DNA of 64,000 bases from Ruegeria sp. A3M17 (GTDB taxonomy: Bacteria > Pseudomonadota > Alphaproteobacteria > Rhodobacterales > Rhodobacteraceae). The position numbers and the translations under genes were made by a program. The notes beneath the pieces were generated by a model. It searched no databases. It was not told the origin of the DNA and worked only from the letters and a program-made list of their open reading frames with translations. Where the stretch lies: the NCBI RefSeq assembly GCF_003318255.1, contig NZ_QOCF01000031.1, positions 62,001 through 126,000 on the forward strand, given 5' to 3'. Positions 1-64,000 of this stretch are shown piece after piece. Position 1 is the stretch's first letter. Each line of letters starts with the position of its first letter.

Positions 1-434
1 GCCTGCCAATCGGCGCGAAAAATCACCCACAAAGCCCCGGTCGCCCCCACCGTCAGGGCCAACGCCATGCGCGGTGTGGTGATCTGGCGCAGCAGAACCC
101 ATCCGGCGACGGCCGACATGACCGGCGTCAGGGTGAATACCGCGGATGTGCTGACCGGGTCGGCGGTTTTAAGGCCGTAAAACATCAGAACAAAGTAAGT
201 GGCAAACAGCCCGCCCAAAATGGCGTATCGCCACGGCGCTTGCGCAGCGCTGCGCGGCAACCCGGTGGTGGCCAGCGCCGCAATGCCGATGATGACGGCC
301 GCAATCAGAAACCGTCCGGCTGTAATCGCCAGCGGGGCAATCTGATTGGCCACGATGGAGCCCAGCGAGAAGCTACCTGCCACCAAAACCGAGAAGGTGA
401 TCATGGCCAGATGGCCACGTGCCTGCGGTGTCAC
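1..434 (-). CDS. EamA/DMT-family transporter, partial (3' end outside window)
   Basis: About 144 codons are visible on the minus strand, reading out of the window. The peptide is strongly hydrophobic, with helix-like stretches such as LAMITFSVLVAGSFSLGSIV and VMSAVAGWVLLRQ, matching the repeated EamA domain of drug/metabolite exporters in the inner membrane. I chose the GTG start because it overlaps the stop of the upstream LysR gene in a GTGA overlap, implying translational coupling. An internal ATG ten codons later (404) is the alternative. The substrate cannot be inferred. Expression probably follows the LysR gene. Confidence 0.75.
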   Translation of the reverse strand, partial: MTPQARGHLAMITFSVLVAGSFSLGSIVANQIAPLAITAGRFLIAAVIIGIAALATTGLPRSAAQAPWRYAILGGLFATYFVLMFYGLKTADPVSTSAVFTLTPVMSAVAGWVLLRQITTPRMALALTVGATGALWVIFRADWQ

Positions 435-1309
435 GAAAGCCAGCCCTTGGACTGTTCCTTGAGGAAGGACAGGAACGCCTGCACCTTGGTTGTTCGGTGC
501 AGGTCCACATGTGTCACCAACCATAGTTTGCCCGACCATTCGGGCAGCGGTTCCATCACTTCGACCAGTTCCGGATCGCGGGTTGCTTCCCACCGGGCCA
601 TGAAGCCGATCCCAGCACCAGCCAGAACCGCCTCGCGCATGCAGAAGTTGTTGGTACAGCGGAATGCGATTGCCTCGGCAGGAACGTTTTCGCGCAGCCA
701 CCTGGAAAACGGTGCGCGGCTGTTCTCATCATCCGTGCCGACAAACAAGTGATCGGCGAATTCATCCAGGCTGGCCGGTCGACCGCGGCGCGCAATGTAA
801 GACTTGCTGGCAAACAAGCCGATTTCTTGCGGGATAAATGGTTGCACTACATTGTCAGGCTGATCCGGGGCAGCGCCCGCTCGGATAGCGACATGCGCTT
901 CGCCGTATTCCAAACGGAACAGGCGGTCCCCGGTCAGGTAACGCACAATAAGGCCAGGATGCATTGATTGGAACTCAGACAGGGCGGGAACGACCAAGGG
1001 CGCCAGCGAGGCCAGAGATGTTACAACCAATTCGCCCGACACATCATCGCCGCGCCCCTTCATCCGGCCCACCAACTGATTGAACTGGTCTTCTGTGGCC
1101 TGAGCCACGCGCAGAAGGTCCTCTCCGGCATCGGTTGGGGTATAGCCACGGGCATGACGCTGGAACAGTTTGACGCCTAGCCGCGCCTCGATCGCGTCGA
1201 TATGGCGTATCACGGTGGCATGGTGCACGCCCAAGATTTCGGCCGCGCCGCTGACAGTGCCCATCCGAGCGACCTGATAGGCGGTTTTGACTTCGTCCCA
1301 ATTATCCAT
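431..1309 (-). CDS. LysR-family transcriptional regulator
   Basis: A 292-residue protein with an N-terminal winged helix-turn-helix (about residues 1-65, containing GTVSGAAEILGVHHATVIRH) and a substrate-binding-like effector domain, the normal LysR length and order. The reading frame is open back to 1597, but that part overlaps the divergent azoreductase gene, so I use the ATG at 1307-1309, which begins directly at the HTH (MDNWDEVKTAYQVARMG). It is divergent from the azoreductase with 118 bp between starts, the usual arrangement for a LysR regulator and its target. It is probably coupled to the EamA exporter downstream. Confidence 0.88.
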   Translation of the reverse strand: MDNWDEVKTAYQVARMGTVSGAAEILGVHHATVIRHIDAIEARLGVKLFQRHARGYTPTDAGEDLLRVAQATEDQFNQLVGRMKGRGDDVSGELVVTSLASLAPLVVPALSEFQSMHPGLIVRYLTGDRLFRLEYGEAHVAIRAGAAPDQPDNVVQPFIPQEIGLFASKSYIARRGRPASLDEFADHLFVGTDDENSRAPFSRWLRENVPAEAIAFRCTNNFCMREAVLAGAGIGFMARWEATRDPELVEVMEPLPEWSGKLWLVTHVDLHRTTKVQAFLSFLKEQSKGWLS

Positions 1310-1331
1310 GCCCAAGCTCACTGTGCAAATT

Positions 1332-1348
1332 CCAACAATACCTGTTGG
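1332..1348. promoter_or_regulatory. inverted repeat, candidate LysR operator
   Basis: A perfect 6-bp inverted repeat (CCAACA, 5-bp spacer, TGTTGG) lies in the short intergenic space between the LysR gene and the divergent azoreductase. Size and position fit a LysR-type binding site controlling both promoters. Binding is inferred, not shown. Confidence 0.45.
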
Positions 1349-1427
1349 TATATCCGTGTTTCGTTCGCTGGCGCAACACTCATATTGGGATCGGAAACAG
1401 ATACCCCGCCAAAAAGGAAACCCTGAC

Positions 1428-2009
1428 ATGACCAAGACCATCCTGCATATCGACGCCTCGGCCCGCCGTACCGGATCCGCCACCCGCGACCTTTCCGGCC
1501 AGATTATCGGGCATCTTGGCGCCGGACGCATCATCCGCCGAGATCTTGCCAGCCCACTGCCGCTGCTTACCGAAGACTGGATCAACGCCAACTTCACCCC
1601 CGCCGATCAGCGTGACGAGGTTCAGCGCGATCTGCTGGCCCTGTCCGACGAGTTGGTTAGCGAGCTGCAAAACGCCGACACCATTGTCATCGGGCTGCCG
1701 ATCTACAATTTCTCGGTGCCTGCGGCCTTCAAGGCCTGGATCGACCTCGTCGCCCGCGTTGGTTTGACCTTTGCCTATTCGGAAACCGGCCCCAAAGGCC
1801 TGCTGGAAGGTAAGCGCGCCGTGCTGGCAATCGCGTCCGGCGGCACCGAAGTAGGGTCTGAGATCGACTTTGCCACCAACTACGCGAAACACGTTCTGGG
1901 GTTCATCGGTATCCACGACGTCGACGTGATTGCGGCTGACAGGATGGCGCTGGATGCGGACACCGCGTTGGCGAATGCGCAAAAGGCGGTAACTCAACTC
2001 GCCGCCTGA
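1428..2009 (+). CDS. azoR: FMN-dependent NADH-azoreductase / NAD(P)H:quinone oxidoreductase
   Basis: A 193-residue flavodoxin-fold protein. It opens with the family pattern ILHIDASARRTGSATRDLS (phosphate-binding part of the FMN site) and carries LPIYNFSVPAAFKAWID, the conserved AzoR/AcpD flavin-contact segment. Members are cytoplasmic homodimers reducing quinones or azo bonds with NAD(P)H. The ATG at 1428 follows an AAAGGAA-like ribosome site; the frame is open further upstream, but that part covers the operator region. It is divergent from a LysR regulator, which suggests induction by quinone-like or electrophilic compounds. Confidence 0.85.
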   Translation: MTKTILHIDASARRTGSATRDLSGQIIGHLGAGRIIRRDLASPLPLLTEDWINANFTPADQRDEVQRDLLALSDELVSELQNADTIVIGLPIYNFSVPAAFKAWIDLVARVGLTFAYSETGPKGLLEGKRAVLAIASGGTEVGSEIDFATNYAKHVLGFIGIHDVDVIAADRMALDADTALANAQKAVTQLAA

Positions 2010-2080
2010 TCCACCTCTGGCCTTTGCCTTGTGAAACGTCCAGTCTGCCTTAAGCGAGATGTACAGACTGGGCGTTTATC

Positions 2081-2821
2081 ATGAAGAAAATCGGCATTCT
2101 GGGCGGTGTGGGCTGGGCCTCGACCGTGGATTATTACCGAGCGATCGCAGAAGGGGCCAGCAGGCACTTTGCCAATCGCGGCCATGGCTCGCCCCTGCCG
2201 ATCCCGCCTATGACAATCGAATCCGTTACGCAGGCCAAAACCCGCGCCCTGCGGGGAACCGCTGGGGATGAGGCCAGTTGGTCCGGATTCGACGCGGTGT
2301 TTTGCGAGGCATTGCTGACGCTTGAAAACGCGGGCTGCGACTTTGGCATCATCGCCTCGAACACTCCGCACGCGCGGCTGCATGCGATCCGGCAAGGTAT
2401 CACCATGCCCATTCTCAGCATTTTCGATGCAACGGCTGAGGCCACAGCATCTGCCAAGGTGTCCACAGCCCTGGTTCTGGGAACGACAGTGACCATGCAG
2501 GCCAGCAATTATTCAGACCGATTGGCCGCCGAAGGGATCGCAGCTAATGATCGCCTGCCCGAAACGGAAATTGCCGAGATGCAGGCGATGATCGACAGTG
2601 ACTTCTACGGCGGCGCGTCTGACAGCGCGCGCGCACGTTTAGTGGCTTTCTGCGACAAGCATGCAAAGCCGGGAACCGCAATCCTGTTGGCGTGCACCGA
2701 ACTGCCGCTGGCCTTTCCCGACCACCTGGACGACCCTGTTTTCGAGGCTGACGGCCATCTTTTCGTCAACCCGTCCGCCGCCCATGTCGCCGCAGCCCTC
2801 AACGAGGCGCTAAGCGATTGA
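2081..2821 (+). CDS. aspartate/glutamate racemase family protein
   Basis: A 246-residue protein starting MKKIGILGGVGWASTVDYY, the N-terminus of the cofactor-independent Asp/Glu racemase superfamily. The two expected catalytic cysteines are present: one in a strand ending CDFGIIASNTPHAR, where the usual residue near N-T is replaced in part, and one in ILLACTELPLAF. The protein may racemise an acidic amino acid or a related substrate; specificity cannot be read. Its stop abuts the stop of the convergent ProX gene with no spacer. Confidence 0.8.
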   Translation: MKKIGILGGVGWASTVDYYRAIAEGASRHFANRGHGSPLPIPPMTIESVTQAKTRALRGTAGDEASWSGFDAVFCEALLTLENAGCDFGIIASNTPHARLHAIRQGITMPILSIFDATAEATASAKVSTALVLGTTVTMQASNYSDRLAAEGIAANDRLPETEIAEMQAMIDSDFYGGASDSARARLVAFCDKHAKPGTAILLACTELPLAFPDHLDDPVFEADGHLFVNPSAAHVAAALNEALSD

Positions 2822-3370
2822 TCACGGCAACCAGTTGACCTCGCATTCGATCTGATCGAAGAACGCCGTCAGGTCATCGCGTGTCATGGCGACGGTCCGG
2901 TCATTTACCAGAGGATGCATATAGATGATGTCCGCCGTTTGCGCGGCGGCGTCCATGAAGAACCGCACATCGTTTTGCACACCGTTGATCATGGCCAGCG
3001 GACTGACCGCGCCGGGGCGTATGCCGAGGTTCTGAAACAGGCGATCCGCCGATCCAAAGGACAGGTTGCCGATCCCCAGCTCTGTGCCCAGTGCCTTGAG
3101 GTCAATCTCGCGGCTTTGTTCCAGCGTCACTAGATAGTTCCGCTTTTTCTTGTCGCGCAGGTACAGGTTCTTGAGGCGCAAAGCATTTTCGCCGGGCTCC
3201 ATGAACTGGCCCTCGGCCGCCTTGGCCTCTTCGACTGTACGCAACGGCACGTGAGTATGCAGCCGGTGCGCCAACCCCCAGTCGCCCAGCTGCGCCAGCA
3301 GCGCGTCAGAACTGATCGGTAATGTATCCTGAAAAGCAGATGATGCGTCCATGGGAACCCTATTGGCCAT
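2822..3370 (-). CDS. prolyl-tRNA deacylase-like protein (ProX/YbaK family)
   Basis: A 182-residue protein of the YbaK/ProX editing-domain fold. It contains HTHVPLRTVEEAKAAEGQ near residues 38-55, then KNLYLRDKKKRNYLVTLE and a GAVSPLAMINGVQNDVRFF segment, the signature order of freestanding ProXp trans-editing enzymes. These hydrolyse mischarged aminoacyl-tRNAs such as Ala-tRNA(Pro) in the cytoplasm. It is a single gene whose stop is directly adjacent to the stop of the preceding racemase gene. The exact tRNA specificity is uncertain. Confidence 0.85.
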   Translation of the reverse strand: MANRVPMDASSAFQDTLPISSDALLAQLGDWGLAHRLHTHVPLRTVEEAKAAEGQFMEPGENALRLKNLYLRDKKKRNYLVTLEQSREIDLKALGTELGIGNLSFGSADRLFQNLGIRPGAVSPLAMINGVQNDVRFFMDAAAQTADIIYMHPLVNDRTVAMTRDDLTAFFDQIECEVNWLP

Positions 3371-3421
3371 TCACGCGCTGATCTGCCCCAAAGGCGTCGA
3401 TCTTTGCAACCTTAAAAGAGA

Positions 3422-3808
3422 TCAGTCAAAGCTCAGATCGAAGCCGTCGTTCAGAACAAACGGTGCGCGAAAACCATCGGACAAAAAGTAGTACAGACCC
3501 TGATCTGCGTCCTGTGCCACGGAAAAGCACCCATACTCCTCTTCGGCCCACAGGCCTGTCCAGCTGGAACAATACTGATCGTCTTCGATTTTGTATCGTG
3601 CCTCAGATGGGGTTGCGTCACCTTCCTTGATCCACAGCGTCAAGCCAGAGGTAGAGAAATACTGACGTGTCTCAACGCCATAATGCAGACCTTTGATTGT
3701 GGCGCCTTGAAACAGCGTTTCGATATCTGCCGAACTCAGCAGTTTCTCTTCGGCAGAGGCCATGGACGCTGCGCATCCGATAAGCAGGCTGGAAATCACT
3801 CTGATCAT
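3422..3808 (-). CDS. small secreted protein of unknown function
   Basis: A 128-residue protein beginning MIRVISSLLIGCAASMASAE, a Sec-type signal peptide probably cleaved after ASA. The mature part is acidic, with one pair of cysteines (QYCSSWTGLW and EYGCFSV) that could form a disulfide in the periplasm. The frame is open 48 codons further upstream, but that extension lacks a signal peptide and gene-like composition, so the internal ATG at 3806-3808 is preferred. I recognise no domain with certainty. Confidence 0.65.
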   Translation of the reverse strand: MIRVISSLLIGCAASMASAEEKLLSSADIETLFQGATIKGLHYGVETRQYFSTSGLTLWIKEGDATPSEARYKIEDDQYCSSWTGLWAEEEYGCFSVAQDADQGLYYFLSDGFRAPFVLNDGFDLSFD

Positions 3809-4098
3809 TGTGTTCAATCCCTGAAAATGGTCTTTCCTGCCTTTCCTTGTCCGAAAACACGAACCTGTGCCAATCACGACCCCGTGTGTGCGACATCCGG
3901 GTTGGTTCGCCTTGACTCTGACGCGCAATCCGCCTAATTCCCGCTCAAACATCCGGAAGCGTCTGATCTTCCGGTCCCTTGAGTCGTTCAGGGATCGCCC
4001 CCCACCAGCGTGTTACGCCCGTGGGGGCGTTAGTGCATTTAACCGGCGCATCCTATCTAGGGCACGCCAACAGATAACCGGCATTGGAGGCCGAAGGC

Positions 4099-5600
<1,502 letters not shown>

Positions 5601-5604
<4 letters not shown>

Positions 5605-6158
5605 CGCCAGCACGCTGCACCCAGCCCCCGTCCGGAAAGGCGGCGATGGCAGCAGCGCGGTATCGCGCGGCCCTGCCGGTTCTTAATACCCGGCGGCTGG
5701 TTCTGCGTGCGCCCACTCTGGATGACCTGTCAGATTGGACGGAGATTTGCCGCGAAAGCTTTGGCAGCACCGACCAGGAAGCCTGGACTGAATTCTCTTT
5801 CTACACCTCCGGCTGGCTTCTGCATGGGCATGGCCTGTTTACGGTGACCCTGAAGAACAATGATCAGATCGCTGGTTTCGTTTTGCTGGGGCTGGAATGG
5901 GATGACCGCGAACCCGAGCTTGGCTATATGTTCAGCGCCGAACACCGCAAGCAAGGCTACGCCACTGAGGCCTGCACTGCGGTACGTGACTTCGGTTTCG
6001 ACCTGCTCGGATCGGGCCAGTTCGTCAGTTATGTCTCGCGGTCGAACACGCGTTCGAATGCGTTGGCGCAACGCCTTGGCGCATCCCGGGACGCAGCGGC
6101 CGAGAACGCCTTTGACGAAGATCAGCGTGTCTGGCGCTATGGCGAGGTGCAGGCATGA
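5601..6158 (+). CDS. GNAT-family N-acetyltransferase (first of three in tandem)
   Basis: A 185-residue protein of the RimJ-like GNAT class. Its core begins with VLNTRRLVLRAPTLDDL and carries the acetyl-CoA loop motif EHRKQGYATEA and a C-terminal SNTRSNALAQRLGA segment. The GTG start overlaps the ffh stop (GTGA), so it is translationally coupled; the first 20 or so residues look poorly conserved and a later start is possible. The substrate is unknown. It is a paralogue of the next two genes. Confidence 0.85.
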
Positions 6159-6700
6159 CACCGTCGATCCCCAGGTTGGAAACCGAACGCCTGATCATGC
6201 GGGCCCCTAGCGAAGCGGACTTCGAGGCCGAGGCCGAGTTCTATGCCAGCGATGCGTCGAAATTCGTCGGCGGCCCCCTGCGCCCTGATGAAACATGGCG
6301 CGCCATTGCCATGCTGCTGGGCCATTGGGCCATGCGCGGCTATGGGTTCTGGGGTGTCGAGGAAAAGGACACCGGCACCTATGTCGGCCACGTCGGCCTG
6401 TGGTGCCCGCACAGCTGGCCCGAACCTGAAATCGGCTGGACGTTGATGAACAACGCCACCGGCAAAGGTTACGCGACCGAGGCCGCGCTGGCGGCGCGCG
6501 CGCATGCCTATGATGTACTAGATTGGGAAACGGCAATTTCGCTGATCGACCCGGAAAATCTGGGCAGCAAGGCCGTGGCCGAACGTCTGGGTGCCCAGTT
6601 CGATTACACATTCGAACACCCGGCTTTTGGTACAATGCAAGTCTGGCGGCACCCTGCCCCGGCCGATCTGGTAAACGGCGGGATGGAGGCCTACGCATGA
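6155..6700 (+). CDS. GNAT-family N-acetyltransferase (second of three)
   Basis: A 181-residue RimJ-like GNAT protein starting PSIPRLETERLIMRAPSEAD. The acetyl-CoA-binding region reads MNNATGKGYATEAALAA, and the C-terminal part has PENLGSKAVAERLGA. The ATG overlaps the preceding stop (ATGA). Sequence and layout resemble the genes on either side, which points to local duplication. The acceptor substrate cannot be deduced. Confidence 0.88.
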   Translation: MTPSIPRLETERLIMRAPSEADFEAEAEFYASDASKFVGGPLRPDETWRAIAMLLGHWAMRGYGFWGVEEKDTGTYVGHVGLWCPHSWPEPEIGWTLMNNATGKGYATEAALAARAHAYDVLDWETAISLIDPENLGSKAVAERLGAQFDYTFEHPAFGTMQVWRHPAPADLVNGGMEAYA

Positions 6701-7248
6701 CCTCGTACACCATCCCCACTGTAGAAACAGAAAACCTGATCCTGCGGGCACCGCACGAAGGTGACCTGCCCGCTATGACAACCTTCTTCGCGTCGGACCG
6801 CAGCCGCATGGTCGGTGGACCAAAAACGCCACTGGAAGCATGGCGGTCCCTTTTGGGCCGTTTCGGGCATTGGGCCATTATGGGTTACGGTGGTTGGCAC
6901 ATCGTCGAAAAGGCCAGCGGCACCTTTGCTGGCTGGACCGGCATCATCAACGCGCCGGGCTGGGATGAACCCGAATTGGGCTGGGTCATTTTCGATGGTT
7001 TCGAAGGCAAAGGAATTGCGTTCGAGGCCGCGATGGCTGCCCGCGCCTATGCCGCCCAACACCAGGGGGTGAATGGCCCGATTTCGTACATCGCCCATGA
7101 AAACAACCGCTCGCGCGCGTTGGCTGAACGTCTTGGCGCCACCTATGAACGCGAAAGCGAGGTTGTGGGTCAACGCTGCCAGGTTTGGCGGCACCCGAAA
7201 CTCGAATTCTCTGACACCGCTTTGACCACCGAAAGGACCGGCCAATGA
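6697..7248 (+). CDS. GNAT-family N-acetyltransferase (third of three)
   Basis: A 183-residue paralogue of the two preceding genes, starting YTIPTVETENLILRAPHEGD with the acetyl-CoA region FDGFEGKGIAFEAAMAA and HENNRSRALAERLGATYE near the end. In this copy the usual R/Q-x-x-G-x-G/A loop is altered to EGKGIA. I set the start at the ATG overlapping the previous stop (ATGA); the open frame continues upstream only as a shadow of gene two. Substrate unknown. Confidence 0.88.
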   Translation: MTSYTIPTVETENLILRAPHEGDLPAMTTFFASDRSRMVGGPKTPLEAWRSLLGRFGHWAIMGYGGWHIVEKASGTFAGWTGIINAPGWDEPELGWVIFDGFEGKGIAFEAAMAARAYAAQHQGVNGPISYIAHENNRSRALAERLGATYERESEVVGQRCQVWRHPKLEFSDTALTTERTGQ

Positions 7249-7541
7249 ACAACCCTGTGACTCGGGCTGCGACGTTGCTGAAAGAGCATCGCGAAAGCAT
7301 CGACCGGCTGGACGCGATCCTCGTCTACACGCTGGGCGAGCGGTTCAAGCACACTCAGGCCGTTGGCAAGCTCAAGGCCGAACACGACCTTCCCCCGTCC
7401 GATCCCTCGCGCGAGTCCGCGCAGATTGCACGGTTAGAAGACCTGGCGGACAAGGCCCATCTGGACCCAGATTTCGCCAAGGCTTTCCTGAATTTCATCA
7501 TTCAGGAAGTCATCCGACACCATAAGAAACACCAGAACTAA
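7245..7541 (+). CDS. chorismate mutase, AroQ type
   Basis: A 98-residue all-helical protein with the AroQ pattern: an N-terminal ESIDRLDAILVYTLGERF helix, the KLKAEHDLPPSDPSRE loop and a C-terminal FLNFIIQEVIRHHKK helix. It catalyses chorismate to prephenate at the head of Phe/Tyr synthesis. It overlaps the third GNAT gene (ATGA) and is followed by a hairpin before rpsP. As a free-standing single-domain enzyme its length is normal. Confidence 0.9.
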   Translation: MNNPVTRAATLLKEHRESIDRLDAILVYTLGERFKHTQAVGKLKAEHDLPPSDPSRESAQIARLEDLADKAHLDPDFAKAFLNFIIQEVIRHHKKHQN

Positions 7542-7542
7542 A

Positions 7543-7561
7543 CCGGGAAAATCCCGGCTTT
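7543..7561 (+). terminator. weak hairpin between chorismate mutase and rpsP
   Basis: CCGGGA and TCCCGG arms enclose an AAA loop and are followed by CTTT. The U-tract is short, so this is more likely a partial terminator or RNA-stability element than a complete stop to transcription. Confidence 0.4.
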
Positions 7562-7608
7562 AACAATGACACGCCTCTGGCGTGATGCCATCCAAAGGAG
7601 ATACCACC

Positions 7609-7998
7609 ATGGCAATGAAAATTCGTCTCGCCCGCGGCGGCTCGAAAAAGCGTCCCTTCTACCGCATCGTAGCTGCTGACAGCCGCATGCCGCGCGACGG
7701 CCGTTTCATCGAGAAACTGGGCACCTACAACCCGCTGCTGCCGAAAGACAGCGAAGAGCGCGTGAAAATGAACATGGAGCGCATTCAGTACTGGCTGGAT
7801 CAGGGCGCACAGCCCACCGACCGTATTGCACGCATGCTGGAAGCTGCCGGCACCCTTAACAAGGCCGAGCGCAACAACCCCAACAAGGGTACCCCGGGCA
7901 AGAAAGCTCAGGAACGCGTGGAAGAGAAAGCTGCAAAGGCTGCAGCAGCAGCCGAGGCAGCTGCTGCTCCGGCTGAAGAAGCAGCGGCAGAAGAGTAA
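7609..7998 (+). CDS. rpsP: 30S ribosomal protein S16
   Basis: A 129-residue protein beginning [20 protein letters not shown], the S16 signature. The ribosomal core ends near residue 85, and the tail is an Ala/Glu-rich extension typical of alphaproteobacterial S16. The ATG at 7609 has an AAAGGAG site 8 nt upstream, so the upstream in-frame ATG at 7582 is rejected. It heads the rpsP-rimM-trmD ribosome biogenesis group, interrupted here by bluB and two other genes. Confidence 0.97.
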
Positions 7999-8010
7999 GC
8001 AGGTCAGCGC

Positions 8011-8646
8011 GTGCAGGATCAGGATTTCACCGACGATTTTCGCACGCAGTTTGAACTGCTGATGCGGCTCCGGCGCGATGTGCGCCGGTTTCGCACCGAT
8101 CCCGTGGACGAGGCGGTGCTGACGCGTTGCCTCGACACATTTCGTCTGGCCCCTTCGGTGGGCTTGAGCGAACCCTGGCGCGTCATTCGCGTCGAAAGCG
8201 AGGCGGCGCGTGCCGCAGCGCTAGAGAATTTCCAAAACGCCAATGAAAAGGCCCTTGCAGGTTATTCGGGCGACAAGGCGCTGAAATACAGCCGCCTGAA
8301 ACTGTCCGGCATGCAGGAAGCGCCTGTTCAGCTGGCTGTGTTCTCGGACGAGACGACCAACAAAGGCCTGGGGCTGGGCGCGGGCACGATGCCCGAGATG
8401 CGCCGCTATTCCGTCGTCGCCGCTATCACCTTGTTCTGGCTCGCCTTGCGGGCCGAGGGATTGGGTCTGGGCTGGGTCTCAATCCTTGATCCTGAACAGA
8501 TGAAACGCGACCTGACCGTGCCTGACGATTGGTCTCTGGTCGGCTACTACTGCGTGGGCTGGCCGGAAGAAATGTCTGAAAGACCCGAACTTGAGCGTGC
8601 CGGCTGGGAACAGCGCAGCGCCCGGTTGCATATCGAAACGCGGTAA
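8011..8646 (+). CDS. bluB: 5,6-dimethylbenzimidazole synthase BluB
   Basis: A 211-residue nitroreductase-fold protein that cleaves reduced FMN with oxygen to make the lower ligand of vitamin B12. RRDVRRFRTDPVDEAVL and LAPSVGLSEPWRVIRV form the FMN-binding start. The AGTMPEMRRYSVVAAI and GLGLGWVSILDPEQMK segments are BluB-specific rather than general nitroreductase. The GTG start lies 12 nt after the rpsP stop. Its position inside the ribosomal operon is unexpected for a cobalamin gene; I see no cobalamin riboswitch upstream. Confidence 0.9.
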   Translation: MQDQDFTDDFRTQFELLMRLRRDVRRFRTDPVDEAVLTRCLDTFRLAPSVGLSEPWRVIRVESEAARAAALENFQNANEKALAGYSGDKALKYSRLKLSGMQEAPVQLAVFSDETTNKGLGLGAGTMPEMRRYSVVAAITLFWLALRAEGLGLGWVSILDPEQMKRDLTVPDDWSLVGYYCVGWPEEMSERPELERAGWEQRSARLHIETR

Positions 8647-8652
8647 AGCCAG

Positions 8653-8802
8653 ATGATCGGACTGATACGACTTCCCATCCTGTTGCTGATCGCTTTTATT
8701 GTGGGCGTGTTCTTTGAGCGCAATAACCAACGCGAGGCATGTGCCCCGCTTGGCGACTGGCAGGACGGATTATGTTTAACGACGGAAGAGCCAAATGACT
8801 GA
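8653..8802 (+). CDS. 49-residue single-pass membrane protein, unknown function
   Basis: This short frame runs from ATG at 8653 to a TGA overlapping the rimM start. It encodes a hydrophobic N-terminal helix ([17 protein letters not shown]) followed by a short polar tail with two cysteines (EACAPLGDW and GLCLTTEE). It begins 6 nt after the bluB stop and overlaps rimM by 8 nt, so it sits cleanly in the operon. No family is recognised. The Cys-containing tail would be periplasmic or cytoplasmic depending on orientation. Confidence 0.6.
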
Positions 8803-9298
8803 TCTGATCTGCGTGGGCAGCATTGCGGGGTCTTACGGCGTGCGCGGCGAAGTGCGGCTGAAAAGCTTTTGCGCCATCCCTGAGGATATCGAGACCTATT
8901 CGCCCCTAACTGATGAAGACGGCAAGGAACGCTATCCGCTGGTCTTGACCCGCCCAATCAAAAACGGCTTTGCGGCGCGCCTGGGTGGGATCGAGACCAA
9001 AGAACAGGCAGACGCCATCAACGGCCTACGCCTGTTCGCGCGGCGTGATCAACTGCCATCATTGCCTGATGATGAGTTTTACCACACCGACCTGATCGAG
9101 CTTGAGGTCTATGACACCGGCGGAACGCTGCTGGGTCGTGTGAAGTCGGTACAAAACCACGGCGCCGCCGATCTGCTGGAACTGCATGGGCCAGGGTTGA
9201 AAGGCACCGTTTTTCTGCCCTTCACGCTTGAGGTTGTTCCAACTGTGGATCTGGACAAAGGCCGCATCATCGTAGACCCACCCGAAGGGCTAATCTGA
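8795..9298 (+). CDS. rimM: ribosome maturation factor RimM
   Basis: A 167-residue protein with N-terminal RimM domain [20 protein letters not shown] and a C-terminal PRC-barrel half ([20 protein letters not shown] through [15 protein letters not shown]). It acts in 30S subunit maturation by contacting S19. The start ATG overlaps the preceding small gene and its stop overlaps the next gene by one base. It belongs to the rpsP-trmD operon. Confidence 0.97.
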
Positions 9299-10113
9299 TG
9301 CGACGCGTTCTGCTGCATCTGGGGCTCCACAAGACCGGAACCACCGCAGCACAGTCGTTTCTGTATGAAAATCGCGAATTGATCTGGCCGCATTTCGCGC
9401 TTTTGCTGCCTTACAAGACGCGCAAATCGGGGCTGTCAGATAGCTCGACCCGACATTCCATCTATGGAACCGTGGGAACGCTGTCCGAATTCAGCTCGCA
9501 GACCCGAGAGTATCTGGCTACGCGGAACTTCGGCACAAAACGCGGCCTGATCGTCAGTGAAGAGAATTTCAGCGGCCTGCGTCCCAGCCGCAATATAGAG
9601 CAGGGATATGCTGCCGCGCCGGATCTGGCCGCTTGTCTGGTAGACGCCATCCGCGATCGGTTCGAGGATCAGAAGGTCGATATCACGATCTACCTGTCCC
9701 TGCGCCAGCGAGGGGCGTGGTTGCGCAGCCTTTGGGCGCACGATCTTCAGAGAACCCGCGAGGTCCAGGATTTTGAAACCTTCCGCGCGAAAATGGATCA
9801 CCTGCCCCCGCTTGAGGAAACGGTCTCGGACATTCGCAAGAAACTGCCGTCGGTCACCGTAACCGAAGAGTGGCTGGAAGAGATGCAGCTGCGACGCTTT
9901 GGTCCCGGCACGCCTTTTGCCGATTTCCTGAACTTGCCTCGGGAAAAGGCGCAGCTTTTGGTGCCGCCCACAAAATCCAACAGCAGGCTGCCGGAAAGCG
10001 TGCTGGCCGAATTGCTGACACTGAACCGATCCCATCTGGACGAAGCGGAACTGACCCGGCAAAAAGCGCTGGTAGTAGAGCGGGCAAAGAACGCGATGGT
10101 CGGCACAATATGA
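9298..10113 (+). CDS. sulfotransferase-like P-loop protein
   Basis: A 271-residue protein. The N-terminus RRVLLHLGLHKTGTTAAQSF is the 5'-phosphosulfate-binding loop typical of bacterial sulfotransferase-like proteins, and IYLSLRQRGAWLRSLW matches the 3'-phosphate-binding R-x-P/Q-type segment. It may transfer sulfate from PAPS to a glycan or lipid, but the acceptor is unknown. The start overlaps the rimM stop by one base and the end overlaps trmD (ATGA), so it is translationally embedded between two tRNA/ribosome genes, an unusual location. Confidence 0.7.
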   Translation: MRRVLLHLGLHKTGTTAAQSFLYENRELIWPHFALLLPYKTRKSGLSDSSTRHSIYGTVGTLSEFSSQTREYLATRNFGTKRGLIVSEENFSGLRPSRNIEQGYAAAPDLAACLVDAIRDRFEDQKVDITIYLSLRQRGAWLRSLWAHDLQRTREVQDFETFRAKMDHLPPLEETVSDIRKKLPSVTVTEEWLEEMQLRRFGPGTPFADFLNLPREKAQLLVPPTKSNSRLPESVLAELLTLNRSHLDEAELTRQKALVVERAKNAMVGTI

Positions 10114-10919
10114 CAGACAAGCCAAGCAAATCTCACGGACGCAAGGCAATCCGACCCACGCTGAAGCCGCGTGAATTGATGACTCCGACACCTGATCTGC
10201 ACGGGGTCTGGAAGGCAAAAATCATCACCCTGTTCCCTTCCGCCTTTCCCGGCGTTCTCGGCGAAAGCTTGACGGGCAAAGCCTTGCAAGAAGGGTTGTG
10301 GCAATTAGAGACCGTGGATCTGCGCCAGTTCGGCGTTGGCAAGCATCGCAATGTCGATGACACGCCGGCTGGCGGCGGCGCGGGTATGGTGTTGCGCGCA
10401 GACGTGCTGGGTGAGGCAATCGAACACACAATGGCTGGCGTGCAGGGCAACTGGCCATTGATCTACCTCAGCCCGCGCGGTCGCCGCATGGATCAACGTA
10501 TGATGCAAAACCTCGCACGCTGCGACGGCATGACCTTGCTTTGCGGTCGGTTCGAAGGCGTCGATGAACGCGTGTTGGAACATTACGGCGTTCAGGAAGT
10601 CAGCCTTGGGGATTTCGTGATGACCGGAGGTGAGATTGCGGCCCAGGCGCTGATTGACTCAACTGTGCGGTTGATTCCCGGCGTATTGGGCAACCAGGCC
10701 TCAGCCGAAGACGAAAGCTTTTCCTCGGGTCTTTTAGAGCACCCGCAATACACCCGACCCGCAGATTGGAAAGGCCGCCCGATCCCCGACATTCTGATGT
10801 CTGGTCATCACGGGCGCATTGCCGAATGGCGGCACCAGATGTCTGAAGAGATCACCCGCAAACGACGCCCTGATCTGTGGGAACGCTATGAGGAATCCGG
10901 GGACGACACACAGGATTGA
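10110..10919 (+). CDS. trmD: tRNA (guanine-37-N1)-methyltransferase TrmD
   Basis: A 269-residue SPOUT methyltransferase. The trefoil-knot region shows LIYLSPRGRRMDQRMMQNLA, LLCGRFEGVDERVLEHY and SLGDFVMTGGEIAAQALID. It methylates G37 of tRNAs to prevent frameshifting. The start is the ATG overlapping the upstream stop (ATGA); this gives about 35 residues ahead of the conserved WKAKIITLFPSAFPGV, longer than in E. coli. The ATG at MTPTPDLHG is the alternative. It ends the rpsP-rimM-trmD block. Confidence 0.96.
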   Translation: MTDKPSKSHGRKAIRPTLKPRELMTPTPDLHGVWKAKIITLFPSAFPGVLGESLTGKALQEGLWQLETVDLRQFGVGKHRNVDDTPAGGGAGMVLRADVLGEAIEHTMAGVQGNWPLIYLSPRGRRMDQRMMQNLARCDGMTLLCGRFEGVDERVLEHYGVQEVSLGDFVMTGGEIAAQALIDSTVRLIPGVLGNQASAEDESFSSGLLEHPQYTRPADWKGRPIPDILMSGHHGRIAEWRHQMSEEITRKRRPDLWERYEESGDDTQD

Positions 10920-11053
10920 TACCCCGAGTGTGGCTTGTATGCAGCACGTTCCTGTATTTGGCGAACACCACTTGAAGCTGATGATCTGAAAAAATACTCA
11001 TCTTGAAGATATTGCAAAATGCGATTTCAATTCAACGCATAACAGGCTGCTAA

Positions 11054-11479
11054 ATGAAAAAAATCATATGCTTAGCTGTGCTTGCCCTTTCAGCTTGCAC
11101 AACCAAGCCTCTTGAGATGGCAGTGCCCACTCAGGCGGGCCATAACCTGCACTCCGCAAAGGTCGCCGTGCAATCATGCGCCACCGAGGAAGATATTGGG
11201 GGCAACAGCGCGGTGATTGGTGGATACGCCACGAATATCCTGCTGTGGGGCGTGATCCTAGGCCCCATCGTCACGGCGCCCTTCGACGATAAGCTTCGCT
11301 CACAGGGTGAAATTGACCAGGTGCACCGCTGCATGACCGAACTTGGCTTCGAGCGACGCGAACTGACTGATGGAGAGCGGTTCTGGCTGCATCACACATC
11401 TGGCCAAGAACGGGTACGCCGTCTGGATCACCTTGTGGCCGGAGGAACCATTGAAACTTATGGGGCACCAAGCGGCTAA
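11054..11479 (+). CDS. putative lipoprotein
   Basis: A 141-residue protein with a lipoprotein signal peptide and lipobox (LALSAC, lipidated Cys near residue 15). The mature part contains a hydrophobic glycine-rich stretch (VIGGYATNILLWGVILGPIV) and a C-terminal basic/acidic helix. An upstream AT-rich stretch of about 130 bp probably holds its promoter. It overlaps the convergent GH25 gene by 4 bp at the stops. No specific family is recognised. Confidence 0.65.
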   Translation: MKKIICLAVLALSACTTKPLEMAVPTQAGHNLHSAKVAVQSCATEEDIGGNSAVIGGYATNILLWGVILGPIVTAPFDDKLRSQGEIDQVHRCMTELGFERRELTDGERFWLHHTSGQERVRRLDHLVAGGTIETYGAPSG

Positions 11480-12279
11480 GCGCCCCCCGCCTTCCATCTG
11501 GCCCATATCTCAGGCGGGCCGTTGAATGTGTTGATGTCCACTTTCCCCTGAACGCCAGGGACCAAACCCGTGCCCGTATACTGCCAAAACCGCCACGCGG
11601 CCTTGGGGTAAACGTTGCGCGGGTGCCCGGCGACCGACCGCAGCCAGAATTCCGTCTTGGGCAGGCGGGCGATATCGGTGTCACCGTAGAAATCCACGGT
11701 CGTATAGACGATCGGGCGGCGGCCATAGTGGCGTTCCAGGATATCAAGGAACCGCTTCGCCTCGGACCGCACGGTCGCCCCATCAGGCCTGATGGTGCAG
11801 GTCTTGGAATGTGGCGTCCATTCCATATCCAGTACGTGCGGCAGGTCGGCACCTCGGGGTACGTTCTCGATGAACCATTTCGCCTGCTCATGCGCCGGTC
11901 GGCAGAAATAGTAGTAGTGATAAGCCCCCCAGGGAACGCCCGCGGCTTGCGCGCCGCGCCGGTGATCATCAAACAAAGGGTCGGCCACGTCCCCCCCCTC
12001 GGTCGCCTTGATGAATACGAAACTGACACCGGATGACTTTGCCCTGTGCCAATCAATGGGACCCTGCCATCGCGAAACATCGAGCCCGTGAACCGGATAA
12101 TTCCCCGGGTGCCGGCCTTCCCACTCGTGCGGCTTGGCATCCCCAAAGCTTGGAAAAATGACCGAGGGCGACGTGGTGCTCAGAAATGCCTTAGCTTCTA
12201 CCTGTTGGGGCGGAGGGCTGCTGCGACCGCAGGACAGGGTCGCGAAGGCCAAAACAGCCAGCATCAATGCTGTGCGCAT
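11476..12279 (-). CDS. GH25-family lysozyme-like glycosyl hydrolase (lipoprotein)
   Basis: A 267-residue protein with a lipoprotein-type leader (LAFATLSC) and a GH25 muramidase domain from about residue 62: VHGLDVSRWQGPIDW carries the first catalytic Asp, followed by VSFVFIKATEGGDVADPLF, HVLDMEW and a C-terminal FWQYTGTGLVPGV. GH25 enzymes cleave the beta-1,4 bond of peptidoglycan; here the protein is probably outer-membrane or periplasmic. It has a good ribosome site (AGGAA) upstream of its ATG and ends overlapping the convergent lipoprotein gene. Confidence 0.88.
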   Translation of the reverse strand: MRTALMLAVLAFATLSCGRSSPPPQQVEAKAFLSTTSPSVIFPSFGDAKPHEWEGRHPGNYPVHGLDVSRWQGPIDWHRAKSSGVSFVFIKATEGGDVADPLFDDHRRGAQAAGVPWGAYHYYYFCRPAHEQAKWFIENVPRGADLPHVLDMEWTPHSKTCTIRPDGATVRSEAKRFLDILERHYGRRPIVYTTVDFYGDTDIARLPKTEFWLRSVAGHPRNVYPKAAWRFWQYTGTGLVPGVQGKVDINTFNGPPEIWARWKAGGA

Positions 12280-12657
12280 GGTATGTTCCTGTTCTAAATT
12301 TCTGCTCTTATAATTCCCTCTAGAATGCCTGATCTGCCTGACAAGGCAACGGTGTTGTTGGCTGGTGGCGAAATCTTACCATCTGGCCCTGACCATTCTT
12401 GCGATTCAGGCTTGATCCCTGCCCACAAAGCCCGTAAAGCAGCGCAATCCGGTGCCGCGACATGCGACTCCGGTGTTTTGGTTTGCATCATGGCGTGACG
12501 CCCGGCTTTCTTCGGCCACGGCGCGGCAGGGCGGACCGGACCAAAGGAATATTCGATCTGACCTCTGGCGGGCTGTACGCAGGACCCGATGAAGACCAAG
12601 AGCTCTCAGGCCGTGCTCAACTTCGTGGACCAACCACGAGCAGATAGGAGAAATGCG
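12280..12657 (+). other. intergenic region between GH25 gene and rplS
   Basis: This 378-bp region separates the divergent GH25 gene and rplS and should hold both promoters. A TATAAG-like element about 25 bp before the GH25 start lies on the minus strand. Open frames on both strands here lack ribosome sites and gene-like third-position bias, so I call none of them. Confidence 0.4.
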
Positions 12658-13041
12658 ATGGACCTGATCGCACAGCTTGAGGCGGAACAGATTGCCGCCC
12701 TGGGGAAAGACATCCCCGATTTCAAAGCCGGAGACACCATCCGTGTCGGCTTTAAAGTGACCGAAGGGTCGCGCACCCGTGTACAGAACTACGAAGGCGT
12801 CTGCATCGCCCGCAAAGGCGGTAACACCATCGCCGGTGCGTTCACAGTTCGCAAAATTTCGTTTGGCGAAGGTGTGGAGCGTGTGTTCCCGCTGTATTCG
12901 ACCAACATCGACAGCATCACCGTTGTCCGCCGTGGCCGCGTCCGTCGCGCCAAACTGTACTATCTGCGCTCGCGCCGTGGTAAATCCGCGCGTATCGCAG
13001 AAGTCACCAACTACAAGCCCAAGGCTGGCGCCGAAGCGTAA
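12658..13041 (+). CDS. rplS: 50S ribosomal protein L19
   Basis: A 127-residue protein starting [19 protein letters not shown], with the L19 core [28 protein letters not shown] and [18 protein letters not shown]. The start ATG has an AGGAG site about 8 nt upstream; an in-frame ATG 23 codons earlier gives an N-terminus not seen in L19. It is followed 11 nt later by rpmE and then by a strong terminator. Confidence 0.97.
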
Positions 13042-13052
13042 GGAACGGAAAG

Positions 13053-13274
13053 ATGAAAAAAGACATCCATCCCGATTATCACGTCATCGACGTCAAAATG
13101 ACCGATGGCACCGTAGTTCAGATGAAATCCACCTGGGGCGCCGAAGGCGATCAGCTGGCTCTGGAAATCGACCCCTCTGTGCACCCTGCATGGACCGGTG
13201 GTTCGTCGCGCCTGTTGGACGCCGGCGGCCGTGTGTCGAAGTTCAAGAAGAAATACGAAGGTCTGGGCTTCTAA
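13053..13274 (+). CDS. rpmE: 50S ribosomal protein L31
   Basis: A 73-residue protein, [19 protein letters not shown] through [11 protein letters not shown], matching L31. It lacks the CxxC zinc-binding cysteines, so it is the zinc-independent form, normal for Rhodobacterales. It is co-transcribed with rplS and ends 22 nt before a strong intrinsic terminator. Confidence 0.96.
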
Positions 13275-13296
13275 GCCAGACCCGTTTGAGATGCGA

Positions 13297-13325
13297 AAGG
13301 CCGCCCACCGGGGCGGCCTTTTTTT
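13297..13325 (+). terminator. intrinsic terminator after rpmE
   Basis: A perfect 10-bp GC-rich stem (AAGGCCGCCC paired with GGGCGGCCTT, loop ACCG) runs straight into seven T residues. This is a textbook Rho-independent terminator ending the rplS-rpmE operon. Confidence 0.93.
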
Positions 13326-13354
13326 GTGCGTAGAACGTTGCCAAAAATAAGTGG

Positions 13355-13819
13355 CTAAGCCAGTCGCATGATCAATTCGACCTCACCATCGACAAGCCGG
13401 CCAGTCGGCGCAAACCCGAACGATTGATAAAGCGGCAGCGCATTGCCCGGTTCGTCGACAACGCTGATCACCAGGTTGGAGCGACCCTTTTTCAAAGCCA
13501 CGGATTTTGCAAAATCCAATGCGGCCATTCCATAGCCCCGGCCCTGACGAGATTTGTCGACCATCAGCCGCCAGATATAGACGCCATCCGGGTCATCCCC
13601 GTCATCCAAATCTGCGTCGGGATGTGCCATGTCGATTATGGCAAGCAAACCCACCGCATCGCCGCCATCCCAAATGCCATAGATTTCTGACCCCGGTTCG
13701 AAAATCGACTGTGCCATCGTCATTAGATTTGTCGCGACAAATCCTGCCTGATTTTCGCGCACAGACAATGCCGCCAAAGGACGCAAGGTTTTTTGAGAGA
13801 GTAACGCAAACTCAACCAT
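13355..13819 (-). CDS. GNAT-family N-acetyltransferase
   Basis: A 154-residue single-domain acetyltransferase. The acetyl-CoA-binding loop reads DKSRQGRGYGMAALDFA at about residues 87-103, and the C-terminal DEPGNALPLYQSFGFAPTGR is the typical beta-bulge and tyrosine region. The spacing resembles spermine/spermidine-type acetyltransferases, but the acceptor is not certain. It is a single gene convergent with rpmE and preceded by the MFS exporter gene on the same strand. Confidence 0.85.
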   Translation of the reverse strand: MVEFALLSQKTLRPLAALSVRENQAGFVATNLMTMAQSIFEPGSEIYGIWDGGDAVGLLAIIDMAHPDADLDDGDDPDGVYIWRLMVDKSRQGRGYGMAALDFAKSVALKKGRSNLVISVVDEPGNALPLYQSFGFAPTGRLVDGEVELIMRLA

Positions 13820-13878
13820 GGAGACCCACTATCACAGCCGGACTTCCAGTAGAAGAATTGCGAACAGTTAAAGCGAAC

Positions 13879-15474
13879 TCAACCCTTCGCACGCGTCAGC
13901 TCGGCTGCGCTGTGTACGGGCGGAACCTGGCCCCGAAGCAACATCAACGCCAAAGCCATTCCGACTAGAGCCGCCACTGCAGCAACAAGCATCGCGCTGT
14001 CGAAGGCGTTGTCCTGCAAGTCCCGAAGGGCTTTGGCCAAAGCACTACTATTTTCAGGATCCATTTTAGCGATCAGTTGTTGGATTTGGCTCGGCGTCCC
14101 ATGGGTCAGGGCATGGGCCAGATCTTCTCGCTGGGCGGACCCGGTGGGCAAAGCGTTCATGACTTCGGAAATACCTCTGCGGGTCGTAATTGCTTCGGCC
14201 AAACCTCCGACCACGGCTCCTAGTGTCGCGCCAAAATACAGGCAGGCGTTAATCACCCCGGACCCCTGCCCCACATGCTCTTCTGGCAACACGCGCAGAC
14301 CGAGCCGGGGCAAAAGTGAAAAACAGATACCTAATCCAATGCCGACGATCATCAGCTTCCACCAGATCTCTGCATATTGGGTGGAGTTCGAAGTTGTCAT
14401 CAACAGCAAGAACCCACAGGCCATCGCCCCCAAGCCGATCGCGATCGGCCATTGAAAGCTGTAGGGCGCCAGAAACCGGGGTGCGGTGACCGAGATTACG
14501 AACATGCTGAGGCTAAGCGGCATGATCGCCAAACCTGCGCCGATGGGCGAATATCCGAAGGCATCCGGGGATTGAACGAACGTGTTGAAATACACAAAGA
14601 AACAGAACAGCGTGAAGCCGGTGAAAAACATACCAACGGCGGCCATAAAATAACGTGGATGCTTGAAGTATCGCAGCTCGATCAACGGATCGTCGCTCCG
14701 GCGGGACACGATAACAAGGATGATTGTCGCCACTGCTGCGACTCCCAGCGGCATCAATGTCATCGGCGTTGCCCACCCGCTACTTTCCCCATTGCTGAGC
14801 GCAAAGGACAGCGGGCCAAGGAACAAAAGCAACGCAAAAGCACCCGGATAATCAAACTTGGCCCCGGTTTGACGCGTGTCCGGCACGTACCCGCGTCGGC
14901 TGACATGCAGCCCAATCAGGAAGGCGAAGACCAGCAACACCAGATCGGTCGCAAACACCGCGCGCCAGCTGATATAATGGGCAAAGGCCCCCCCGACGAT
15001 CGGCCCGACGCCAATGGCAAGACCTACAATTGCGCCCCATGCGCCGGTAACACCTGCGCGCTGCTCTTCGGGTGTGGCGGCGGTCAACAGTGACAAAGAC
15101 GTGCCAAACAGGGCCGCAGCCCCCGCGCCCTGCGCGCCGCGCCCAAACAGCAGCATCGAGCCGTCTTGCGCAACCAGGACCGAGGCGGACCCAATGCCAA
15201 AGACAATCATCCCAGCGAAGAACACGCCCATCTTGCCGGTAATATCGCCCAACCGGCTGACAATCGTGACCAGCGTGGCGCTGGCCACGGTATAGGTTGC
15301 CATCACCCATTGCAGGCCGGATGGCGTCAAATCGAACTCGGCCTTGAGGTTCGGCAGAATGGTCGCGACGGCCGTTGTGTTAAACCCAACAACCATCATG
15401 CAGATGGCTGTCATCGCCAGCACAACGCGGGCACCCCCCTCGTGCGTTGGGTCAGAAGGCGTCTTGTCGGTCAT
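13879..15474 (-). CDS. MFS transporter, DHA2 (EmrB/QacA) drug-efflux type
   Basis: A 531-residue polytopic membrane protein. MMVVGFNTTAVATILPNLKAEF and the loop motif GDITGKMGVFFAGM are DHA2 features, and the length fits 14 transmembrane helices. GPIVGGAFAHYISWRAVF corresponds to antiporter motif C plus the following conserved W-R. It probably exports hydrophobic compounds by proton antiport. A cytoplasmic or periplasmic segment of about 60 residues (MNALPTGSAQ to ALRDLQDNAF) sits before the last helix, as in many family members. Confidence 0.88.
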   Translation of the reverse strand: MTDKTPSDPTHEGGARVVLAMTAICMMVVGFNTTAVATILPNLKAEFDLTPSGLQWVMATYTVASATLVTIVSRLGDITGKMGVFFAGMIVFGIGSASVLVAQDGSMLLFGRGAQGAGAAALFGTSLSLLTAATPEEQRAGVTGAWGAIVGLAIGVGPIVGGAFAHYISWRAVFATDLVLLVFAFLIGLHVSRRGYVPDTRQTGAKFDYPGAFALLLFLGPLSFALSNGESSGWATPMTLMPLGVAAVATIILVIVSRRSDDPLIELRYFKHPRYFMAAVGMFFTGFTLFCFFVYFNTFVQSPDAFGYSPIGAGLAIMPLSLSMFVISVTAPRFLAPYSFQWPIAIGLGAMACGFLLLMTTSNSTQYAEIWWKLMIVGIGLGICFSLLPRLGLRVLPEEHVGQGSGVINACLYFGATLGAVVGGLAEAITTRRGISEVMNALPTGSAQREDLAHALTHGTPSQIQQLIAKMDPENSSALAKALRDLQDNAFDSAMLVAAVAALVGMALALMLLRGQVPPVHSAAELTRAKG

Positions 15475-15555
15475 AAATCCACCCCAAAACTCATTGTTCT
15501 TAAATGCAATTACTCAGCAGTTTAGCGATTTTTGTCGCTGCGCATAGGGTCGGCT

Positions 15556-16443
15556 TTAGATCCAGTAGGACAGCGCAATCGGCAGGACGATGATCGTGGC
15601 CAGCGTCGACACAAGAATGAAACCAGCGACATCCGGCCCGTATTCCGGCACGTGCTGGTCAATGAACAGGTAAGTCGCAACCGAGGACGGCATCAGGCAA
15701 CACAGGATCACCGCGCCACGCTCAGCCCCGGTGAAAGCAAAAACCCATACCAAAGCGCTGGCGATTGCAATTGCCATGACCAGATGCAGAACGGTCAACA
15801 GCGCCGCCCGGCCCAGGCTTTTGATCCGCAACGTCGCCAGCGTATGGCCCAATGTCAGCAGCATCAGTGGGATCGACAGCCCCCCAAGAATGTCGAAGGA
15901 CTTTGCCAGCGGTTGAGGCAAGCTTGATCCGCTCGCCATAAGGATCAGAGACAGGATCACTGCATAAATGATCGGGGACGTGACGAGCTTTCTGGGCGAA
16001 AACTCACCCGCCGGGATCCACATGCCGATGGTGAAAATGCTAATCAACACGACCACGACAAATCCCATCGTATAGGCCATTCCCGCATCACCCAACGCAA
16101 GCAAGGCGATAGGCAACCCGATATTGCCCACGTTCCCATGCATCAGCGGCGTCAAAAAGGCCCGAACCGGCAGTCGCATGGCCTTCAGTGCCAGAAATCC
16201 CAACACTCCGAACCCCGCAATGGCCAGCGCTGCGGCCATCATGACGTCCAGAAAGGTGCCAACCGCAATTTGGGTCGTGGACAGATGCGAGATGATCAGC
16301 GCCGGGTATCCAACGCGCGAGACGATTCCACCGATGACTTTGTTGTCGAACGGTGCCTTGATCACGGCAAGGGCATAGCCGACCCCGGCGCAGATCAGCA
16401 CCGGCAGAACCACGTTCAGAACGTTCAAAAACAGATGGTCCAA
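15556..16443 (-). CDS. AEC-family (auxin efflux carrier) transporter
   Basis: A 295-residue membrane protein of the AEC type, starting LFLNVLNVVLPVLICAGVGY, with PLMHGNVGNIGLPIALLALG in the middle and two homologous blocks of about five helices. AEC members transport organic acids such as malate or malonate. I chose the TTG at 16441-16443 because a GGGG-type ribosome site precedes it and the family begins just before LFLNVLN; a TTG 20 codons upstream (16503) is the alternative. The substrate is unknown. Confidence 0.82.
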   Translation of the reverse strand: MDHLFLNVLNVVLPVLICAGVGYALAVIKAPFDNKVIGGIVSRVGYPALIISHLSTTQIAVGTFLDVMMAAALAIAGFGVLGFLALKAMRLPVRAFLTPLMHGNVGNIGLPIALLALGDAGMAYTMGFVVVVLISIFTIGMWIPAGEFSPRKLVTSPIIYAVILSLILMASGSSLPQPLAKSFDILGGLSIPLMLLTLGHTLATLRIKSLGRAALLTVLHLVMAIAIASALVWVFAFTGAERGAVILCCLMPSSVATYLFIDQHVPEYGPDVAGFILVSTLATIIVLPIALSYWI

Positions 16444-16660
16444 CCGGTTCCCCTGTTGCAAAACCCTGATTTGAACTGTGAAACAGCCGGTCCGTTTTGA
16501 CAAGCACGCGTCCTAACCGACACAGCCGGTTGAGTTTTCCAAATTAGAGCCTGATATTGCCCTGCTAGGGCGCTTGGGGTTCTTCCCTTCCCGGCTTCCA
16601 CAACATATAGTGGTTGGTAACAACGTGTGGGTAAGCACGGCGGGACGTGGGAATACAAGC

Positions 16661-17470
16661 ATGGCACATATTATCGTAGTGGGGAACGAGAAGGGCGGCG
16701 CAGGCAAATCGACCGTGTCGATGCATGTCGCTACAGCGCTGGCGCGCTTGGGTCACAAGGTCAGCACACTGGACCTTGATCTTCGGCAGCGCAGCCTTGG
16801 CCGGTACTTCGAAAACCGCGAAAACTTTCTGAAAGACCCGGACCTGAGCCTGCCCAGCCCCCGCCACCACGATCTGCCCGAGATTGATGCGGCCAAGCTG
16901 AAACCTGGCGAGAACATCTATGACCACCGTTTGTCTGCCGCTGTGGCCGAGCTGGAAAGTGACAGTGATTTCATCCTGATCGATTGCCCCGGATCGCACA
17001 CCCGCCTAAGTCAGGTGGCACATTCACTGGCCGATACGTTGATCACGCCGCTGAATGACAGCTTTATCGACTTTGACCTGCTTGCACGGATCGACTCCAA
17101 GGGCGAAAAAATCCTGGGTCCGTCGGTCTATTCGGAAATGGTGTGGAACGCACGCCAACTGCGTGCGCAGGCGGGACTAAAGCCCATCGACTGGGTGGTT
17201 GTCCGCAACCGCGTCGGCACCCAGCGCATGGTCAACAAGGAAAAGATGCAGCGCGCGATTGAGATGCTGTCCCAGCGCATCGGCTTCCGCGTCGCATCGG
17301 GTTTCTCCGAGCGGGTTATCTTCCGCGAGCTTTTCCCACGTGGCCTGACCTTGCTGGACCTCAAGGATATTGGGGTCAAACAGCTGAACATTTCGAACAT
17401 CGCTGCACGGCAAGAGCTGCGCGACATGATGAAAGAGCTGAACCTGCCGGGTGTTGAGATCGACTTCTGA
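16661..17470 (+). CDS. mipZ: division plane positioning ATPase MipZ
   Basis: A 269-residue ParA/MinD-superfamily ATPase: deviant Walker A GNEKGGAGKSTVSMH at residues 8-22, DLDLRQRSLGRYFENR next, and IDCPGSHTRLSQVAHSLAD as Walker B region. DWVVVRNRVGTQRMVNKEKM and SGFSERVIFRELFPRGLTL are MipZ-type features. In Caulobacter MipZ binds ParB near the origin and inhibits FtsZ away from midcell. The ATG at 16661 starts directly at the ATPase fold; the frame upstream is open but unlikely to be coding. It is monocistronic here. Confidence 0.93.
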   Translation: MAHIIVVGNEKGGAGKSTVSMHVATALARLGHKVSTLDLDLRQRSLGRYFENRENFLKDPDLSLPSPRHHDLPEIDAAKLKPGENIYDHRLSAAVAELESDSDFILIDCPGSHTRLSQVAHSLADTLITPLNDSFIDFDLLARIDSKGEKILGPSVYSEMVWNARQLRAQAGLKPIDWVVVRNRVGTQRMVNKEKMQRAIEMLSQRIGFRVASGFSERVIFRELFPRGLTLLDLKDIGVKQLNISNIAARQELRDMMKELNLPGVEIDF

Positions 17471-17792
17471 CGCCCCGTTTGGACGTTCCAGCCCCAGCGC
17501 TACCATACCTCGCCAAAATCGTAGATCAGGTGTGCGCCCCTGCCCTTTTGGGCAATGAGTTTTGACAATACCGGCAGCCTGAAGCTTCAGCGTCGCGTTA
17601 AGGCTGACTTTGTACCGCCATTCGTATCTTTACCAAAAATACAACTATCCAAAGCACCTTTTTGGTATTTTTGATAATCACCACTATCCACCTGATCTAA
17701 TAATAGACAACTTTGAATGGATCGGGATGTGAATTCCACACCGGGTTATCAAGGGACAGGACGCCAAATCGCGCGTTGACGGGAGGACAGCC
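17471..17792 (+). other. intergenic region upstream of NCS2 permease
   Basis: This 322-bp region is AT-richer than its surroundings between about 17620 and 17720. It contains the inverted repeat listed separately and a clear GGGAGGAC ribosome site just before the permease. No purine-riboswitch-like core is visible. Confidence 0.4.
17631..17667. promoter_or_regulatory. inverted repeat, candidate operator of the NCS2 permease
   Basis: Perfect 9-bp arms (TACCAAAAA at 17631-17639 and TTTTTGGTA at 17659-17667) are separated by 19 bp. They lie about 125 bp before the permease start. Arm length and spacing fit a repressor site, possibly purine-responsive; this is inferred only from position. Confidence 0.4.
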
Positions 17793-19259
17793 ATGACCGA
17801 TTCATCCATTGGGACGCCGGAGCAGCTTCGGGATCCAAACTATTTTCCAGCCATTTACCGGGCCGTACCGCTGGGGATACAGCACGTGCTTGCAATGTTC
17901 GTATCGAACGTTACTCCGGCGATTATCGTTGCCGGCGCGGCGGGTTTTGGCTTTGGCTCAAACAGCCCGGACTTTCCCGAGTTGCTATACCTGATCCAAA
18001 TGTCGATGCTTTTTGCCGGTGTAGCAACGTTGTTGCAAACGGTAACGCTTGGCCCGGTTGGCGCAGCGCTTCCGATCGTACAGGGCACATCCTTCGCCTT
18101 TATTCCGATCATGATCCCTCTGGTTGCCGGAAAAGGCGTAGACGGTCTTGCCGCCCTGTTCGGGGGCGTGATTATCGGTGGCTTGTTTCATGCGCTGTTG
18201 GGCACGGTAATCGGCAGGATACGCTTTGCACTACCGCCCTTGGTCACTGGGCTGGTCGTAACGATGATTGGTCTTGCACTGGTTAAGGTCGGCATCGAAT
18301 ACGCAGCCGGAGGTGTACCAGCCAAGGCTTCGGGTGCTGAAAGCTATGGCTCATTGTCCAGTTGGACACCCGCGCTGATCGTTGTGTTTGTCACTTTGGG
18401 GCTCAAGTTCTTTGCGCGTGGCATGCTTTCGGTGTCGGCCGTTCTGGTCGGTATTCTGGTGGGTTATGTTTATTGCCTGCTGGTCGGGAAATTACCCGTC
18501 GAGGTGATCTCTGGCTCGTGGGAACGCTCTGCGGCTTTCGCACTGCCGCAGCCTTTCAAATACGGCTTCGAGTTCTCGTTCGCCGCAGTAATCGGTTTCT
18601 GTCTTATGGCCTTTGTGTCCGCCGTCGAGACGGTTGGCGATGTCTCGGGGATCACCAAAGGTGGCGCAGGTCGTGAGGCGACCGACAAAGAAATTCAAGG
18701 CGCCACGTATGCAGACGGTATCGGCTCTGCCATTGCAGGCATCTTTGGTGGGTTCCCGAATACCTCGTTCAGCCAGAATGTCGGTCTGATCGCTATGACC
18801 GGTGTCATGAGCCGCCACGTGGTCACCATTGGTGCCATTTTCCTGATTGTGTGTGGTCTGGTGCCCAAAGTCGGAGGGTTGATCCGAACGGTTCCGATCG
18901 AAGTGCTGGGCGGCGGCGTCATAGTCATGTTCGGCATGGTTGTCGCCGCAGGCGTATCCATGCTGTCGGATGTTGTATGGAACCGGCGGAACATGGTGAT
19001 CTTTGCGGTTTCGCTTTCGATTGGTCTGGGGCTTCAACTCGAAGTCATGAACGTGGCACCCGGATCGGCAAATGCGCTGCAGCACCTGCCCGACACCCTG
19101 CGGGTCCTGGGCGCGTCAGGCATCCTTCCAGCAGCGTTTATCGCTATCGTGCTTAACCTGATCCTGCCAGAGACACTCGCTGATGAGGCGACAGAAGAAG
19201 TTTCTGGGGGTATGGCCGGCCACGGGCGCGGCGCGTTGGTTAAGGACGATCACGTCTGA
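17793..19259 (+). CDS. NCS2-family purine permease (xanthine/uric acid type)
   Basis: A 488-residue membrane protein of the nucleobase-ascorbate transporter family. The signature QNVGLIAMTG and the upstream AFVSAVETVGDVSGITKGG segment place it with xanthine/urate symporters rather than UraA-type uracil carriers. LPIVQGTSFAFIPIMIP is the conserved QxxS-like motif in helix 3. It imports a purine with protons across the inner membrane. It is monocistronic, with a GGGAGGAC ribosome site and an inverted repeat upstream. Confidence 0.88.
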   Translation: MTDSSIGTPEQLRDPNYFPAIYRAVPLGIQHVLAMFVSNVTPAIIVAGAAGFGFGSNSPDFPELLYLIQMSMLFAGVATLLQTVTLGPVGAALPIVQGTSFAFIPIMIPLVAGKGVDGLAALFGGVIIGGLFHALLGTVIGRIRFALPPLVTGLVVTMIGLALVKVGIEYAAGGVPAKASGAESYGSLSSWTPALIVVFVTLGLKFFARGMLSVSAVLVGILVGYVYCLLVGKLPVEVISGSWERSAAFALPQPFKYGFEFSFAAVIGFCLMAFVSAVETVGDVSGITKGGAGREATDKEIQGATYADGIGSAIAGIFGGFPNTSFSQNVGLIAMTGVMSRHVVTIGAIFLIVCGLVPKVGGLIRTVPIEVLGGGVIVMFGMVVAAGVSMLSDVVWNRRNMVIFAVSLSIGLGLQLEVMNVAPGSANALQHLPDTLRVLGASGILPAAFIAIVLNLILPETLADEATEEVSGGMAGHGRGALVKDDHV

Positions 19260-19336
19260 GCCAGAAACCATTTCTTGGGCCTGTTCACAAATGGATAGGC
19301 CCAAGCCGTAATTAATTTCGGCCACGAAACGCAAAC

Positions 19337-20611
19337 TTAATCCCGTGCGTCGTTCGCTTTGTAAACCGTAAACAGTTCTTTCGGTTCCGGCACTCCACGC
19401 AGCATGTAACGACCGACTGAGACCAGCTCCGAAGCACAAGGTTGCGCGGCCTTCGCCACATCGTCCGATATCAGGATCCGTTGCCCCAGCGACCGGTGCA
19501 TTCCAGCAATCCGCGCGGTCTGGTTGACAGTCGGGCCGATGACGGTGAAGTCCAGGCGGTTCTCAGATCCGATATTGCCGTACAGAATTTCACCTGCGTG
19601 CAGGGCCAGCGTATAGTTCGACACAGGCAGGCCATCGGCAGAACGTTGTGCGTTCAGTTTCGCCATCGATGTCTCCAATTCGCCGACGGCCGCCAATGCT
19701 GCGCGCGCGTCCGCATCGATCTCTCCGACATCGAACATGGCCATTAGCCCGTCACCCATGAACTTGAGGATGCTTCCATCGCATTTGTGGACCACGTCGA
19801 TAGCAGCGGCCAGATACTCGTTCAGCATCTCAATAAGGGCATCACCCGGCAGCTCTTCGGACAGGCTGGTGAACCCCTCAAGGTCAAAGTTCCAGATCAC
19901 CGCATCGATTTGCTGAAGCGACCCGCGCCTGATTTCGCCGGACAAAACGCGCCGACCGGCATCACGTCCCAAATAGACGCGCATAAGGTCCTTTGATATC
20001 CGTTGGTTGTTTGCAGATTTCAAAGCCAATCCGAGAGGCGGCAGGGCTGTATTGATCAACGCCAGATCGCTGTCCTTAAACCCCTCGGGCGCGTTTGACG
20101 TCCAAGACAACAATACACCGTTCACCGCCTTTTTTGCGTCCTTCGGCTGATTGTGAGTCGGAATGTCAAAGGACACGCCCGTCGCGTAGTATTCAGTGGC
20201 ACCATGTTCGCGCAGCTCATTCAGCAAGGGAAATCGGCTGGGTTCGTTCTGATCCAACAACCGTTCGTGCACGACGCTTTCGCCTTCGTTCAGAACAGCA
20301 AACAGAGGGCTAGCACGCCATTGATCGCTAGGTTGTTCAGAGTATTCGAACCTTTGATATTCCCCGCCCTTGCCGTGATACCAGCTATAGCCGGTTCCGC
20401 CATAAATCGGGTGCAGGGTCGACTGGGCCGCGTGAAATCGCATCAGCGGAACGCCCAGTTCCACCAGGCGATTGCAGTACTCTTCCAGCAGTTCTTCTTT
20501 TTCGACACCCTCAAGCCCGCGCGCGACCAGCCAGTTGATCAGATCGCTTGATTTTGCCGTATCGGCATCCAAGGTCGTCATGTTTTGTCCCATTTTTGTT
20601 CTGGGCTTCAT
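19337..20611 (-). CDS. class III adenylate cyclase with N-terminal sensor-like region
   Basis: A protein of up to 424 residues whose C-terminal half is a class III cyclase domain. The metal aspartates are in AVIWNFDLEGFTSLSEELPG and LKFMGDGLMAMF, the latter with the adenine-selecting Lys, followed by GNIGSENRLDFTVIGPTVNQTARIAG. The N-terminal 200 residues have no membrane helix and may be a soluble sensor. Start choice is open: ATGs at 20611, 20593 and 20581 all lack a strong ribosome site. It is a single gene facing the permease. Confidence 0.85.
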   Translation of the reverse strand: MKPRTKMGQNMTTLDADTAKSSDLINWLVARGLEGVEKEELLEEYCNRLVELGVPLMRFHAAQSTLHPIYGGTGYSWYHGKGGEYQRFEYSEQPSDQWRASPLFAVLNEGESVVHERLLDQNEPSRFPLLNELREHGATEYYATGVSFDIPTHNQPKDAKKAVNGVLLSWTSNAPEGFKDSDLALINTALPPLGLALKSANNQRISKDLMRVYLGRDAGRRVLSGEIRRGSLQQIDAVIWNFDLEGFTSLSEELPGDALIEMLNEYLAAAIDVVHKCDGSILKFMGDGLMAMFDVGEIDADARAALAAVGELETSMAKLNAQRSADGLPVSNYTLALHAGEILYGNIGSENRLDFTVIGPTVNQTARIAGMHRSLGQRILISDDVAKAAQPCASELVSVGRYMLRGVPEPKELFTVYKANDARD

Positions 20612-20641
20612 CTGGGAATTGCGGCGGTGAATTACCAGTGG

Positions 20642-21094
20642 TCAATCCATATGCGCCAGACGCCGAAGCATTTTGCGCAACAGTTCTGCTTCGTCACGGG
20701 AAAACAGGCCAGCAAGCTTTGTATCATAGGCCTCGGCCACCAGGCGCAAATCCCTGTAAACCGTCTGACCTGCGGATGTCAGCGTCAATTGTTCAACCCG
20801 GCGGTCGGATGTGTCGCGATTACGGGCTAAGTATCGGCGCTGTTCCAATTTCGAAACTGCACGGCTGACCTTGGTTTTGTGGATTTTGGCACGCTCACCT
20901 ATTTCTTTCGCAGTCATCTCGCCGTAATTTCCCAGATGAAACAAGACGCGCCATTCGGTGCGAAGCATTCCGTAACGGTCCTTATAGACCTGCTGAAACT
21001 CCAGCGAACTTTCTTCGGCTGCACGGTTCAGCAAGTACGGCAGGAATTCCTGCAGATCAAAGTCATCTTTTTTGGCAGATTTGTCCTGAGTCAT
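20642..21094 (-). CDS. MarR-family transcriptional regulator
   Basis: A 150-residue winged-helix protein: RTEWRVLFHLGNYGEMTAKE and KTKVSRAVSKLEQRRYL form the recognition helix region, followed by the wing NRDTSDRRVEQLTLT, the MarR hallmark. It is divergent from hmgA with only 57 bp between starts, so it probably represses the homogentisate operon and responds to an aromatic intermediate. A short inverted repeat lies between the two genes. Confidence 0.88.
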   Translation of the reverse strand: MTQDKSAKKDDFDLQEFLPYLLNRAAEESSLEFQQVYKDRYGMLRTEWRVLFHLGNYGEMTAKEIGERAKIHKTKVSRAVSKLEQRRYLARNRDTSDRRVEQLTLTSAGQTVYRDLRLVAEAYDTKLAGLFSRDEAELLRKMLRRLAHMD

Positions 21095-21100
21095 GCTTGT

Positions 21101-21118
21101 TAGTTACAAAATCAACTA
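21101..21118. promoter_or_regulatory. inverted repeat, candidate MarR operator before hmgA
   Basis: TAGTT and AACTA arms separated by 8 bp, within the 57-bp gap between the MarR gene and hmgA. The symmetry is short, but the position would block both promoters, as is usual for MarR-type repressors. Confidence 0.4.
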
Positions 21119-21151
21119 TTACTCGACAAGCAGCAATTGGAGGAACACAGG

Positions 21152-22507
21152 ATGAACCATCCGACGGATCCGCACAAAATGACGCAAGCCAGCACGCCCG
21201 TTGGCACGCATGCGGGTTATATGCCCGGCTTTGGAAACGACTTCGAGACCGAGGCCCTTCCCGGCGCGCTGCCGCAGGGCATGAACAGCCCGCAACGCTG
21301 CAATTACGGCCTTTATGGTGAACAGCTTAGCGGCACGGCATTCACGGCCAACCCGCCCGAGCGCACATGGTGCTATCGCATCCGCCCGTCGGTCAAGCAT
21401 TCGCACCGTTATGAAAAATTCGATCTACCGCATTGGAAATCTGCGCCGTGCGTTGACCCGGACGTGATTAGTCTAGGCCAATACCGCTGGGATGCGGTGC
21501 CCCATTCCGATGAAGGCCTCACCTGGCTGACCGGGATGCGAACGATGACTACGGCGGGGGATGTGAACACGCAGGTGGGCATGGCCAGCCACATCTATCT
21601 GGTCACCGATTCTATGGAGGATGACTATTTCTTCTCGGCCGATTCCGAGATGTTGGTGATGCCACAGGAAGGTCGCCTGCGGTTCGCGACTGAACTCGGA
21701 ATCATTGATCTGGAACCCAAGGAAATCGCCATTCTCCCCCGTGGCCTCGTGTACCGTGTCGAGGTGCTGGAAGGCCCGGCACGCGGGTTTGTCTGCGAGA
21801 ACTACGGCCAGAAGTTCGAATTGCCTGGCCGCGGTCCAATTGGGGCCAATTGCATGGCTAATCCACGCGATTTCAAGGCTCCGGTGGCGGCGTTTGAAGA
21901 CCGCGAGGTGCCTTCGACCGTGACGGTCAAATGGTGCGGGCAATTCCATACCACAAAGATCGGCCAAAGCCCGCTGGACGTGGTGGCGTGGCACGGGAAC
22001 TACGCGCCCTACAAATATGACCTGCGCACCTACTGTCCGGTCGGTGCAATTCTATTCGACCATCCCGATCCGTCGATCTTTACTGTCCTCACCGCGCCCT
22101 CGGGGCAACCGGGCACGGCAAACATCGATTTTGTCCTGTTCCGCGAACGCTGGATGGTGGCCGAGGATACGTTCCGCCCGCCCTGGTATCACAAGAACAT
22201 CATGTCCGAGTTGATGGGCAACATTTACGGCCAGTATGATGCCAAACCGCAAGGCTTTGTTCCGGGCGGCATGAGCCTGCACAACATGATGCTGCCGCAT
22301 GGGCCGGATCGGGAAGCGTTTGAAAAAGCATCAAACGCAAACCTCGGGCCAGACAAGCTGGACAACACGATGTCCTTCATGTTCGAAACCCGTTTCCCGC
22401 AGCATCTGACACCATTTGCAGCCAACGAAGCCCCGTTGCAGGATGACTACATCGACTGCTGGACGTCGCTTGAGAAAAAGTTCGACGGCACACCGGGCAA
22501 AAAGTGA
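21152..22507 (+). CDS. hmgA: homogentisate 1,2-dioxygenase
   Basis: A 451-residue cupin-type Fe(II) dioxygenase. Signature stretches include [19 protein letters not shown] near the start, [16 protein letters not shown] and [12 protein letters not shown] near the end, the last contributing metal-binding histidines. It opens the homogentisate ring to maleylacetoacetate in tyrosine/phenylalanine catabolism. The ATG at 21152 follows a GGAGGA site; a TTG five codons upstream is rejected. It leads an operon through fahA to the DOPA-dioxygenase-like gene. Confidence 0.97.
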
Positions 22508-22529
22508 CACCCAAAAGAGGTTTGAATAC

Positions 22530-23786
22530 ATGCCATTAACGAAATCCTGGGTGGCCTCGGCCAATGAGGCCGATCACCCGTTTCCCCTGAACAACCTGCC
22601 ATACGGCGTTTTCTCGACCGAAGGAGATGATCCGCGGTGCGGCGTGGCGATTGGCGACATGATTCTGGACGTCACCGCAGCCGAGGCAGGGGGCCTGATC
22701 GAACTGGCCGACGAGCCATTCTTCGACCTGCCCTTCTGGAACCCGTTGATGGAGGAAGGTCCTGCCGTCTGGGCTGCATTGCGCAACCGCCTGACCGCAT
22801 TGTTGGCCGAAGGCGCAGAGGAACAGGCGCAGGTTGAACCGTTGCTTATTGCTCAGATCGACGCCGAAATGCACATGCCTTTTGCGGTCAGCGAATACAC
22901 CGATTTCTATGCCGGACGTCACCACGCGCAAAACGTCGGCACCATGTTCCGCGGACCGGAAAACGCCCTGCCGCCAAACTGGTTGCATATCCCCATCGGG
23001 TATAACGGCCGGGCTTCATCCGTTGTCGTGTCGGGCACCGATATCCGTCGGCCTTGGGGCCAGCTCAAGTCGCCCGATCATGACATGCCCGCTTTTCTGC
23101 CTAGCCGTCGTTTTGACATCGAGCTTGAGATGGGCGCGATTGTCGGTACACCCTCGGACGGACCCATCTCGGTTCAAGAGGCCGACAACAACATCTTTGG
23201 CTATGTTCTGCTGAACGATTGGTCCGCACGCGATATTCAGGCCTGGGAATATCAACCCTTGGGGCCGTTTCAAGCCAAAGCCACAGCGACTTCGATCAGC
23301 CCGTGGATTGTGACAAAGGCGGCGCTGGAACCCTTCCGCTGCGACACGCCTGCGCGTGAATTCGAGTTATTGGATCACATCAAAGACTGCGGTCCGATGC
23401 TGTATGACATTGATCTTGAGGTAACGATGGAGCCCGACGGCAAAGACGCCACAGTCATTGCTCGGACGAACTACAACGAAATGTACTACTCGGCCGCCCA
23501 ACAACTGGCACACCATTCGACCTCAGGCTGCCCGATGAACACGGGCGACCTGCTTGGGTCTGGCACGATTTCCGGTCCGACAAAATCAGAGCGGGGCTCG
23601 CTATTGGAACTCAGCTGGGGCGGAAAGGAACCGCTGACACTGGATACCGGCGAAACCCGTACTTTTATCGAGGACGGTGACACTCTGACCCTGACAGGTG
23701 CTGCCAAGGGCAAAGGCTACACCATCGGGTTTGGCGACTGTGTTGGGACTCTGTTGCCTGCCCTTGAAAACCCATACACCCGATAA
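22530..23786 (+). CDS. fahA: fumarylacetoacetase
   Basis: A 418-residue hydrolase with the FAH fold: EYTDFYAGRHHAQNVGTMFR and PIGYNGRASSVVVSGTDIRRP, then the metal-site stretch FDIELEMGAIVG and VLLNDWSARDIQAWEYQPLG. It hydrolyses fumarylacetoacetate to fumarate and acetoacetate, the last step of the homogentisate route. It starts 22 nt after hmgA with an AAGAGG site. The frame is open upstream into hmgA, but that part is a shadow. Confidence 0.97.
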   Translation: MPLTKSWVASANEADHPFPLNNLPYGVFSTEGDDPRCGVAIGDMILDVTAAEAGGLIELADEPFFDLPFWNPLMEEGPAVWAALRNRLTALLAEGAEEQAQVEPLLIAQIDAEMHMPFAVSEYTDFYAGRHHAQNVGTMFRGPENALPPNWLHIPIGYNGRASSVVVSGTDIRRPWGQLKSPDHDMPAFLPSRRFDIELEMGAIVGTPSDGPISVQEADNNIFGYVLLNDWSARDIQAWEYQPLGPFQAKATATSISPWIVTKAALEPFRCDTPAREFELLDHIKDCGPMLYDIDLEVTMEPDGKDATVIARTNYNEMYYSAAQQLAHHSTSGCPMNTGDLLGSGTISGPTKSERGSLLELSWGGKEPLTLDTGETRTFIEDGDTLTLTGAAKGKGYTIGFGDCVGTLLPALENPYTR

Positions 23787-23796
23787 GGAACTCATC

Positions 23797-24747
23797 ATGG
23801 CCAAGGCATTTGCGTCCCAAGGGGACATGTCGGAAAAGAAGATCTCTTTCACCGAGGTCGGCGAGGGTCTTTTTGCCTTCACCGCCGAAGGCGATCCGAA
23901 TTCCGGCGTCATCATCGGCGATGACAGCGTCATGATAGTCGAGGCGCAGGCGACCCCGCGCCTGGCCAACAAGGTGATCGAATGCGTGCGATCCGTGACC
24001 GACAAACCGATCACGCATGTTGCGCTGACCCATTACCACGCAGTCCGCGTATTGGGGGCCAGCGCCTTTGGTGCGCAACAGATCCTCATGTCCGACATGG
24101 CACGCGCCATGGTCGTTGAACGCGGGCAAGAGGACTGGGACAGCGAGTTTCAGCGTTTCCCCCGCCTGTTTGAAGGTCATGAAAGCATCCCCGGCCTGAC
24201 CTGGCCCACCACCACATTCAGCGACACGATGACGGTCTATCTGGGCAATCGCCGGGTCGATCTTATGCATTTGGGCCGCGCCCACACCGCAGGTGACGTC
24301 GTCATTCACGTACCCGACCAGAATGTCATGTTCACCGGTGACATCGTCGAATACCACTCGGCCTGCTATTGCGGCGACGGGCATTTCAGCGATTGGGGTG
24401 ATACGCTGGATGAAATCAAGTGGTTCGACGTCGATGCCATCGCACCGGGGCGCGGAAACGCCCTGGTCGGCAAGGACATGGTCAATGCAGCGATCGAAAA
24501 CACCCGTGACTTTGTCGAAAGCACCTATCGCCCGGCTGCGAAAGTGGCGGCACGCGGTGGATCTCTGAAAGAGGCATGGGATGCAGTGCGCGCAGAGTGC
24601 GATCCAAAATTCGCCGATTACGCGATCTACGAACATTGCCTGCCCTTCAATGTCGCCCGCGCCTATGACGAAGCGCGCGGCATCGACACGCCACGCATCT
24701 GGACCGCGCAGCGCGATCTTGAGATGTGGGAGGCCCTGCAAGGCTGA
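23797..24747 (+). CDS. MBL-fold metallo-hydrolase-like protein with degenerate metal site
   Basis: A 316-residue metallo-beta-lactamase-fold protein, 10 nt after fahA with an AAGGAA site. The usual HxHxDH is THYHAVRVLGAS, so the two N-terminal His remain but Asp and the third His are Val and Arg. AHTAGD and FTGDIVEYHS keep the next His and the bridging Asp, while the usual PGHG is PGRG. The second zinc site is therefore predicted to be lost. It may be a mononuclear hydrolase acting on an aromatic-pathway intermediate; its role in homogentisate catabolism is unknown to me. Confidence 0.75.
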   Translation: MAKAFASQGDMSEKKISFTEVGEGLFAFTAEGDPNSGVIIGDDSVMIVEAQATPRLANKVIECVRSVTDKPITHVALTHYHAVRVLGASAFGAQQILMSDMARAMVVERGQEDWDSEFQRFPRLFEGHESIPGLTWPTTTFSDTMTVYLGNRRVDLMHLGRAHTAGDVVIHVPDQNVMFTGDIVEYHSACYCGDGHFSDWGDTLDEIKWFDVDAIAPGRGNALVGKDMVNAAIENTRDFVESTYRPAAKVAARGGSLKEAWDAVRAECDPKFADYAIYEHCLPFNVARAYDEARGIDTPRIWTAQRDLEMWEALQG

Positions 24748-24884
24748 AGAAGTCGGGCAAACTTGATCCAGATCGTTTTGCACAGGGGAAATAGGTGAAA
24801 TCATGGGCCGAGGCCTTCCGGCGCACCCGTGCCAGAGGGCAAGACCTTGCGCGCCCACGGCGCCTGAGTATCGGGGGAGAACCC

Positions 24885-26495
24885 ATGAACAAGATCTTCG
24901 AATTCCCGCTCTATGCCTATCAACGCAGCCCGGACCAAGACGCGGCAAGCTCAGTAAGACACAAGGTTATCGTAATCGGAGCCGGTCCAGTTGGGCTGGC
25001 CACTGCCATTGATCTGGCCCAGCAGGGTGTTCAGGTCGTGGTACTGGACGACAATGACAAGGTCAGTTTCGGTAGCCGGGCAATCTGTTTCTCGCAACGT
25101 TCACTGGAGATTGCCGACCGTTTGGGAATGGGGCGCAAGATGGTTGAAAAAGGCGTTCTATGGGATGCGGGCAAAGTCTTTTTTGACAACCGCCAAGTCT
25201 ATGAGTTTCACCTGCAGCCCGACACCGGCTACGGGAATCCAGCCTTCATCAATCTTCAGCAATACTACGTTGAAAAGGCGCTTGTCGAACGGGTGCGGGA
25301 GTTGCAGACCGGGGGCGCGCCCATTGAAATTCGCGGCCAGAACAAGGTCGAAGCCATCGGCACGCATGACGATCACGTCAAGCTTGAGGTCGAAACACCC
25401 GAAGGCCCCTACAACGTTGAGGCGGATTGGCTGATTGCCTGTGATGGGGCGAACTCGCCCAGCCGCCGCATGCTGGGTCTGGATTTCGAAGGGCGCGTAT
25501 TCGAAGACAACTTCCTGATCGCTGATGTAGTGATGCAGGCGGATTTTCCGAGCGAGCGTTGGTTCTGGTTCGACCCGCCGTTTAACCGGGGACAGTCCGC
25601 TCTGCTGCACAAACAGCCAGACAACGTGTGGCGGATCGACTTGCAACTGGGAAAAGACATCAATCCAGAACATGAAAAACAACCTGAAAACGTGATCCCG
25701 CGGCTCAAGGCGATGCTGGGTGAAGACGTGAAATTCGAACTCGAATGGGTCTCGATCTACACGTTCCAGTGCCGCCGAATGGAGCGGTTCCGCCATGGTC
25801 GCGTATTGTTTGCTGGCGACAGCGCTCATCAGGTCAGTCCTTTTGGCGCTCGGGGGGCCAACTCTGGCATACAGGACGCAGACAACCTGTGCTGGAAACT
25901 GAAGCTGGTCATTGACGGCGAAGCACCCGAGTTTTTGCTGGACAGCTACAATCGCGAACGGGTCGAGGCTGCGGATAAGAACATCAGCGCGTCCACGCAA
26001 TCGACCGAATTCATCACGCCCAAGTCCGACATGTCGCGCCTGTTGCGGGATGCTGTTTTGGACCTCAGTGAGCATTATGAGTTTGCGCGCCCGTTGGTCA
26101 ATTCCGGCCGCTTGAGCACACCCTGCGCCTATACCGCATCATCGCTCAGCTCTGCCGACGCGCTGAACGGGCCAGAGGTTACGCGCCCCGGTTCTGCGTG
26201 CCCGGACGCGCCTTTGGGCGATGATTTCCTGCTGCCAAAACTGGCTGGGAAATTCACGCTGCTGACAATTGATGCGGATGCACCCGACAGTATCGAAGAG
26301 GGCGGCGTGCAGGCAACGCGGCTGGCCCTGTCGGTCAAGGATGACCTGTCTTTGGAGTTGAAGCGCAGGTATCTGGGTAATGCCACGGGTGCAGTGTATC
26401 TGATCCGGCCTGACCAACATGTTGCAGCCCGTCGCGATACATTCGAAGAAAATGCGTTCCGGAAGGCGATCCGCCGGGCAACCGGCAAGGAGTGA
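24885..26495 (+). CDS. FAD-dependent aromatic monooxygenase (PheA/MhpA-like)
   Basis: A 536-residue flavoprotein hydroxylase. KVIVIGAGPVGLATAIDLAQ is the dinucleotide-binding motif (about residues 25-44), ACDGANSPSRRMLGL the DG motif, and RVLFAGDSAHQVSPFGARG the GD motif. Such enzymes hydroxylate phenolic rings with NAD(P)H and O2. In this cluster it may supply homogentisate, for example from 3-hydroxyphenylacetate; that is inference. I use the ATG at 24885, preceded by GGGGGAGA; an in-frame GTG at 24795 is the alternative. Confidence 0.85.
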   Translation: MNKIFEFPLYAYQRSPDQDAASSVRHKVIVIGAGPVGLATAIDLAQQGVQVVVLDDNDKVSFGSRAICFSQRSLEIADRLGMGRKMVEKGVLWDAGKVFFDNRQVYEFHLQPDTGYGNPAFINLQQYYVEKALVERVRELQTGGAPIEIRGQNKVEAIGTHDDHVKLEVETPEGPYNVEADWLIACDGANSPSRRMLGLDFEGRVFEDNFLIADVVMQADFPSERWFWFDPPFNRGQSALLHKQPDNVWRIDLQLGKDINPEHEKQPENVIPRLKAMLGEDVKFELEWVSIYTFQCRRMERFRHGRVLFAGDSAHQVSPFGARGANSGIQDADNLCWKLKLVIDGEAPEFLLDSYNRERVEAADKNISASTQSTEFITPKSDMSRLLRDAVLDLSEHYEFARPLVNSGRLSTPCAYTASSLSSADALNGPEVTRPGSACPDAPLGDDFLLPKLAGKFTLLTIDADAPDSIEEGGVQATRLALSVKDDLSLELKRRYLGNATGAVYLIRPDQHVAARRDTFEENAFRKAIRRATGKE

Positions 26496-26500
26496 GCGAC

Positions 26501-26698
26501 ATGACCAATCTGATCCTTTCCCCCAATCTGGAAAATGCTGACGGTTTCTATGCCGATCTGGTGGCGGCGCATGATGGGCTGGTCAAAGCCGACAGTGACG
26601 CCCTGAATGCTCGTCTGGTTCTGGTCCTGGCCAATCACATCGGCAACGCAAGTGTATTGTCTAGCGCCCTGAAAGCCGCCACGCTGAAGGACACCTGA
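26501..26698 (+). CDS. small DUF2783-like protein
   Basis: A 65-residue acidic protein, NLENADGFYADLVAAHDGL followed by LNARLVLVLANHIGNAS. The spacing of FY, H-x-GL and LNARL-x-LVLANHIG resembles the DUF2783 family as I remember it. It starts 5 nt after the monooxygenase stop and is 16 nt before maiA, so it is co-transcribed. Its tight link to the monooxygenase suggests a small partner or assembly protein; no function is established here. Confidence 0.7.
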   Translation: MTNLILSPNLENADGFYADLVAAHDGLVKADSDALNARLVLVLANHIGNASVLSSALKAATLKDT

Positions 26699-26714
26699 CG
26701 AACCGAGGAGATCG

Positions 26715-27356
26715 ATGATGAGCGGCGTGGTGTTGTATGACTTTTGGCGGTCTTCGGCCAGCTACAGGGTACGCATCGCGCTGAATCTGGCCGGGATCAG
26801 CTATCGCGCTGTTTCAATTGATCTGACAGCGGGCGAACAAAGGTCCGGCAACCACTTGGCGCGTAATCCACAGGGGCTGGTACCCGTGCTCGAGATTGAT
26901 GGGCTGCGGTTGACGCAATCTCTGGCCATTATCGACTATCTTGACCAAACTCGCGGCCTTGGACTGTTGCCTCCGGAACCGGCGGCCCGGGCGCGTACGC
27001 TGGCTTTGGCGCAATCCATTGCGGTTGATGTGCATCCGGTCTGCAATTTGTCGGTCGCGCAATATGCCACTTCGCTGAGTAATGGCGCTGAAGGTATGCC
27101 CGGTGACTGGATGCGCCATTTCATTCGCCCCGGCCTACTGGCTTTTGAGGCGCTTCTCGAGGGTTTTGAACAAGCGCCCTATTGCACCGGGGCCAAGCCC
27201 GGACTGGCCGATGTTTGTCTAGTCCCGCAAATGTTTAATGCGCGCCGTTGGGACGTGGATTTATCGGACTTGCCGCGCAGTCTAAGCGCCGAGGTCGCTT
27301 GTGCCGAAAATCCCGCCTTTGCCGCAGCCCACCCAGATCTCCACGCACCCGCTTGA
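26715..27356 (+). CDS. maiA: maleylacetoacetate isomerase (zeta-class GST)
   Basis: A 213-residue GST-fold protein. The N-terminal YDFWRSSASYRVRIALNLAG carries the zeta-class SSxS glutathione-binding motif, and NPQGLVPVLEIDGLRLTQS and QSIAVDVHPVCNLSV follow. It isomerises maleylacetoacetate to fumarylacetoacetate with glutathione, the step between HmgA and FahA. A second ATG one codon in (26718) is equally possible as start. It completes the homogentisate route in this operon. Confidence 0.95.
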   Translation: MMSGVVLYDFWRSSASYRVRIALNLAGISYRAVSIDLTAGEQRSGNHLARNPQGLVPVLEIDGLRLTQSLAIIDYLDQTRGLGLLPPEPAARARTLALAQSIAVDVHPVCNLSVAQYATSLSNGAEGMPGDWMRHFIRPGLLAFEALLEGFEQAPYCTGAKPGLADVCLVPQMFNARRWDVDLSDLPRSLSAEVACAENPAFAAAHPDLHAPA

Positions 27357-27443
27357 ACTGGCGCACAGAGCCTGTGTGACGGCGCAAATGGCAATACCAT
27401 TCGCAGCGCCGTACCTTGTTCGAAACGTATGCAAGAGGCCCCA

Positions 27444-27785
27444 ATGTCAGAGATCAACGGCTATCACGCCCATGTCTATTTCGACGCAAACACGCAAGCC
27501 ATTGCCCAGCAGGTCTGTGAAGAGGTCGCCGATCTGTTTCCGGTGCAGGTGGGGCGCATGCATGCCAAAAATGTAGGCCCCCACCCGCGATGGAGCTGCC
27601 AGCTGGGCTTTGGCCCGGACGTGTTCGATCAAGTCATGCCGTGGCTGATGCTGAACCGGCAAGGCCTGACCATTTTCACCCACCCGGAAACCGGAGATCA
27701 CCTGGCGGACCACCGGGACCGAGCGATCTGGATGGGCGAAATGCTGGATCTTGACCTGTCAATCTTTGACAAAATAGGCGCTTAA
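27444..27785 (+). CDS. DOPA 4,5-dioxygenase-family protein
   Basis: A 113-residue protein with GYHAHVYFDANT at the start and HPRWSCQLGF plus IFTHPETGDHLADH later, the small cupin-free extradiol DOPA-dioxygenase family pattern. It may open a catechol ring in a side reaction of aromatic catabolism. The start ATG at 27444 follows AAGAGG; an ATG five codons earlier overlaps this site. It is the last gene of the homogentisate cluster and its stop overlaps the convergent ligase gene by 4 bp. Confidence 0.82.
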   Translation: MSEINGYHAHVYFDANTQAIAQQVCEEVADLFPVQVGRMHAKNVGPHPRWSCQLGFGPDVFDQVMPWLMLNRQGLTIFTHPETGDHLADHRDRAIWMGEMLDLDLSIFDKIGA

Positions 27786-29410
27786 TTCAGCGCCCGCGCC
27801 TGATCCCTTAGTTTGAACTTTTGAATTTTCCCGGTCGAGGTTTTGGGCAAAGGTCCAAACACCACCGTCCTTGGTGCTTTGAAATGGGCCATGTTATCGC
27901 GGCAGAATGCGATGATATCCGCCTCACTCGCCTGCGCGTTTGGCTTTAGTTCGATGAACGCACAGGGCGTTTCGCCCCATTTGTCATCCGGGCGCGCAAC
28001 CACGGCGGCCTCCATCACCGCCGGGTGCTTGTAAAGGATATCCTCAACCTCGACGGATGAGATATTCTCACCCCCTGAAATGATGATATCCTTGGACCGG
28101 TCCTTAAGCGCGATGTAGCCGTCCGGATGCATCACCCCCAGATCACCCGAGGCAAACCATCCGCCACGAAACGCCTTGTCGGTGGCTTCGGCGTTCTTCA
28201 GGTAACCTTTCATGACAACGTTTCCCTGCATAAAAATCTCACCCATCGTCTCACCATCAGCAGGCACCGGTTCCAGCGTGTCCGAGTCCGCAACCATCAG
28301 CCCAGACAGAGCCGTATAGCGCACACCCTGACGGACTTTCAGCGCGGCGCGGTCTTCGGCCCCCTTGTCGTTCCACTCGTCTTTCCAGGCGCAGACAACC
28401 GACGGACCATAAGTCTCGGTCAATCCATAGACATGGGTAACCTCGACGCCCATGTTTTCCATGCTTTCGATCACCGCGGCGGGTGGCGGTGCGCCGGCGG
28501 TCATCACCTTGATCTCATGATCGAAATCCTTGAGGTGGTCGGGCGCATTGGCCAGCATGTTCAGAACGATCGGCGCGCCGCAGAAATGCGTGACTTTCTC
28601 ATCCCGGAACGCCGCATAAATCGGTTCGTCCCGCACGGCCCGCAGGCAGACGGAAACGCCCGCATTGGCGGCCATCGCCCAGGGAAAGCACCAGCCGTTG
28701 CAGTGGAACATCGGCAGGGTCCACAAATAGACCGAGTGCTTTGGCATGTTCCAGTCCAGCAGGTCCGACTGCGCGTTCAGCGCAGCGCCCCGGTGGTGAT
28801 ACACGACGCCCTTGGGATTGCCTGTTGTCCCTGAGGTATAGTTCAGCGTGATCGCGTCCCACTCATCCTTGGGAAGCGACCAGTTGAATTCAGGGTCGCC
28901 CTCGTCCAGCAAGGCGTCATAGGTCAGGCTGCCCAGCTTCTCACCACCGTCAAAGCTCGGGTCCTCGATATCGATGATCAGTACATCGTGATCCACCTGT
29001 TTCAGCGCCTCTTTGACCACGCCTGAGAACTCGGGATCGACCAGAAGGACCTTGGATTCCGCGTGATTCAGAATGAAGGCAATGATCGGTGCGTCCAATC
29101 GGGTATTGATGGCATTCAGAACAGCACCTGCCATCGGCACGCCAAAATGCGCCTCATACATTTCCGGAATGTTGGCCGCAATGATAGAAACCGTGTCGCC
29201 CGCGCTGATTCCGCGTGCGGATAATGCGCCTGCCAGCCGGCGGCAGCGGGCATAGGTTTCAGCCCATGTATAGCGGCGCGCGCCGAATACTACCGAAGGG
29301 TAATCCGGATAAATCTGCGCCGTCCGCTCGATAAAACTCAGCGGTGACAGCGGAGTATAGTTTGCCCGGCACTTGTCCAAATGACGCTCGTAGATGCTGG
29401 CTTGTGTCAT
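27782..29410 (-). CDS. acyl-CoA ligase, DmdB-like (3-methylmercaptopropionyl-CoA ligase type)
   Basis: A 542-residue AMP-forming ligase. The P-loop is TLNYTSGTTGNPKGVVYHH, the A5 motif is HVYGLTETYGP, and GDLGVMHPDGYIALKDRSKD with the C-terminal Lys in TSTGKIQKFKLR completes the set. Overall it resembles medium-chain ligases of the DmdB group, which activate methylmercaptopropionate from DMSP demethylation in roseobacters. From memory, a DmdB paralogue also lies next to taurine genes and maleylacetoacetate genes in Ruegeria pomeroyi; the substrate is not proven here. Confidence 0.78.
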   Translation of the reverse strand: MTQASIYERHLDKCRANYTPLSPLSFIERTAQIYPDYPSVVFGARRYTWAETYARCRRLAGALSARGISAGDTVSIIAANIPEMYEAHFGVPMAGAVLNAINTRLDAPIIAFILNHAESKVLLVDPEFSGVVKEALKQVDHDVLIIDIEDPSFDGGEKLGSLTYDALLDEGDPEFNWSLPKDEWDAITLNYTSGTTGNPKGVVYHHRGAALNAQSDLLDWNMPKHSVYLWTLPMFHCNGWCFPWAMAANAGVSVCLRAVRDEPIYAAFRDEKVTHFCGAPIVLNMLANAPDHLKDFDHEIKVMTAGAPPPAAVIESMENMGVEVTHVYGLTETYGPSVVCAWKDEWNDKGAEDRAALKVRQGVRYTALSGLMVADSDTLEPVPADGETMGEIFMQGNVVMKGYLKNAEATDKAFRGGWFASGDLGVMHPDGYIALKDRSKDIIISGGENISSVEVEDILYKHPAVMEAAVVARPDDKWGETPCAFIELKPNAQASEADIIAFCRDNMAHFKAPRTVVFGPLPKTSTGKIQKFKLRDQARALN

Positions 29411-29629
29411 TTACTAACCCTCCCTCGTCCATTTCGGCGAATTGAGCACAAAGTTGATCTTCTGACAAACCCGTAAAAATACGGCGCGGCCATAGACTGG
29501 AATTACGGGATGGTGCAATCTGGCCCTATCTCCGACAGAGCTTTCGCGGTGATCTGAGCCATCGAAACACAAAGCCGGGAAAGCCCATTTTTGGCAACCC
29601 GCGCCCCAGTCATTCTGAAAGGACATGTC

Positions 29630-31021
29630 ATGGACGGCACGTTCAACGAAAACGATCTCTCCCACGTGGTCGAGGCCGACCGCGCCCATATCTGGCACCA
29701 CCTGCTGCAGCATAAGCCATTGGAAACCAATGATCCAAAGATCATTGTCGAAGGCAAAGGCATGCGCGTCTGGGACCAGAACGGCAAAGAGCATCTGGAT
29801 GCTGTGTCCGGCGGCGTCTGGACGGTAAACGTTGGCTATGGCCGCGAATCGATCTGTAAGGCGGTTCACGACCAGCTGATGAAGCTGTGCTATTTCGCCA
29901 ATACCGCAGGTTCGATCCCCGGTTCGATCTTTGCTAAAATGCTGATCGAAAAAATGCCGGGCATGAGCCGGGTCTACTACACCAACTCCGGCTCTGAGGC
30001 GAACGAGAAGGTGTTCAAGATGGTTCGCCAGATCGCGCACAAGCGCTATGGCGGCAAGAAAACCAAGATCCTGTACCGTGACCGCGACTATCACGGCTCG
30101 ACGCTGGCGACCATGTCTGCAGGCGGTCAGGACGAGCGTACTGCGCAGTACGGCCCCTTCGCGCCCGATTTCGTCCGCGTTCCCCACTGCATGGAATACC
30201 GCAAGCACGAGCTGGACGGCGCGCCTGAAGAAAACTTTGGCGTCTGGGCCGCGGATCAGATCGAAGAAGTGATCCTGCGCGAAGGTCCCGAAACCGTTGG
30301 TGCCCTGTGCCTTGAGCCTGTGACCGCCGGTGGTGGCGTCATCGAAGCGCCCGAAGGGTATTGGGAACGCGTGCAGGAAATCTGCAAAAAGTACGACATC
30401 TTGCTGCATATCGACGAAGTTGTCTGCGGCGTAGGTCGCACCGGCACCTGGTTCGGTTATCAGCAGTACGGCATCAAGCCGGACTTCGTGACCATGGCCA
30501 AAGGCGTTGCCTCGGGCTATGCGGCGATTGCCGTGATGGTTACCACCGAGGAAGTCTTTGACATGTTCAAAGACGACATGTCGGACCCGATGAGCTATTT
30601 CCGCGACATCTCAACCTTTGGTGGCTGCACCGCCGGTCCAGCTGCTGCGATCGAAAACATGCGCATCATCGAAGACGAGAACCTGCTGCAGAACTGCATT
30701 GATATGGGCAACCGGATGCTGGGCAACCTGCAGGCGCTGATGGAAAAGCACGAAGTTATCGGCGACGTGCGCGGCAAGGGCCTGTTTCTGGGTGCCGAAC
30801 TGGTTTCAGACCGTGTCACCAAAGAGCCAATGGACGAGAAAAAGGTTCAGGCGGTCGTTGCCGACTGTATGGCGCAGGGCGTCATCATCGGTGCCACCAA
30901 CCGTTCGATCCCCAGCCGCAACAACACGCTGTGCTTCTCGCCTGCACTGATTGCAACCGCAGACGACATCGACCAGATCACCGACGCGGTCGACGGCGCA
31001 CTGGGTCGTGTATTCGGCTGA
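29630..31021 (+). CDS. taurine-pyruvate aminotransferase-like class III aminotransferase
   Basis: A 463-residue PLP enzyme. Cofactor-binding blocks are YYTNSGSEANEKVFKMVRQ, DRDYHGSTLATMSAGGQD and LHIDEVVCGVGRTGTW, with the Schiff-base Lys in TMAKGVASGYAAI. The N-terminus FNENDLSHVVEADRAHIWHH is what I recall of roseobacter taurine-pyruvate transaminases (Tpa), which convert taurine and pyruvate to sulfoacetaldehyde and alanine. No tauABC or xsc lies nearby in this window. The ATG at 29630 follows GAAAGGA. Confidence 0.7.
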   Translation: MDGTFNENDLSHVVEADRAHIWHHLLQHKPLETNDPKIIVEGKGMRVWDQNGKEHLDAVSGGVWTVNVGYGRESICKAVHDQLMKLCYFANTAGSIPGSIFAKMLIEKMPGMSRVYYTNSGSEANEKVFKMVRQIAHKRYGGKKTKILYRDRDYHGSTLATMSAGGQDERTAQYGPFAPDFVRVPHCMEYRKHELDGAPEENFGVWAADQIEEVILREGPETVGALCLEPVTAGGGVIEAPEGYWERVQEICKKYDILLHIDEVVCGVGRTGTWFGYQQYGIKPDFVTMAKGVASGYAAIAVMVTTEEVFDMFKDDMSDPMSYFRDISTFGGCTAGPAAAIENMRIIEDENLLQNCIDMGNRMLGNLQALMEKHEVIGDVRGKGLFLGAELVSDRVTKEPMDEKKVQAVVADCMAQGVIIGATNRSIPSRNNTLCFSPALIATADDIDQITDAVDGALGRVFG

Positions 31022-31072
31022 ACCTAACTGAATACATCTGCCAACACTCACGCAATCACGGCAGATGAACTT

Positions 31073-31103
31073 AAACCGGCGCGCCACCCGCGCCGGTTTT
31101 TTT
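31073..31103 (+). terminator. intrinsic terminator after the aminotransferase
   Basis: An 11-bp perfect stem (AAACCGGCGCG paired with CGCGCCGGTTT, loop CCACC) ending in a seven-T run. Strong Rho-independent terminator about 50 nt after the stop codon. Confidence 0.93.
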
Positions 31104-31183
31104 GTGTTTACGTATACGGGTTTGTCAAAAGCGCCAACTCAAGTACCCTGTGGCTATCACACCCCATGCAGGAGACGTGTCCA

Positions 31184-31642
31184 ATGGTACTCAAGCTCAT
31201 CCGAAGCCTCGCTGCAGTGGCCATTCTCGCGGTCGCCACCCCTTCCAGCGCTGATGAAGGCAGCGGCTTTCCGCAGATCGTCGGCACCTGGCATGGCACC
31301 TATCTGGTGGCTTTCGCCAAATCGAACCCAAACCACGGGAAGGGCCTGCTGAAAACCGAGATGGAGCTGGAGGTCACCAAACTGGACGGCAACCTGATCA
31401 CCGCCACCAATCGCTGGCGGCGCATCGGCGACAAAGACTGGATCGTTGAGGAAGCAATGGGCACCTTCAGCCTGGACGATCCCACCCGCTTTGTTCTGGC
31501 CGAGGCCGGGATTTCGGGCGAAGACGTCTCGGCGGGGATTTTCAACGGAGTCTACCTGGATGACGTGATCATGGTCACCTATGCCGGTCCGGGCACAGGC
31601 GTGGCGTTTGCGGCGCAGTTGGTGAAGAAAGAGGGCAAGTAA
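31184..31642 (+). CDS. small secreted protein of unknown function
   Basis: A 152-residue protein with a signal peptide (LIRSLAAVAILAVATPSSAD, cleaved near SSA). The mature part begins GTWHGTYLVAFAKS and is predicted mostly beta, like a small lipocalin or barrel-type periplasmic domain; I cannot name a family. An AGGAGA site lies 8 nt before the ATG at 31184; an in-frame ATG six codons upstream is rejected because it precedes that site. It is monocistronic. Confidence 0.7.
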   Translation: MVLKLIRSLAAVAILAVATPSSADEGSGFPQIVGTWHGTYLVAFAKSNPNHGKGLLKTEMELEVTKLDGNLITATNRWRRIGDKDWIVEEAMGTFSLDDPTRFVLAEAGISGEDVSAGIFNGVYLDDVIMVTYAGPGTGVAFAAQLVKKEGK

Positions 31643-31684
31643 CCCGAGAACAATCACCGGCGTGTAGCTTAGAGCAGCGTAGAG

Positions 31685-32671
31685 TTATTTTTTGCGAGTC
31701 ATCTCTAACCAGAGGCTCTGGGCATAGGACACTGCTTCGCGGACCACGGTTTCTTCATGTCCCGGCTCGATATCTTCTACGGTAACGATTGTACGCACGT
31801 CAGGAGCGACCTCGAAATGCGCTTTGCACCACGGTTTGAACAATCCTTCACGGCATCGAATACGCAGACCAGCGACTGGATTGGATTGTGTTAACAGTGG
31901 TTTGTCGATGTCTTCCTCGTTCCGGTGCTTGCGGTCGGTTCGCATCACAATTTTTAATTTGTGTTCTGACCAACACCAAACGCTTTTGGTCATATCAGGG
32001 CGTCGCTCGCACCAGCTTCTAAATTGACCACATTTGCTCTGAACCCGGCAGTCTGGACCGGGGTGCCAAACAATCAGTGCCGAGAAGTCTAAATTATCTA
32101 AACCAAAGCCATGAAAAACCTCAAATGTATTGGACTGATCAAAGCTTGCTTGGCATTTCATATCGCTTTCACCCGGCCGCACTTTGCAGCGTGTTCCTAC
32201 CGAAACGATAGGTGAAACCGGTATCGTTACTGTTTCAGAACCAAAAGTGCCGGACACATTCGTCAACTCCATTGCTGCCCTATAGGCCGCCTTACGTTTT
32301 CTTTCCTGCTCTTCCTGATTGTTTGCATTTACGCCGATAGCGACAGGCACAGCCAGAACGAGACAAACGACCACTAATTGAACAATCATTGGTAAGCGGA
32401 GGATGTTAACCAGCCCACCAACGGCCATACCCGCGGCTGCCGCTCCCAGCGGGGCAACGATAAAATATGCACCAAAGCGTTGGTAGATTTGATCGGTAAA
32501 ATCTCCGGAAGGGTATTGCGACATCGAAAAAAAAGAAATGATGCAAATGATCGCGATCAAGGCGCCTATGAGTACGAATGAAAGCGCGAGCGACAGACCT
32601 TCGGAAAAGCTTCGGAAAAAGAAGAACGCACCGACGAAAACGGCAAAGGTAAGGAAATAAACCAAAATCAT
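31685..32671 (-). CDS. uncharacterised membrane protein with cysteine-rich C-terminal domain
   Basis: A 328-residue protein. Four hydrophobic segments lie in the first 115 residues (ILVYFLTFAVFVGAFFF, LALSFVLIGALIAIICIIS, a Gly/Ala-rich one, and VQLVVVCLVLAVPVAIGV), followed by a basic helix and a soluble domain with eight cysteines (from TRCKVRPGESDMKC to FKPWCKAHFEV). Base composition is visibly more AT-rich than neighbours, a hint of transfer. I prefer the ATG at 32671; a TTG at 32707 adds 12 residues. No family recognised. Confidence 0.65.
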   Translation of the reverse strand: MILVYFLTFAVFVGAFFFFRSFSEGLSLALSFVLIGALIAIICIISFFSMSQYPSGDFTDQIYQRFGAYFIVAPLGAAAAGMAVGGLVNILRLPMIVQLVVVCLVLAVPVAIGVNANNQEEQERKRKAAYRAAMELTNVSGTFGSETVTIPVSPIVSVGTRCKVRPGESDMKCQASFDQSNTFEVFHGFGLDNLDFSALIVWHPGPDCRVQSKCGQFRSWCERRPDMTKSVWCWSEHKLKIVMRTDRKHRNEEDIDKPLLTQSNPVAGLRIRCREGLFKPWCKAHFEVAPDVRTIVTVEDIEPGHEETVVREAVSYAQSLWLEMTRKK

Positions 32672-32750
32672 AGGTATCTTGGTATCAATGGGAATCAAAA
32701 TGCACAACTAAAACGTGTGCCCTGCAACCTCTCCCTTGCTACAATAGATA

Positions 32751-32777
32751 AAGGCCGCCCCATATGGGACGGCCCTT
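32751..32777 (-). terminator. hairpin terminator downstream of rplT
   Basis: On the minus strand, AAGGGCCGTCCC and GGGGCGGCCTT pair around ATAT with one G-U or mismatch and are followed by TTAT. Located 27 nt past the rplT stop; it probably ends the rpmI-rplT transcript. Confidence 0.7.
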
Positions 32778-32803
32778 CATTCACTGTCTCTGCTAAGAGA
32801 GGA

Positions 32804-33169
<366 letters not shown>

Positions 33170-33183
33170 CTCTTAATCTCCTC

Positions 33184-33384
33184 TTATCGGTCGTAGGGCA
33201 TGTAGCCCTTGACGATCTTGGCGTCGGGGGCGGACAGGGTGGTGTTGCCACGGGCGTCGCGGATGAATTTCTTGGTCCGCTTGATCATGCCGTGACGCTT
33301 GCCGGCCTGGCCAGCAAGGACCTTACCGGTCGCAGTCACCTTAAAGCGCTTCTTGGCGCTCGACTTTGTCTTCATCTTAGGCAT
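33184..33384 (-). CDS. rpmI: 50S ribosomal protein L35
   Basis: A 66-residue protein [20 protein letters not shown] ending in [11 protein letters not shown], typical L35. The ATG at 33384 has an AAAGGAG site upstream; an in-frame start 16 codons earlier is rejected. First gene of the rpmI-rplT operon. Confidence 0.98.
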
Positions 33385-33531
33385 TTCCGTCTCCTTTCGG
33401 GGTTCGGTACTAAACGCGACTCGGCATGCCACATTGGCCGGTCACGCGATCAGAAGCGCCGTTTACGCAAGTTCCGTCATACTAGCAAGGGGGATTCGAG
33501 CAGAATCTGCGCTTTTCGCAGGCTGATCAGG

Positions 33532-33559
33532 CACCGGGGCGACAAAGGCCGCCCCGGTG
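33532..33559 (-). terminator. hairpin after the AGCS symporter gene
   Basis: Perfect 10-bp arms (CACCGGGGCG and CGCCCCGGTG) around an 8-nt loop, 8 nt beyond the symporter stop. There is no U-tract on the minus strand, so termination is uncertain; it may protect the mRNA 3' end. Confidence 0.45.
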
Positions 33560-33566
33560 GTTTGAG

Positions 33567-35117
33567 TTAATGCTCGAATTTGCGGATTTCGCCGCTCTTC
33601 AATCGTGAAGCGTAAGACGCCAGTTCTTCGCGCACCACCTTCATCAGGAAGTACAGCGCAAAGACGTTCACGACCGCCATCGCAAAGATCGCCGCATCCG
33701 AGAAGTCGATGACAGGGCCAAGATTGGCCGCCGCACCGATCACCACGAAGATGCAGAAGATGACCTTGAACACCAGCTCCTTGGCGTGGCCTTCCCCGAA
33801 CAGGTAGGTCCAGGCCTTGAGGCCATAGTAGGACCAGCTGATCATGGTCGAGAAGGCAAACAAGACCACCGCAATCGCCAGCACATATGGGAACCAGCTG
33901 AAGGCGCTGCCAAAGGCGGCAGAGGTCAGGCTGACGCCCGAGTTGCCATCAACGGTCGCAATTGCGTTGCCTGCTTCGTTCAGCATGTAATTGCCGGTTT
34001 CCGGATCGACGATCAGCTGCTGGGTGATGATGATCACCAGCGCCGTCATCGTACAGATCACAACGGTGTCGATGAACGGCTCAAGCAACGAGACGAACCC
34101 TTCGGTGATCGGCTCTTTGGTCCGCACCGCCGAGTGTGCGATGGCCGCAGAACCCACGCCCGCTTCGTTCGAGAACGCGGCACGGCGGAAACCTTGGATC
34201 AGTGCTCCGACCATTCCACCAGCGACGCCGAGGCCGGTGAAGGCACCTGCGAAGATCTGACCGAACGCCCAGCCGATTTGATCAGCATTCATGATGATGA
34301 TCACCAGCGCCGCAGCGACGTACAGAACTCCCATGAACGGCACGACCTTTTCGGTCACCCGTGCGATGGATTTCAGACCGCCCACGATGACAAGGAACAC
34401 GATGATTGCAAAAACAACTCCTGTGATCCAACCGGGATAGTCTCCGGTAATGCCCGCGATCTGCGCATGCGCCTGATTGGCTTGGAACATATTGCCCCCG
34501 CCGAGCGCGCCCAGAATACAGAAGATCGAGAACAGGACGGCCAGAATCTTGCCTCCAGGCAGGCCCAGCTCGTCAAAACCCTTGGACATATAGTACATCG
34601 GGCCACCGGAAACGGTGCCATCCTCGTATTCGTTGCGGTATTTCACGCCTAACGTACATTCGGTGAATTTCGACGCCATGCCCAGAAGGCCCGCGACAAT
34701 CATCCAGAAGGTGGCACCCGGTCCGCCGATACCGACGGCAACCGCTACACCGGCGATGTTGCCTAGGCCAACCGTACCCGACAGCGCCGTGGCCAGAGCC
34801 TGAAAGTGGCTGACCTCACCCGCGTCATTGGGGTCGGAGTAGTCGCCTTTGACAAGGCTGATCGCATGGCCAAAGAACCTGAGCTGCACAAAGGCAAAGT
34901 ACAGCGTGAAAACAGTCGCCGCGACGACCAACCAACCCACGATCCACGGGAAACTGGTTCCCGGGAACGGTGCAAAGATAAAGCTGACAAATGGCCCGGT
35001 GAAATCGGCAAATGCCTGATTGATCTTGTCGTCCAGCCCGGGCGTCTCTTGCGCCATTGCAGGTGCGGCGATCAAGGCGGCGATTACAGCCAGCCAGAGA
35101 TGTTTCAACATAGTCAT
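33567..35117 (-). CDS. sodium:alanine/glycine symporter (AGCS family)
   Basis: A 516-residue membrane protein with an N-terminal signal-like leader (LWLAVIAALIAAPAMAQE), then the AGCS core: ATALSGTVGLGNIAGVAVAV, GGPMYYMSKGF, and RRAAFSNEAGVGSAAIAHSA. It imports alanine or glycine with sodium. The ATG at 35117 is chosen because a GGGAGG site precedes it by 7 nt; ATG 35123 would be too close. It lies 15 nt after the UspA gene and is probably co-transcribed. Confidence 0.93.
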   Translation of the reverse strand: MTMLKHLWLAVIAALIAAPAMAQETPGLDDKINQAFADFTGPFVSFIFAPFPGTSFPWIVGWLVVAATVFTLYFAFVQLRFFGHAISLVKGDYSDPNDAGEVSHFQALATALSGTVGLGNIAGVAVAVGIGGPGATFWMIVAGLLGMASKFTECTLGVKYRNEYEDGTVSGGPMYYMSKGFDELGLPGGKILAVLFSIFCILGALGGGNMFQANQAHAQIAGITGDYPGWITGVVFAIIVFLVIVGGLKSIARVTEKVVPFMGVLYVAAALVIIIMNADQIGWAFGQIFAGAFTGLGVAGGMVGALIQGFRRAAFSNEAGVGSAAIAHSAVRTKEPITEGFVSLLEPFIDTVVICTMTALVIIITQQLIVDPETGNYMLNEAGNAIATVDGNSGVSLTSAAFGSAFSWFPYVLAIAVVLFAFSTMISWSYYGLKAWTYLFGEGHAKELVFKVIFCIFVVIGAAANLGPVIDFSDAAIFAMAVVNVFALYFLMKVVREELASYASRLKSGEIRKFEH

Positions 35118-35131
35118 TCTCATCCCTCCCG

Positions 35132-35569
35132 TCAGTTCACAACAGTGACTGGCACATCGGCGTGCATGACCAGATTTTGGGTCGAGCTGCCAAACAAGCG
35201 TTTCTTGAAACCATCGGCCGAGGCGCGCCCGACGATGATCTGCGAGCCGCCATTTTCAACGGTAATCGCGTTCAGGGTTTCGGCCACGTCGCCATGACGC
35301 ACGATGCCCTGCACTGTGTAACCATCTGCGGTCAGAGCCTCGACAGCCGGGGTAACAATCCGGTTCGTCGCAAGTTCGATTTCTTCTTCACGCCGCTTGT
35401 GCCGCAACGCGTTTTCCTCAGGGGTCTGAAAAGTAAATGGGGACCATTCGATGACATAAACAACCAGCAATTCGCACGTGCCAATTCGGCCAGCCAGATC
35501 TTTGGCAAAGACGATGGCGCGTTCTCCGGTTTCTGTCCCGTCCAGTCCAATGACAATTTTCGTTGTCAT
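35132..35569 (-). CDS. universal stress protein, UspA family
   Basis: A 145-residue single Usp domain: KIVIGLDGTETGERAIVFA at the N-terminus and the ATP-binding G-rich stretch near VGRASADGFKKRLFGSS at the C-terminus, so it is probably the nucleotide-binding type. A GGAGGA site lies upstream of the ATG. It is placed immediately before the AGCS symporter, an arrangement that suggests regulation or assembly of the transporter. Confidence 0.92.
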   Translation of the reverse strand: MTTKIVIGLDGTETGERAIVFAKDLAGRIGTCELLVVYVIEWSPFTFQTPEENALRHKRREEEIELATNRIVTPAVEALTADGYTVQGIVRHGDVAETLNAITVENGGSQIIVGRASADGFKKRLFGSSTQNLVMHADVPVTVVN

Positions 35570-35728
35570 AACGTTCCTCCAATAATTTTGGTTATGCCGG
35601 GACCCGTGCCCCCGGCAGGGCAGCCGGAACCTGGAACTTATTAAGTGGACCGCCCATGCGCCCGAGTATCCCGGAAAAACCCCAAAAAACAGAGAGTTAT
35701 CTTATGGGAGCAACCAATAATTCGCTAT

Positions 35729-35742
35729 ACAATTGAAATTGT
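35729..35742. promoter_or_regulatory. palindrome, candidate operator of the UspA-symporter operon
   Basis: ACAATT-GA-AATTGT is a perfect 6-bp inverted repeat in the AT-rich region upstream of the UspA gene, about 160 bp before its start. Candidate binding site for a regulator; nothing further is visible. Confidence 0.35.
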
Positions 35743-35753
35743 TGTTATTTTTT

Positions 35754-35770
35754 CGCCTAAAATTTAGGCG
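35754..35770. promoter_or_regulatory. perfect inverted repeat near the pyruvate kinase 3' end
   Basis: CGCCTAAA, one central base, TTTAGGCG: 8-bp perfect arms preceded by a T-rich tract on the plus strand. No U-tract follows in the direction of pyruvate kinase transcription, so an operator or RNA-end element is more likely than a terminator. Confidence 0.35.
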
Positions 35771-35814
35771 TATCGGTTTGATACTATATTTCACCGGGCC
35801 CGGCATTGCTGTAA

Positions 35815-37260
35815 TCAGCCGGGATCGGTGTTATAGATCAGCCGTTCATCACAGGGTGCGATGCGCAAAATATTGGTCGTTCCCGGGACGTTGAAAGGCA
35901 CACCGGCAGTCACTACGATCTGATCGGCTTCGGATGCGAACCCACCGGCACGGGCCGCACGGGCCGCATTGACGACGGCACCTTTGAACCGTTCAAGCTC
36001 GGGCGTCATCACGCAATGACAACCCCAGCTCAGACACAGACGCCGCGCGGTTCCGGTGGCAGGCGTCATTGCGATGATCGGAACGCCGGGACGTTCGCGG
36101 GCGGTCAGCAGCGCGGTGGTGCCGCTTTGGGTAAAACAGCAAATCGCTTTGATATCTGTTTTTTCGGCAATCTCGCGCGCGGCGGCAACGATACCATCGG
36201 CAATAGTGGTCCCCTTTGCCGTCCGGGACGCCGCTATGATCTGCGTATAGGTCGGGTCCGCTTCGACCTCGATGGCGACCTTGTTCATGGTTTGCACAGC
36301 CTCGATCGGGTACGTACCAGCAGCCGATTCCGCGCTGAGCATGATCGCATCCGTGCCTTCGTAGATTGCTGTCGCCACATCCGAGACCTCGGCCCGGGTT
36401 GGCATCGGGCTTTCGATCATGCTTTCCAGCATCTGGGTGGCCACGATAACAGGCTTAGCCGCCCCACGGCATTTGCGCACCAGTCGTTTCTGGATCGGGG
36501 GCACGGCTGACACCGGAAGCTCGACACCCAGATCGCCGCGCGCGACCATGATCCCGTCTGAGGCATCCAGAATGTCGTCGAATGCCTCGACCGCTGCAGG
36601 CTTTTCGATTTTGGACAGGATGGACGCACGCCCATCAGCCAGCGCGCGGGCCTCAAACACATCCTTGGCACGCTGCACAAAGCTGAGCGCCAGCCAATCC
36701 ACGCCCAGTTGACAGACAAATTCCAGATCGTCGCGGTCTTTGGCCGACAAAGCGGCCAGCGGCAGCACCACATCAGGAACGTTCACACCTTTGCGGTTCG
36801 AGATCGTGCCGCCAACCTCAACGGTGCAATTGGCAAAATCCTGGCCACAGTCCTGCACGGTCAGACGGATTTTGCCGTCGTTGACTAGAAGCCGCGCACC
36901 CGGCTCCAACGCGGCAAAAATCTCAGGATGCGGCAGACAAACGCGGGTGATATCTCCGGGCGCAGGGTCCAAGTCCAGACGGAAGGCGGCGCCTTCTTCA
37001 AGTTCTTCTGCGTCGTTGGCGAACACCCCGACACGCAGCTTGGGTCCTTGAAGGTCGGCCAGAATTGCGATTGGCCTGTCCAGATCTTTTTCGATCTGTC
37101 GGATAATCCGGTGGCGTTCGCGGATCTCATCATGGCTGCCGTGGCTCATGTTCAGGCGGAAGACGTCTGCGCCTTCCTCGTACAGCGCGCGGATCATGTC
37201 ATAGTCATTAGACGCCGGTCCCAGCGTCGCCACGATTTTCACATTTCTCAGGCGTCGCAT
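35815..37260 (-). CDS. pyk: pyruvate kinase
   Basis: A 481-residue glycolytic enzyme making pyruvate and ATP from PEP. RNVKIVATLGPASNDYDMIR and FRLNMSHGSH form the N-terminal substrate region; SILSKIEKPAAVEAFDDIL carries the catalytic Lys and DGIMVARGDLGVELP the metal Glu/Asp region, followed by PVIVATQMLESMI. The C-terminal allosteric-type domain (about 350-480) is complete. It is monocistronic and divergent from the N-formylglutamate amidohydrolase-like gene. Confidence 0.97.
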   Translation of the reverse strand: MRRLRNVKIVATLGPASNDYDMIRALYEEGADVFRLNMSHGSHDEIRERHRIIRQIEKDLDRPIAILADLQGPKLRVGVFANDAEELEEGAAFRLDLDPAPGDITRVCLPHPEIFAALEPGARLLVNDGKIRLTVQDCGQDFANCTVEVGGTISNRKGVNVPDVVLPLAALSAKDRDDLEFVCQLGVDWLALSFVQRAKDVFEARALADGRASILSKIEKPAAVEAFDDILDASDGIMVARGDLGVELPVSAVPPIQKRLVRKCRGAAKPVIVATQMLESMIESPMPTRAEVSDVATAIYEGTDAIMLSAESAAGTYPIEAVQTMNKVAIEVEADPTYTQIIAASRTAKGTTIADGIVAAAREIAEKTDIKAICCFTQSGTTALLTARERPGVPIIAMTPATGTARRLCLSWGCHCVMTPELERFKGAVVNAARAARAGGFASEADQIVVTAGVPFNVPGTTNILRIAPCDERLIYNTDPG

Positions 37261-37392
37261 TGGTCTGGCTCTCCTAACATCTTCTCTTGATCCTGCGCAA
37301 ATGTTACCGCAAACATTGCTCAGCCTGCTTATTGCGCAATTCCCTTTTCAAAGCAACTGCCCTACACCTGCGACAAACTAGATGACAGGCTT

Positions 37393-38130
37393 ATGACGTA
37401 TTCCCCGTTTTTTATCCACGGCGCGGATCGGCCCTCGCGTTGGCTGATCACATGCGACCACGCATCCAACTTGGTTCCGCCCGAAATCCACGGTGGCGAC
37501 CTTGGCCTGCCTCGTGAAGATATGGAACGCCACATCGCTTATGATGTAGGTGCCTACGAGGTGTCAAAGCATCTGGGTGAGCTTTTGAATGCGCCCGTGA
37601 TCGCAGCCAATTTTTCCCGCCTCGTGATTGATCCGAACCGCGGCGAAGATGATCCGACCTTGTTGATGAAGCTCTATGACGGGTCGATCATTCCCGGCAA
37701 CCGGCACGCCGATGCGGCAGAACGAGAGCGACGGTTGAACATGTGCTATCGCCCGTATCATGACGCGCTGGCGCAGATGGCCGCGTTGCCGCATGCGGTG
37801 ATCGTGTCGATGCACTCGTTTACGCGGCAACTAAGGGGTCGTGATCCCCGCCCCTGGCATGTCGGGGTTTTGCACACTCCGGACGAACGGTTCTCGGGCC
37901 CGTTGATCAACCGTCTTGAGGCCGAGAGTGACCTTTGCGTTGGCGTTAATGAACCCTACACCGGCGTGCTGCCCGGTGATGCCATTGACAAACACTGTAC
38001 CAGTTTTGGTCGCCCCAACGCACTGATCGAGCTGCGCAATGACCTGATTGCCGAACACGCGGGACAGCGAGAATGGGCCGAGCGGCTAGCCCCCATCCTT
38101 CAGGACGCGCTGGACCAAAGCGGCTTGTGA
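37393..38130 (+). CDS. N-formylglutamate amidohydrolase-like protein
   Basis: A 245-residue protein of the FGase/HutG-type family: WLITCDHASNLVPPEI carries the first ligand residues, AYDVGAYEVSKHL and FSRLVIDPNRGEDDPTL follow, and IVSMHSFTR supplies another His. Members hydrolyse N-formylglutamate to glutamate at the end of histidine breakdown, but many family members have other amide substrates. No hut genes lie nearby, so specificity is open. It is divergent from pyk. Confidence 0.82.
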   Translation: MTYSPFFIHGADRPSRWLITCDHASNLVPPEIHGGDLGLPREDMERHIAYDVGAYEVSKHLGELLNAPVIAANFSRLVIDPNRGEDDPTLLMKLYDGSIIPGNRHADAAERERRLNMCYRPYHDALAQMAALPHAVIVSMHSFTRQLRGRDPRPWHVGVLHTPDERFSGPLINRLEAESDLCVGVNEPYTGVLPGDAIDKHCTSFGRPNALIELRNDLIAEHAGQREWAERLAPILQDALDQSGL

Positions 38131-38197
38131 CAAAAGCCCTCACTTCCTTGTGAGAGCCCGCCCCAGACCACATATTAAAAGGGCAAAGGAGGCCACA

Positions 38198-38437
38198 ATG
38201 ACTCAGGAATTTCTGACGTCCGTCTTTGGCTGGATGGCCGTGCTTAACATCGCGGTTCTGCTGTTCACCACAATGATGATCTTGCTGTTGCAGGATTGGA
38301 TCGCAGGCATCCACGGCAAAATGTTCCAGATGGAACGCCCCGCAGTGAAACGGGCGTATTTCCGGTACCTGGCAAATTATAAGACCCTGACGCTGATCTT
38401 CTGCATCACCCCATGGCTGGCTTTGAAACTGGCCTGA
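38198..38437 (+). CDS. small membrane protein, DUF6868-like
   Basis: A 79-residue protein with two hydrophobic helices (VFGWMAVLNIAVLLFTTMMI and TLTLIFCITPWLALKLA) separated by a conserved-looking loop ending in RAYFRYLANYK. It resembles small inner-membrane proteins I remember as DUF6868; function unknown. The ATG at 38198 follows a strong AAAGGAGG site, so the in-frame start 16 codons earlier is rejected. Confidence 0.75.
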   Translation: MTQEFLTSVFGWMAVLNIAVLLFTTMMILLLQDWIAGIHGKMFQMERPAVKRAYFRYLANYKTLTLIFCITPWLALKLA

Positions 38438-38514
38438 TACGCTGATTGTTGAAACATCGCCCACGGGCCGCTAGGTCACATACAGCACGCATTTCTGTCA
38501 TCCGGAGCTAGACC

Positions 38515-38829
38515 ATGGACAAGCAAACCGAAATCGAACTTCAGGCCGCCGCATTCCGTCGCTTGCAACAGCATCTGATGGAGGACCGCACTGATGTGCA
38601 AAACATCGACATGATGAATCTGGCCGGGTTCTGCCGCAACTGTCTGTCGCGGTGGTATCAGGAAGCAGCCAACGAAAAAGGCATTGAGATGGGCAAGGAC
38701 GAAGCCCGTCAAATTTACTACGGCATGACCATGGATGAGTGGAAAGCCAAATACCAGACCGACGCCAGCCTGGAAAAACAGGCCGCCTTCAAAGTCGCGT
38801 TCGAAGAGAATGTAACGAACAAGGGATGA
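38515..38829 (+). CDS. DUF1244-family protein
   Basis: A 104-residue soluble helical protein containing FCRNCLSRWYQEAANEKG, the DUF1244 hallmark with two close cysteines, and ARQIYYGMTMDEWKAKYQ. The family is widespread in alphaproteobacteria and lacks an assigned function; the paired Cys could bind a metal. It is monocistronic and is followed by a shared terminator. Confidence 0.9.
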   Translation: MDKQTEIELQAAAFRRLQQHLMEDRTDVQNIDMMNLAGFCRNCLSRWYQEAANEKGIEMGKDEARQIYYGMTMDEWKAKYQTDASLEKQAAFKVAFEENVTNKG

Positions 38830-38844
38830 CGCCCAAACCGAAAG

Positions 38845-38874
38845 AGGCCCGCCAATCTGGCGGGCCTTTTCTTT
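38845..38874. terminator. bidirectional terminator between DUF1244 and D-amino-acid transaminase genes
   Basis: A perfect 10-bp stem (AGGCCCGCCA paired with TGGCGGGCCT, loop ATC) followed by TTTTCTTT on the plus strand and preceded by an A-rich stretch that serves as a U-tract for the opposite gene. It overlaps the convergent gene's stop by two bases. Confidence 0.85.
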
Positions 38875-39733
38875 AGATTGCGACCTTGCGGCTTTCGTCC
38901 AGATAAATCTCTCGCAAACGCTTGGCGATTGGTCCCGGTGTACCGTCGCCCAGCGCAACCCCGTCAATCTCGACCACGGGCATGACAAACGCGCTGGCCG
39001 AGGTGGTGAAGGCCTCATCCGCCTCTTTGGCTTCTTCGATGGTGAACAGGCGCTCTTCAACTTCCATCTGTGCCTCGGCCGCCATGCGCAGCACGGCCTT
39101 GCGGGTGATGCCGTGCAGGATGTCATTCGACAGCGGGCGGGTGACGATCTTGCCGTCCTTGACGTAGTAGGCGTTGTTGCTAGTGCCTTCGGTCACATAA
39201 CCGTCTTCAATCAACCACGCATCGTCACAGCCCGCCTTCTTGGCCATCATCTTGCCCATCGACGGGTACAACAGCTGCACGGTTTTGATGTCGCGGCGGC
39301 CCCAGCGGATGTCTTCGATCGAGATGATCTTGGCACCCTTCTTGGCGGCTGGGCTATCGGCCAGGCCCGGCTTGTTCTGGGTGAACAGCACAAGGCTGGG
39401 CTTAGTATCTGCGGACGGGAATACAAAGTCTCGATCGCCATCCGATCCACGGCTGACCTGCAGATAGATCAGACCTTCTTCGATGCCGTTCAGCTCTACC
39501 AGCTTGCGGTGAATTTCCAGCAGCTCATCTTTGGTACAGGGTTCAGCCATCTCCAGCTCATCCAGAGACCGCTTCAGACGCACGGCGTGACCTTCGAAAT
39601 CGATCAGCTTGCCATCCAGAACGCTGGTGACCTCATAGACAGCGTCTGCAAACAGAAAACCACGGTCAAAGATGGACACCTTGGCCTCGGTCTCGGGCAG
39701 GTATTCGCCATTTACATAAACGGTGCGGGTCAT
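38873..39733 (-). CDS. D-amino-acid transaminase (class IV PLP aminotransferase)
   Basis: A 286-residue fold-type IV aminotransferase. SIFDRGFLFADAVYEVT is the family start, the PLP Lys is in RRDIKTVQLLYPSM, and YVTEGTSNNAYYVKDG is the phosphate-binding turn; all fit D-alanine/D-glutamate transaminases rather than IlvE. It exchanges amino groups between D-amino acids and 2-oxo acids, producing or using D-glutamate. It lies 11 nt after dgcA on the same strand, tying it to D-amino-acid metabolism. Confidence 0.85.
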   Translation of the reverse strand: MTRTVYVNGEYLPETEAKVSIFDRGFLFADAVYEVTSVLDGKLIDFEGHAVRLKRSLDELEMAEPCTKDELLEIHRKLVELNGIEEGLIYLQVSRGSDGDRDFVFPSADTKPSLVLFTQNKPGLADSPAAKKGAKIISIEDIRWGRRDIKTVQLLYPSMGKMMAKKAGCDDAWLIEDGYVTEGTSNNAYYVKDGKIVTRPLSNDILHGITRKAVLRMAAEAQMEVEERLFTIEEAKEADEAFTTSASAFVMPVVEIDGVALGDGTPGPIAKRLREIYLDESRKVAI

Positions 39734-39744
39734 GTCTTGTCTCC

Positions 39745-40710
39745 TCAGCCCCAGAGGTCCGCTTTGGGCGGGTGCACTCCGGCATCATCAAAAATCAGCG
39801 GGTTGTCGCGGTCTTCGGCCAGCAGAAGCGGCCCGTCAAGGTCTGTCACCATCACACCCTGTGCCAACAGTGTCGCAGGCGCCATGGCTAGAGAGCTGCC
39901 AACCATGCATCCGACCATCACGCGATAACCTTCAGCCAGCGCCTGTTGGCGTAGGGCCAGCGCCTCAGTCAAGCCGCCCGTTTTGTCGAGCTTGATGTTG
40001 ACCACGTCATACTTGCCCTTGAGCGCTGGTAGGCTGGTGCGATCATGACAGGACTCGTCAGCACACACCGGCACGGGGCGCTCCATTCCAATCAGGGCGT
40101 CATCTTCCCCGGCGGGCAAAGGCTGCTCGACCAGGGCCACACCCAAACGCACCAGATGCGGGGCAAGGTCGGCGTAAACCGCAGCTGACCAGCCTTCGTT
40201 GGCGTCCACGATGACCGTGGCATCTGGTGCACCTGCACGCACGGCCTCCAGCCGGGGCATGTCATCCGGTGTGCCCAGCTTGATCTTCAGCAAGGGTCGA
40301 TGCGCATTGGCTGCGGCCTGCGCCTGCATCTTTTCCGGGGTATCCAGCGACAGCGTATACGCTGTGATTTCTGGCCCCGGAATCGGCAGCCCGGCCAGAT
40401 CCCAGGCCCGCTTTCCTGCGCGCTTGGCCTCAAGGTCCCAAAGGGCGCAATCAACCGCATTCCGTGCCGCCCCGGCAGGCAAAAGGTCCATCAGGCTGTC
40501 GCGGGTAAACTCGGCAGGCAAAGCTGCAATCTCGGCCTCGACCGAGTCCAGCGTTTCATCGTACCTGGCATAGGGCACGCATTCGCCCCACCCCTGATGG
40601 GTTCTGTCAGAAATCCGAACCGTCAGCACCTTGGCCTCGGTCCGAGACCCGCGCGAGATCGTAAAAACCTGCGCCAGCCGAAACACGTCACGAGAGATTT
40701 CTACCTGCAC
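39745..40710 (-). CDS. dgcA: enolase-superfamily N-acetyl-D-glutamate racemase / dipeptide epimerase (DgcA-like)
   Basis: A 321-residue enolase-superfamily protein. The KxK catalytic Lys motif is LLKIKLG, the three metal ligands are in VIVDANEGW, ALVEQPLP and VCADESCHD, and the second Lys is in VNIKLDKTGG. This fits the Ala-Glu epimerase clade, of which DgcA is the racemase in the D-glutamate catabolic route of marine proteobacteria. The gene starts with GTG after AAGGAG. The dgcN partner is immediately upstream, which favours DgcA over the peptide epimerase. Confidence 0.82.
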   Translation of the reverse strand: MQVEISRDVFRLAQVFTISRGSRTEAKVLTVRISDRTHQGWGECVPYARYDETLDSVEAEIAALPAEFTRDSLMDLLPAGAARNAVDCALWDLEAKRAGKRAWDLAGLPIPGPEITAYTLSLDTPEKMQAQAAANAHRPLLKIKLGTPDDMPRLEAVRAGAPDATVIVDANEGWSAAVYADLAPHLVRLGVALVEQPLPAGEDDALIGMERPVPVCADESCHDRTSLPALKGKYDVVNIKLDKTGGLTEALALRQQALAEGYRVMVGCMVGSSLAMAPATLLAQGVMVTDLDGPLLLAEDRDNPLIFDDAGVHPPKADLWG

Positions 40711-40720
40711 GCGCCAGCTC

Positions 40721-40770
40721 CTTCATCTTTTTCAAAATACTCTCGCCGAAGGCGGACAATCCCGCCTCCG
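40721..40770 (-). repeat. hairpin plus GAGTATTTT motif, candidate dispersed intergenic element
   Basis: Between dgcN and dgcA the minus strand shows a GGAGGCGG/CCGCCTTCGG stem-loop, then GAGAGTATTTTGAAAAAG and ATGAAGGAG, the last supplying the dgcA ribosome site. I recall near-identical text recurring between genes in Rhodobacteraceae genomes. Only one copy is visible here. Confidence 0.4.
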
Positions 40771-40781
40771 ACGCGCTTAGA

Positions 40782-41783
40782 TCACAGTGCGGCCAGCGCA
40801 TCCACCAGTTTGCCCGACCCAAAGCGGAACGGGTCGGTCGCGGGCAGGCCCATTTCAGCCTCGACTTTGGCCAGATACGCAGTGGCGTCATCCTCGGACA
40901 TATGCTGGGTGTTGACCGAAATACCAACGACCTGGCAATCCGGATTGGCAACCCTGGCCAGACCCAGCGCCGTGTCGCGCAGCGCTTCCAATGTCGGCAG
41001 TTGATAGGTTGGCAGCCCACGCATATGGTCGCGGGTCGGCTCATGGCTCAGGATCAGCGCATCCGGCTGGCCGCCGTGGATCAGCGCCATGGTCACACCG
41101 GAATAGGACACGTGGAACAGCGACCCCTGCCCTTCGATCAAATCCCAATGATCGTCATCGTTATCAGGTGTCAGCCATTCGACCGAACCGGCCATGAAAT
41201 CCGCGATGACCGCGTCCAACGGCACGCCGTCCCCGGTGATCAGGATGCCGGTCTGACCGGTTGCACGGAAGGTCGACTTCATACCGCGCTGGCGCATCTC
41301 GGCATCCATCGCCATGGCCGTATACATCTTACCAACCGAGCAATCGGTCCCAACCGCCAGGCAGCGCTTGCCCTTGCGCTTGATGCCGTTTGCAATCGGA
41401 TATTCCACCGAAGGCACGCGAACATCGTGCAGCTTGCGGCCGGTGGCCTCGGCGACGGCAACCAGATCGGGCTCGTCGCTCAGCAGGTTGTGCAGGCCAG
41501 AGGCGAGGTCGAAGCCTTCCTCCAACGCCATGACCAGAACTTTCTTCCATTCCTGGCTGATCACGCCACCACGGTTGGCGACGCCGATAACGAGCGTCTT
41601 GGCGCCGGCTTCTTTCGCCTCAGTCAGGGACATGTCGGTCAGGCCCAGATCAGCCTTGCAACCTTCCATACGGTACTGGCCAACGGCATTCTCAGGACGC
41701 CAGTCCTTAATGCCGATTGCAACTTTGGCCGCCAATTGGTCGGGCGCATCGCCCAAAAACAGCAGGTACGGTGTCTCGATCAT
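40782..41783 (-). CDS. dgcN: DUF1611 protein, D-glutamate N-acetyltransferase DgcN-like
   Basis: A 333-residue protein. An N-terminal Rossmann-like part (LVIGVANRGGVISQEWKKVL) precedes a P-loop-type motif GTDCSVGKMYTAMAMDAEM at about residues 143-161 and the DUF1611 blocks ATGQTGILITGDGVPLDAVI and IEGQGSLFHVSYSGVTMAL. In the D-glutamate pathway of marine proteobacteria as I know it, DgcN acetylates D-glutamate before DgcA racemises it. It has a CAAAGGAGTG site and is the first gene of the dgcN-dgcA-transaminase cluster. Confidence 0.85.
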   Translation of the reverse strand: MIETPYLLFLGDAPDQLAAKVAIGIKDWRPENAVGQYRMEGCKADLGLTDMSLTEAKEAGAKTLVIGVANRGGVISQEWKKVLVMALEEGFDLASGLHNLLSDEPDLVAVAEATGRKLHDVRVPSVEYPIANGIKRKGKRCLAVGTDCSVGKMYTAMAMDAEMRQRGMKSTFRATGQTGILITGDGVPLDAVIADFMAGSVEWLTPDNDDDHWDLIEGQGSLFHVSYSGVTMALIHGGQPDALILSHEPTRDHMRGLPTYQLPTLEALRDTALGLARVANPDCQVVGISVNTQHMSEDDATAYLAKVEAEMGLPATDPFRFGSGKLVDALAAL

Positions 41784-41924
41784 TGCGGTTCACTCCTTTG
41801 ATTCTGGCGCAATCTATGGGACGATTTCCACGAGTGTTTCGCGTTTTCGCCCAACGACGCCCCGTCACGTGGGAAATTTTTGCGCCTTCTCCCTAAATTG
41901 CGCACTGATCTTTCAAGTTTTCAA

Positions 41925-41945
41925 AGCGATTAAACTTTAATCGCT
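41925..41945. promoter_or_regulatory. perfect 21-bp palindrome between dgcN and mcl1
   Basis: AGCGATTAAA and TTTAATCGCT, 10-bp arms around a single central C, in the 295-bp gap between divergent dgcN and mcl1. Such a long exact palindrome is a likely operator. Whether it serves dgcN, mcl1 or both cannot be told; it sits nearly midway. Confidence 0.5.
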
Positions 41946-41960
41946 GTTTTGACCCTGTAT

Positions 41961-41990
41961 TGCGGCAATTGCTGCGATTGCATTGCCGCA
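41961..41990. promoter_or_regulatory. inverted repeat upstream of mcl1
   Basis: TGCGGCAAT and ATTGCCGCA, 9-bp perfect arms with a 12-bp spacer that itself contains TTGC-rich half-sites, about 90 bp before the mcl1 start. A second candidate operator next to the palindrome at 41925-41945; an ethylmalonyl-CoA-pathway regulator is possible but unproven. Confidence 0.45.
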
Positions 41991-42078
41991 CCTGCACAAA
42001 GATGCTTGCTATGGCTTGCGCAATTTAATACCCCATGAGGAAAGAAAATCGTAATTTCCTTTCTCGCACGAGGTCCAG

Positions 42079-43038
42079 ATGAGCTTTCGCATCCAACCCG
42101 CCGCCCCCGCGCGCCCCAACCGTTGTCAGTTGTTCGGACCGGGATCAAACACCAAGCTGTTCCCGAAAATGGCCGCGTCGGCCGCAGACGTAATCAACCT
42201 CGATCTCGAGGACTCGGTCGCGCCTTCGGACAAGGACGCCGCCCGCGCAAATGTGATCGAAGCGCTGAACAACGTCGACTGGGGCAACAAATACATGTCC
42301 GTGCGCATCAACGGGCTGGACACCCCCTATTGGTACCGCGACGTGGTCGACCTGCTAGAACAGGCCGGCGACCGGCTGGATCAGATCATGATCCCCAAGG
42401 TCGGATGCGCAGAGGATGTCTATGCCGTGGACGCGCTGGTCACTGCCATCGAGCGCGCAAAGGGCCGTACAAAACCCGTCAGCTTTGAGGTCATCATCGA
42501 ATCCGCAGCTGGCGTTGCCCATGTCGAAGACATCGCGGCATCGTCTCCGCGCATGCAAGCGATGAGCCTGGGTGCAGCAGACTTTGCGGCCTCGATGGGG
42601 ATGCAGACCACCGGCATCGGTGGCACGCAAGAGAACTACTACATGCTGCATGAGGGAGAAAAGCACTGGTCCGACCCGTGGCATTGGGCGCAGACTGCCA
42701 TTGTTGCTGCATGCCGGACGCACGGCGTTCTGCCGGTCGACGGACCATTCGGCGACTTCTCAGACGACGAAGGCTATATCGCGCAAGCCAAACGCTCGGC
42801 CACATTGGGCATGGTCGGAAAATGGGCAATCCACCCCAAGCAGATCGCACTGGCCAATCAGGTCTTTACCCCATCAGACGAAGCCGTGTCTGAGGCGCGC
42901 GAAATTCTGGCGGCGATGGAGCAAGCCAAAGCCAATGGCGAAGGCGCAACTGTCTACAAAGGTCGTCTGGTCGACATCGCCTCGATCAAACAGGCCGAGG
43001 TGATCGTGGCGCAGGCCGAATTGATCGCCGCAAATTGA
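42079..43038 (+). CDS. mcl1: L-malyl-CoA / beta-methylmalyl-CoA lyase
   Basis: A 319-residue CitE-like lyase. LFGPGSNTKLFPKMAASAAD, the metal-binding VINLDLEDSVAPSDKDAARA and FEVIIESAAGVAHVEDIA are characteristic, with LGAADFAASMGM and KWAIHPKQIALAN later. Mcl1 splits (3S)-malyl-CoA and beta-methylmalyl-CoA in the ethylmalonyl-CoA pathway used for acetate assimilation. It is monocistronic with a long palindrome-rich upstream region and a strong terminator. Confidence 0.95.
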   Translation: MSFRIQPAAPARPNRCQLFGPGSNTKLFPKMAASAADVINLDLEDSVAPSDKDAARANVIEALNNVDWGNKYMSVRINGLDTPYWYRDVVDLLEQAGDRLDQIMIPKVGCAEDVYAVDALVTAIERAKGRTKPVSFEVIIESAAGVAHVEDIAASSPRMQAMSLGAADFAASMGMQTTGIGGTQENYYMLHEGEKHWSDPWHWAQTAIVAACRTHGVLPVDGPFGDFSDDEGYIAQAKRSATLGMVGKWAIHPKQIALANQVFTPSDEAVSEAREILAAMEQAKANGEGATVYKGRLVDIASIKQAEVIVAQAELIAAN

Positions 43039-43044
43039 TCCAAT

Positions 43045-43075
43045 CAAAAAAGGCGTCCTAACGGACGCCTTTTTT
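43045..43075 (+). terminator. intrinsic terminator after mcl1
   Basis: An A-rich lead, a stem AAGGCGTCC paired with GGACGCCTT around TAAC, and a TTTTT end. It also looks functional on the opposite strand for the convergent PA14-like gene. Confidence 0.92.
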
Positions 43076-43080
43076 GGAAC

Positions 43081-43656
43081 CTACCGACCAAAGACGTTAT
43101 TGGGCGTCCATGTAAAACGGTCACCTTTTTTTCCCGACTTCATCATCAAGCAAGATGTACCGAGCTTTTGGAAATAGATTATCTTCAGCGGATACCAACC
43201 CGCCTTCGGCACCTCTACTTCGGTTCGTTGATTGGCCTCGCAACCCTGAATACTGTTGACTTTGCCGATCTGCTGCCCACCGACCCAGGCATCGATCCCA
43301 TCGTTCGACCACGTCTCCAACTCGTAAACTCCCGGTGAGTCAAAGCGCATGTAACCGGTGATTTCTGCGGCGACATTATAGTGGTGGTCGAACGTCAAAA
43401 CATCTTCGCCCTCGTTTGTGTCCCGATAATCCAAACCGCTCAGCGGCTGCCCCGGCTGAGCCTTAGGCAACAACTGCTTGGCATGAGTGAGGTTGCGGAT
43501 TTTGCGCTGTGTGCCAGTTCCCACATATTTTACATTCAATCCCGCTTTTGGACTGGGCTGCGGACTGGCGGGTTGCAATTTGAGCGGCGCGGCCACTGCT
43601 GAACTGGCGATAAACGCCGCGGCTGCTATTAGCGCCCCAATGCGAACAAATCTCAT
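43081..43656 (-). CDS. secreted PA14-domain-like protein
   Basis: A 191-residue protein with a signal peptide (IGALIAAAAFIASSAVAA). The mature part contains GYMRFDSPGVYELETWSNDG and VEVPKAGWYPLKIIYFQ, typical of PA14-type beta-barrels that bind carbohydrate, and two cysteines near the C-terminus. It probably acts in the periplasm or at the cell surface. Single gene, convergent with mcl1; ligand unknown. Confidence 0.72.
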   Translation of the reverse strand: MRFVRIGALIAAAAFIASSAVAAPLKLQPASPQPSPKAGLNVKYVGTGTQRKIRNLTHAKQLLPKAQPGQPLSGLDYRDTNEGEDVLTFDHHYNVAAEITGYMRFDSPGVYELETWSNDGIDAWVGGQQIGKVNSIQGCEANQRTEVEVPKAGWYPLKIIYFQKLGTSCLMMKSGKKGDRFTWTPNNVFGR

Positions 43657-43739
43657 TATCTTCTCCCTGTGTGTGGCCTGTAGGGGTTGTTCCCCTTTCG
43701 ATCAGATCCTTGAGAAGACACTAGGCTGTGAAAATTCAC

Positions 43740-43751
43740 CCGGCAAGCCGG
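43740..43751 (-). terminator. short hairpin after the Lrp gene
   Basis: CCGGC and GCCGG arms around TT followed by TGAATTTT on the minus strand, 22 nt past the Lrp stop. Small stem; weak support as a terminator. Confidence 0.35.
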
Positions 43752-43772
43752 TTGACGTTCACAATTCCAAAG

Positions 43773-44225
43773 TCAGGCGCGCATATCTTTGGGGGAATCC
43801 ATCACCACATATGACGTGATCGACGTCACATGTGGCAGTGTTCCCAGAACCTCGGTGTGGAATGTCTTGTACGAAGACAAGTCCGCGCATTCCACGCGCA
43901 ACAGGTATTCGATGGTTCCCGTGATATTGTGGCATTCGACCACTTCCGGCACACGTTGAAGGGCGCGTTCGAACCCTTCCTGTGCAGCTTTGGTATGTTC
44001 ACCCAGCCCAACGCCGATATAGGCGACGAATCCGACGCCAATCTCGGATGGGTTCAAAACTGCGCGATAACCCGAAATTACACCCGAACGCTCAAGTTCC
44101 TGCACTCGACGCAGGCAGGCAGAAGGCGATAACCCCACCCGGTCTGCCAGATCCAGATTGCTGATGCGGCCGTCTTGCGAAAGCTCTCGCAATATTTGCT
44201 GATTTATGTGGTCAATTTTCGCCAT
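43773..44225 (-). CDS. Lrp/AsnC-family transcriptional regulator
   Basis: A 150-residue protein from MAKIDHINQQILRELSQDG: winged HTH with LDLADRVGLSPSACLRRVQE and the RAM ligand domain after residue 65, including VPEVVECHNITGTIEYLLRV. Such proteins sense amino acids. An upstream in-frame start (44237) adds four residues. It is divergent from a LysE-type exporter with 73 bp between them, the usual pair in which the regulator induces amino-acid export. Confidence 0.9.
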   Translation of the reverse strand: MAKIDHINQQILRELSQDGRISNLDLADRVGLSPSACLRRVQELERSGVISGYRAVLNPSEIGVGFVAYIGVGLGEHTKAAQEGFERALQRVPEVVECHNITGTIEYLLRVECADLSSYKTFHTEVLGTLPHVTSITSYVVMDSPKDMRA

Positions 44226-44277
44226 TGATTGTGACATTAACGAGATCGCGCATTAAAACGCAATTTCATTTGTTCGG

Positions 44278-44288
44278 ATTGCAGCAAT
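44278..44288. promoter_or_regulatory. short palindrome in Lrp-LysE intergenic region
   Basis: ATTGC-A-GCAAT, a perfect 11-bp palindrome just before the exporter start. Candidate half of an Lrp operator; the position so close to the ATG would affect translation start or promoter clearance. Confidence 0.35.
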
Positions 44289-44298
44289 TATCCAACTC

Positions 44299-44895
44299 AT
44301 GACCTACGATATCCTTCTGGCCCTGATCGCCTTTGCTTTTGTCTCGTCCATTACACCTGGACCCAACAACCTGATGCTGATGGCGTCTGGGGCCAATTTC
44401 GGTTTTCGCAAAAGCATCCCGCATATGCTGGGGATCGGGCTTGGGTTTACCTTCATGGTGCTATTGGTCGGCACTGGACTGGTGCAGCTATTCGACAGAT
44501 ATCCGATCAGCTACACGGTGCTGAAATTCGCCTCTGTTGCGTATCTGCTTTTTCTTGCTTGGAAAATCGCCCATGCCGCCCCGGCGAAGGGGCAAAGCAC
44601 GGCAGGCACGCCGATGACGTTCCTGCAGGCGGCAGCGTTTCAGTGGGTCAATCCAAAGGCCTGGGCCATGGCCCTGACAGCCACAACCGCCTACACACCG
44701 GACCAGACCCTTCAGGCCATCGTTGTCGTGGCCCTTGTTTTCGGAGCGGTCAACCTGCCCTCGGTCAGCACATGGACCGTTCTGGGACAGCAAATGGCAC
44801 GCATCCTGACGAACCCGCGCCGGTTGATGGTGTTTAACTGGACAATGGCGGCCTTGCTCGTTGGCTCGCTCTACCCGGTCCTTTACCCGAATTGA
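44299..44895 (+). CDS. LysE/RhtB-family amino-acid exporter
   Basis: A 198-residue membrane protein with six hydrophobic segments. FVSSITPGPNNLMLMASGAN is the RhtB/LysE signature and FQWVNPKAWAMALTA the mid-protein motif. It exports amino acids such as homoserine, threonine or others. It is divergent from an Lrp-type regulator. Its 3' end overlaps the end of a minus-strand AraC-like remnant described separately. Confidence 0.9.
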   Translation: MTYDILLALIAFAFVSSITPGPNNLMLMASGANFGFRKSIPHMLGIGLGFTFMVLLVGTGLVQLFDRYPISYTVLKFASVAYLLFLAWKIAHAAPAKGQSTAGTPMTFLQAAAFQWVNPKAWAMALTATTAYTPDQTLQAIVVVALVFGAVNLPSVSTWTVLGQQMARILTNPRRLMVFNWTMAALLVGSLYPVLYPN

Positions 44896-44980
44896 GCAAT
44901 TTCAGCGGCAGGTCTTCGGCCTGGTTATCATGAATGTGGGCCAGCACACGCAGAACACGGTCTTTATAACAGTTAGTCAT
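44891..44980 (-). pseudogene. N-terminal remnant of an AraC-family regulator
   Basis: A minus-strand frame from ATG at 44980 reads MTNCYKDRVLRVLAHIHDNQ and continues AEDLPLKLLN before running into the LysE 3' end and losing similarity. DRVLRVLAHIHDN-x-x-x-DLPL strongly resembles the start of AraC/GyrI-like regulators, where LA-x-VA and the HTH should follow but are absent. I read it as a gene cut off by a deletion. Evidence is by eye only. Confidence 0.5.
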
Positions 44981-45130
44981 CGGCACCCTACCCCTTAGCC
45001 CGCCTAAGGATGCTTATTCCGCAGCTACGAATTTTGCTGAAATCACATCGGAATACACAGGTAAGAATGTTACACTGTGCGCATAACTCACGACACCAAT
45101 AGATTTTCAACATGGTAAATGAGGACCAAA

Positions 45131-45814
45131 ATGAACAATCCATCTCGCCCGTTCCGCCAAATCGTGTTTGCCGCCGTCCTTGCCGCAATGCCGGTTATTG
45201 CGCAGGCCGATGACCTCCAGACGCAATCCATGATTTCCGAACGTGTCAGTCAGCATAACCCTGCGCCCGAAGCCTATATCAAGGATCGACCGATCCTTGG
45301 CTGGCAGCTGACCAGCGATGACTTCGACGCCATCCCCGACGCGATCCGCGACAACCTCGGTTCGGTTGATGGCACCAGTTACGATCAGGCTTACCTGACC
45401 GAGAACACCGGTTCGATTATTGCGCTGCAGTTCCGCAAGGATGGCCCGGACTTTTACATCATCGGCAAGAGCACGTTTGACGAGGCCTACGAGCTGGTTT
45501 CGCTGGACGATGTTGCGGCCAAGAATACGCGCCTGATCGAACGGCTGGACATGGCCCCTGAAGTCAAGGCGATGTTCGAAGATCAGGCGCCCGGCATTGT
45601 CGGCGCGCTCAAGACGACACCGGTTGATATGCTGCGCCTGTCTGATCTGGGATATGCAAAAAGCGAAACTCTGACCATTCAGGCCCCATGGGGCGAACAG
45701 ACCAAACCCGAAGGCGCGGACGCATTTCTGGTCTGGGACAGCGGCGAGAACCAGTACTACATGGTGAACGCTGACGACGACGGCCTACCGTCCAGCTACG
45801 TACCTGTGAAGTGA
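45131..45814 (+). CDS. secreted protein of unknown function
   Basis: A 227-residue protein with a clear signal peptide (RQIVFAAVLAAMPVIAQA, cleaved before DD). The acidic mature domain has the patterns GSIIALQFRKDGPDFYIIGK and WGEQTKPEGADAFLVWDSGE and no cysteine pairs. I recognise no named family. The start ATG at 45131 has GAGGA upstream. It stands alone, 101 bp before accA. Confidence 0.68.
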   Translation: MNNPSRPFRQIVFAAVLAAMPVIAQADDLQTQSMISERVSQHNPAPEAYIKDRPILGWQLTSDDFDAIPDAIRDNLGSVDGTSYDQAYLTENTGSIIALQFRKDGPDFYIIGKSTFDEAYELVSLDDVAAKNTRLIERLDMAPEVKAMFEDQAPGIVGALKTTPVDMLRLSDLGYAKSETLTIQAPWGEQTKPEGADAFLVWDSGENQYYMVNADDDGLPSSYVPVK

Positions 45815-45915
45815 CCCATACCGGCGCGGCCCTTGATCGGGGCCCGCTTTACCTTGTGTTGCATTCCTCTGACAGCAAGTTCATATAGCATGGAACTTCC
45901 GCGTTGAGAGGCGTC

Positions 45916-46878
45916 ATGACCCAGTATCTGGATTTCGAAAAACCCCTGGCCGAGATCGAAGGCAAGGCCGAGGAACTGCGCGCGCTGGCCCGTGCCAACG
46001 AAGAGATGGACGTGGCCGAAGAAGCCGCTGCGCTGGACGCCAAGGCTGCCAAGCTGCTGGACGAGCTTTACGGTGACCTCACTCCGTGGCGGAAATGTCA
46101 GGTCGCACGTCACCCTGAACGCCCCCATTGCCAGGATTACGTGGCAGAGCTGTTTACCGAATTCACGCCGCTGGCGGGTGATCGCAACTTTGCCGACGAT
46201 CTGGCTGTGATTGGTGGTCTGGCCCGTTTCGATGACCAGCCTGTCATGGTGATTGGACACGAAAAAGGCTCAGACACCAAATCGCGGATCGAACGGAATT
46301 TCGGCATGGCCCGACCCGAGGGGTATCGCAAAGCCGTACGCCTGATGGAAATGGCCGGGCGTTTTGGCCTGCCTGTCATTACCCTGATCGACACGGCCGG
46401 TGCATATCCGGGCAAAGGTGCCGAAGAACGCGGCCAGTCCGAGGCCATCGCACGGTCGACCGAGATGTGCCTGAAGATCGGCGTGCCTTTGGTATCCGTG
46501 ATCATCGGCGAAGGTGGCTCCGGCGGTGCAGTAGCGTTTGCCACGGCAAACCGCGTCGCGATGCTGGAGCATTCGGTTTATTCGGTGATCTCGCCCGAAG
46601 GCTGCGCGTCGATCCTGTGGAAAGACTCGGAGAAAATGCGTGAGGCCGCCGAGGCCCTGCGCTTGACCGCGCAAGACCTGCAAAAGCTGGGCGTCTGTGA
46701 TCACATTATCACCGAACCCAAAGGTGGCGCGCATCGCGACCGCGCCGCAACGGTCGACTCTGTACGAGGCGCCATTGCTGCCATGCTGAAAGAGCTGGAT
46801 GGCAAGGATGCGGCAGCCCTGATCAAGGACCGCCGCCAAAAGTTCCTGGATATCGGCTCGAAAGGGTTGGCGGCCTAA
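45916..46878 (+). CDS. accA: acetyl-CoA carboxylase carboxyltransferase subunit alpha
   Basis: A 320-residue protein: [20 protein letters not shown] at the N-terminus, then [18 protein letters not shown] and the carboxyltransferase core with [35 protein letters not shown] and [14 protein letters not shown]. It works with AccD to transfer carboxybiotin to acetyl-CoA at the start of fatty acid synthesis. The start is the ATG at 45916; a TTG at 45904 is less likely. accD is not adjacent. Confidence 0.97.
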
Positions 46879-46882
46879 ACCG

Positions 46883-48010
46883 TCAGCCGCCGAGCTGGCG
46901 CAACAAAGCCGCCGAAGGTTCCCCGGTTACGGCCAAACCACTGGCGCGCTGATATGCGCTGATTGCGGATTTCGTGTTGTTGCCGATAACCCCATCCGCG
47001 CCCTGCGTATCGTATCCTGCGGATGTCAGACGGCGCTGCAGCTCTTTGCGATCCTCCAGCGTCAACCCGGTTGCATCGGGTCCGAACGAGGCTTGAAACG
47101 GCGCACCACCCGCGATCCGGTCCGACAGATGCCCAACGCCAATCGCGTAGCTGTCCGAGTTGTTATAGCGCTTGATCACCTGGAAATTGCTGAACACAGC
47201 AATGCGCGGCCCCGGCGTTTGCGGCTGTAACACCGCGACAGGCGTTCCCGAAACAGTGCCTGCTTCGCCACCCCAAGGCTGTCCGCGAACCCAACCAGCC
47301 CGCGCCAGATATGCGGCGGTCGAGGCCAAAGAGTCTGTGGGATCCTCGGACCAGATATCCCGACGGCCATCACCGGTGAAATCCACCGCATAAGCCAGGT
47401 AGGATGTCGGGATGAACTGCGTGTGCCCCATCGCCCCGGCCCAGCTGCCGGTCATGTTTCCAGGCGTCGTGTCACCCTCTTGAATGATCTTCAGGGCAGC
47501 AATCAGTTGTTTTTCAAAAAACGCGCCGCGGCGCCCGTCATAGGCCAAAGTCGACACCGCCGACACCACCGGCACGTCCCCCCGGCGAGATCCATAACGG
47601 CTTTCCAGGCCCCAGACAGCAACGATAACCTCTTTGTCGACACCGTATTTTGCCTCGATCGCTGACAGGGTTCCGGCATGGCGCACCAGCATCTGCTTGC
47701 CGGTTGCGATCCGTTCATCGGAAGCTGCAATCGCCAGGTAGTCCTCAAGCGAGCGTTTGAATTCGACCTGATTGCGGTCCCTTTCGATCACGTCTGGTAA
47801 ATACCCCGCACCTTGAAAGGCCCGGTTGATAGTGGCCGGAGAAATGCCTTGCGAGGTCGCTCGCGATTTAAAACCGGCGACCCAGGCGTCCCACCCTGCG
47901 TTGGGGACGGCCCGCATCCGCGTTGCCGGGGCGCTGGTTGGCGTGCCACCGGAACAGGCGGCCAAAAAGGTTGACCCAAGTCCAATTGAAAATAGGCGTC
48001 GATTGATCAT
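46883..48010 (-). CDS. lytic murein transglycosylase (MltB type) with peptidoglycan-binding domain
   Basis: A 375-residue lipoprotein-type enzyme (lipobox FLAACSG). The SLT_2 domain spans about residues 40-300: VIVAVWGLESRYGSRRGDVP carries the catalytic Glu, and MTGSWAGAMGHTQFIPTSYL the conserved substrate-binding stretch. A C-terminal PG_binding_1 domain (LQRRLTSAGYDTQGADGVIG) follows. It cleaves glycan strands to anhydromuropeptides in the periplasm. Monocistronic. Confidence 0.93.
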   Translation of the reverse strand: MINRRLFSIGLGSTFLAACSGGTPTSAPATRMRAVPNAGWDAWVAGFKSRATSQGISPATINRAFQGAGYLPDVIERDRNQVEFKRSLEDYLAIAASDERIATGKQMLVRHAGTLSAIEAKYGVDKEVIVAVWGLESRYGSRRGDVPVVSAVSTLAYDGRRGAFFEKQLIAALKIIQEGDTTPGNMTGSWAGAMGHTQFIPTSYLAYAVDFTGDGRRDIWSEDPTDSLASTAAYLARAGWVRGQPWGGEAGTVSGTPVAVLQPQTPGPRIAVFSNFQVIKRYNNSDSYAIGVGHLSDRIAGGAPFQASFGPDATGLTLEDRKELQRRLTSAGYDTQGADGVIGNNTKSAISAYQRASGLAVTGEPSAALLRQLGG

Positions 48011-48121
48011 GTCTGAAATCTGCTCTTGTTGTGATTTGGGTCAGAGTATCGCAGACCAAGTGCGCAAGCTAGTTCCGCAGCGCCCGGAAATGGCAACCCA
48101 ATCACTTCGGCGACAAGCCGC

Positions 48122-48769
48122 TCAGCTGACCAGCATCCGTAGGCCTTGGGTCACATCTGAACGAAGGGCCAGCCGCAATCCGGGCTCATCCCCCGCCTTC
48201 AACGCGGCGATGATCAGCTTGTGATAATGCGGCGGCTCTGTCCGCCGCAACCGCCCATAGAGCGCCCGCATTGTTGGCCCCAGCTGAAGCCATACCGTTT
48301 CCACAATGGCAAGCATCGCCGGAGCCTGAGCACGCAGATACAGTGTACGATGGAATTCCAGGTTCGACCGGATGTAACCGACAGCATCCCGTTTCGTGAC
48401 CATTTCCGCGACGGTCATGTTAATGCTCTGCAAGCGGTCGATCAGGGCCATATGTGCACGGGGCAATGCGCGACTGGCCAGCTCGACCTCGAGCAGTGCA
48501 CGCAGAGCCGCCAGCTCTTCGATACGGTCATTGGTCAGCTCGGGCGTAGACACCCGACCCGAGGAAGACAGAAACAACGCCCCTTCGGCCACCAGTCGCC
48601 GCACCGCTTCGCGCGCTGGCGTCATTGAGACATCAAATTCTTTGCCGATCCCGCGCAGGGTCAACGCCTGCCCGGGCGCTATGTCGCCGTGCATGATGCG
48701 TGAGCGCAGGGCTCGATAGACCAGATCATGAGCTGCAGGTTGGGTGTCGGTTGGGCGAGCGCTTAACAT
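48122..48769 (-). CDS. GntR-family transcriptional regulator (FCD domain)
   Basis: A 215-residue regulator. The N-terminal wHTH reads ALTLRGIGKEFDVSMTPARE followed by VRRLVAEGALFLSSSGR; the C-terminal all-helical FCD ligand domain starts near residue 85 and includes NLEFHRTLYLRAQAP. FCD regulators respond to organic acids. No obvious target lies beside it, so its regulon is unknown. Confidence 0.9.
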   Translation of the reverse strand: MLSARPTDTQPAAHDLVYRALRSRIMHGDIAPGQALTLRGIGKEFDVSMTPAREAVRRLVAEGALFLSSSGRVSTPELTNDRIEELAALRALLEVELASRALPRAHMALIDRLQSINMTVAEMVTKRDAVGYIRSNLEFHRTLYLRAQAPAMLAIVETVWLQLGPTMRALYGRLRRTEPPHYHKLIIAALKAGDEPGLRLALRSDVTQGLRMLVS

Positions 48770-48799
48770 AACCCCATGTGATCACAAATCGCCGCGCGG

Positions 48800-49495
48800 T
48801 CAACTCGTCGCGCCATCAAATCTGTACTGGTGAAGCTGCGCCCCGTTGTCGCGCAGCCAGCGCCTTTGGGCTTTGCAGTCACCAAACAGGCGCTCGACCT
48901 GCGACCAGAACGCGGGCGAATGGTTCATTTCGGCCAGATGCGCGACCTCATGTGCGGCGACATAATGCAGAATGTCCGATGGCGCGAGGATCAGACGCCA
49001 GGAAAACATCAGACCACCAGCCGAACTGCACGATCCCCAACGGGACCGCGTATCGCGCAGGGTCAGGCTAGAGTAAGGTCGGCCCAACATTGTCGCATAA
49101 TCGTCGCAGGCCTCGGTCAGGCGATCCCGCGCCAGTTCCTTTAAGAACCTTGCCAATCGCCGGGCTTCCGCCCCTTTGGGGACTGCAACCTCTGCGTCGC
49201 GCAGCAGAACGCGTCGACCCTCTGCGGGTACGATTCGCCTATCTTTGCCTTCTATGGGGATTGATTGCCCGAATCCTACGGCTGATGGGTCGGGTCGATC
49301 CTCAAGATGCTGACGGATCCAGTCTTCCTTGACCTTGGCGAAATTCAGCGCCTCGGCTTCAGCCACACCTTTAGGGTAGGTCAGTGTAACCCGCCCATCC
49401 AATTGAGAAATCCGCAAGCTGATACGCCGCGCCCTGGCCGATTTGCGCAGCGTTAGCGGCACCGGCGGTTTTCCGGGCAATGCGTGATCCCCCAT
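48800..49495 (-). CDS. YgjP-like (DUF45) M48-type metallopeptidase
   Basis: A 231-residue cytoplasmic protein. The zinc motif HEVAHLAEMNHSPAFW (HExxH plus downstream H) is preceded by LRDTRSRWGSCSSAGGLMFS, the conserved block of YgjP/SprT-like peptidases. The start is the ATG at 49495, which begins at MGDHALPG; the longer open frame upstream overlaps the promoter of the next gene. Substrate unknown. Divergent from the TIGR02300 gene. Confidence 0.85.
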   Translation of the reverse strand: MGDHALPGKPPVPLTLRKSARARRISLRISQLDGRVTLTYPKGVAEAEALNFAKVKEDWIRQHLEDRPDPSAVGFGQSIPIEGKDRRIVPAEGRRVLLRDAEVAVPKGAEARRLARFLKELARDRLTEACDDYATMLGRPYSSLTLRDTRSRWGSCSSAGGLMFSWRLILAPSDILHYVAAHEVAHLAEMNHSPAFWSQVERLFGDCKAQRRWLRDNGAQLHQYRFDGATS

Positions 49496-49595
49496 GTGCC
49501 TGTTTCTCCTGCTCAAAGGCTTTGACAGTGCCCGCTGCATGTGGCACGTGACCTGAATCATTACTACGACTCACCTGATATCAAGGGGATCTGAA

Positions 49596-49922
49596 ATGCC
49601 CAAGGAAGAATGGGGTGTAAAGCGCGTTTGCCCGACCACCGGTAAGCGGTTTTACGACCTGAACAAGAACCCGATCATCAGCCCCTACACCGGCGAGATC
49701 GTGGAGCTTGAAACCGGCAAGAGCCGGATGATCGCCGCAGACGCGGAAGATGCCGCATCGGCCAAAGCACGCGAAAATGCGTCGGAAGAAGATCTGGCTA
49801 TGGACGATGACGACAGTGTCGACGTCGAACTCGACGATGATCTGCTGGACGATGATGACGACAGCAGCGAAGAAGTTTCGCTGGACGAGATCACCGATAT
49901 GCCAGCGGAAGACGACAGCTAA
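49596..49922 (+). CDS. TIGR02300-family protein (FYDLN acid)
   Basis: A 108-residue protein starting MPKEEWGVKRVCPTTGKRFY followed by DLNKNPIISPYTG, the alphaproteobacterial FYDLN-acid family. A short conserved N-terminus precedes a very acidic tail (Asp/Glu runs from about residue 62). The tail lowers the pI greatly and suggests binding of basic partners or metals; the role is unknown. It is followed by a GC hairpin and then the tRNA-Ala gene. Confidence 0.93.
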   Translation: MPKEEWGVKRVCPTTGKRFYDLNKNPIISPYTGEIVELETGKSRMIAADAEDAASAKARENASEEDLAMDDDDSVDVELDDDLLDDDDDSSEEVSLDEITDMPAEDDS

Positions 49923-50064
49923 AAGCGGTCCGGGGCGGCCCTTGCGCCGCCTCTGACTACCCTCGGATGAGAGGCAGAAACTTTTCCGCAATCTCCATTT
50001 TTGGACTTGCGCTCATCGCCGCCGTCTCATAAACGTCCGTCCACCGCTACGGCGGTACCTGGAA

Positions 50065-50140
<76 letters not shown>

Positions 50141-50533
50141 AAACCTAACAGTTGTACGCCAACTACAGCTCTTCCTTCTTGGCCGCCGGAATTCCCTGCG
50201 TGACCGGGTCGGAACTTAGTTCAACGTACAGAGAAGGGTGGGAATGAGCCCTTGGCGGTCACTGCAATTTCTTGCTGCGCGCAGGAAGCACGAAATACTG
50301 CCATTCGTGCATCGCGCAGCATTTCTGATTCAGCCAAGGCCCCTACCCTAGTCACAGAACCGTATCTTCACGGCAGCGACATGACCCTTTGCACCATTCG
50401 TCATGCGGATCATTTTCCCGCAACACTCTGAAATAGTTTCCTTTGATGCCTGAAGCAGCGTAACCTTAGACAAGTTTTGACGGCGCCGGTCTGCTATTGC
50501 AGACTTGTGACGCAGAAAACCGGGGGAGTGAGC
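50141..50533 (+). other. intergenic region between tRNA-Ala and FAD oxidoreductase gene
   Basis: A 393-bp region holding the nested inverted repeats at 50250-50339 and the promoter of the following gene. A GGGGGAG ribosome site precedes the next ATG. I see no coding frame with gene-like composition. Confidence 0.45.
50250..50339. repeat. nested three-tier inverted repeat, possible structured RNA or MITE-like element
   Basis: Three pairs of 7-bp arms nest perfectly: CCTTGGC/GCCAAGG (outer), CTGCGCG/CGCGCAG (middle) and GCACGAA/TTCGTGC (inner, 9-nt loop). Transcribed on either strand it would form a long interrupted hairpin. No U-tract follows, so it is not a simple terminator. Function unknown. 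Confidence 0.55.
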
Positions 50534-52321
50534 ATGCATAAGGTAACAATCGTCGGGGCCGGGATCGCCGGGCTCACCGCGGCTCTGCGTTTGTTGGAGC
50601 GGGGATACCACGTCACGCTGTATGAGCAGGACAATTTCATTGGTGGAATGTTGCGGTCCCATAAGGAGCACGACCACGGCGATTATCCGCGCGAGCACAG
50701 CTATCACATGCTGTGCAATTGGTATTACAACTTCTGGTCGGTCGCAGAAGACCTGGGGATCGAAGAGAACTTCACACCACGCGAAGCTTTCAAGTTTCTT
50801 TATGACGGTGATCTCGACAACATGCCGGAAATGGTGAACCCGGGCGGCATTCAGGATTTCTATCGCAATCTCACCGGCGGCGCGGCGCCGCCTGCTGAAC
50901 TCTTCCTGTTCATGTATTCGATGGTCGATCTGCTTTCGATCCCGGACAGTGAAGATGACAAGCTGGACCGAATGTCGTTCAACGGGTGGCTGCGTGGACG
51001 GCCCTATTGCACCGATGACGTCGCAAAACTTCACGAGAAGATCTGGCAGACCGTCTGGGCCATCGACAGTTGGCAAGCTTCAGCGCGCAGCTACAAAACC
51101 TTCCTGAAATATGGCAACCGCGTTCCAGTTCCGCAGCTTTGGCTGTTTGATGGATCCAAGAAGGACACCCTGATTGATCCTTTCCATGCCAAGCTCAAGC
51201 AGTTTGGTGACCGGTTCGAACTCAAGTACCGTCACCGACTTCGCGAAGTTCATCCCAGTGAGGATGGAACTCGGATCGAGCGGCTGGTGTTCGACAAGGT
51301 GACCAAGTCGCCATCGGTTAATCCCGATTGGAAGGTCGCAAAGAAAGACATCGTCGAAGATGTAAGCGATGAGAACGTGATCATCAGCATTACACCTGGT
51401 GGGATGGCATCGATGGTGACCGATGATTTGTACAATGCCGACCCTGCCCTGGGCCAGTTGCGATATCTGGAAGCCGAGCCGATGGCGTCGGTCGAGCTTT
51501 ATCTCAAGCGGAAACTACCCGGCATCCCTACGGAAGTGGTGGTTTTCATGGATACGCCCTATGAGATGACGTTCCTCAACTACTCGGCGACGTGGGGCCT
51601 CAAAAACACCTTCCTTTATGTGACAGTATCGGATTTCAAATCGCTGTTGTCTGTAAAACCCGAACGCCGAGACGAAAACCAGAACCTCATTCTGGATCTC
51701 AAAAACCCCAAAACCGCGATCGACTATATTCTGCGAGAAATCACTGCCAAGTTAGAGATAACCGAGGCTGATATCGATCTGTTCCAGACCTCTGTCGACA
51801 CAAATACGGGCGAAGAGCTTTTTGCCAACCTCACTGGCAGTTGGGAACACCGCCCCGAGGTCGAGACTAAGTTCCAGAACCTGTTTCTTGCCGGGACTTA
51901 CGTCAGAAATTTCGCAGATGTTTCGACCGTCGAAGGAGCTTGTGCAACAGGGCTGATCGCAGCTGAAGGCGTACGTCAGGCCGCGCAAAGAGAACCGGAC
52001 AAAGGCGATGCAGGTAAACCGGTAGAGGTGATCACACCCGATTTCTATCCCAGTCAGATGTTTCAGACGCTCAAGATCGCCTGGGCACCTTATGCCGCCA
52101 GTGCAAAAGCCTGGACGCTTGCGGACAAGGCGCTGGGGATTAATAAGCTATGGCCACCGAAAGACTTCAAGTTTCCAAAGACAAAATTCACACCGAACCC
52201 CGAGGACCTTGGTTCGCTATTTACGGATTGGCTGCCTGCAAGTAAGTGGAACGAAAAGACTTTGGGCCTGGGCCCCATGTTCTGGAACTATACAGAAGAC
52301 GGCAAGCCCCGTAAAAAGTAA
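50534..52321 (+). CDS. FAD-dependent oxidoreductase resembling phytoene desaturase / amine oxidase
   Basis: A 595-residue protein starting KVTIVGAGIAGLTAALRLLE, an FAD-binding Rossmann motif, with ERGYHVTLYEQDNFIGG next. REHSYHMLCNWYYNFWSVAE parallels the substrate-side motif of carotenoid desaturases, and LFLAGTYVRNFADVSTVEG is their C-terminal FAD motif. About 100 extra residues follow. The substrate may be an isoprenoid or polyene, suggested by a polyprenyl synthetase gene nearby. GGGGGAG site upstream of the ATG at 50534. It is followed 33 nt later by a cyclase gene. Confidence 0.72.
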   Translation: MHKVTIVGAGIAGLTAALRLLERGYHVTLYEQDNFIGGMLRSHKEHDHGDYPREHSYHMLCNWYYNFWSVAEDLGIEENFTPREAFKFLYDGDLDNMPEMVNPGGIQDFYRNLTGGAAPPAELFLFMYSMVDLLSIPDSEDDKLDRMSFNGWLRGRPYCTDDVAKLHEKIWQTVWAIDSWQASARSYKTFLKYGNRVPVPQLWLFDGSKKDTLIDPFHAKLKQFGDRFELKYRHRLREVHPSEDGTRIERLVFDKVTKSPSVNPDWKVAKKDIVEDVSDENVIISITPGGMASMVTDDLYNADPALGQLRYLEAEPMASVELYLKRKLPGIPTEVVVFMDTPYEMTFLNYSATWGLKNTFLYVTVSDFKSLLSVKPERRDENQNLILDLKNPKTAIDYILREITAKLEITEADIDLFQTSVDTNTGEELFANLTGSWEHRPEVETKFQNLFLAGTYVRNFADVSTVEGACATGLIAAEGVRQAAQREPDKGDAGKPVEVITPDFYPSQMFQTLKIAWAPYAASAKAWTLADKALGINKLWPPKDFKFPKTKFTPNPEDLGSLFTDWLPASKWNEKTLGLGPMFWNYTEDGKPRKK

Positions 52322-52354
52322 ACAAGAATACCTTGCACGAATAAGAGACGACTG

Positions 52355-55300
52355 ATGACAACTAAATCGATTGCGGCATGGCTGAACGAAATTGGCCTGC
52401 CACAATACACCGAACTGTTTGATGAGAACGGTATCGATCTGGACATCCTTGAAGATGTGACAGGTGACCATCTCAGAGAAATGGGTGTCACGGTGTTGGG
52501 TCATCGGCTGAAAATCAGCAAGGCGATCACGGCACTGAAACCGGACGCGGCACAGCCCAGACCCAGCGGAGCTATGACGGGTGAGGAAAGCGCCGAACGG
52601 CGGCACCTTACCATCATGTTTTGTGATCTGGTCGGCTCGACCGCCCTGTCTGCACGGCTTGATCCCGAAGATTATCGCGATGTTATGGCGTTGTATCAGG
52701 ATACCGTTTCGCAGTTGGTCAAAGATGCCAGGGGGCACGTGGCCCAATACCTTGGTGATGGCGTTGTGGTCTATTTTGGCTATCCGATCGCCCAAGAGGA
52801 CGCGGCTGAACGCGCATGCCGCGCGGCTTTGGAGATTGTCGAGGCCGTCGCCGGGCTGGATACTGCAGCAGGTGACCGCCTGCAGGCCCGCATCGGCATT
52901 GCAAGTGGCTTGGTTGTGGCCGGTGATCTCGACCAGATCGGAGTGAACTCAACTTCTGCCGTGGCTGGGGATACGCCAAACCTTGCCGCCCGACTACAGG
53001 GGTTGGCAAAGCCGGGGCAGATCGTAATCGGCAACAAGACGCACTCGCTGTTGGGGGATATGTTCGTCTATGAAGCGCTAGAGAACATCCATCTGAAGGG
53101 GTTTGACCCCGGTCAGGTGGCTTGGCGTGTCATATCCACGGCACAGCGTCAGGACCGGTTCACCGTCAACTCGGCACGGCGGCAGCTTACACCACTGGTC
53201 GGTCGCACGCCCGAGCGGACGCACCTGATGTCGGCCTGGGAGGATGCCAAATCAGGCAAGGGGCGTGTCTGCCTTGTCTCTGGTGAGGCCGGTATCGGCA
53301 AAAGCCGCCTAACATATGAGGTGGTGGATCAGGCCAAGGGCGAAGGCGCCACCGTCCTTCACCTGCAATCCGCGCCCTACTTCGAGAACACGGCCCTGTA
53401 TCCCATCCGCCGTCAGATCGAAACCGTGCTCGGGTTCACGGAAGACGATGACAGCGAAGCCCGGTTAGACAAGCTGGAAAAACTGGTAGTCGCCGAAGAT
53501 AATCTGAACGAAGCGCGCGCCTTAATGGCGTCGTTGTTTTCTCTGCCCTCTGACAGGTATCCACCGCTGAACCTGTCGCCCGAACTGCAAAAAACCCGCA
53601 CGATCGACATGCTAATCGAACAGGTCATCGTACAATCTAAGCGGACACCACTTCTGGTGCATTTCGAAGACCTGCACTGGATTGACCCCACATCGCTGGA
53701 TTTGCTGACCAAATTCGCCGCCAAACTCGCCGATCATCAGATCTTGTTGCTTGTGACCTGCAGGCCAGAATTCACCCATGATTGGCAGGCAGATCACCTG
53801 ATCACCTGCGAACTGGCGCGCCTCAAACCCGCAGAAGTCGAAGAGCTATTGGACAGCATGACAGGGTCGGATACGTTTTCTCCTGAACAGCGCCAGCAAC
53901 TTTTGGAACGATCGGACGGCGTGCCGCTATTTGCCGAAGAGCTGACCCGCTCTGCGATGGAATTCAGAAACAGTGCGGATCTGGTGCCTGAAACCCTGCA
54001 AGACAGTTTGATGGCGCGTCTCGACAAGCTGGGGGCCGCCCGCGAATACGCCCAAATCGGGGCTGTGATCGGCCGGGAATTCGATGTCGACCTGCTGTCT
54101 CAGGTGACCGGAACTCCGCTGCCCGAGCTCTCGGACTCGCTTTCGCAACTGGGTGACGCAGACCTTGCATACCCGGACCAAACCGGTCAAAGCCTGATGT
54201 TCCGCCACGCTTTGATTCAGGAGGCAGCGTATCGATCCATACTGCGGAGGCGGCGGCAACAATTGCATGGCAAGATTGCCGAAACACTGGAAGAAAAATT
54301 TCCCGAACGCTGCAAGTCCGGACCGGAACAAGTGGCAAACCATTTTGTTGCCGCCGGTCTGGGCGACCGGTCAGTTCCCTATTGGCTGACAGCTGGTAAA
54401 TCTGCCTGGGGTCGGGCCTCGATGAAGGAAGCACTGGCCCAGCTTAGCAACGGATTGGAATATGTCGGCGAGGTCGACGACCTGACGGATCGCGCCAAGT
54501 TGGAGCTGCAATTGCAGTCAACCATCGGCGTCGTGCACTTTGCAGCGACCAGCTATGCCTCGCCACAGGCGCAGACCGCTTTTGAGCGCTCCCGCGAGCT
54601 GTTCCTGGATGTTGACGACCCCGACTTGCGCGTTGCGGTTCTTTACGGCATCGGGGCATTTGAAACCATGCGTGGCGACGTAAGCTCGGGGCACGAGACC
54701 TTTGCGGCGCTCGCAGACGAGGCCATGCGCAGCGGCAACACCCGGTATGAAGTCTATTCCGCCTCGATGCAGGCATGGTCGCATTTCAACCGCGGCGACT
54801 ATGCCGAGTCGGTGCGTTATGGCGAACGGGTGCTGCAGCTTTATGATGAAGGCATTTGGGACCAGCCGGGGCCACGCCTGTCGGCCGCAGAACCCAAAGT
54901 GATCTCAGAATGTTTCCGGGCAGCGGCGCTTTGGTCTCTGGGCCGCCCGGATCAGGCAGTGAAGGTCGGCAATGACATCCTGAATTACACCCGGTCGCTG
55001 CCAGACCCCTATTCGCTTGTCTATGCTCTGTCGAACGGAGTGATCCGCATTCACGACTGGAACGGTGACTGGGAACAGGTCATGGACCTAACAGAAGAAT
55101 GCAGCGCGGTTGCCGGAGAATATGGCTATAGGTTCCTGGGTGTCTGGGCATCGTTCTGGCGCGCCCGGGCCATGGCAAAACTCGGTCAACTGGAAGAGGC
55201 CGAAAAGATCACGGCCACGGCGGTTGCTGCCTGTAAGAATGCCGGTGTCCATTACCACCGCGTCTGCTTTGAAGCCAATCACGCGCGCCTGCTGCTGGCG

Positions 55301-55636
55301 CAGGACCGGATCGAGGATGCCGCACGTGTTCTGGACGATCTTGACCAACCACTGCAAGTTGGCGGCGAACTGAACCACGTACTTGACCTTTGCCTGGTCA
55401 AAGGAGAACTGGCGCAGAAACGTGGCGATACCAGTGGCGCAGAGCGGCATTATCGCGCTGCATTTGACGCCGCCGAAAGCCGGTCCGCGCTGGCATGGCA
55501 AATTCGTGCGGCACTGGGTCTGGCATCTTTGCAGCCCGCGAAAGAAGCGCAACGCGCGCTTATCAAACCGCTGGTGGCGCAGTTCGAAGAAGGGTTCGAC
55601 AGCCAGTATCTGAAAGCAGCACGCGCCTATTTGTGA
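52355..55636 (+). CDS. SAM - class III cyclase - AAA-type ATPase - TPR multidomain protein
   Basis: A 1093-residue soluble protein. Residues 1-62 form a SAM domain (IAAWLNEIGLPQYTELFDEN). A class III cyclase domain follows (metal Asp residues in TIMFCDLVGST and QYLGDGVVVYFG), with AVAGDTPNLAARLQGLA. From about 275 a STAND/AAA module has P-loop SGEAGIGKSRLTYE and Walker B HFEDLHWID; TPR-like helical repeats fill the C-terminal 450 residues. The layout recalls mammalian soluble adenylyl cyclase. It probably makes cAMP in response to a partner sensed by the repeats. Its stop directly abuts the convergent polyprenyl synthetase stop. Confidence 0.85.
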   Translation: MTTKSIAAWLNEIGLPQYTELFDENGIDLDILEDVTGDHLREMGVTVLGHRLKISKAITALKPDAAQPRPSGAMTGEESAERRHLTIMFCDLVGSTALSARLDPEDYRDVMALYQDTVSQLVKDARGHVAQYLGDGVVVYFGYPIAQEDAAERACRAALEIVEAVAGLDTAAGDRLQARIGIASGLVVAGDLDQIGVNSTSAVAGDTPNLAARLQGLAKPGQIVIGNKTHSLLGDMFVYEALENIHLKGFDPGQVAWRVISTAQRQDRFTVNSARRQLTPLVGRTPERTHLMSAWEDAKSGKGRVCLVSGEAGIGKSRLTYEVVDQAKGEGATVLHLQSAPYFENTALYPIRRQIETVLGFTEDDDSEARLDKLEKLVVAEDNLNEARALMASLFSLPSDRYPPLNLSPELQKTRTIDMLIEQVIVQSKRTPLLVHFEDLHWIDPTSLDLLTKFAAKLADHQILLLVTCRPEFTHDWQADHLITCELARLKPAEVEELLDSMTGSDTFSPEQRQQLLERSDGVPLFAEELTRSAMEFRNSADLVPETLQDSLMARLDKLGAAREYAQIGAVIGREFDVDLLSQVTGTPLPELSDSLSQLGDADLAYPDQTGQSLMFRHALIQEAAYRSILRRRRQQLHGKIAETLEEKFPERCKSGPEQVANHFVAAGLGDRSVPYWLTAGKSAWGRASMKEALAQLSNGLEYVGEVDDLTDRAKLELQLQSTIGVVHFAATSYASPQAQTAFERSRELFLDVDDPDLRVAVLYGIGAFETMRGDVSSGHETFAALADEAMRSGNTRYEVYSASMQAWSHFNRGDYAESVRYGERVLQLYDEGIWDQPGPRLSAAEPKVISECFRAAALWSLGRPDQAVKVGNDILNYTRSLPDPYSLVYALSNGVIRIHDWNGDWEQVMDLTEECSAVAGEYGYRFLGVWASFWRARAMAKLGQLEEAEKITATAVAACKNAGVHYHRVCFEANHARLLLAQDRIEDAARVLDDLDQPLQVGGELNHVLDLCLVKGELAQKRGDTSGAERHYRAAFDAAESRSALAWQIRAALGLASLQPAKEAQRALIKPLVAQFEEGFDSQYLKAARAYL

Positions 55637-56572
55637 TCAGCGGGCTTCGCCCAAAGCGCGTGTGCGATCCACAAGTGTGATCAGCTTTTTGGGGTTCCGG
55701 GCAAATCGTTTGGCCTCGGCTATTGCGCAGGCGGCGATCCGGTCCAGTTCGGCCTCGGCTTCTGGCAAAGCGGCGCGAAAGGCCTCGGCCAGCGCGTCGT
55801 AATTGCCCGGGTTCGGATCGCGGAACATCTCGGCAATTGCAGGCTCGCGTACAGCTATCGCGGCCGGCAGGGTTAGAATCCCGTCGCGGATATCCTCTTC
55901 ACCCCCACCACCCAGGGCTTCGGTTCCACGCACGTCGGACACGTCATCGCAGGCGTGATACAGGGTGCCCAGAAGTCCCCCGAAATGACGTAACCCCTCG
56001 CTGCGGTCGCCGAGACAAGCAGCCACCTCAAACATCGAACCGGTATCTTCCTGCGCCAGCTTGCGCCAATCCTCGACCCCGCGCGGCATCGTGCGGCTGT
56101 TCCACTGCGCGATCTCGGCCGCGCCAAGCCGGGACATCAACTCGGACAACAACTCGACCACCTGCGGCTCGGTCGCCATCATCCGATAGCCTTCCGCAAC
56201 CATGAACCCAGACGTCATCAGCGCCGCAAGTTGTCCAAAAGCCGTGTGCATGGTCGGTTTGCCGCGCCGTTCGTCCGACTGGTCCAGAATGTCGTCCACA
56301 ACCAGCGTCATGTTATGAAACAGCTCAAGCGTTACGGCCGCCTGGATGGTTTCATCCGTGATCTCTTCGCTGCCGACGGCCGTCTGGCAAGCAAATAAGG
56401 TCAACGGGCGGAAATACTTTGAGCCGGCCAGAAACTGCTCTTCTAACTGTGGTCGCATCTCCTCGGATGTGGATTCAACCCACGCGCCAATGGCTGTACG
56501 CAACCGTTCCGTCTCAGACTCAAATCCCAGTTCCGGTATCACCCAATCGGCGCGGGCACCTTCGTTATTCAT
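55637..56572 (-). CDS. trans-polyprenyl diphosphate synthase family protein
   Basis: A 311-residue isoprenyl synthase. The first Asp-rich motif is LVVDDILDQSDERRGKPTMH and the second CDDVSD; the usual GGKRLRP is GSKYFRP, so substrate binding at the C5 site may differ. It should join C5 units or bind a prenyl diphosphate in the cytoplasm. It overlaps the preceding gene (ATGA), hence one operon with it. Chain length cannot be predicted. Confidence 0.85.
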   Translation of the reverse strand: MNNEGARADWVIPELGFESETERLRTAIGAWVESTSEEMRPQLEEQFLAGSKYFRPLTLFACQTAVGSEEITDETIQAAVTLELFHNMTLVVDDILDQSDERRGKPTMHTAFGQLAALMTSGFMVAEGYRMMATEPQVVELLSELMSRLGAAEIAQWNSRTMPRGVEDWRKLAQEDTGSMFEVAACLGDRSEGLRHFGGLLGTLYHACDDVSDVRGTEALGGGGEEDIRDGILTLPAAIAVREPAIAEMFRDPNPGNYDALAEAFRAALPEAEAELDRIAACAIAEAKRFARNPKKLITLVDRTRALGEAR

Positions 56573-57045
56573 GGTTTGGATTTTGCATAGCGATGGGGGC
56601 CTTCCCGGTCATCACCCACGGGGCCGACTGACTTGCGAAGCTCAGCCTCGATTTCCATAAGATCACGTTGCAACAGTTTTGCCTCGCTCAGCGACAGATC
56701 CGATATCTCGCGTAACACGGCACGGGCCTTGTCCAGCACGATCAGCTGTCTGGCCTCCAAAGACGGGCCATCCGCACTGGGTATGGTTGCTTCGATCGCG
56801 TCCGTCCCTTGGGTCGAGACGATGGTCGCAATCTGCTGCCAGTACCGCAAAGCCGAGCTGAGCCACCGGGCTTGTGCCTGCGCAAGCAGAAACATCACGT
56901 CGGGTTCTACCCGTGCACCCTTTTCGCTGTAGTCCCGCAACGAGCCTAGAACACCCTCAAGCGCCTCCAGATACATCGCCACCATATCGTCAATCGAGCC
57001 GGGGTTCCCAAACTCATTGTGTGATGATCCGTCGTCTTGATCCAT
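56569..57045 (-). CDS. helical protein of unknown function upstream of polyprenyl synthase
   Basis: A 158-residue acidic protein with long amphipathic helices, including MFLLAQAQARWLSSALRYWQ and LSLSEAKLLQRDLMEIEAEL. There is no signal peptide or membrane segment. The helical repeats resemble granule-surface or adaptor proteins, but I cannot name a family. It is translationally coupled to the polyprenyl synthetase gene. A CtrA-type box lies 154 bp upstream. Confidence 0.65.
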   Translation of the reverse strand: MDQDDGSSHNEFGNPGSIDDMVAMYLEALEGVLGSLRDYSEKGARVEPDVMFLLAQAQARWLSSALRYWQQIATIVSTQGTDAIEATIPSADGPSLEARQLIVLDKARAVLREISDLSLSEAKLLQRDLMEIEAELRKSVGPVGDDREGPHRYAKSKP

Positions 57046-57516
57046 CTTGCTACTCCATTGCCCGCATCGTCATAAAGTTCTGTAGATTCAGAGTTTTGGT
57101 ACCGATTGTCACTGTATATTCACACCGCGTTTGGGCATGGGTTGATTTGATTTTCAGTAAAACAAGAAGATCGCCGCGCAATCAAGTACCGAGATATGTT
57201 AACCATCTATTAACCTTTGGGATCTGCCGTCGGTATAAGAAAAAAGCACCCGCCCCGAGGGTTTTGGGTCACATGGCGCAGACGGCGATACGAAACAGAT
57301 TTGCCGCGATCTACTGGGTTGAAGTTCGGACCATGAGGCTTTGCGACAACTGCGTCACGCAATGTATCTGGGTTTCGGTGAGGCACTGGCGGTGGTCACC
57401 AGATAAAATGGCCCAGCAAAGAAAACAATCGCCGCATGAGATCGGCCGAAGGTTCGATTGGGAACTTGGACGGATAAAATGCCCGCTATTAGGGCTTATT
57501 CAGGCACCGCTTGCCA
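57046..57516. other. long intergenic region with CtrA-type box
   Basis: 471 bp without a credible gene. It contains the CtrA-like box at 57199-57213, two copies of GATAAAATG about 70 bp apart (57402 and 57473) and short GC hairpins near 57481-57495 that may end the amidohydrolase transcript. The distal half could encode a small RNA or hold an unmarked promoter. Confidence 0.45.
57199..57213. promoter_or_regulatory. CtrA-type binding box
   Basis: TTAACCATCTATTAA is an exact TTAA-N7-TTAA full-length CtrA box, here with the commonly seen TTAACCAT left half. It lies 154 bp before the start of the helical-protein/polyprenyl synthetase operon on the minus strand. CtrA control is inferred from the motif. 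Confidence 0.6.
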
Positions 57517-58641
57517 TCAAAATTCCCGCCGCGCGGTGCTGGTCCAGAACGCGATCCCGTGTCTGATCGCCTCGTCGTTGAAATCATACGACGGGTTATG
57601 AAGCGCCATCGAATTGTTCCCCTCCACTCCGTTGCCCATCAGGATGAAGGCCCCGGGACGGTGTGCAAGAAACTCTGCGAAATCTTCAGAGAATCCTACC
57701 CGACCGTATTCCGCATCAACGCTGCCAACATCACGAGCGGCACCCACGATCATGTCAGTGGCTCTGGCATCGTTCACCAATGGCCGGAAGGAAGTCGAGT
57801 AATCAACCTCCGCCTCTGCGCCTTGTGCTGCACATACCCCGGCGACTATGGCGCGCATTTTGCGCTCGATATTTTCGGACACATCCCTGGAAAAGCCCCG
57901 GCAATCCCCCCTTAGGGTTACGTTGCTGGGCAGAATGTTGCGCGCGCCATCCGTCAGGAATTCAGTGATGGAAACGACCGCGTGTTCGCTTGGTGGAAGC
58001 GTGCGAGAAACGATTGTCTGTAACTGCTGCACAATTGCCGCCCCAGTCACAATCGGATCCACGCCTTTCTCCGGCATGGACGCGTGCCCGCCCTGACCCT
58101 GAACGCGTATCTCAAAATTATCCTCGAACGCGCAGAATGAGCCCCTTTGCGTGGCAAAGTGACCAAGCTCCATTCCGGGCATGTTGTGAAGGCCGAAGAT
58201 TGCGGCCATCGGGAAACGTTCGAACAATCCGTCCGCGATCATCGCAGCGGCCCCGTTTCCGTTCTCTTCATCCGGCTGAAAGATGAAGTGAATGGTGCGG
58301 TCAAAAGACGAGTCTGCCGCAAGCTCCAGTGCGGCCCCCAACAGCATGGTGCTGTGGCCATCGTGGCCACATCCATGAAACTTGCCTTCCGTTCCCGAGC
58401 GGTACGGCAAGTTGGTGGCCTCGTGTATCGGCAGCGCGTCCATGTCGGCTCGAAAACCGATTGCGGTTTCGTCCGGACCACGGCGCAAGGTGGCCACAAT
58501 TCCCGTGCGGCCCACACCCCGGCTGACCTCAAGTCCCGCGCGTTCCAACTCGGCCGCGATCAGCTCCGAGGTCCTGTCAAGGTCGAAGCCTGTTTCCGGG
58601 TGGGCATGCAGATCACGGCGAAACGCAACGAGATCAAGCAT
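57517..58641 (-). CDS. M20-family amidohydrolase (N-acyl amino acid hydrolase / hippurate hydrolase type)
   Basis: A 374-residue metallo-amidohydrolase. Zinc ligands appear in KFHGCGHDGHSTMLLG, FIFQPDEENGNGAAAMI and IFGLHNMPG, the M20D pattern, with the dimerisation domain between. It removes acyl groups from amino acids in the cytoplasm. Its start overlaps the end of the upstream PLP-lyase gene by 8 bp, so both act in one pathway; the acyl substrate is unknown. Confidence 0.9.
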   Translation of the reverse strand: MLDLVAFRRDLHAHPETGFDLDRTSELIAAELERAGLEVSRGVGRTGIVATLRRGPDETAIGFRADMDALPIHEATNLPYRSGTEGKFHGCGHDGHSTMLLGAALELAADSSFDRTIHFIFQPDEENGNGAAAMIADGLFERFPMAAIFGLHNMPGMELGHFATQRGSFCAFEDNFEIRVQGQGGHASMPEKGVDPIVTGAAIVQQLQTIVSRTLPPSEHAVVSITEFLTDGARNILPSNVTLRGDCRGFSRDVSENIERKMRAIVAGVCAAQGAEAEVDYSTSFRPLVNDARATDMIVGAARDVGSVDAEYGRVGFSEDFAEFLAHRPGAFILMGNGVEGNNSMALHNPSYDFNDEAIRHGIAFWTSTARREF

Positions 58642-59644
58642 CGGGAACGTCTCCTTCGGACAGCACGATCAACGGCAATTTAGCCTCGTCCGTCAACAAG
58701 GCTGCAAGCCCCGCTGCGCCAGATGGCGTGGTGGAAAAGCCCAGATCGCGCGCATGTTTTACAGCGTCCAAGGCCTGCAAGTCAGTGACCGTAACCCAGT
58801 CGTCGGCGCACCGTTCCAGAATTTCCAAAGCCAACATAGAAGGCGTTTTGCAATCCAGACGCCCCATATTGGACACGGGGCCCTCAACCGTTACGATCTG
58901 CCCCGCCCGGGTGCTTTCGGCAAGGCAAGGGGCCGCATCCGGTTCGACCACTATGATCTTTGGCTGAACCGCCCAGGTTGACCGGATCATGTAAGCGATC
59001 CCCGCAGCTAGCCCGCCAACACCTGCTTGCAAGTAAACGTGGCTTGGCCAATTCCCAGAGTTTTCCAACTCTATCCGCATTTCTTCGGCGATGACAGTAT
59101 AGCCTTCCATCACCAACCGCGGAGGTTCCGTATATCCAGGCCATGATCCATCGGCGAGGTGGATTGCGCCAGATGCCTCTGCGTCGGCTATGGCTGCCGC
59201 AACGCTCGCCTCGTAGTCGTCGCCCGATCGGACAACTTCAGCACCCTTACACCGCAGGCGAATTGCAAAGTCCTCTGGCACTGTTTCAGCAAGGTGAATG
59301 CGGGCCTTTGCGCCAAACAGCCGCGCACCGGCGGCCACGGCCATGCCATGATTGCCTGCACTGGCACAGACAAAAGTCATCGAACGCGCGATGGCCTTTA
59401 CGGACTCATCCAAAAAGGCGTTTGGTTCCAAAGGATGACCAACCCGCGCTTCTATCAGCTTGGCAACAGCGTAAACGCCCCCGAGCGCTTTGAATGCGCC
59501 CAATCCCATCCTGTTGGTTTCGTCCTTGATCAGAATAGGTCTGTCTTGGAGACTGCGTGTCTCCAACAGACTTGGTTTATAGGCAGGGCATGCAGCCAGC
59601 AGCGCCAGCGGTTTTGCAACATCGAGTATCGTTGGATTTTTCAT
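58634..59644 (-). CDS. fold-type II PLP enzyme (diaminopropionate ammonia-lyase / threonine dehydratase-like)
   Basis: A 336-residue enzyme. LIKDETNRMGLGAFKALGGV holds the Schiff-base Lys, CASAGNHGMAVAAGARLFG the substrate loop and AGVGGLAAGIAYMIR the phosphate-binding glycines. The DETNRMGLGAFK form is typical of diaminopropionate ammonia-lyases, shorter here than the 400-residue catabolic enzymes. It forms an operon with an N-acyl amino acid hydrolase and faces an Lrp regulator. Confidence 0.82.
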   Translation of the reverse strand: MKNPTILDVAKPLALLAACPAYKPSLLETRSLQDRPILIKDETNRMGLGAFKALGGVYAVAKLIEARVGHPLEPNAFLDESVKAIARSMTFVCASAGNHGMAVAAGARLFGAKARIHLAETVPEDFAIRLRCKGAEVVRSGDDYEASVAAAIADAEASGAIHLADGSWPGYTEPPRLVMEGYTVIAEEMRIELENSGNWPSHVYLQAGVGGLAAGIAYMIRSTWAVQPKIIVVEPDAAPCLAESTRAGQIVTVEGPVSNMGRLDCKTPSMLALEILERCADDWVTVTDLQALDAVKHARDLGFSTTPSGAAGLAALLTDEAKLPLIVLSEGDVPDA

Positions 59645-59683
59645 ACAGAAAGTTGTACACGCGAAGGGTGATCTATTATGGTC

Positions 59684-59710
59684 AATTTTTCCTAATTATC
59701 GGGAAATTTT
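59684..59710. promoter_or_regulatory. imperfect inverted repeat, candidate Lrp operator
   Basis: CAATTTTTCC and GGGAAATTTT are separated by about 8 bp in the 87-bp gap between the PLP-lyase gene and the divergent Lrp gene. Arms match imperfectly, as is common for Lrp sites. Assignment rests on position. Confidence 0.4.
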
Positions 59711-59731
59711 CTTGCCTCAAAGGAAATTCTC

Positions 59732-60211
59732 ATGAAACTCGATCAGTTTGACCGAAATCTGCTTCATTTGATGCAAACCGATGCCAAGATAGGCCTCGAA
59801 GCGCTTGCGTCCGAAACAGGCTTGTCCGTGGCCTCTGTTCAGCGGCGGTTAAAGGCACTCAGAACCTCGGGCGCAATTCTATCGGAAGTCGCCATCGTTG
59901 ACCCGAAAAAGCTGGGTGTCGCGATGAGCTTCATTGTCATGGTCGAATTGGAGCGTGAGCGTCAGGATCAGATCGACGCATTCTCACGTCAGGCGCAATC
60001 AGAGCCTATGGTACAGCAGTGCTATTACATCACCGGAGACGCCGACTTCTGTCTGGTCTGCACCGCAAAGGATATGGATGATTTTCAGGAACTCACGAAA
60101 CGACTGTTCTTCGACAACTCAAACGTCCGTCGATTTCGCACATCTGTTGTCATGGGAAGAAAGAAAGTCGGTTTGGGTATTCCTGTTCAGGATGTTGGGC
60201 TGGAACGATAA
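59732..60211 (+). CDS. Lrp/AsnC-family transcriptional regulator
   Basis: A 159-residue regulator: HTH in LEALASETGLSVASVQRRLK and RAM domain with VQQCYYITGDADFCLVCTAK. It is divergent from the PLP-lyase/amidohydrolase operon and probably controls it in response to an amino acid. AAAGGA site upstream of its ATG. Downstream there is a 116-bp gap to the convergent dehydrogenase gene. Confidence 0.9.
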   Translation: MKLDQFDRNLLHLMQTDAKIGLEALASETGLSVASVQRRLKALRTSGAILSEVAIVDPKKLGVAMSFIVMVELERERQDQIDAFSRQAQSEPMVQQCYYITGDADFCLVCTAKDMDDFQELTKRLFFDNSNVRRFRTSVVMGRKKVGLGIPVQDVGLER

Positions 60212-60327
60212 GGATCAACATTTGCGTCAGCTACCGCTTCAAAGCGGCCCTTCGAATGCTGGGCAGCAGATGCGCTCATTAACCAGTGCCACGCGTCCTT
60301 GGGGTTAGGGCCCAGATTGGCCCTTCG

Positions 60328-61239
60328 TTATTTTTCCCAGTGCGGGATCCAATCCCCGTCAAGGCGAAGTGACACGCCAGCATTGTCCTCTTCAAGCTTC
60401 ACCACATGCAATTCGCCCTTGTCACCCCCGTACTTTTCGCGGGCCGCTTCGAACTGCGTGCACACCAGCCGTGTGGCCGGGGCGGCGGTGCCGGCGTCGT
60501 CGCAGGCCTCGACGATCAGGCCCAGATCCTTTTGGCACAGGTCCAGGGTGAAGGACGGATCATAATGTCCGGCAAAAACGGACGGGGCGTCGTGATGCAT
60601 ACACCAGCTTTCGCTGGCCCCGATCTTAAGCGCATCCCAGGCCCGTGACAGATCGACACCGGATTTCACCGCCATCACAAGTGCTTCACCCATGGCTGTC
60701 GCATGGATGGCCCAAAGCTGATTGCTGGCCAGTTTCGTCACGGACCCGCTGCCGCTGGGGCCCATGTAGTGTAGCGGCCCCATCAGCTCCATCACAGGAC
60801 GAATACGCGCGACGGTCGCCTCATCCCCACCTGCAAATTGGGGCATGTTGCCGGTACGTGCGCCATCGACGGCACCTGTGACCGGCGCATCAATCAACTG
60901 CACTCCGATCTCAGCAAAGGTGGCGGCAAGCTCGCGCACAAAGGCGGGTTTGTTGGTTGTCATATCCACCCAAACCTGCCCCGCGGACATGGCGGACCGC
61001 AGCCCATCGTCGCCGCCTGCCACTTGTTCGATTTGCTTTGGTCCAAAGACCATGGTGAACACGATATCCGCCGCTTGCGCCGCTGCCGCAGGGGTCTCTG
61101 CCCACTTCGCCCCAAGCGCCAGGTGCTCTTCTGCCCGGTTTCGATCAAGGTCGCAGACCGTCAGGTCATGCCCGCCCTTGATCAGGTTCAGGGCCGCAGG
61201 GCCGCCCATGGTGCCAAGCCCAATAAATCCAATGCGCAT
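60328..61239 (-). CDS. 3-hydroxyisobutyrate dehydrogenase-like NAD(P)-dependent oxidoreductase
   Basis: A 303-residue beta-hydroxyacid dehydrogenase. The Rossmann start is MRIGFIGLGTMGGPAALNLI, the substrate-binding stretch VQLIDAPVTGAVDGARTGN carries altered residues versus the DAPVSGG consensus, and the catalytic Lys is in GSGSVTKLASNQLWAIH. It oxidises a 3-hydroxy acid or reduces the semialdehyde. It is the last gene of the oxygenase-hydrolase-dehydrogenase operon, 30 nt after the hydrolase gene. Confidence 0.87.
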   Translation of the reverse strand: MRIGFIGLGTMGGPAALNLIKGGHDLTVCDLDRNRAEEHLALGAKWAETPAAAAQAADIVFTMVFGPKQIEQVAGGDDGLRSAMSAGQVWVDMTTNKPAFVRELAATFAEIGVQLIDAPVTGAVDGARTGNMPQFAGGDEATVARIRPVMELMGPLHYMGPSGSGSVTKLASNQLWAIHATAMGEALVMAVKSGVDLSRAWDALKIGASESWCMHHDAPSVFAGHYDPSFTLDLCQKDLGLIVEACDDAGTAAPATRLVCTQFEAAREKYGGDKGELHVVKLEEDNAGVSLRLDGDWIPHWEK

Positions 61240-61269
61240 CTTCGCGGTCCTCGGGGTTAGTTGTTTTGC

Positions 61270-61818
61270 TTACGCGTTCAGGATGGTGTCGGTCGAACAT
61301 ACCTCACCAAACTCACCCTGCAGGTTGGCAAGTGTGACGGAATGGATCTGTTCGGCGCTGTGGGTCACCCCGTCCGGCCCGGTCGCGTCATAAGCCCAGA
61401 CGGCATCTGAGGCATAGACCATCTCAAAGCCCAGACTGCTTGCAGAGCGCGCGGCAGACTCGGCGCAGTGATTGGCCGTGGCCCCGCAGATGACCACACG
61501 CTCAATATTGTCGGCGCGCAGATCAGCCTCGAGCGAGGTTCCGGCGAAGGCGCTGGAGACGTATTTGATGATCACCGGCTCATCCCCCTGCGGTGCCGCA
61601 AAGGGTTGAACAGCCGCACCAGGCGCATCCGCATGAAATGGATCGCCGGGGTCAAGCCCGTGGTGATGCACATGGACGATCTTGTCACCTTGCGCGCGAA
61701 ACCTGCTCAGAAGCCGGCCGATATTGTCGCCTGCCTCGGGGCAAGATCGCACGGCACCGGCTGCATCCTCATGAGCCAGTGCCATTTGCACATCAATGAC
61801 GAGTAGAGCAGTTTTCAT
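61270..61818 (-). CDS. isochorismatase-family cysteine hydrolase
   Basis: A 182-residue hydrolase: catalytic Asp in TALLVIDVQMALAHEDAAG, Lys in PVIIKYVSSAFAGTSLEADL and Cys in CGATANHCAESAARSAS, giving the complete D-K-C triad. Substrates range over isochorismate, nicotinamide and N-carbamoyl compounds; no chorismate-pathway partner is adjacent, so amide hydrolysis is more likely. It lies 11 nt after the oxygenase gene. Confidence 0.87.
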   Translation of the reverse strand: MKTALLVIDVQMALAHEDAAGAVRSCPEAGDNIGRLLSRFRAQGDKIVHVHHHGLDPGDPFHADAPGAAVQPFAAPQGDEPVIIKYVSSAFAGTSLEADLRADNIERVVICGATANHCAESAARSASSLGFEMVYASDAVWAYDATGPDGVTHSAEQIHSVTLANLQGEFGEVCSTDTILNA

Positions 61819-61829
61819 GGCTTGGTCCT

Positions 61830-62696
61830 TTATGCGTTGATGCTGGGGGCTGCGCGATCCGCGAGAATATTTTTGACGCGATCACCATAGATCCGAATGT
61901 TGATGTCGTCGCTGATCAAACGGCCTTCCTGTTCGTCATATGTCATAATCGCGGTGACACGGCGGGTCGACCCTTCGACCTCTGTGACCCCGTGTAAAGA
62001 ATAGCCACCGCGAAACAGGGTAAAAGTACCGGCACCCCGGTCAAACTTCTGTGCATGGGACATATCGCCGGCAAGCAAACGATCCACCGCCTCGCGGTCT
62101 TCGGTTTCGTCGGTGCGCGAGTTTGGCAAGAAGGCAAAATCACCGCCAGTTTCAGCGGCCTGCAACAGCAACGTCACGGTGCATTCCGTCGTATCATAGT
62201 GCCAGGCGTGCCAGCTTCCTGGATGCAGGGCGACGACATTCAGCGCCTGAAACTCATCGGCGCAACGATGCAGCACCTCTTTCTTTTGAACGCGGCGCAC
62301 AAAGTCCGTCAAACGCGGCGACTGATAAAGCTGTTGGATGAGCGTTTCATTTGGCAGCTGATCGTCCGCCAATTGCGTTGCCACATGCGTATATTCCTTA
62401 CGACGCGGATCATCCTTGGGCAGCGACGGATCAATTGCGCCCTGGTAGATGTTGCGCTTGATGGTCAGCACGTCAGCGGTGGGCAGCAAGGCGTTGGATT
62501 CATCGGCCAGAGCAACCAGCGCCTCGGGACGGATAAACCCATCCAGATTGCACCAGCCATGTTCCTCCATCTGGTCCTGACAAGCCTTGAGAAACGCAGC
62601 GCCTTCGGCACTTTCCAGATCCGCAATGGGATAGCGCGCCAGATCCACAAGGCTCAAAACCATGTCGGTGTCTGTTTCTTGAATGATCTCCGGCAT
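61830..62696 (-). CDS. 2OG-Fe(II) oxygenase related to the HalD/BesD-ArpA family
   Basis: A 288-residue protein. The metal site is in HAWHYDTTECTVTLLLQ (His and Asp of HxD), with the distal His in GYSLHGVTEVEG and the 2-oxoglutarate Arg in STRRVTAIMTYDE. The surrounding layout matches the HalD/BesD family as I recall it, but the Asp is present where halogenases have Gly, so hydroxylation is expected. Start ATG at 62696 with AAAAGGAG upstream; the longer frame reaches into the LysR promoter region. Confidence 0.8.
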   Translation of the reverse strand: MPEIIQETDTDMVLSLVDLARYPIADLESAEGAAFLKACQDQMEEHGWCNLDGFIRPEALVALADESNALLPTADVLTIKRNIYQGAIDPSLPKDDPRRKEYTHVATQLADDQLPNETLIQQLYQSPRLTDFVRRVQKKEVLHRCADEFQALNVVALHPGSWHAWHYDTTECTVTLLLQAAETGGDFAFLPNSRTDETEDREAVDRLLAGDMSHAQKFDRGAGTFTLFRGGYSLHGVTEVEGSTRRVTAIMTYDEQEGRLISDDINIRIYGDRVKNILADRAAPSINA

Positions 62697-62792
62697 AGGT
62701 CGCTCCTTTTCGTCTGGTCGACTTCGTCGTCGATTATTTCTGTCTAGCCGTCGCCCAAAATGAAGGAAAATGAAAGAATTTGCCTCCATGCA

Positions 62793-62807
62793 CATAAAAA
62801 ACTTATG
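62793..62807. promoter_or_regulatory. inverted repeat, candidate LysR operator
   Basis: CATAA and TTATG arms with a 5-bp spacer immediately before the LysR start, in the 119-bp gap shared with the oxygenase operon. Size and spacing fit a LysR half-site pair; binding is not shown. Confidence 0.35.
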
Positions 62808-62815
62808 AATGGGCA

Positions 62816-63685
62816 ATGAAAAGCAATCTGAATCTGAACTGGCTTCGCACTTTCGAGGCCGCCGCACGTCATTTAAGCTTTACCGCCGCCAGTCGAGAGT
62901 TGGGGCTGACACAAACGGCAGTCAGTCAGCACATGAAGGCGCTGGAAGGTCAGCTGGGGCAGAAACTGTTCATTCGCAAGGCGAAAAGCCTGCAACTGAC
63001 GGAAATCGGCCGGGCCTATTTGATATCGGTGCGGGATTCATTGGAGCACATTGCTTTTTCCACAAACGGCCTATTTGGGCCTGCCTTGGAGACGGCGATC
63101 GTGGTGCGGGCGTCGGCGGCCATGATCATTTGGCTGGCGCCGCAACTTGCCACCTTTCAGACCGCCCATCCCGGTATCGGAATCAAACTTGTTACCTCTT
63201 TGTGGCAGAGCGGTCGGGAAGGGCATCCCGTGGACATTGACATCCTGCTGGCTCCGCAAACCCATTCCGACACGCGCATGATCAAGCTTTCTGATGAGTA
63301 CATCGTTCCGGTTTGCGGTGTGCGCACCGCGCCAAAGATCAAAACACCCAAGGACCTGCTGGCCCACGCTGCCATCCACGTTCTGGGGTTCGACGATCAT
63401 TGGGCGCGGTATCTGTCGGCCCGTGGTCTGCCCAATGCAGATGTATCCCCGCGCCTTATCGTCGATACCTCGGTTGCCGCCTGCGAATTGGTGGCCGCGG
63501 AAAGCGGCTGCACCATTATGATCAACCGGTTCGCGCAGCAAGCCATCGCAAGCGGCCGCCAGATCAAAATTGTCGGCGCCCCCGTTGATACAGGCCAGGC
63601 CCACTACGTCTTGCAACACAAAACAGGTACGGCAGGGTCACACGTTTCGGCCGCTTTTTGCGAGTGGTTACAAACCCGTTTTTGA
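62816..63685 (+). CDS. LysR-family transcriptional regulator (GcvA-like)
   Basis: A 289-residue regulator with N-terminal HTH (NWLRTFEAAARHLSFTAASR and LTQTAVSQHMKALEGQLG) and a periplasmic-binding-like effector domain. The HTH resembles GcvA-type regulators. It is divergent from the oxygenase operon and likely its activator. An alternative ATG lies 11 bp upstream in another frame; the ATG at 62816 gives the standard start. Confidence 0.9.
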   Translation: MKSNLNLNWLRTFEAAARHLSFTAASRELGLTQTAVSQHMKALEGQLGQKLFIRKAKSLQLTEIGRAYLISVRDSLEHIAFSTNGLFGPALETAIVVRASAAMIIWLAPQLATFQTAHPGIGIKLVTSLWQSGREGHPVDIDILLAPQTHSDTRMIKLSDEYIVPVCGVRTAPKIKTPKDLLAHAAIHVLGFDDHWARYLSARGLPNADVSPRLIVDTSVAACELVAAESGCTIMINRFAQQAIASGRQIKIVGAPVDTGQAHYVLQHKTGTAGSHVSAAFCEWLQTRF

Positions 63686-63864
63686 CGATGGTCTTCAAAG
63701 AGACCCTCCGCCAAGTTTGTTCCGACCACAAGATGATCGCTGCGAATGAACAGGGACGAGGCAAATCTCGGTGAAAATACCAGATCACTTCTCAACTGAA
63801 ATCAGCAAGACCTTGGGTTTTTTCTTCTCCACTCAACCGGCATGTGGAGTAACTGCCCCAATAA

Positions 63865-64000
63865 TCAGACCCTGGCTTTTTCAAAGGCCGCCCAAGCGGT
63901 CTCAAAAGCATCAAAATCAAACTCCGGCTGACAGGCTGCATCCAAGACGATGTGTTCTGTCGCCAATAGCTTTTGGATTGCGGCTTCTAGCTGATCGACG
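63865..64000 (-). CDS. C-terminal fragment of an unidentified gene (window edge)
   Basis: A minus-strand frame enters from the right edge and ends at TGA 63865-63867. The 44 visible residues (ending FDAFETAWAAFEKARV) are amphipathic and codon use is coherent, so I take it as the 3' end of a real gene. Too little is visible to identify it. The 179 bp to the LysR stop shows nothing else. Confidence 0.5.
   Translation of the reverse strand, partial: VDQLEAAIQKLLATEHIVLDAACQPEFDFDAFETAWAAFEKARV

Follow-up and report, generated by a model that had tools for sequence, protein, structure and literature searches.

In the genome of the marine alphaproteobacterium Ruegeria sp. A3M17, a flavoenzyme, a multidomain nucleotide cyclase, a protein of the trans-prenyl-synthase fold and a small predicted helical protein are encoded by four adjoining genes, whose linkage is conserved across genera and each of which is under purifying selection (Table 1). 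We tentatively interpret the four genes as a single horizontally mobile cassette that functions in making a modified isoprenoid and is composed of a two-component prenyl enzyme, an FAD-dependent oxidation step and a signalling cyclase, an interpretation that may well be correct although we give it somewhat less than an even chance. The window, meaning the whole stretch of 64,000 nucleotides that was analyzed, had previously been read from its letters alone (hereafter the sequence-only reading).

Table 1. Features of the four-gene island and its flank, numbered from the first letter of the window
Feature	Position	Strand	Remarks
FAD enzyme, ZDS/HpnE/PDS kind	50534..52321	+	595 aa; C-terminal extension past FAD-binding end (alignment of orthologues)
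SAM (sterile alpha motif)-class III nucleotide cyclase-AAA_16-TPR protein	52355..55636	+	1093 aa
Sterile alpha motif domain	52358..52540	+	aa 2-62; Pfam
Class III cyclase domain	52598..53101	+	aa 82-249; Pfam and alignment to solved cyclases
AAA_16 ATPase domain	53192..53746	+	aa 280-464; Pfam
TPR region	54566..55495	+	aa 738-1047; TPR_MalT match slightly under cut-off
Trans-prenyl-synthase-fold protein, altered active-site residues	55637..56572	-	311 aa
First Asp-rich motif of synthase, DDILD, kept	56282..56296	-	aa 93-97
Asp176 of synthase; Lys (KTG/KTA motif) in 15/15 compared paralogues	56045..56047	-
Predicted helical protein, upstream of and coupled to synthase gene	56569..57045	-	158 aa
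ATGA overlap of helical and synthase genes	56569..56572	-	4 nt
Abutting stop codons, cyclase (+) and synthase (-)	55634..55639	.
Segment common to the five Ruegeria carriers	50397..57233	.	ends approximate
tRNA-Ala (GGC) adjoining the block in 3/5 carriers	50065..50140	+	Rfam

A conserved gene layout

All four open reading frames have the positions and sizes given in the sequence-only reading, and the coordinates confirm its 33-nt spacing between the FAD and cyclase genes, its ATGA overlap between the helical and synthase genes, and its abutting stop codons (0 nt apart) where the cyclase and synthase genes meet. Its description of two convergent pairs is apt insofar as these stops touch, but the genes are strictly two co-directional pairs facing each other. 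The ATGA overlap is also found in G198 and G1172, genomes of another genus, and in G350, from a third genus, if translation starts at the first of two ATG codons. Scans for promoters (4 found, 3.3 expected) and terminators (9 found, 8.3 expected) remained near chance level, and the tRNA was the sole match of the Rfam search.

The four-gene layout is carried by 5 of 54 Ruegeria genomes, the window's own included, and is identical in G198 and G1172, at 35-70% protein identity. G350 has a rearranged version in which the helical, synthase, cyclase and CRP-like genes line up in that order on a single strand and the FAD gene is divergent. Across the 10 pairs formed by the five Ruegeria copies, dN/dS ranges from 0.015 to 0.039 for the synthase, 0.035 to 0.063 for the cyclase, 0.030 to 0.075 for the FAD enzyme and 0.029 to 0.078 for the helical protein. 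Given these low ratios and the recurrence of the layout in another genus at such identity, the arrangement is more than chance. The genomes sampled numbered 394 for the family, 398 for the phylum and 385 for the class, with only 3 or 5 first-look candidates scored per genome, and a contig scan covering close relatives only led to four Ruegeria loci. The sequence-only reading had allowed that its grouping would fail if the genes were rarely neighbors in related genomes; the unit is indeed rare, but the partners stand beside the full-length FAD type in 5/5 Ruegeria carriers, G198, G1172 and G350. One further genome, G043, has no synthase and combines the cyclase with a FAD-protein piece of just 40 residues. 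The weak FAD matches of G374 and G225, both N-terminal, were dropped, as their 19-kb neighborhoods hold no synthase or cyclase match to the reference set.

Among the five Ruegeria carriers the block varies in orientation or flank as a single unit, and no transposon or att repeats were found joining its two ends. Regarding phage origin, the G198 FAD protein had no match in 50,697 phage records, and the PHROG search gave none for the synthase or the helical protein.

The flavoenzyme, the altered synthase and its small neighbor

The family kinship of the FAD protein lies with desaturase-like enzymes of isoprenoid metabolism. In Pfam it matches NAD_binding_8 and Amino_oxidase, the latter a broad model (61.5 bits), and its top NCBIfam models are zeta-carotene desaturase (ZDS; 86 bits) and hydroxysqualene dehydroxylase (HpnE; 78.8 bits), both under their equivalog cut-offs of 622 and 283; the phytoene desaturase cut-off of 569 is likewise not reached (41.7 bits). 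HpnE is the first NCBIfam match for 5/5 other FAD proteins tested, and the orthologues of G198, G1172 and G350 score 84-92 bits against it, also under the cut-off. Among the best 25 of 109 NCBIfam matches the only amine or amino-acid oxidase is ThiO, last at 24 bits, and a search of the PDB returned phytoene desaturase first (52.6 bits) and carotene desaturase second, with amino-acid oxidases at 37 bits over the N-terminal part only. Both rankings, which are of scores rather than of phylogeny, thus argue against a closer kinship with amine oxidases, the grouping that the sequence-only reading had recognized as fatal to its proposal. With HpnE, zeta-carotene desaturase and phytoene desaturase the protein shares the FAD-binding N-terminal stretch and the C-terminal end; it differs in its low equivalog scores, in its C-terminal extension and in belonging to a genome with only a partial SQS_PSY match. 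An AlphaFold model computed from five near-identical sequences reached a pLDDT of 31.6 and was left out of fold searches.

The synthase is readily assigned to its fold by the Pfam model polyprenyl_synt (PF00348; 120.3 bits against a cut-off of 27) and has both Asp-rich motifs, DDILD and DDVSD. In 4/4 island synthases compared, however, KTG has become DTG, GK has become GG, GD has become SG and FQ has become YH, whereas both Lys and FQ occur in 15/15 compared paralogues and GD in 14/15. The GSKYFRP and TMH motifs still have their K, R and H, and the G350 protein has a Lys three residues past the lost GK. In a phylogeny the four island synthases form a clade with 100/100 support, separate from the 15 paralogues. 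The loss of two Lys, GD and FQ makes normal chain elongation doubtful, and since none of the four genes is under tighter constraint than this one, the changes are not decay. The synthase is thus altered, and probably no plain prenyl supplier. The earlier suggestion that the FAD enzyme acts on an isoprenoid supplied by the synthase gains from the kinship with ZDS and HpnE, but the supply itself is uncertain, given the missing paralogue-conserved residues. NCBIfam matches of the synthase include HepT and hexaprenyl large-subunit models, the best being the family 2B encapsulin polyprenyl transferase cargo model (96 bits against a cut-off of 450).

The small protein encoded upstream is harder to place. 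It has no Pfam match, and nothing meaningful emerged from Pfam, NCBIfam, PHROGs, PADLOC or the PDB. Its reading frame and length of 158 residues are as first described, and its helical nature is suggested by a low-confidence structure model (five helices, pLDDT 55.4), with which Foldseek gave 0 matches at E<=0.001 and an uninformative 451 at E<=10. As described in excerpts of PMC7839719, HexA/HexB is a two-component trans-prenyl diphosphate synthase. The island recalls HexA/HexB and HepS/HepT in that a large protein with both Asp-rich motifs is encoded alongside a small one. However, its large protein is without the conserved Lys and FQ, and its small protein has no detectable homology to HexA or HepS, neither in the PDB (3 matches at E<=10, none such) nor in Pfam (E<=10). 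The small protein thus appears to represent a family without detected relatives, its gene coupled to that of the synthase, and adjacency and gene overlap suggest that the two products may pair physically.

The multidomain cyclase and an encapsulin-associated counterpart

The SAM-cyclase-ATPase-TPR architecture proposed for the 1093-residue protein is borne out by Pfam matches to SAM_1/SAM_2, Guanylate_cyc, AAA_16 and TPR models, the TPR part being partly sub-threshold (TPR_4 over its cut-off; TPR_MalT at 41.6 against 45 and TPR_2 at 25.9 against 27 under theirs). Its FCD, GDG and PNLAAR motifs align with the metal-binding Asp and the catalytic Asn and Arg of solved class III cyclases. In adenylate cyclases a Lys/Asp pair selects ATP. 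The alignment to solved cyclases places Gln and Ala at these positions, and both of the usual substrate-selecting pairs are absent. Of the cAMP signalling first proposed, the class III catalytic apparatus is thus retained, but without either selecting pair cAMP as the product is unsupported. A domain search of the flanks in G350 revealed a CRP-like cyclic-nucleotide-binding gene behind the cyclase; this gene favors a tie of nucleotide signalling to the pathway, seen in that one genome, but no cNMP-receptor gene lies within the island of Ruegeria, G198 or G1172.

In a tree of 41 cyclases, assembled from the top-scoring sequence at each of 30 Ruegeria cyclase loci, the island cyclases and 8/9 encapsulin cyclases (THAF33 and the duplicate rows L045 and L078 being left out), those of the Ruegeria, G198 and G1172 islands form one clade with 100/100 support, and that of G350 is a very long branch of unsure placement. 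The paralogue family is large, with a match at E<=1e-100 in 48/54 Ruegeria genomes, so that the presence of the cyclase in the island may be incidental. The cyclase-ATPase-TPR part also aligns with TIGR03903, the TOMM system kinase/cyclase fusion protein (aa 63-1056, 486.3 bits), but the score falls short of the cut-off (705.75), the alignment leaves out the first 269 of the 1267 profile positions, and the window protein has a SAM domain at its N-terminus.

A counterpart of the island exists in 9/54 Ruegeria genomes as a family 1 encapsulin operon (cyclase, shell, DUF3237, FAD, synthase), which clusters the same three enzyme classes and is headed by a distant cyclase of the island architecture. 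Unlike the island it includes a DUF3237 gene, and its proteins are 22.6-41.5% alike to those of the window where they align, which for the synthase is a stretch of just 82 aa; furthermore, the synthase of the AD91A operon keeps the usual Lys lost from the island. When the 54 Ruegeria genomes were searched with the PF04454 model, no such shell gene was found in the window's genome or the other four island carriers. The C-terminal end VIITQK(G/S) is present in 9/9 encapsulin-operon FAD proteins, where it may act as a targeting peptide, and is missing from those of the window, G198, G1172 and G350. A mutual exclusion of the naked (5/54) and shelled (9/54) versions was considered and discarded: there is no overlap, but the probability of this by chance is about 0.39 (hand calculation), so it is no evidence. 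The cyclase tree leaves the kinship of the two versions unresolved (deep fork 91/88, long branches), and their FAD enzymes and synthases are only 23-28% alike; an old common module and independent assembly are both possible.

Looser parallels extend further afield. Family 2B encapsulins, which in excerpts of PMC8346489 have a polyprenyl transferase cargo and a cNMP-binding shell, share by that description the theme of prenyl synthase and cyclic nucleotide, but they have a shell gene that the island lacks, and the cargo-model match falls well under its cut-off. In Streptomyces, a related FAD enzyme is paired with a polyprenyl synthetase on 4/4 plasmids that match over 80% of the query, a count that leaves aside four more records with partial matches; an oxygenase gene nearby carries the annotation MpaB on three of the four plasmids and DUF2236 on the other, and the three of these genes that were tested match MPAB_Lcp_cat. 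Relatives of the FAD enzyme without an adjoining prenyl synthase occur in three haloarchaeal plasmids, as viewed in their annotation, and no synthase match was found in an unannotated Nocardia plasmid stretch with such a relative. Among matches listed in the open-access literature neither the four-gene combination nor the Ruegeria encapsulin operon is described, in agreement with the statement in the sequence-only reading that no such system was known.

Competing explanations and the meaning of the island

What we infer of the chemistry, product, cAMP link and cyclase role of the cassette is as follows. The helical protein and the prenyl-synthase-fold protein would form a two-component prenyl enzyme, in which the large partner bears both Asp-rich motifs and the small one sets chain length or acceptor. 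The FAD enzyme would then oxidize the prenyl product, either desaturating or dehydroxylating it as the families closest to it do, and the SAM-cyclase-AAA-TPR protein may sense a signal or assemble via its SAM domain, its cyclic nucleotide switching the pathway. Support comes from the shared layout, the purifying selection, the island clades, the FAD kinship, the ATGA overlap and the CRP-like gene of G350, as well as from the pairing of FAD enzyme and synthase that recurs in the Ruegeria encapsulin operons and Streptomyces plasmids and from two further prenyl synthase genes in the window's genome. It is weakened by the altered synthase, the small protein without HexA/HepS kinship, the cyclase paralogues and G043, and by islands without a cNMP receptor, FAD relatives without a synthase and the poor FAD model.

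The altered synthase invites an alternative in which it no longer elongates chains and instead serves as a prenyl transferase to an unusual acceptor or as a non-catalytic prenyl binder, with the FAD enzyme modifying a prenyl compound from elsewhere. A precedent is MoeN5, described in excerpts of PMC7839719 as a synthase-fold enzyme using another acceptor. The four consistent replacements, the strong constraint on the gene and the two other prenyl synthase genes all point this way, but the protein has not lost its Asp-rich motifs or the K, R and H of GSKYFRP and TMH, the G350 protein has its displaced Lys, and the island holds no acceptor-making gene; we regard this alternative as unlikely, albeit a serious contender. 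More conventional is a carotenoid or hopanoid step, with the FAD protein a phytoene or zeta-carotene desaturase, or HpnE, working on the C30 or C40 product of a squalene/phytoene synthase. HpnE requires its partner squalene-type synthases, HpnC and HpnD. Apart from family resemblance, such a step can appeal to the one SQS_PSY match of the window's genome (87.1 bits against a Pfam cut-off of 26). However, this match spans only positions 2-172 of 263 (171 positions), a match of this kind occurs in every one of the 18 genomes searched, with or without the island, near-full-length ones (214-216 bits) occur only in G042 and G198, and the FAD scores are far under the equivalog cut-offs; the conventional step is accordingly highly improbable, and a carotenoid substrate is unlikely.

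A pathway of FAD enzyme, synthase and helical protein only, with the cyclase a passenger or general regulator of the mobile block, would account for the many related Ruegeria paralogues, for the lone cyclase of G043, which is without synthase and nearly without FAD protein, and for the lack of a receptor gene inside the Ruegeria island. It sits poorly with a distinct clade of island cyclases that accompany the other genes across two genera, with the distant cyclase of the same architecture that also heads the encapsulin operon, and with purifying selection on the gene, and we judge it unlikely. More radically, the mobile block could carry a defence-like signalling module of ATPase and cyclase, in which the enzymes play an accessory part. 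The PycC matches of the cyclase domain in PADLOC (weak, best 52.4 bits) and a block that varies in orientation or flank and in three of the five carriers adjoins a tRNA gene are consistent with this, but a Pycsar system joins a PycC cyclase to an adjoining effector, and PADLOC matched no Pycsar effector among the four proteins; the only other matches, two weak ones of 36 and 18 bits, fall in the FAD protein, on its N-terminal FAD-binding part. With metabolic genes co-conserved and constrained, this last explanation is barely credible.

Returning to the cassette, the island and its encapsulin counterpart could possibly, though this is doubtful, belong to a class of signal-controlled isoprenoid modules in Rhodobacterales, so far undescribed, that join an HpnE-like FAD enzyme to a prenyl-synthase-fold enzyme and a SAM-cyclase-ATPase-TPR protein. 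The class would exist in a naked form, with a re-purposed synthase, a new small subunit and a non-elongation reaction, and in a family 1-shelled form with the FAD enzyme as cargo. Here a nucleotide cyclase is tied into one heritable unit with an uncharacterized flavoenzyme and a prenyl synthase whose alterations are unusual, and a parallel encapsulin-associated version exists within the same genus. Naked and shelled versions in related marine Ruegeria would allow a test of what an encapsulin shell adds, and the product of the cassette, once found, would give bacterial isoprenoid chemistry a new branch.

Conservation and mobility of the four-gene island

The four-gene island of Ruegeria sp. A3M17 (genome G000) is a conserved unit, and the observation made in the sequence-only reading is confirmed, more strongly than could be seen from the sequence alone. 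Its genes lie where that reading had placed them, with coordinates that agree with the open reading frames. In the window, the gene of a FAD protein (Pfam Amino_oxidase) is followed after 33 nt by a cyclase gene, whose product has SAM, Guanylate_cyc, AAA_16 and TPR matches and whose stop codon abuts (0 nt) that of a synthase gene (polyprenyl_synt), which in turn shares a 4-nt ATGA overlap with the gene of a helical protein that has no Pfam match.

The close relatives that could be identified by name comprise three strains of Ruegeria atlantica together with Ruegeria sp. Alg231-54. Counting that of the window, 5 of 54 Ruegeria genomes have a full-length FAD gene, and the same five carry the synthase (E ≤ 1e-20), a full-length cyclase at 95–100% identity, and the helical protein, which among 101 relatives is confined to these Ruegeria carriers. 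The junctions are constant in all five, at 33 or 34 nt between FAD and cyclase genes, 0 nt between stops and 4 nt of overlap, and pairwise dN/dS of the four genes ranges from 0.015 to 0.078 among the five copies, the synthase being lowest. The shared block adjoins tRNA-Ala in the window and in two further Ruegeria copies (L032, L034), is inverted relative to it in L034, and has a different left flank in L031 and L033, where no tRNA was found in the 19.8 kb covered. As such, the island behaves as one block; no repeats were found at its ends.

Beyond the genus, a FAD protein search of 394 family genomes yielded G198 and G350, plus two weak N-terminal matches, and searches of 398 phylum genomes (FAD, E ≤ 1e-10) and 385 class genomes (synthase, E ≤ 1e-40) returned none apart from G000. 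Genome G198, from another genus, carries all four genes in the window layout: helical-protein (37% identity) and synthase (69%) genes overlapping by ATGA, convergent to the cyclase (41%) and FAD genes (47%; 52% over nearly the full length in the family-level search), with 10 nt separating the stops. The synthase occurs in two of the five genomes of this genus, G198 and G1172, and the latter holds a complete set (helical protein 40%, synthase 70%, cyclase 40%, FAD protein 49%). In G350, from a third genus, the order is altered: the genes of the helical protein, synthase (58%), cyclase (33% over 771 aa) and, directly behind it, a CRP-like protein (cNMP_binding and HTH_Crp_2) share one strand, and the FAD gene (28–34%; two pieces of 34 and 32% in the family-level search) is divergent. 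The counter-case is G043, where a cyclase orthologue at 86% accompanies a FAD protein reduced to its last 40 residues near a contig end, and where a genome search for the synthase at E ≤ 1e-20 gave no match; this locus is perhaps a decayed island.

Coordinates of the island and of the loci compared with it
Feature	Locus	Coordinates	Strand
Window	G000:C40	62001-126000	
FAD gene	window	50534-52321	+
Cyclase gene	window	52355-55636	+
Synthase gene	window	55637-56572	-
Helical-protein gene	window	56569-57045	-
Shared block	window	~50397-57233	
Segment with the island inverted relative to tRNA-Ala	L034	8864-16114	
Window segment compared with that of L034	window	50065-57233	
CRP-like gene, G350	L094	3730-4443	
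Counter-case locus, G043	L078	12638-16082	
Encapsulin operon	L076 (NZ_CP031947.1)	5858-14488	
Encapsulin operons	L075, L079-L085		
Cyclase match with two in-frame TGA	G044:C2	425911-429111	
Cyclase match with one in-frame TGA	G045:C28	142423-145584	

The FAD enzyme and its recurrent pairing with a synthase

The two best NCBIfam models for the window FAD protein are zeta-carotene desaturase (86 bits) and the hydroxysqualene dehydroxylase HpnE (78.8 bits); HpnE ranks first for all five other FAD proteins tested (G198, G1172, G350, the AD91A encapsulin operon and Haloterrigena), and all these scores are far under the curated cut-offs. Against solved structures, an island-FAD profile matches phytoene desaturase best (52.6 bits), mostly via the N-terminal FAD-binding stretch. 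Within the superfamily, the protein is read as belonging with the isoprenoid desaturases and dehydroxylases, where it would be a new branch; this is a placement by profile scores rather than by a tree of reference enzymes. The single SQS_PSY match in G000 scores 87.1 bits against a Pfam cut-off of 26 and covers only positions 2–172 of 263; counterparts exist in all 18 genomes searched, of which only G042 and G198 have a match over nearly the whole model. Given that G000 has only this partial match, a C30/C40 head-to-head product is an unlikely substrate.

An encapsulin operon is present in nine other Ruegeria (9/54), among them strains THAF33 and AD91A, where it lies on named plasmids. Its order is SAM-cyclase, family 1 encapsulin shell, DUF3237, HpnE-like FAD protein, polyprenyl synthase and small protein, the last gene lying on the same strand as the rest in G036 and on the opposite strand in the others. 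At 105.7 bits, the shell protein of AD91A exceeds the cut-off of 100 of the NCBIfam family 1 model, and PF04454 is above cut-off in all nine. Their FAD proteins all end, after a variable linker, in VIITQK(G/S), which looks like a cargo tag. The enzyme classes are those of the island but the subfamilies differ (cyclase 32%, FAD 23%, synthase 41% over 82 aa only), and comparison found no counterpart of the window helical protein. The main text of PMC8346489 uses none of the words FAD, desaturase or adenylate. In-frame TGA codons are reported in two of the cyclase matches; full-length open frames nonetheless exist at those loci (L076, L082), and the matches probably overrun the stop.

Relatives of the shelled-version FAD enzyme are 38.6–42.5% identical to it. 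In all four Streptomyces plasmids viewed (L126, L129, L130, L131), namely those with a match over 80% of the query, four more records with partial matches being left out, the FAD gene is convergent with and overlaps a polyprenyl synthetase gene, and LtrA and the gene of an oxygenase of the MpaB/DUF2236 type lie nearby; the three of four oxygenases tested match MPAB_Lcp_cat. The FAD relative is not paired in that way on three annotated haloarchaeal plasmids, and near the Nocardia relative a search for a synthase gave no match. The pairing is recurrent, though not universal, and thus speaks for the FAD enzyme having an isoprenoid role.

An altered synthase, its neighbor and the cyclase

Two further PF00348 genes, at 262.6 and 171.6 bits, exist in G000 besides that of the island synthase (120.7 bits); genomes G050, G1172 and G350 have the same number and G198 one more. 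The four island synthases group together with 100/100 support, on a long branch. Aligned with 15 others, they retain both Asp-rich motifs, the K and R of GSKYFRP and the H of TMH. The Lys of KTG is replaced by Asp and that of GK by Gly, and FQ becomes YH (each invariant in the 15 others), while GD (14/15) becomes SG; the G350 protein has a Lys three residues past the missing GK. These Lys and Gln of prenyl synthases hold the allylic diphosphate. Strong constraint despite such losses points to altered chemistry or reliance on a partner.

The helical protein, known from Ruegeria, G198, G1172 and G350 at 25–40% identity between genera, is a candidate partner. The G350 protein (25%), missed by tblastn with the window protein, was recovered via reading frames and alignment. 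The ATGA overlap is kept in Ruegeria, G198 and G1172, and in G350 if translation starts at the first of two ATG codons. Family and solved-relative searches found none, and the structure model is weak and helical. HexA is the small subunit to HexB in a two-component prenyl synthase (PMC7839719). By gene position, the likeliest role of the helical protein would be a comparable small subunit; homology to HexA/HepS was sought and not found.

Most of the cyclase is covered by a match to the TOMM kinase/cyclase model, at 486.3 bits against a cut-off of 705.75, and the protein has metal and catalytic motifs. Aligned to solved guanylyl cyclases, its nucleotide-selecting pair is Gln/Ala, so that this pair does not point to any one product; the sequence-only reading had assumed cAMP. 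Relatives are common (E ≤ 1e-100 in 48/54 Ruegeria), and in a 41-member tree those of the islands of Ruegeria (G043 counted in), G198 and G1172, eight in all, group as a single clade (100/100), the G350 cyclase being a very long, unplaced branch. Putative cyclic-nucleotide control of the pathway is plausible.

It had been proposed that the FAD enzyme acts on an isoprenoid supplied by the synthase. This reading is partly supported: isoprenoid oxidation by the island is likely, and supply by an ordinary synthase is doubtful, considering the altered residues. Among the papers listed in searches of the open-access literature, none describes the combination. The protein families are known; their combination is undescribed and the synthase is altered.
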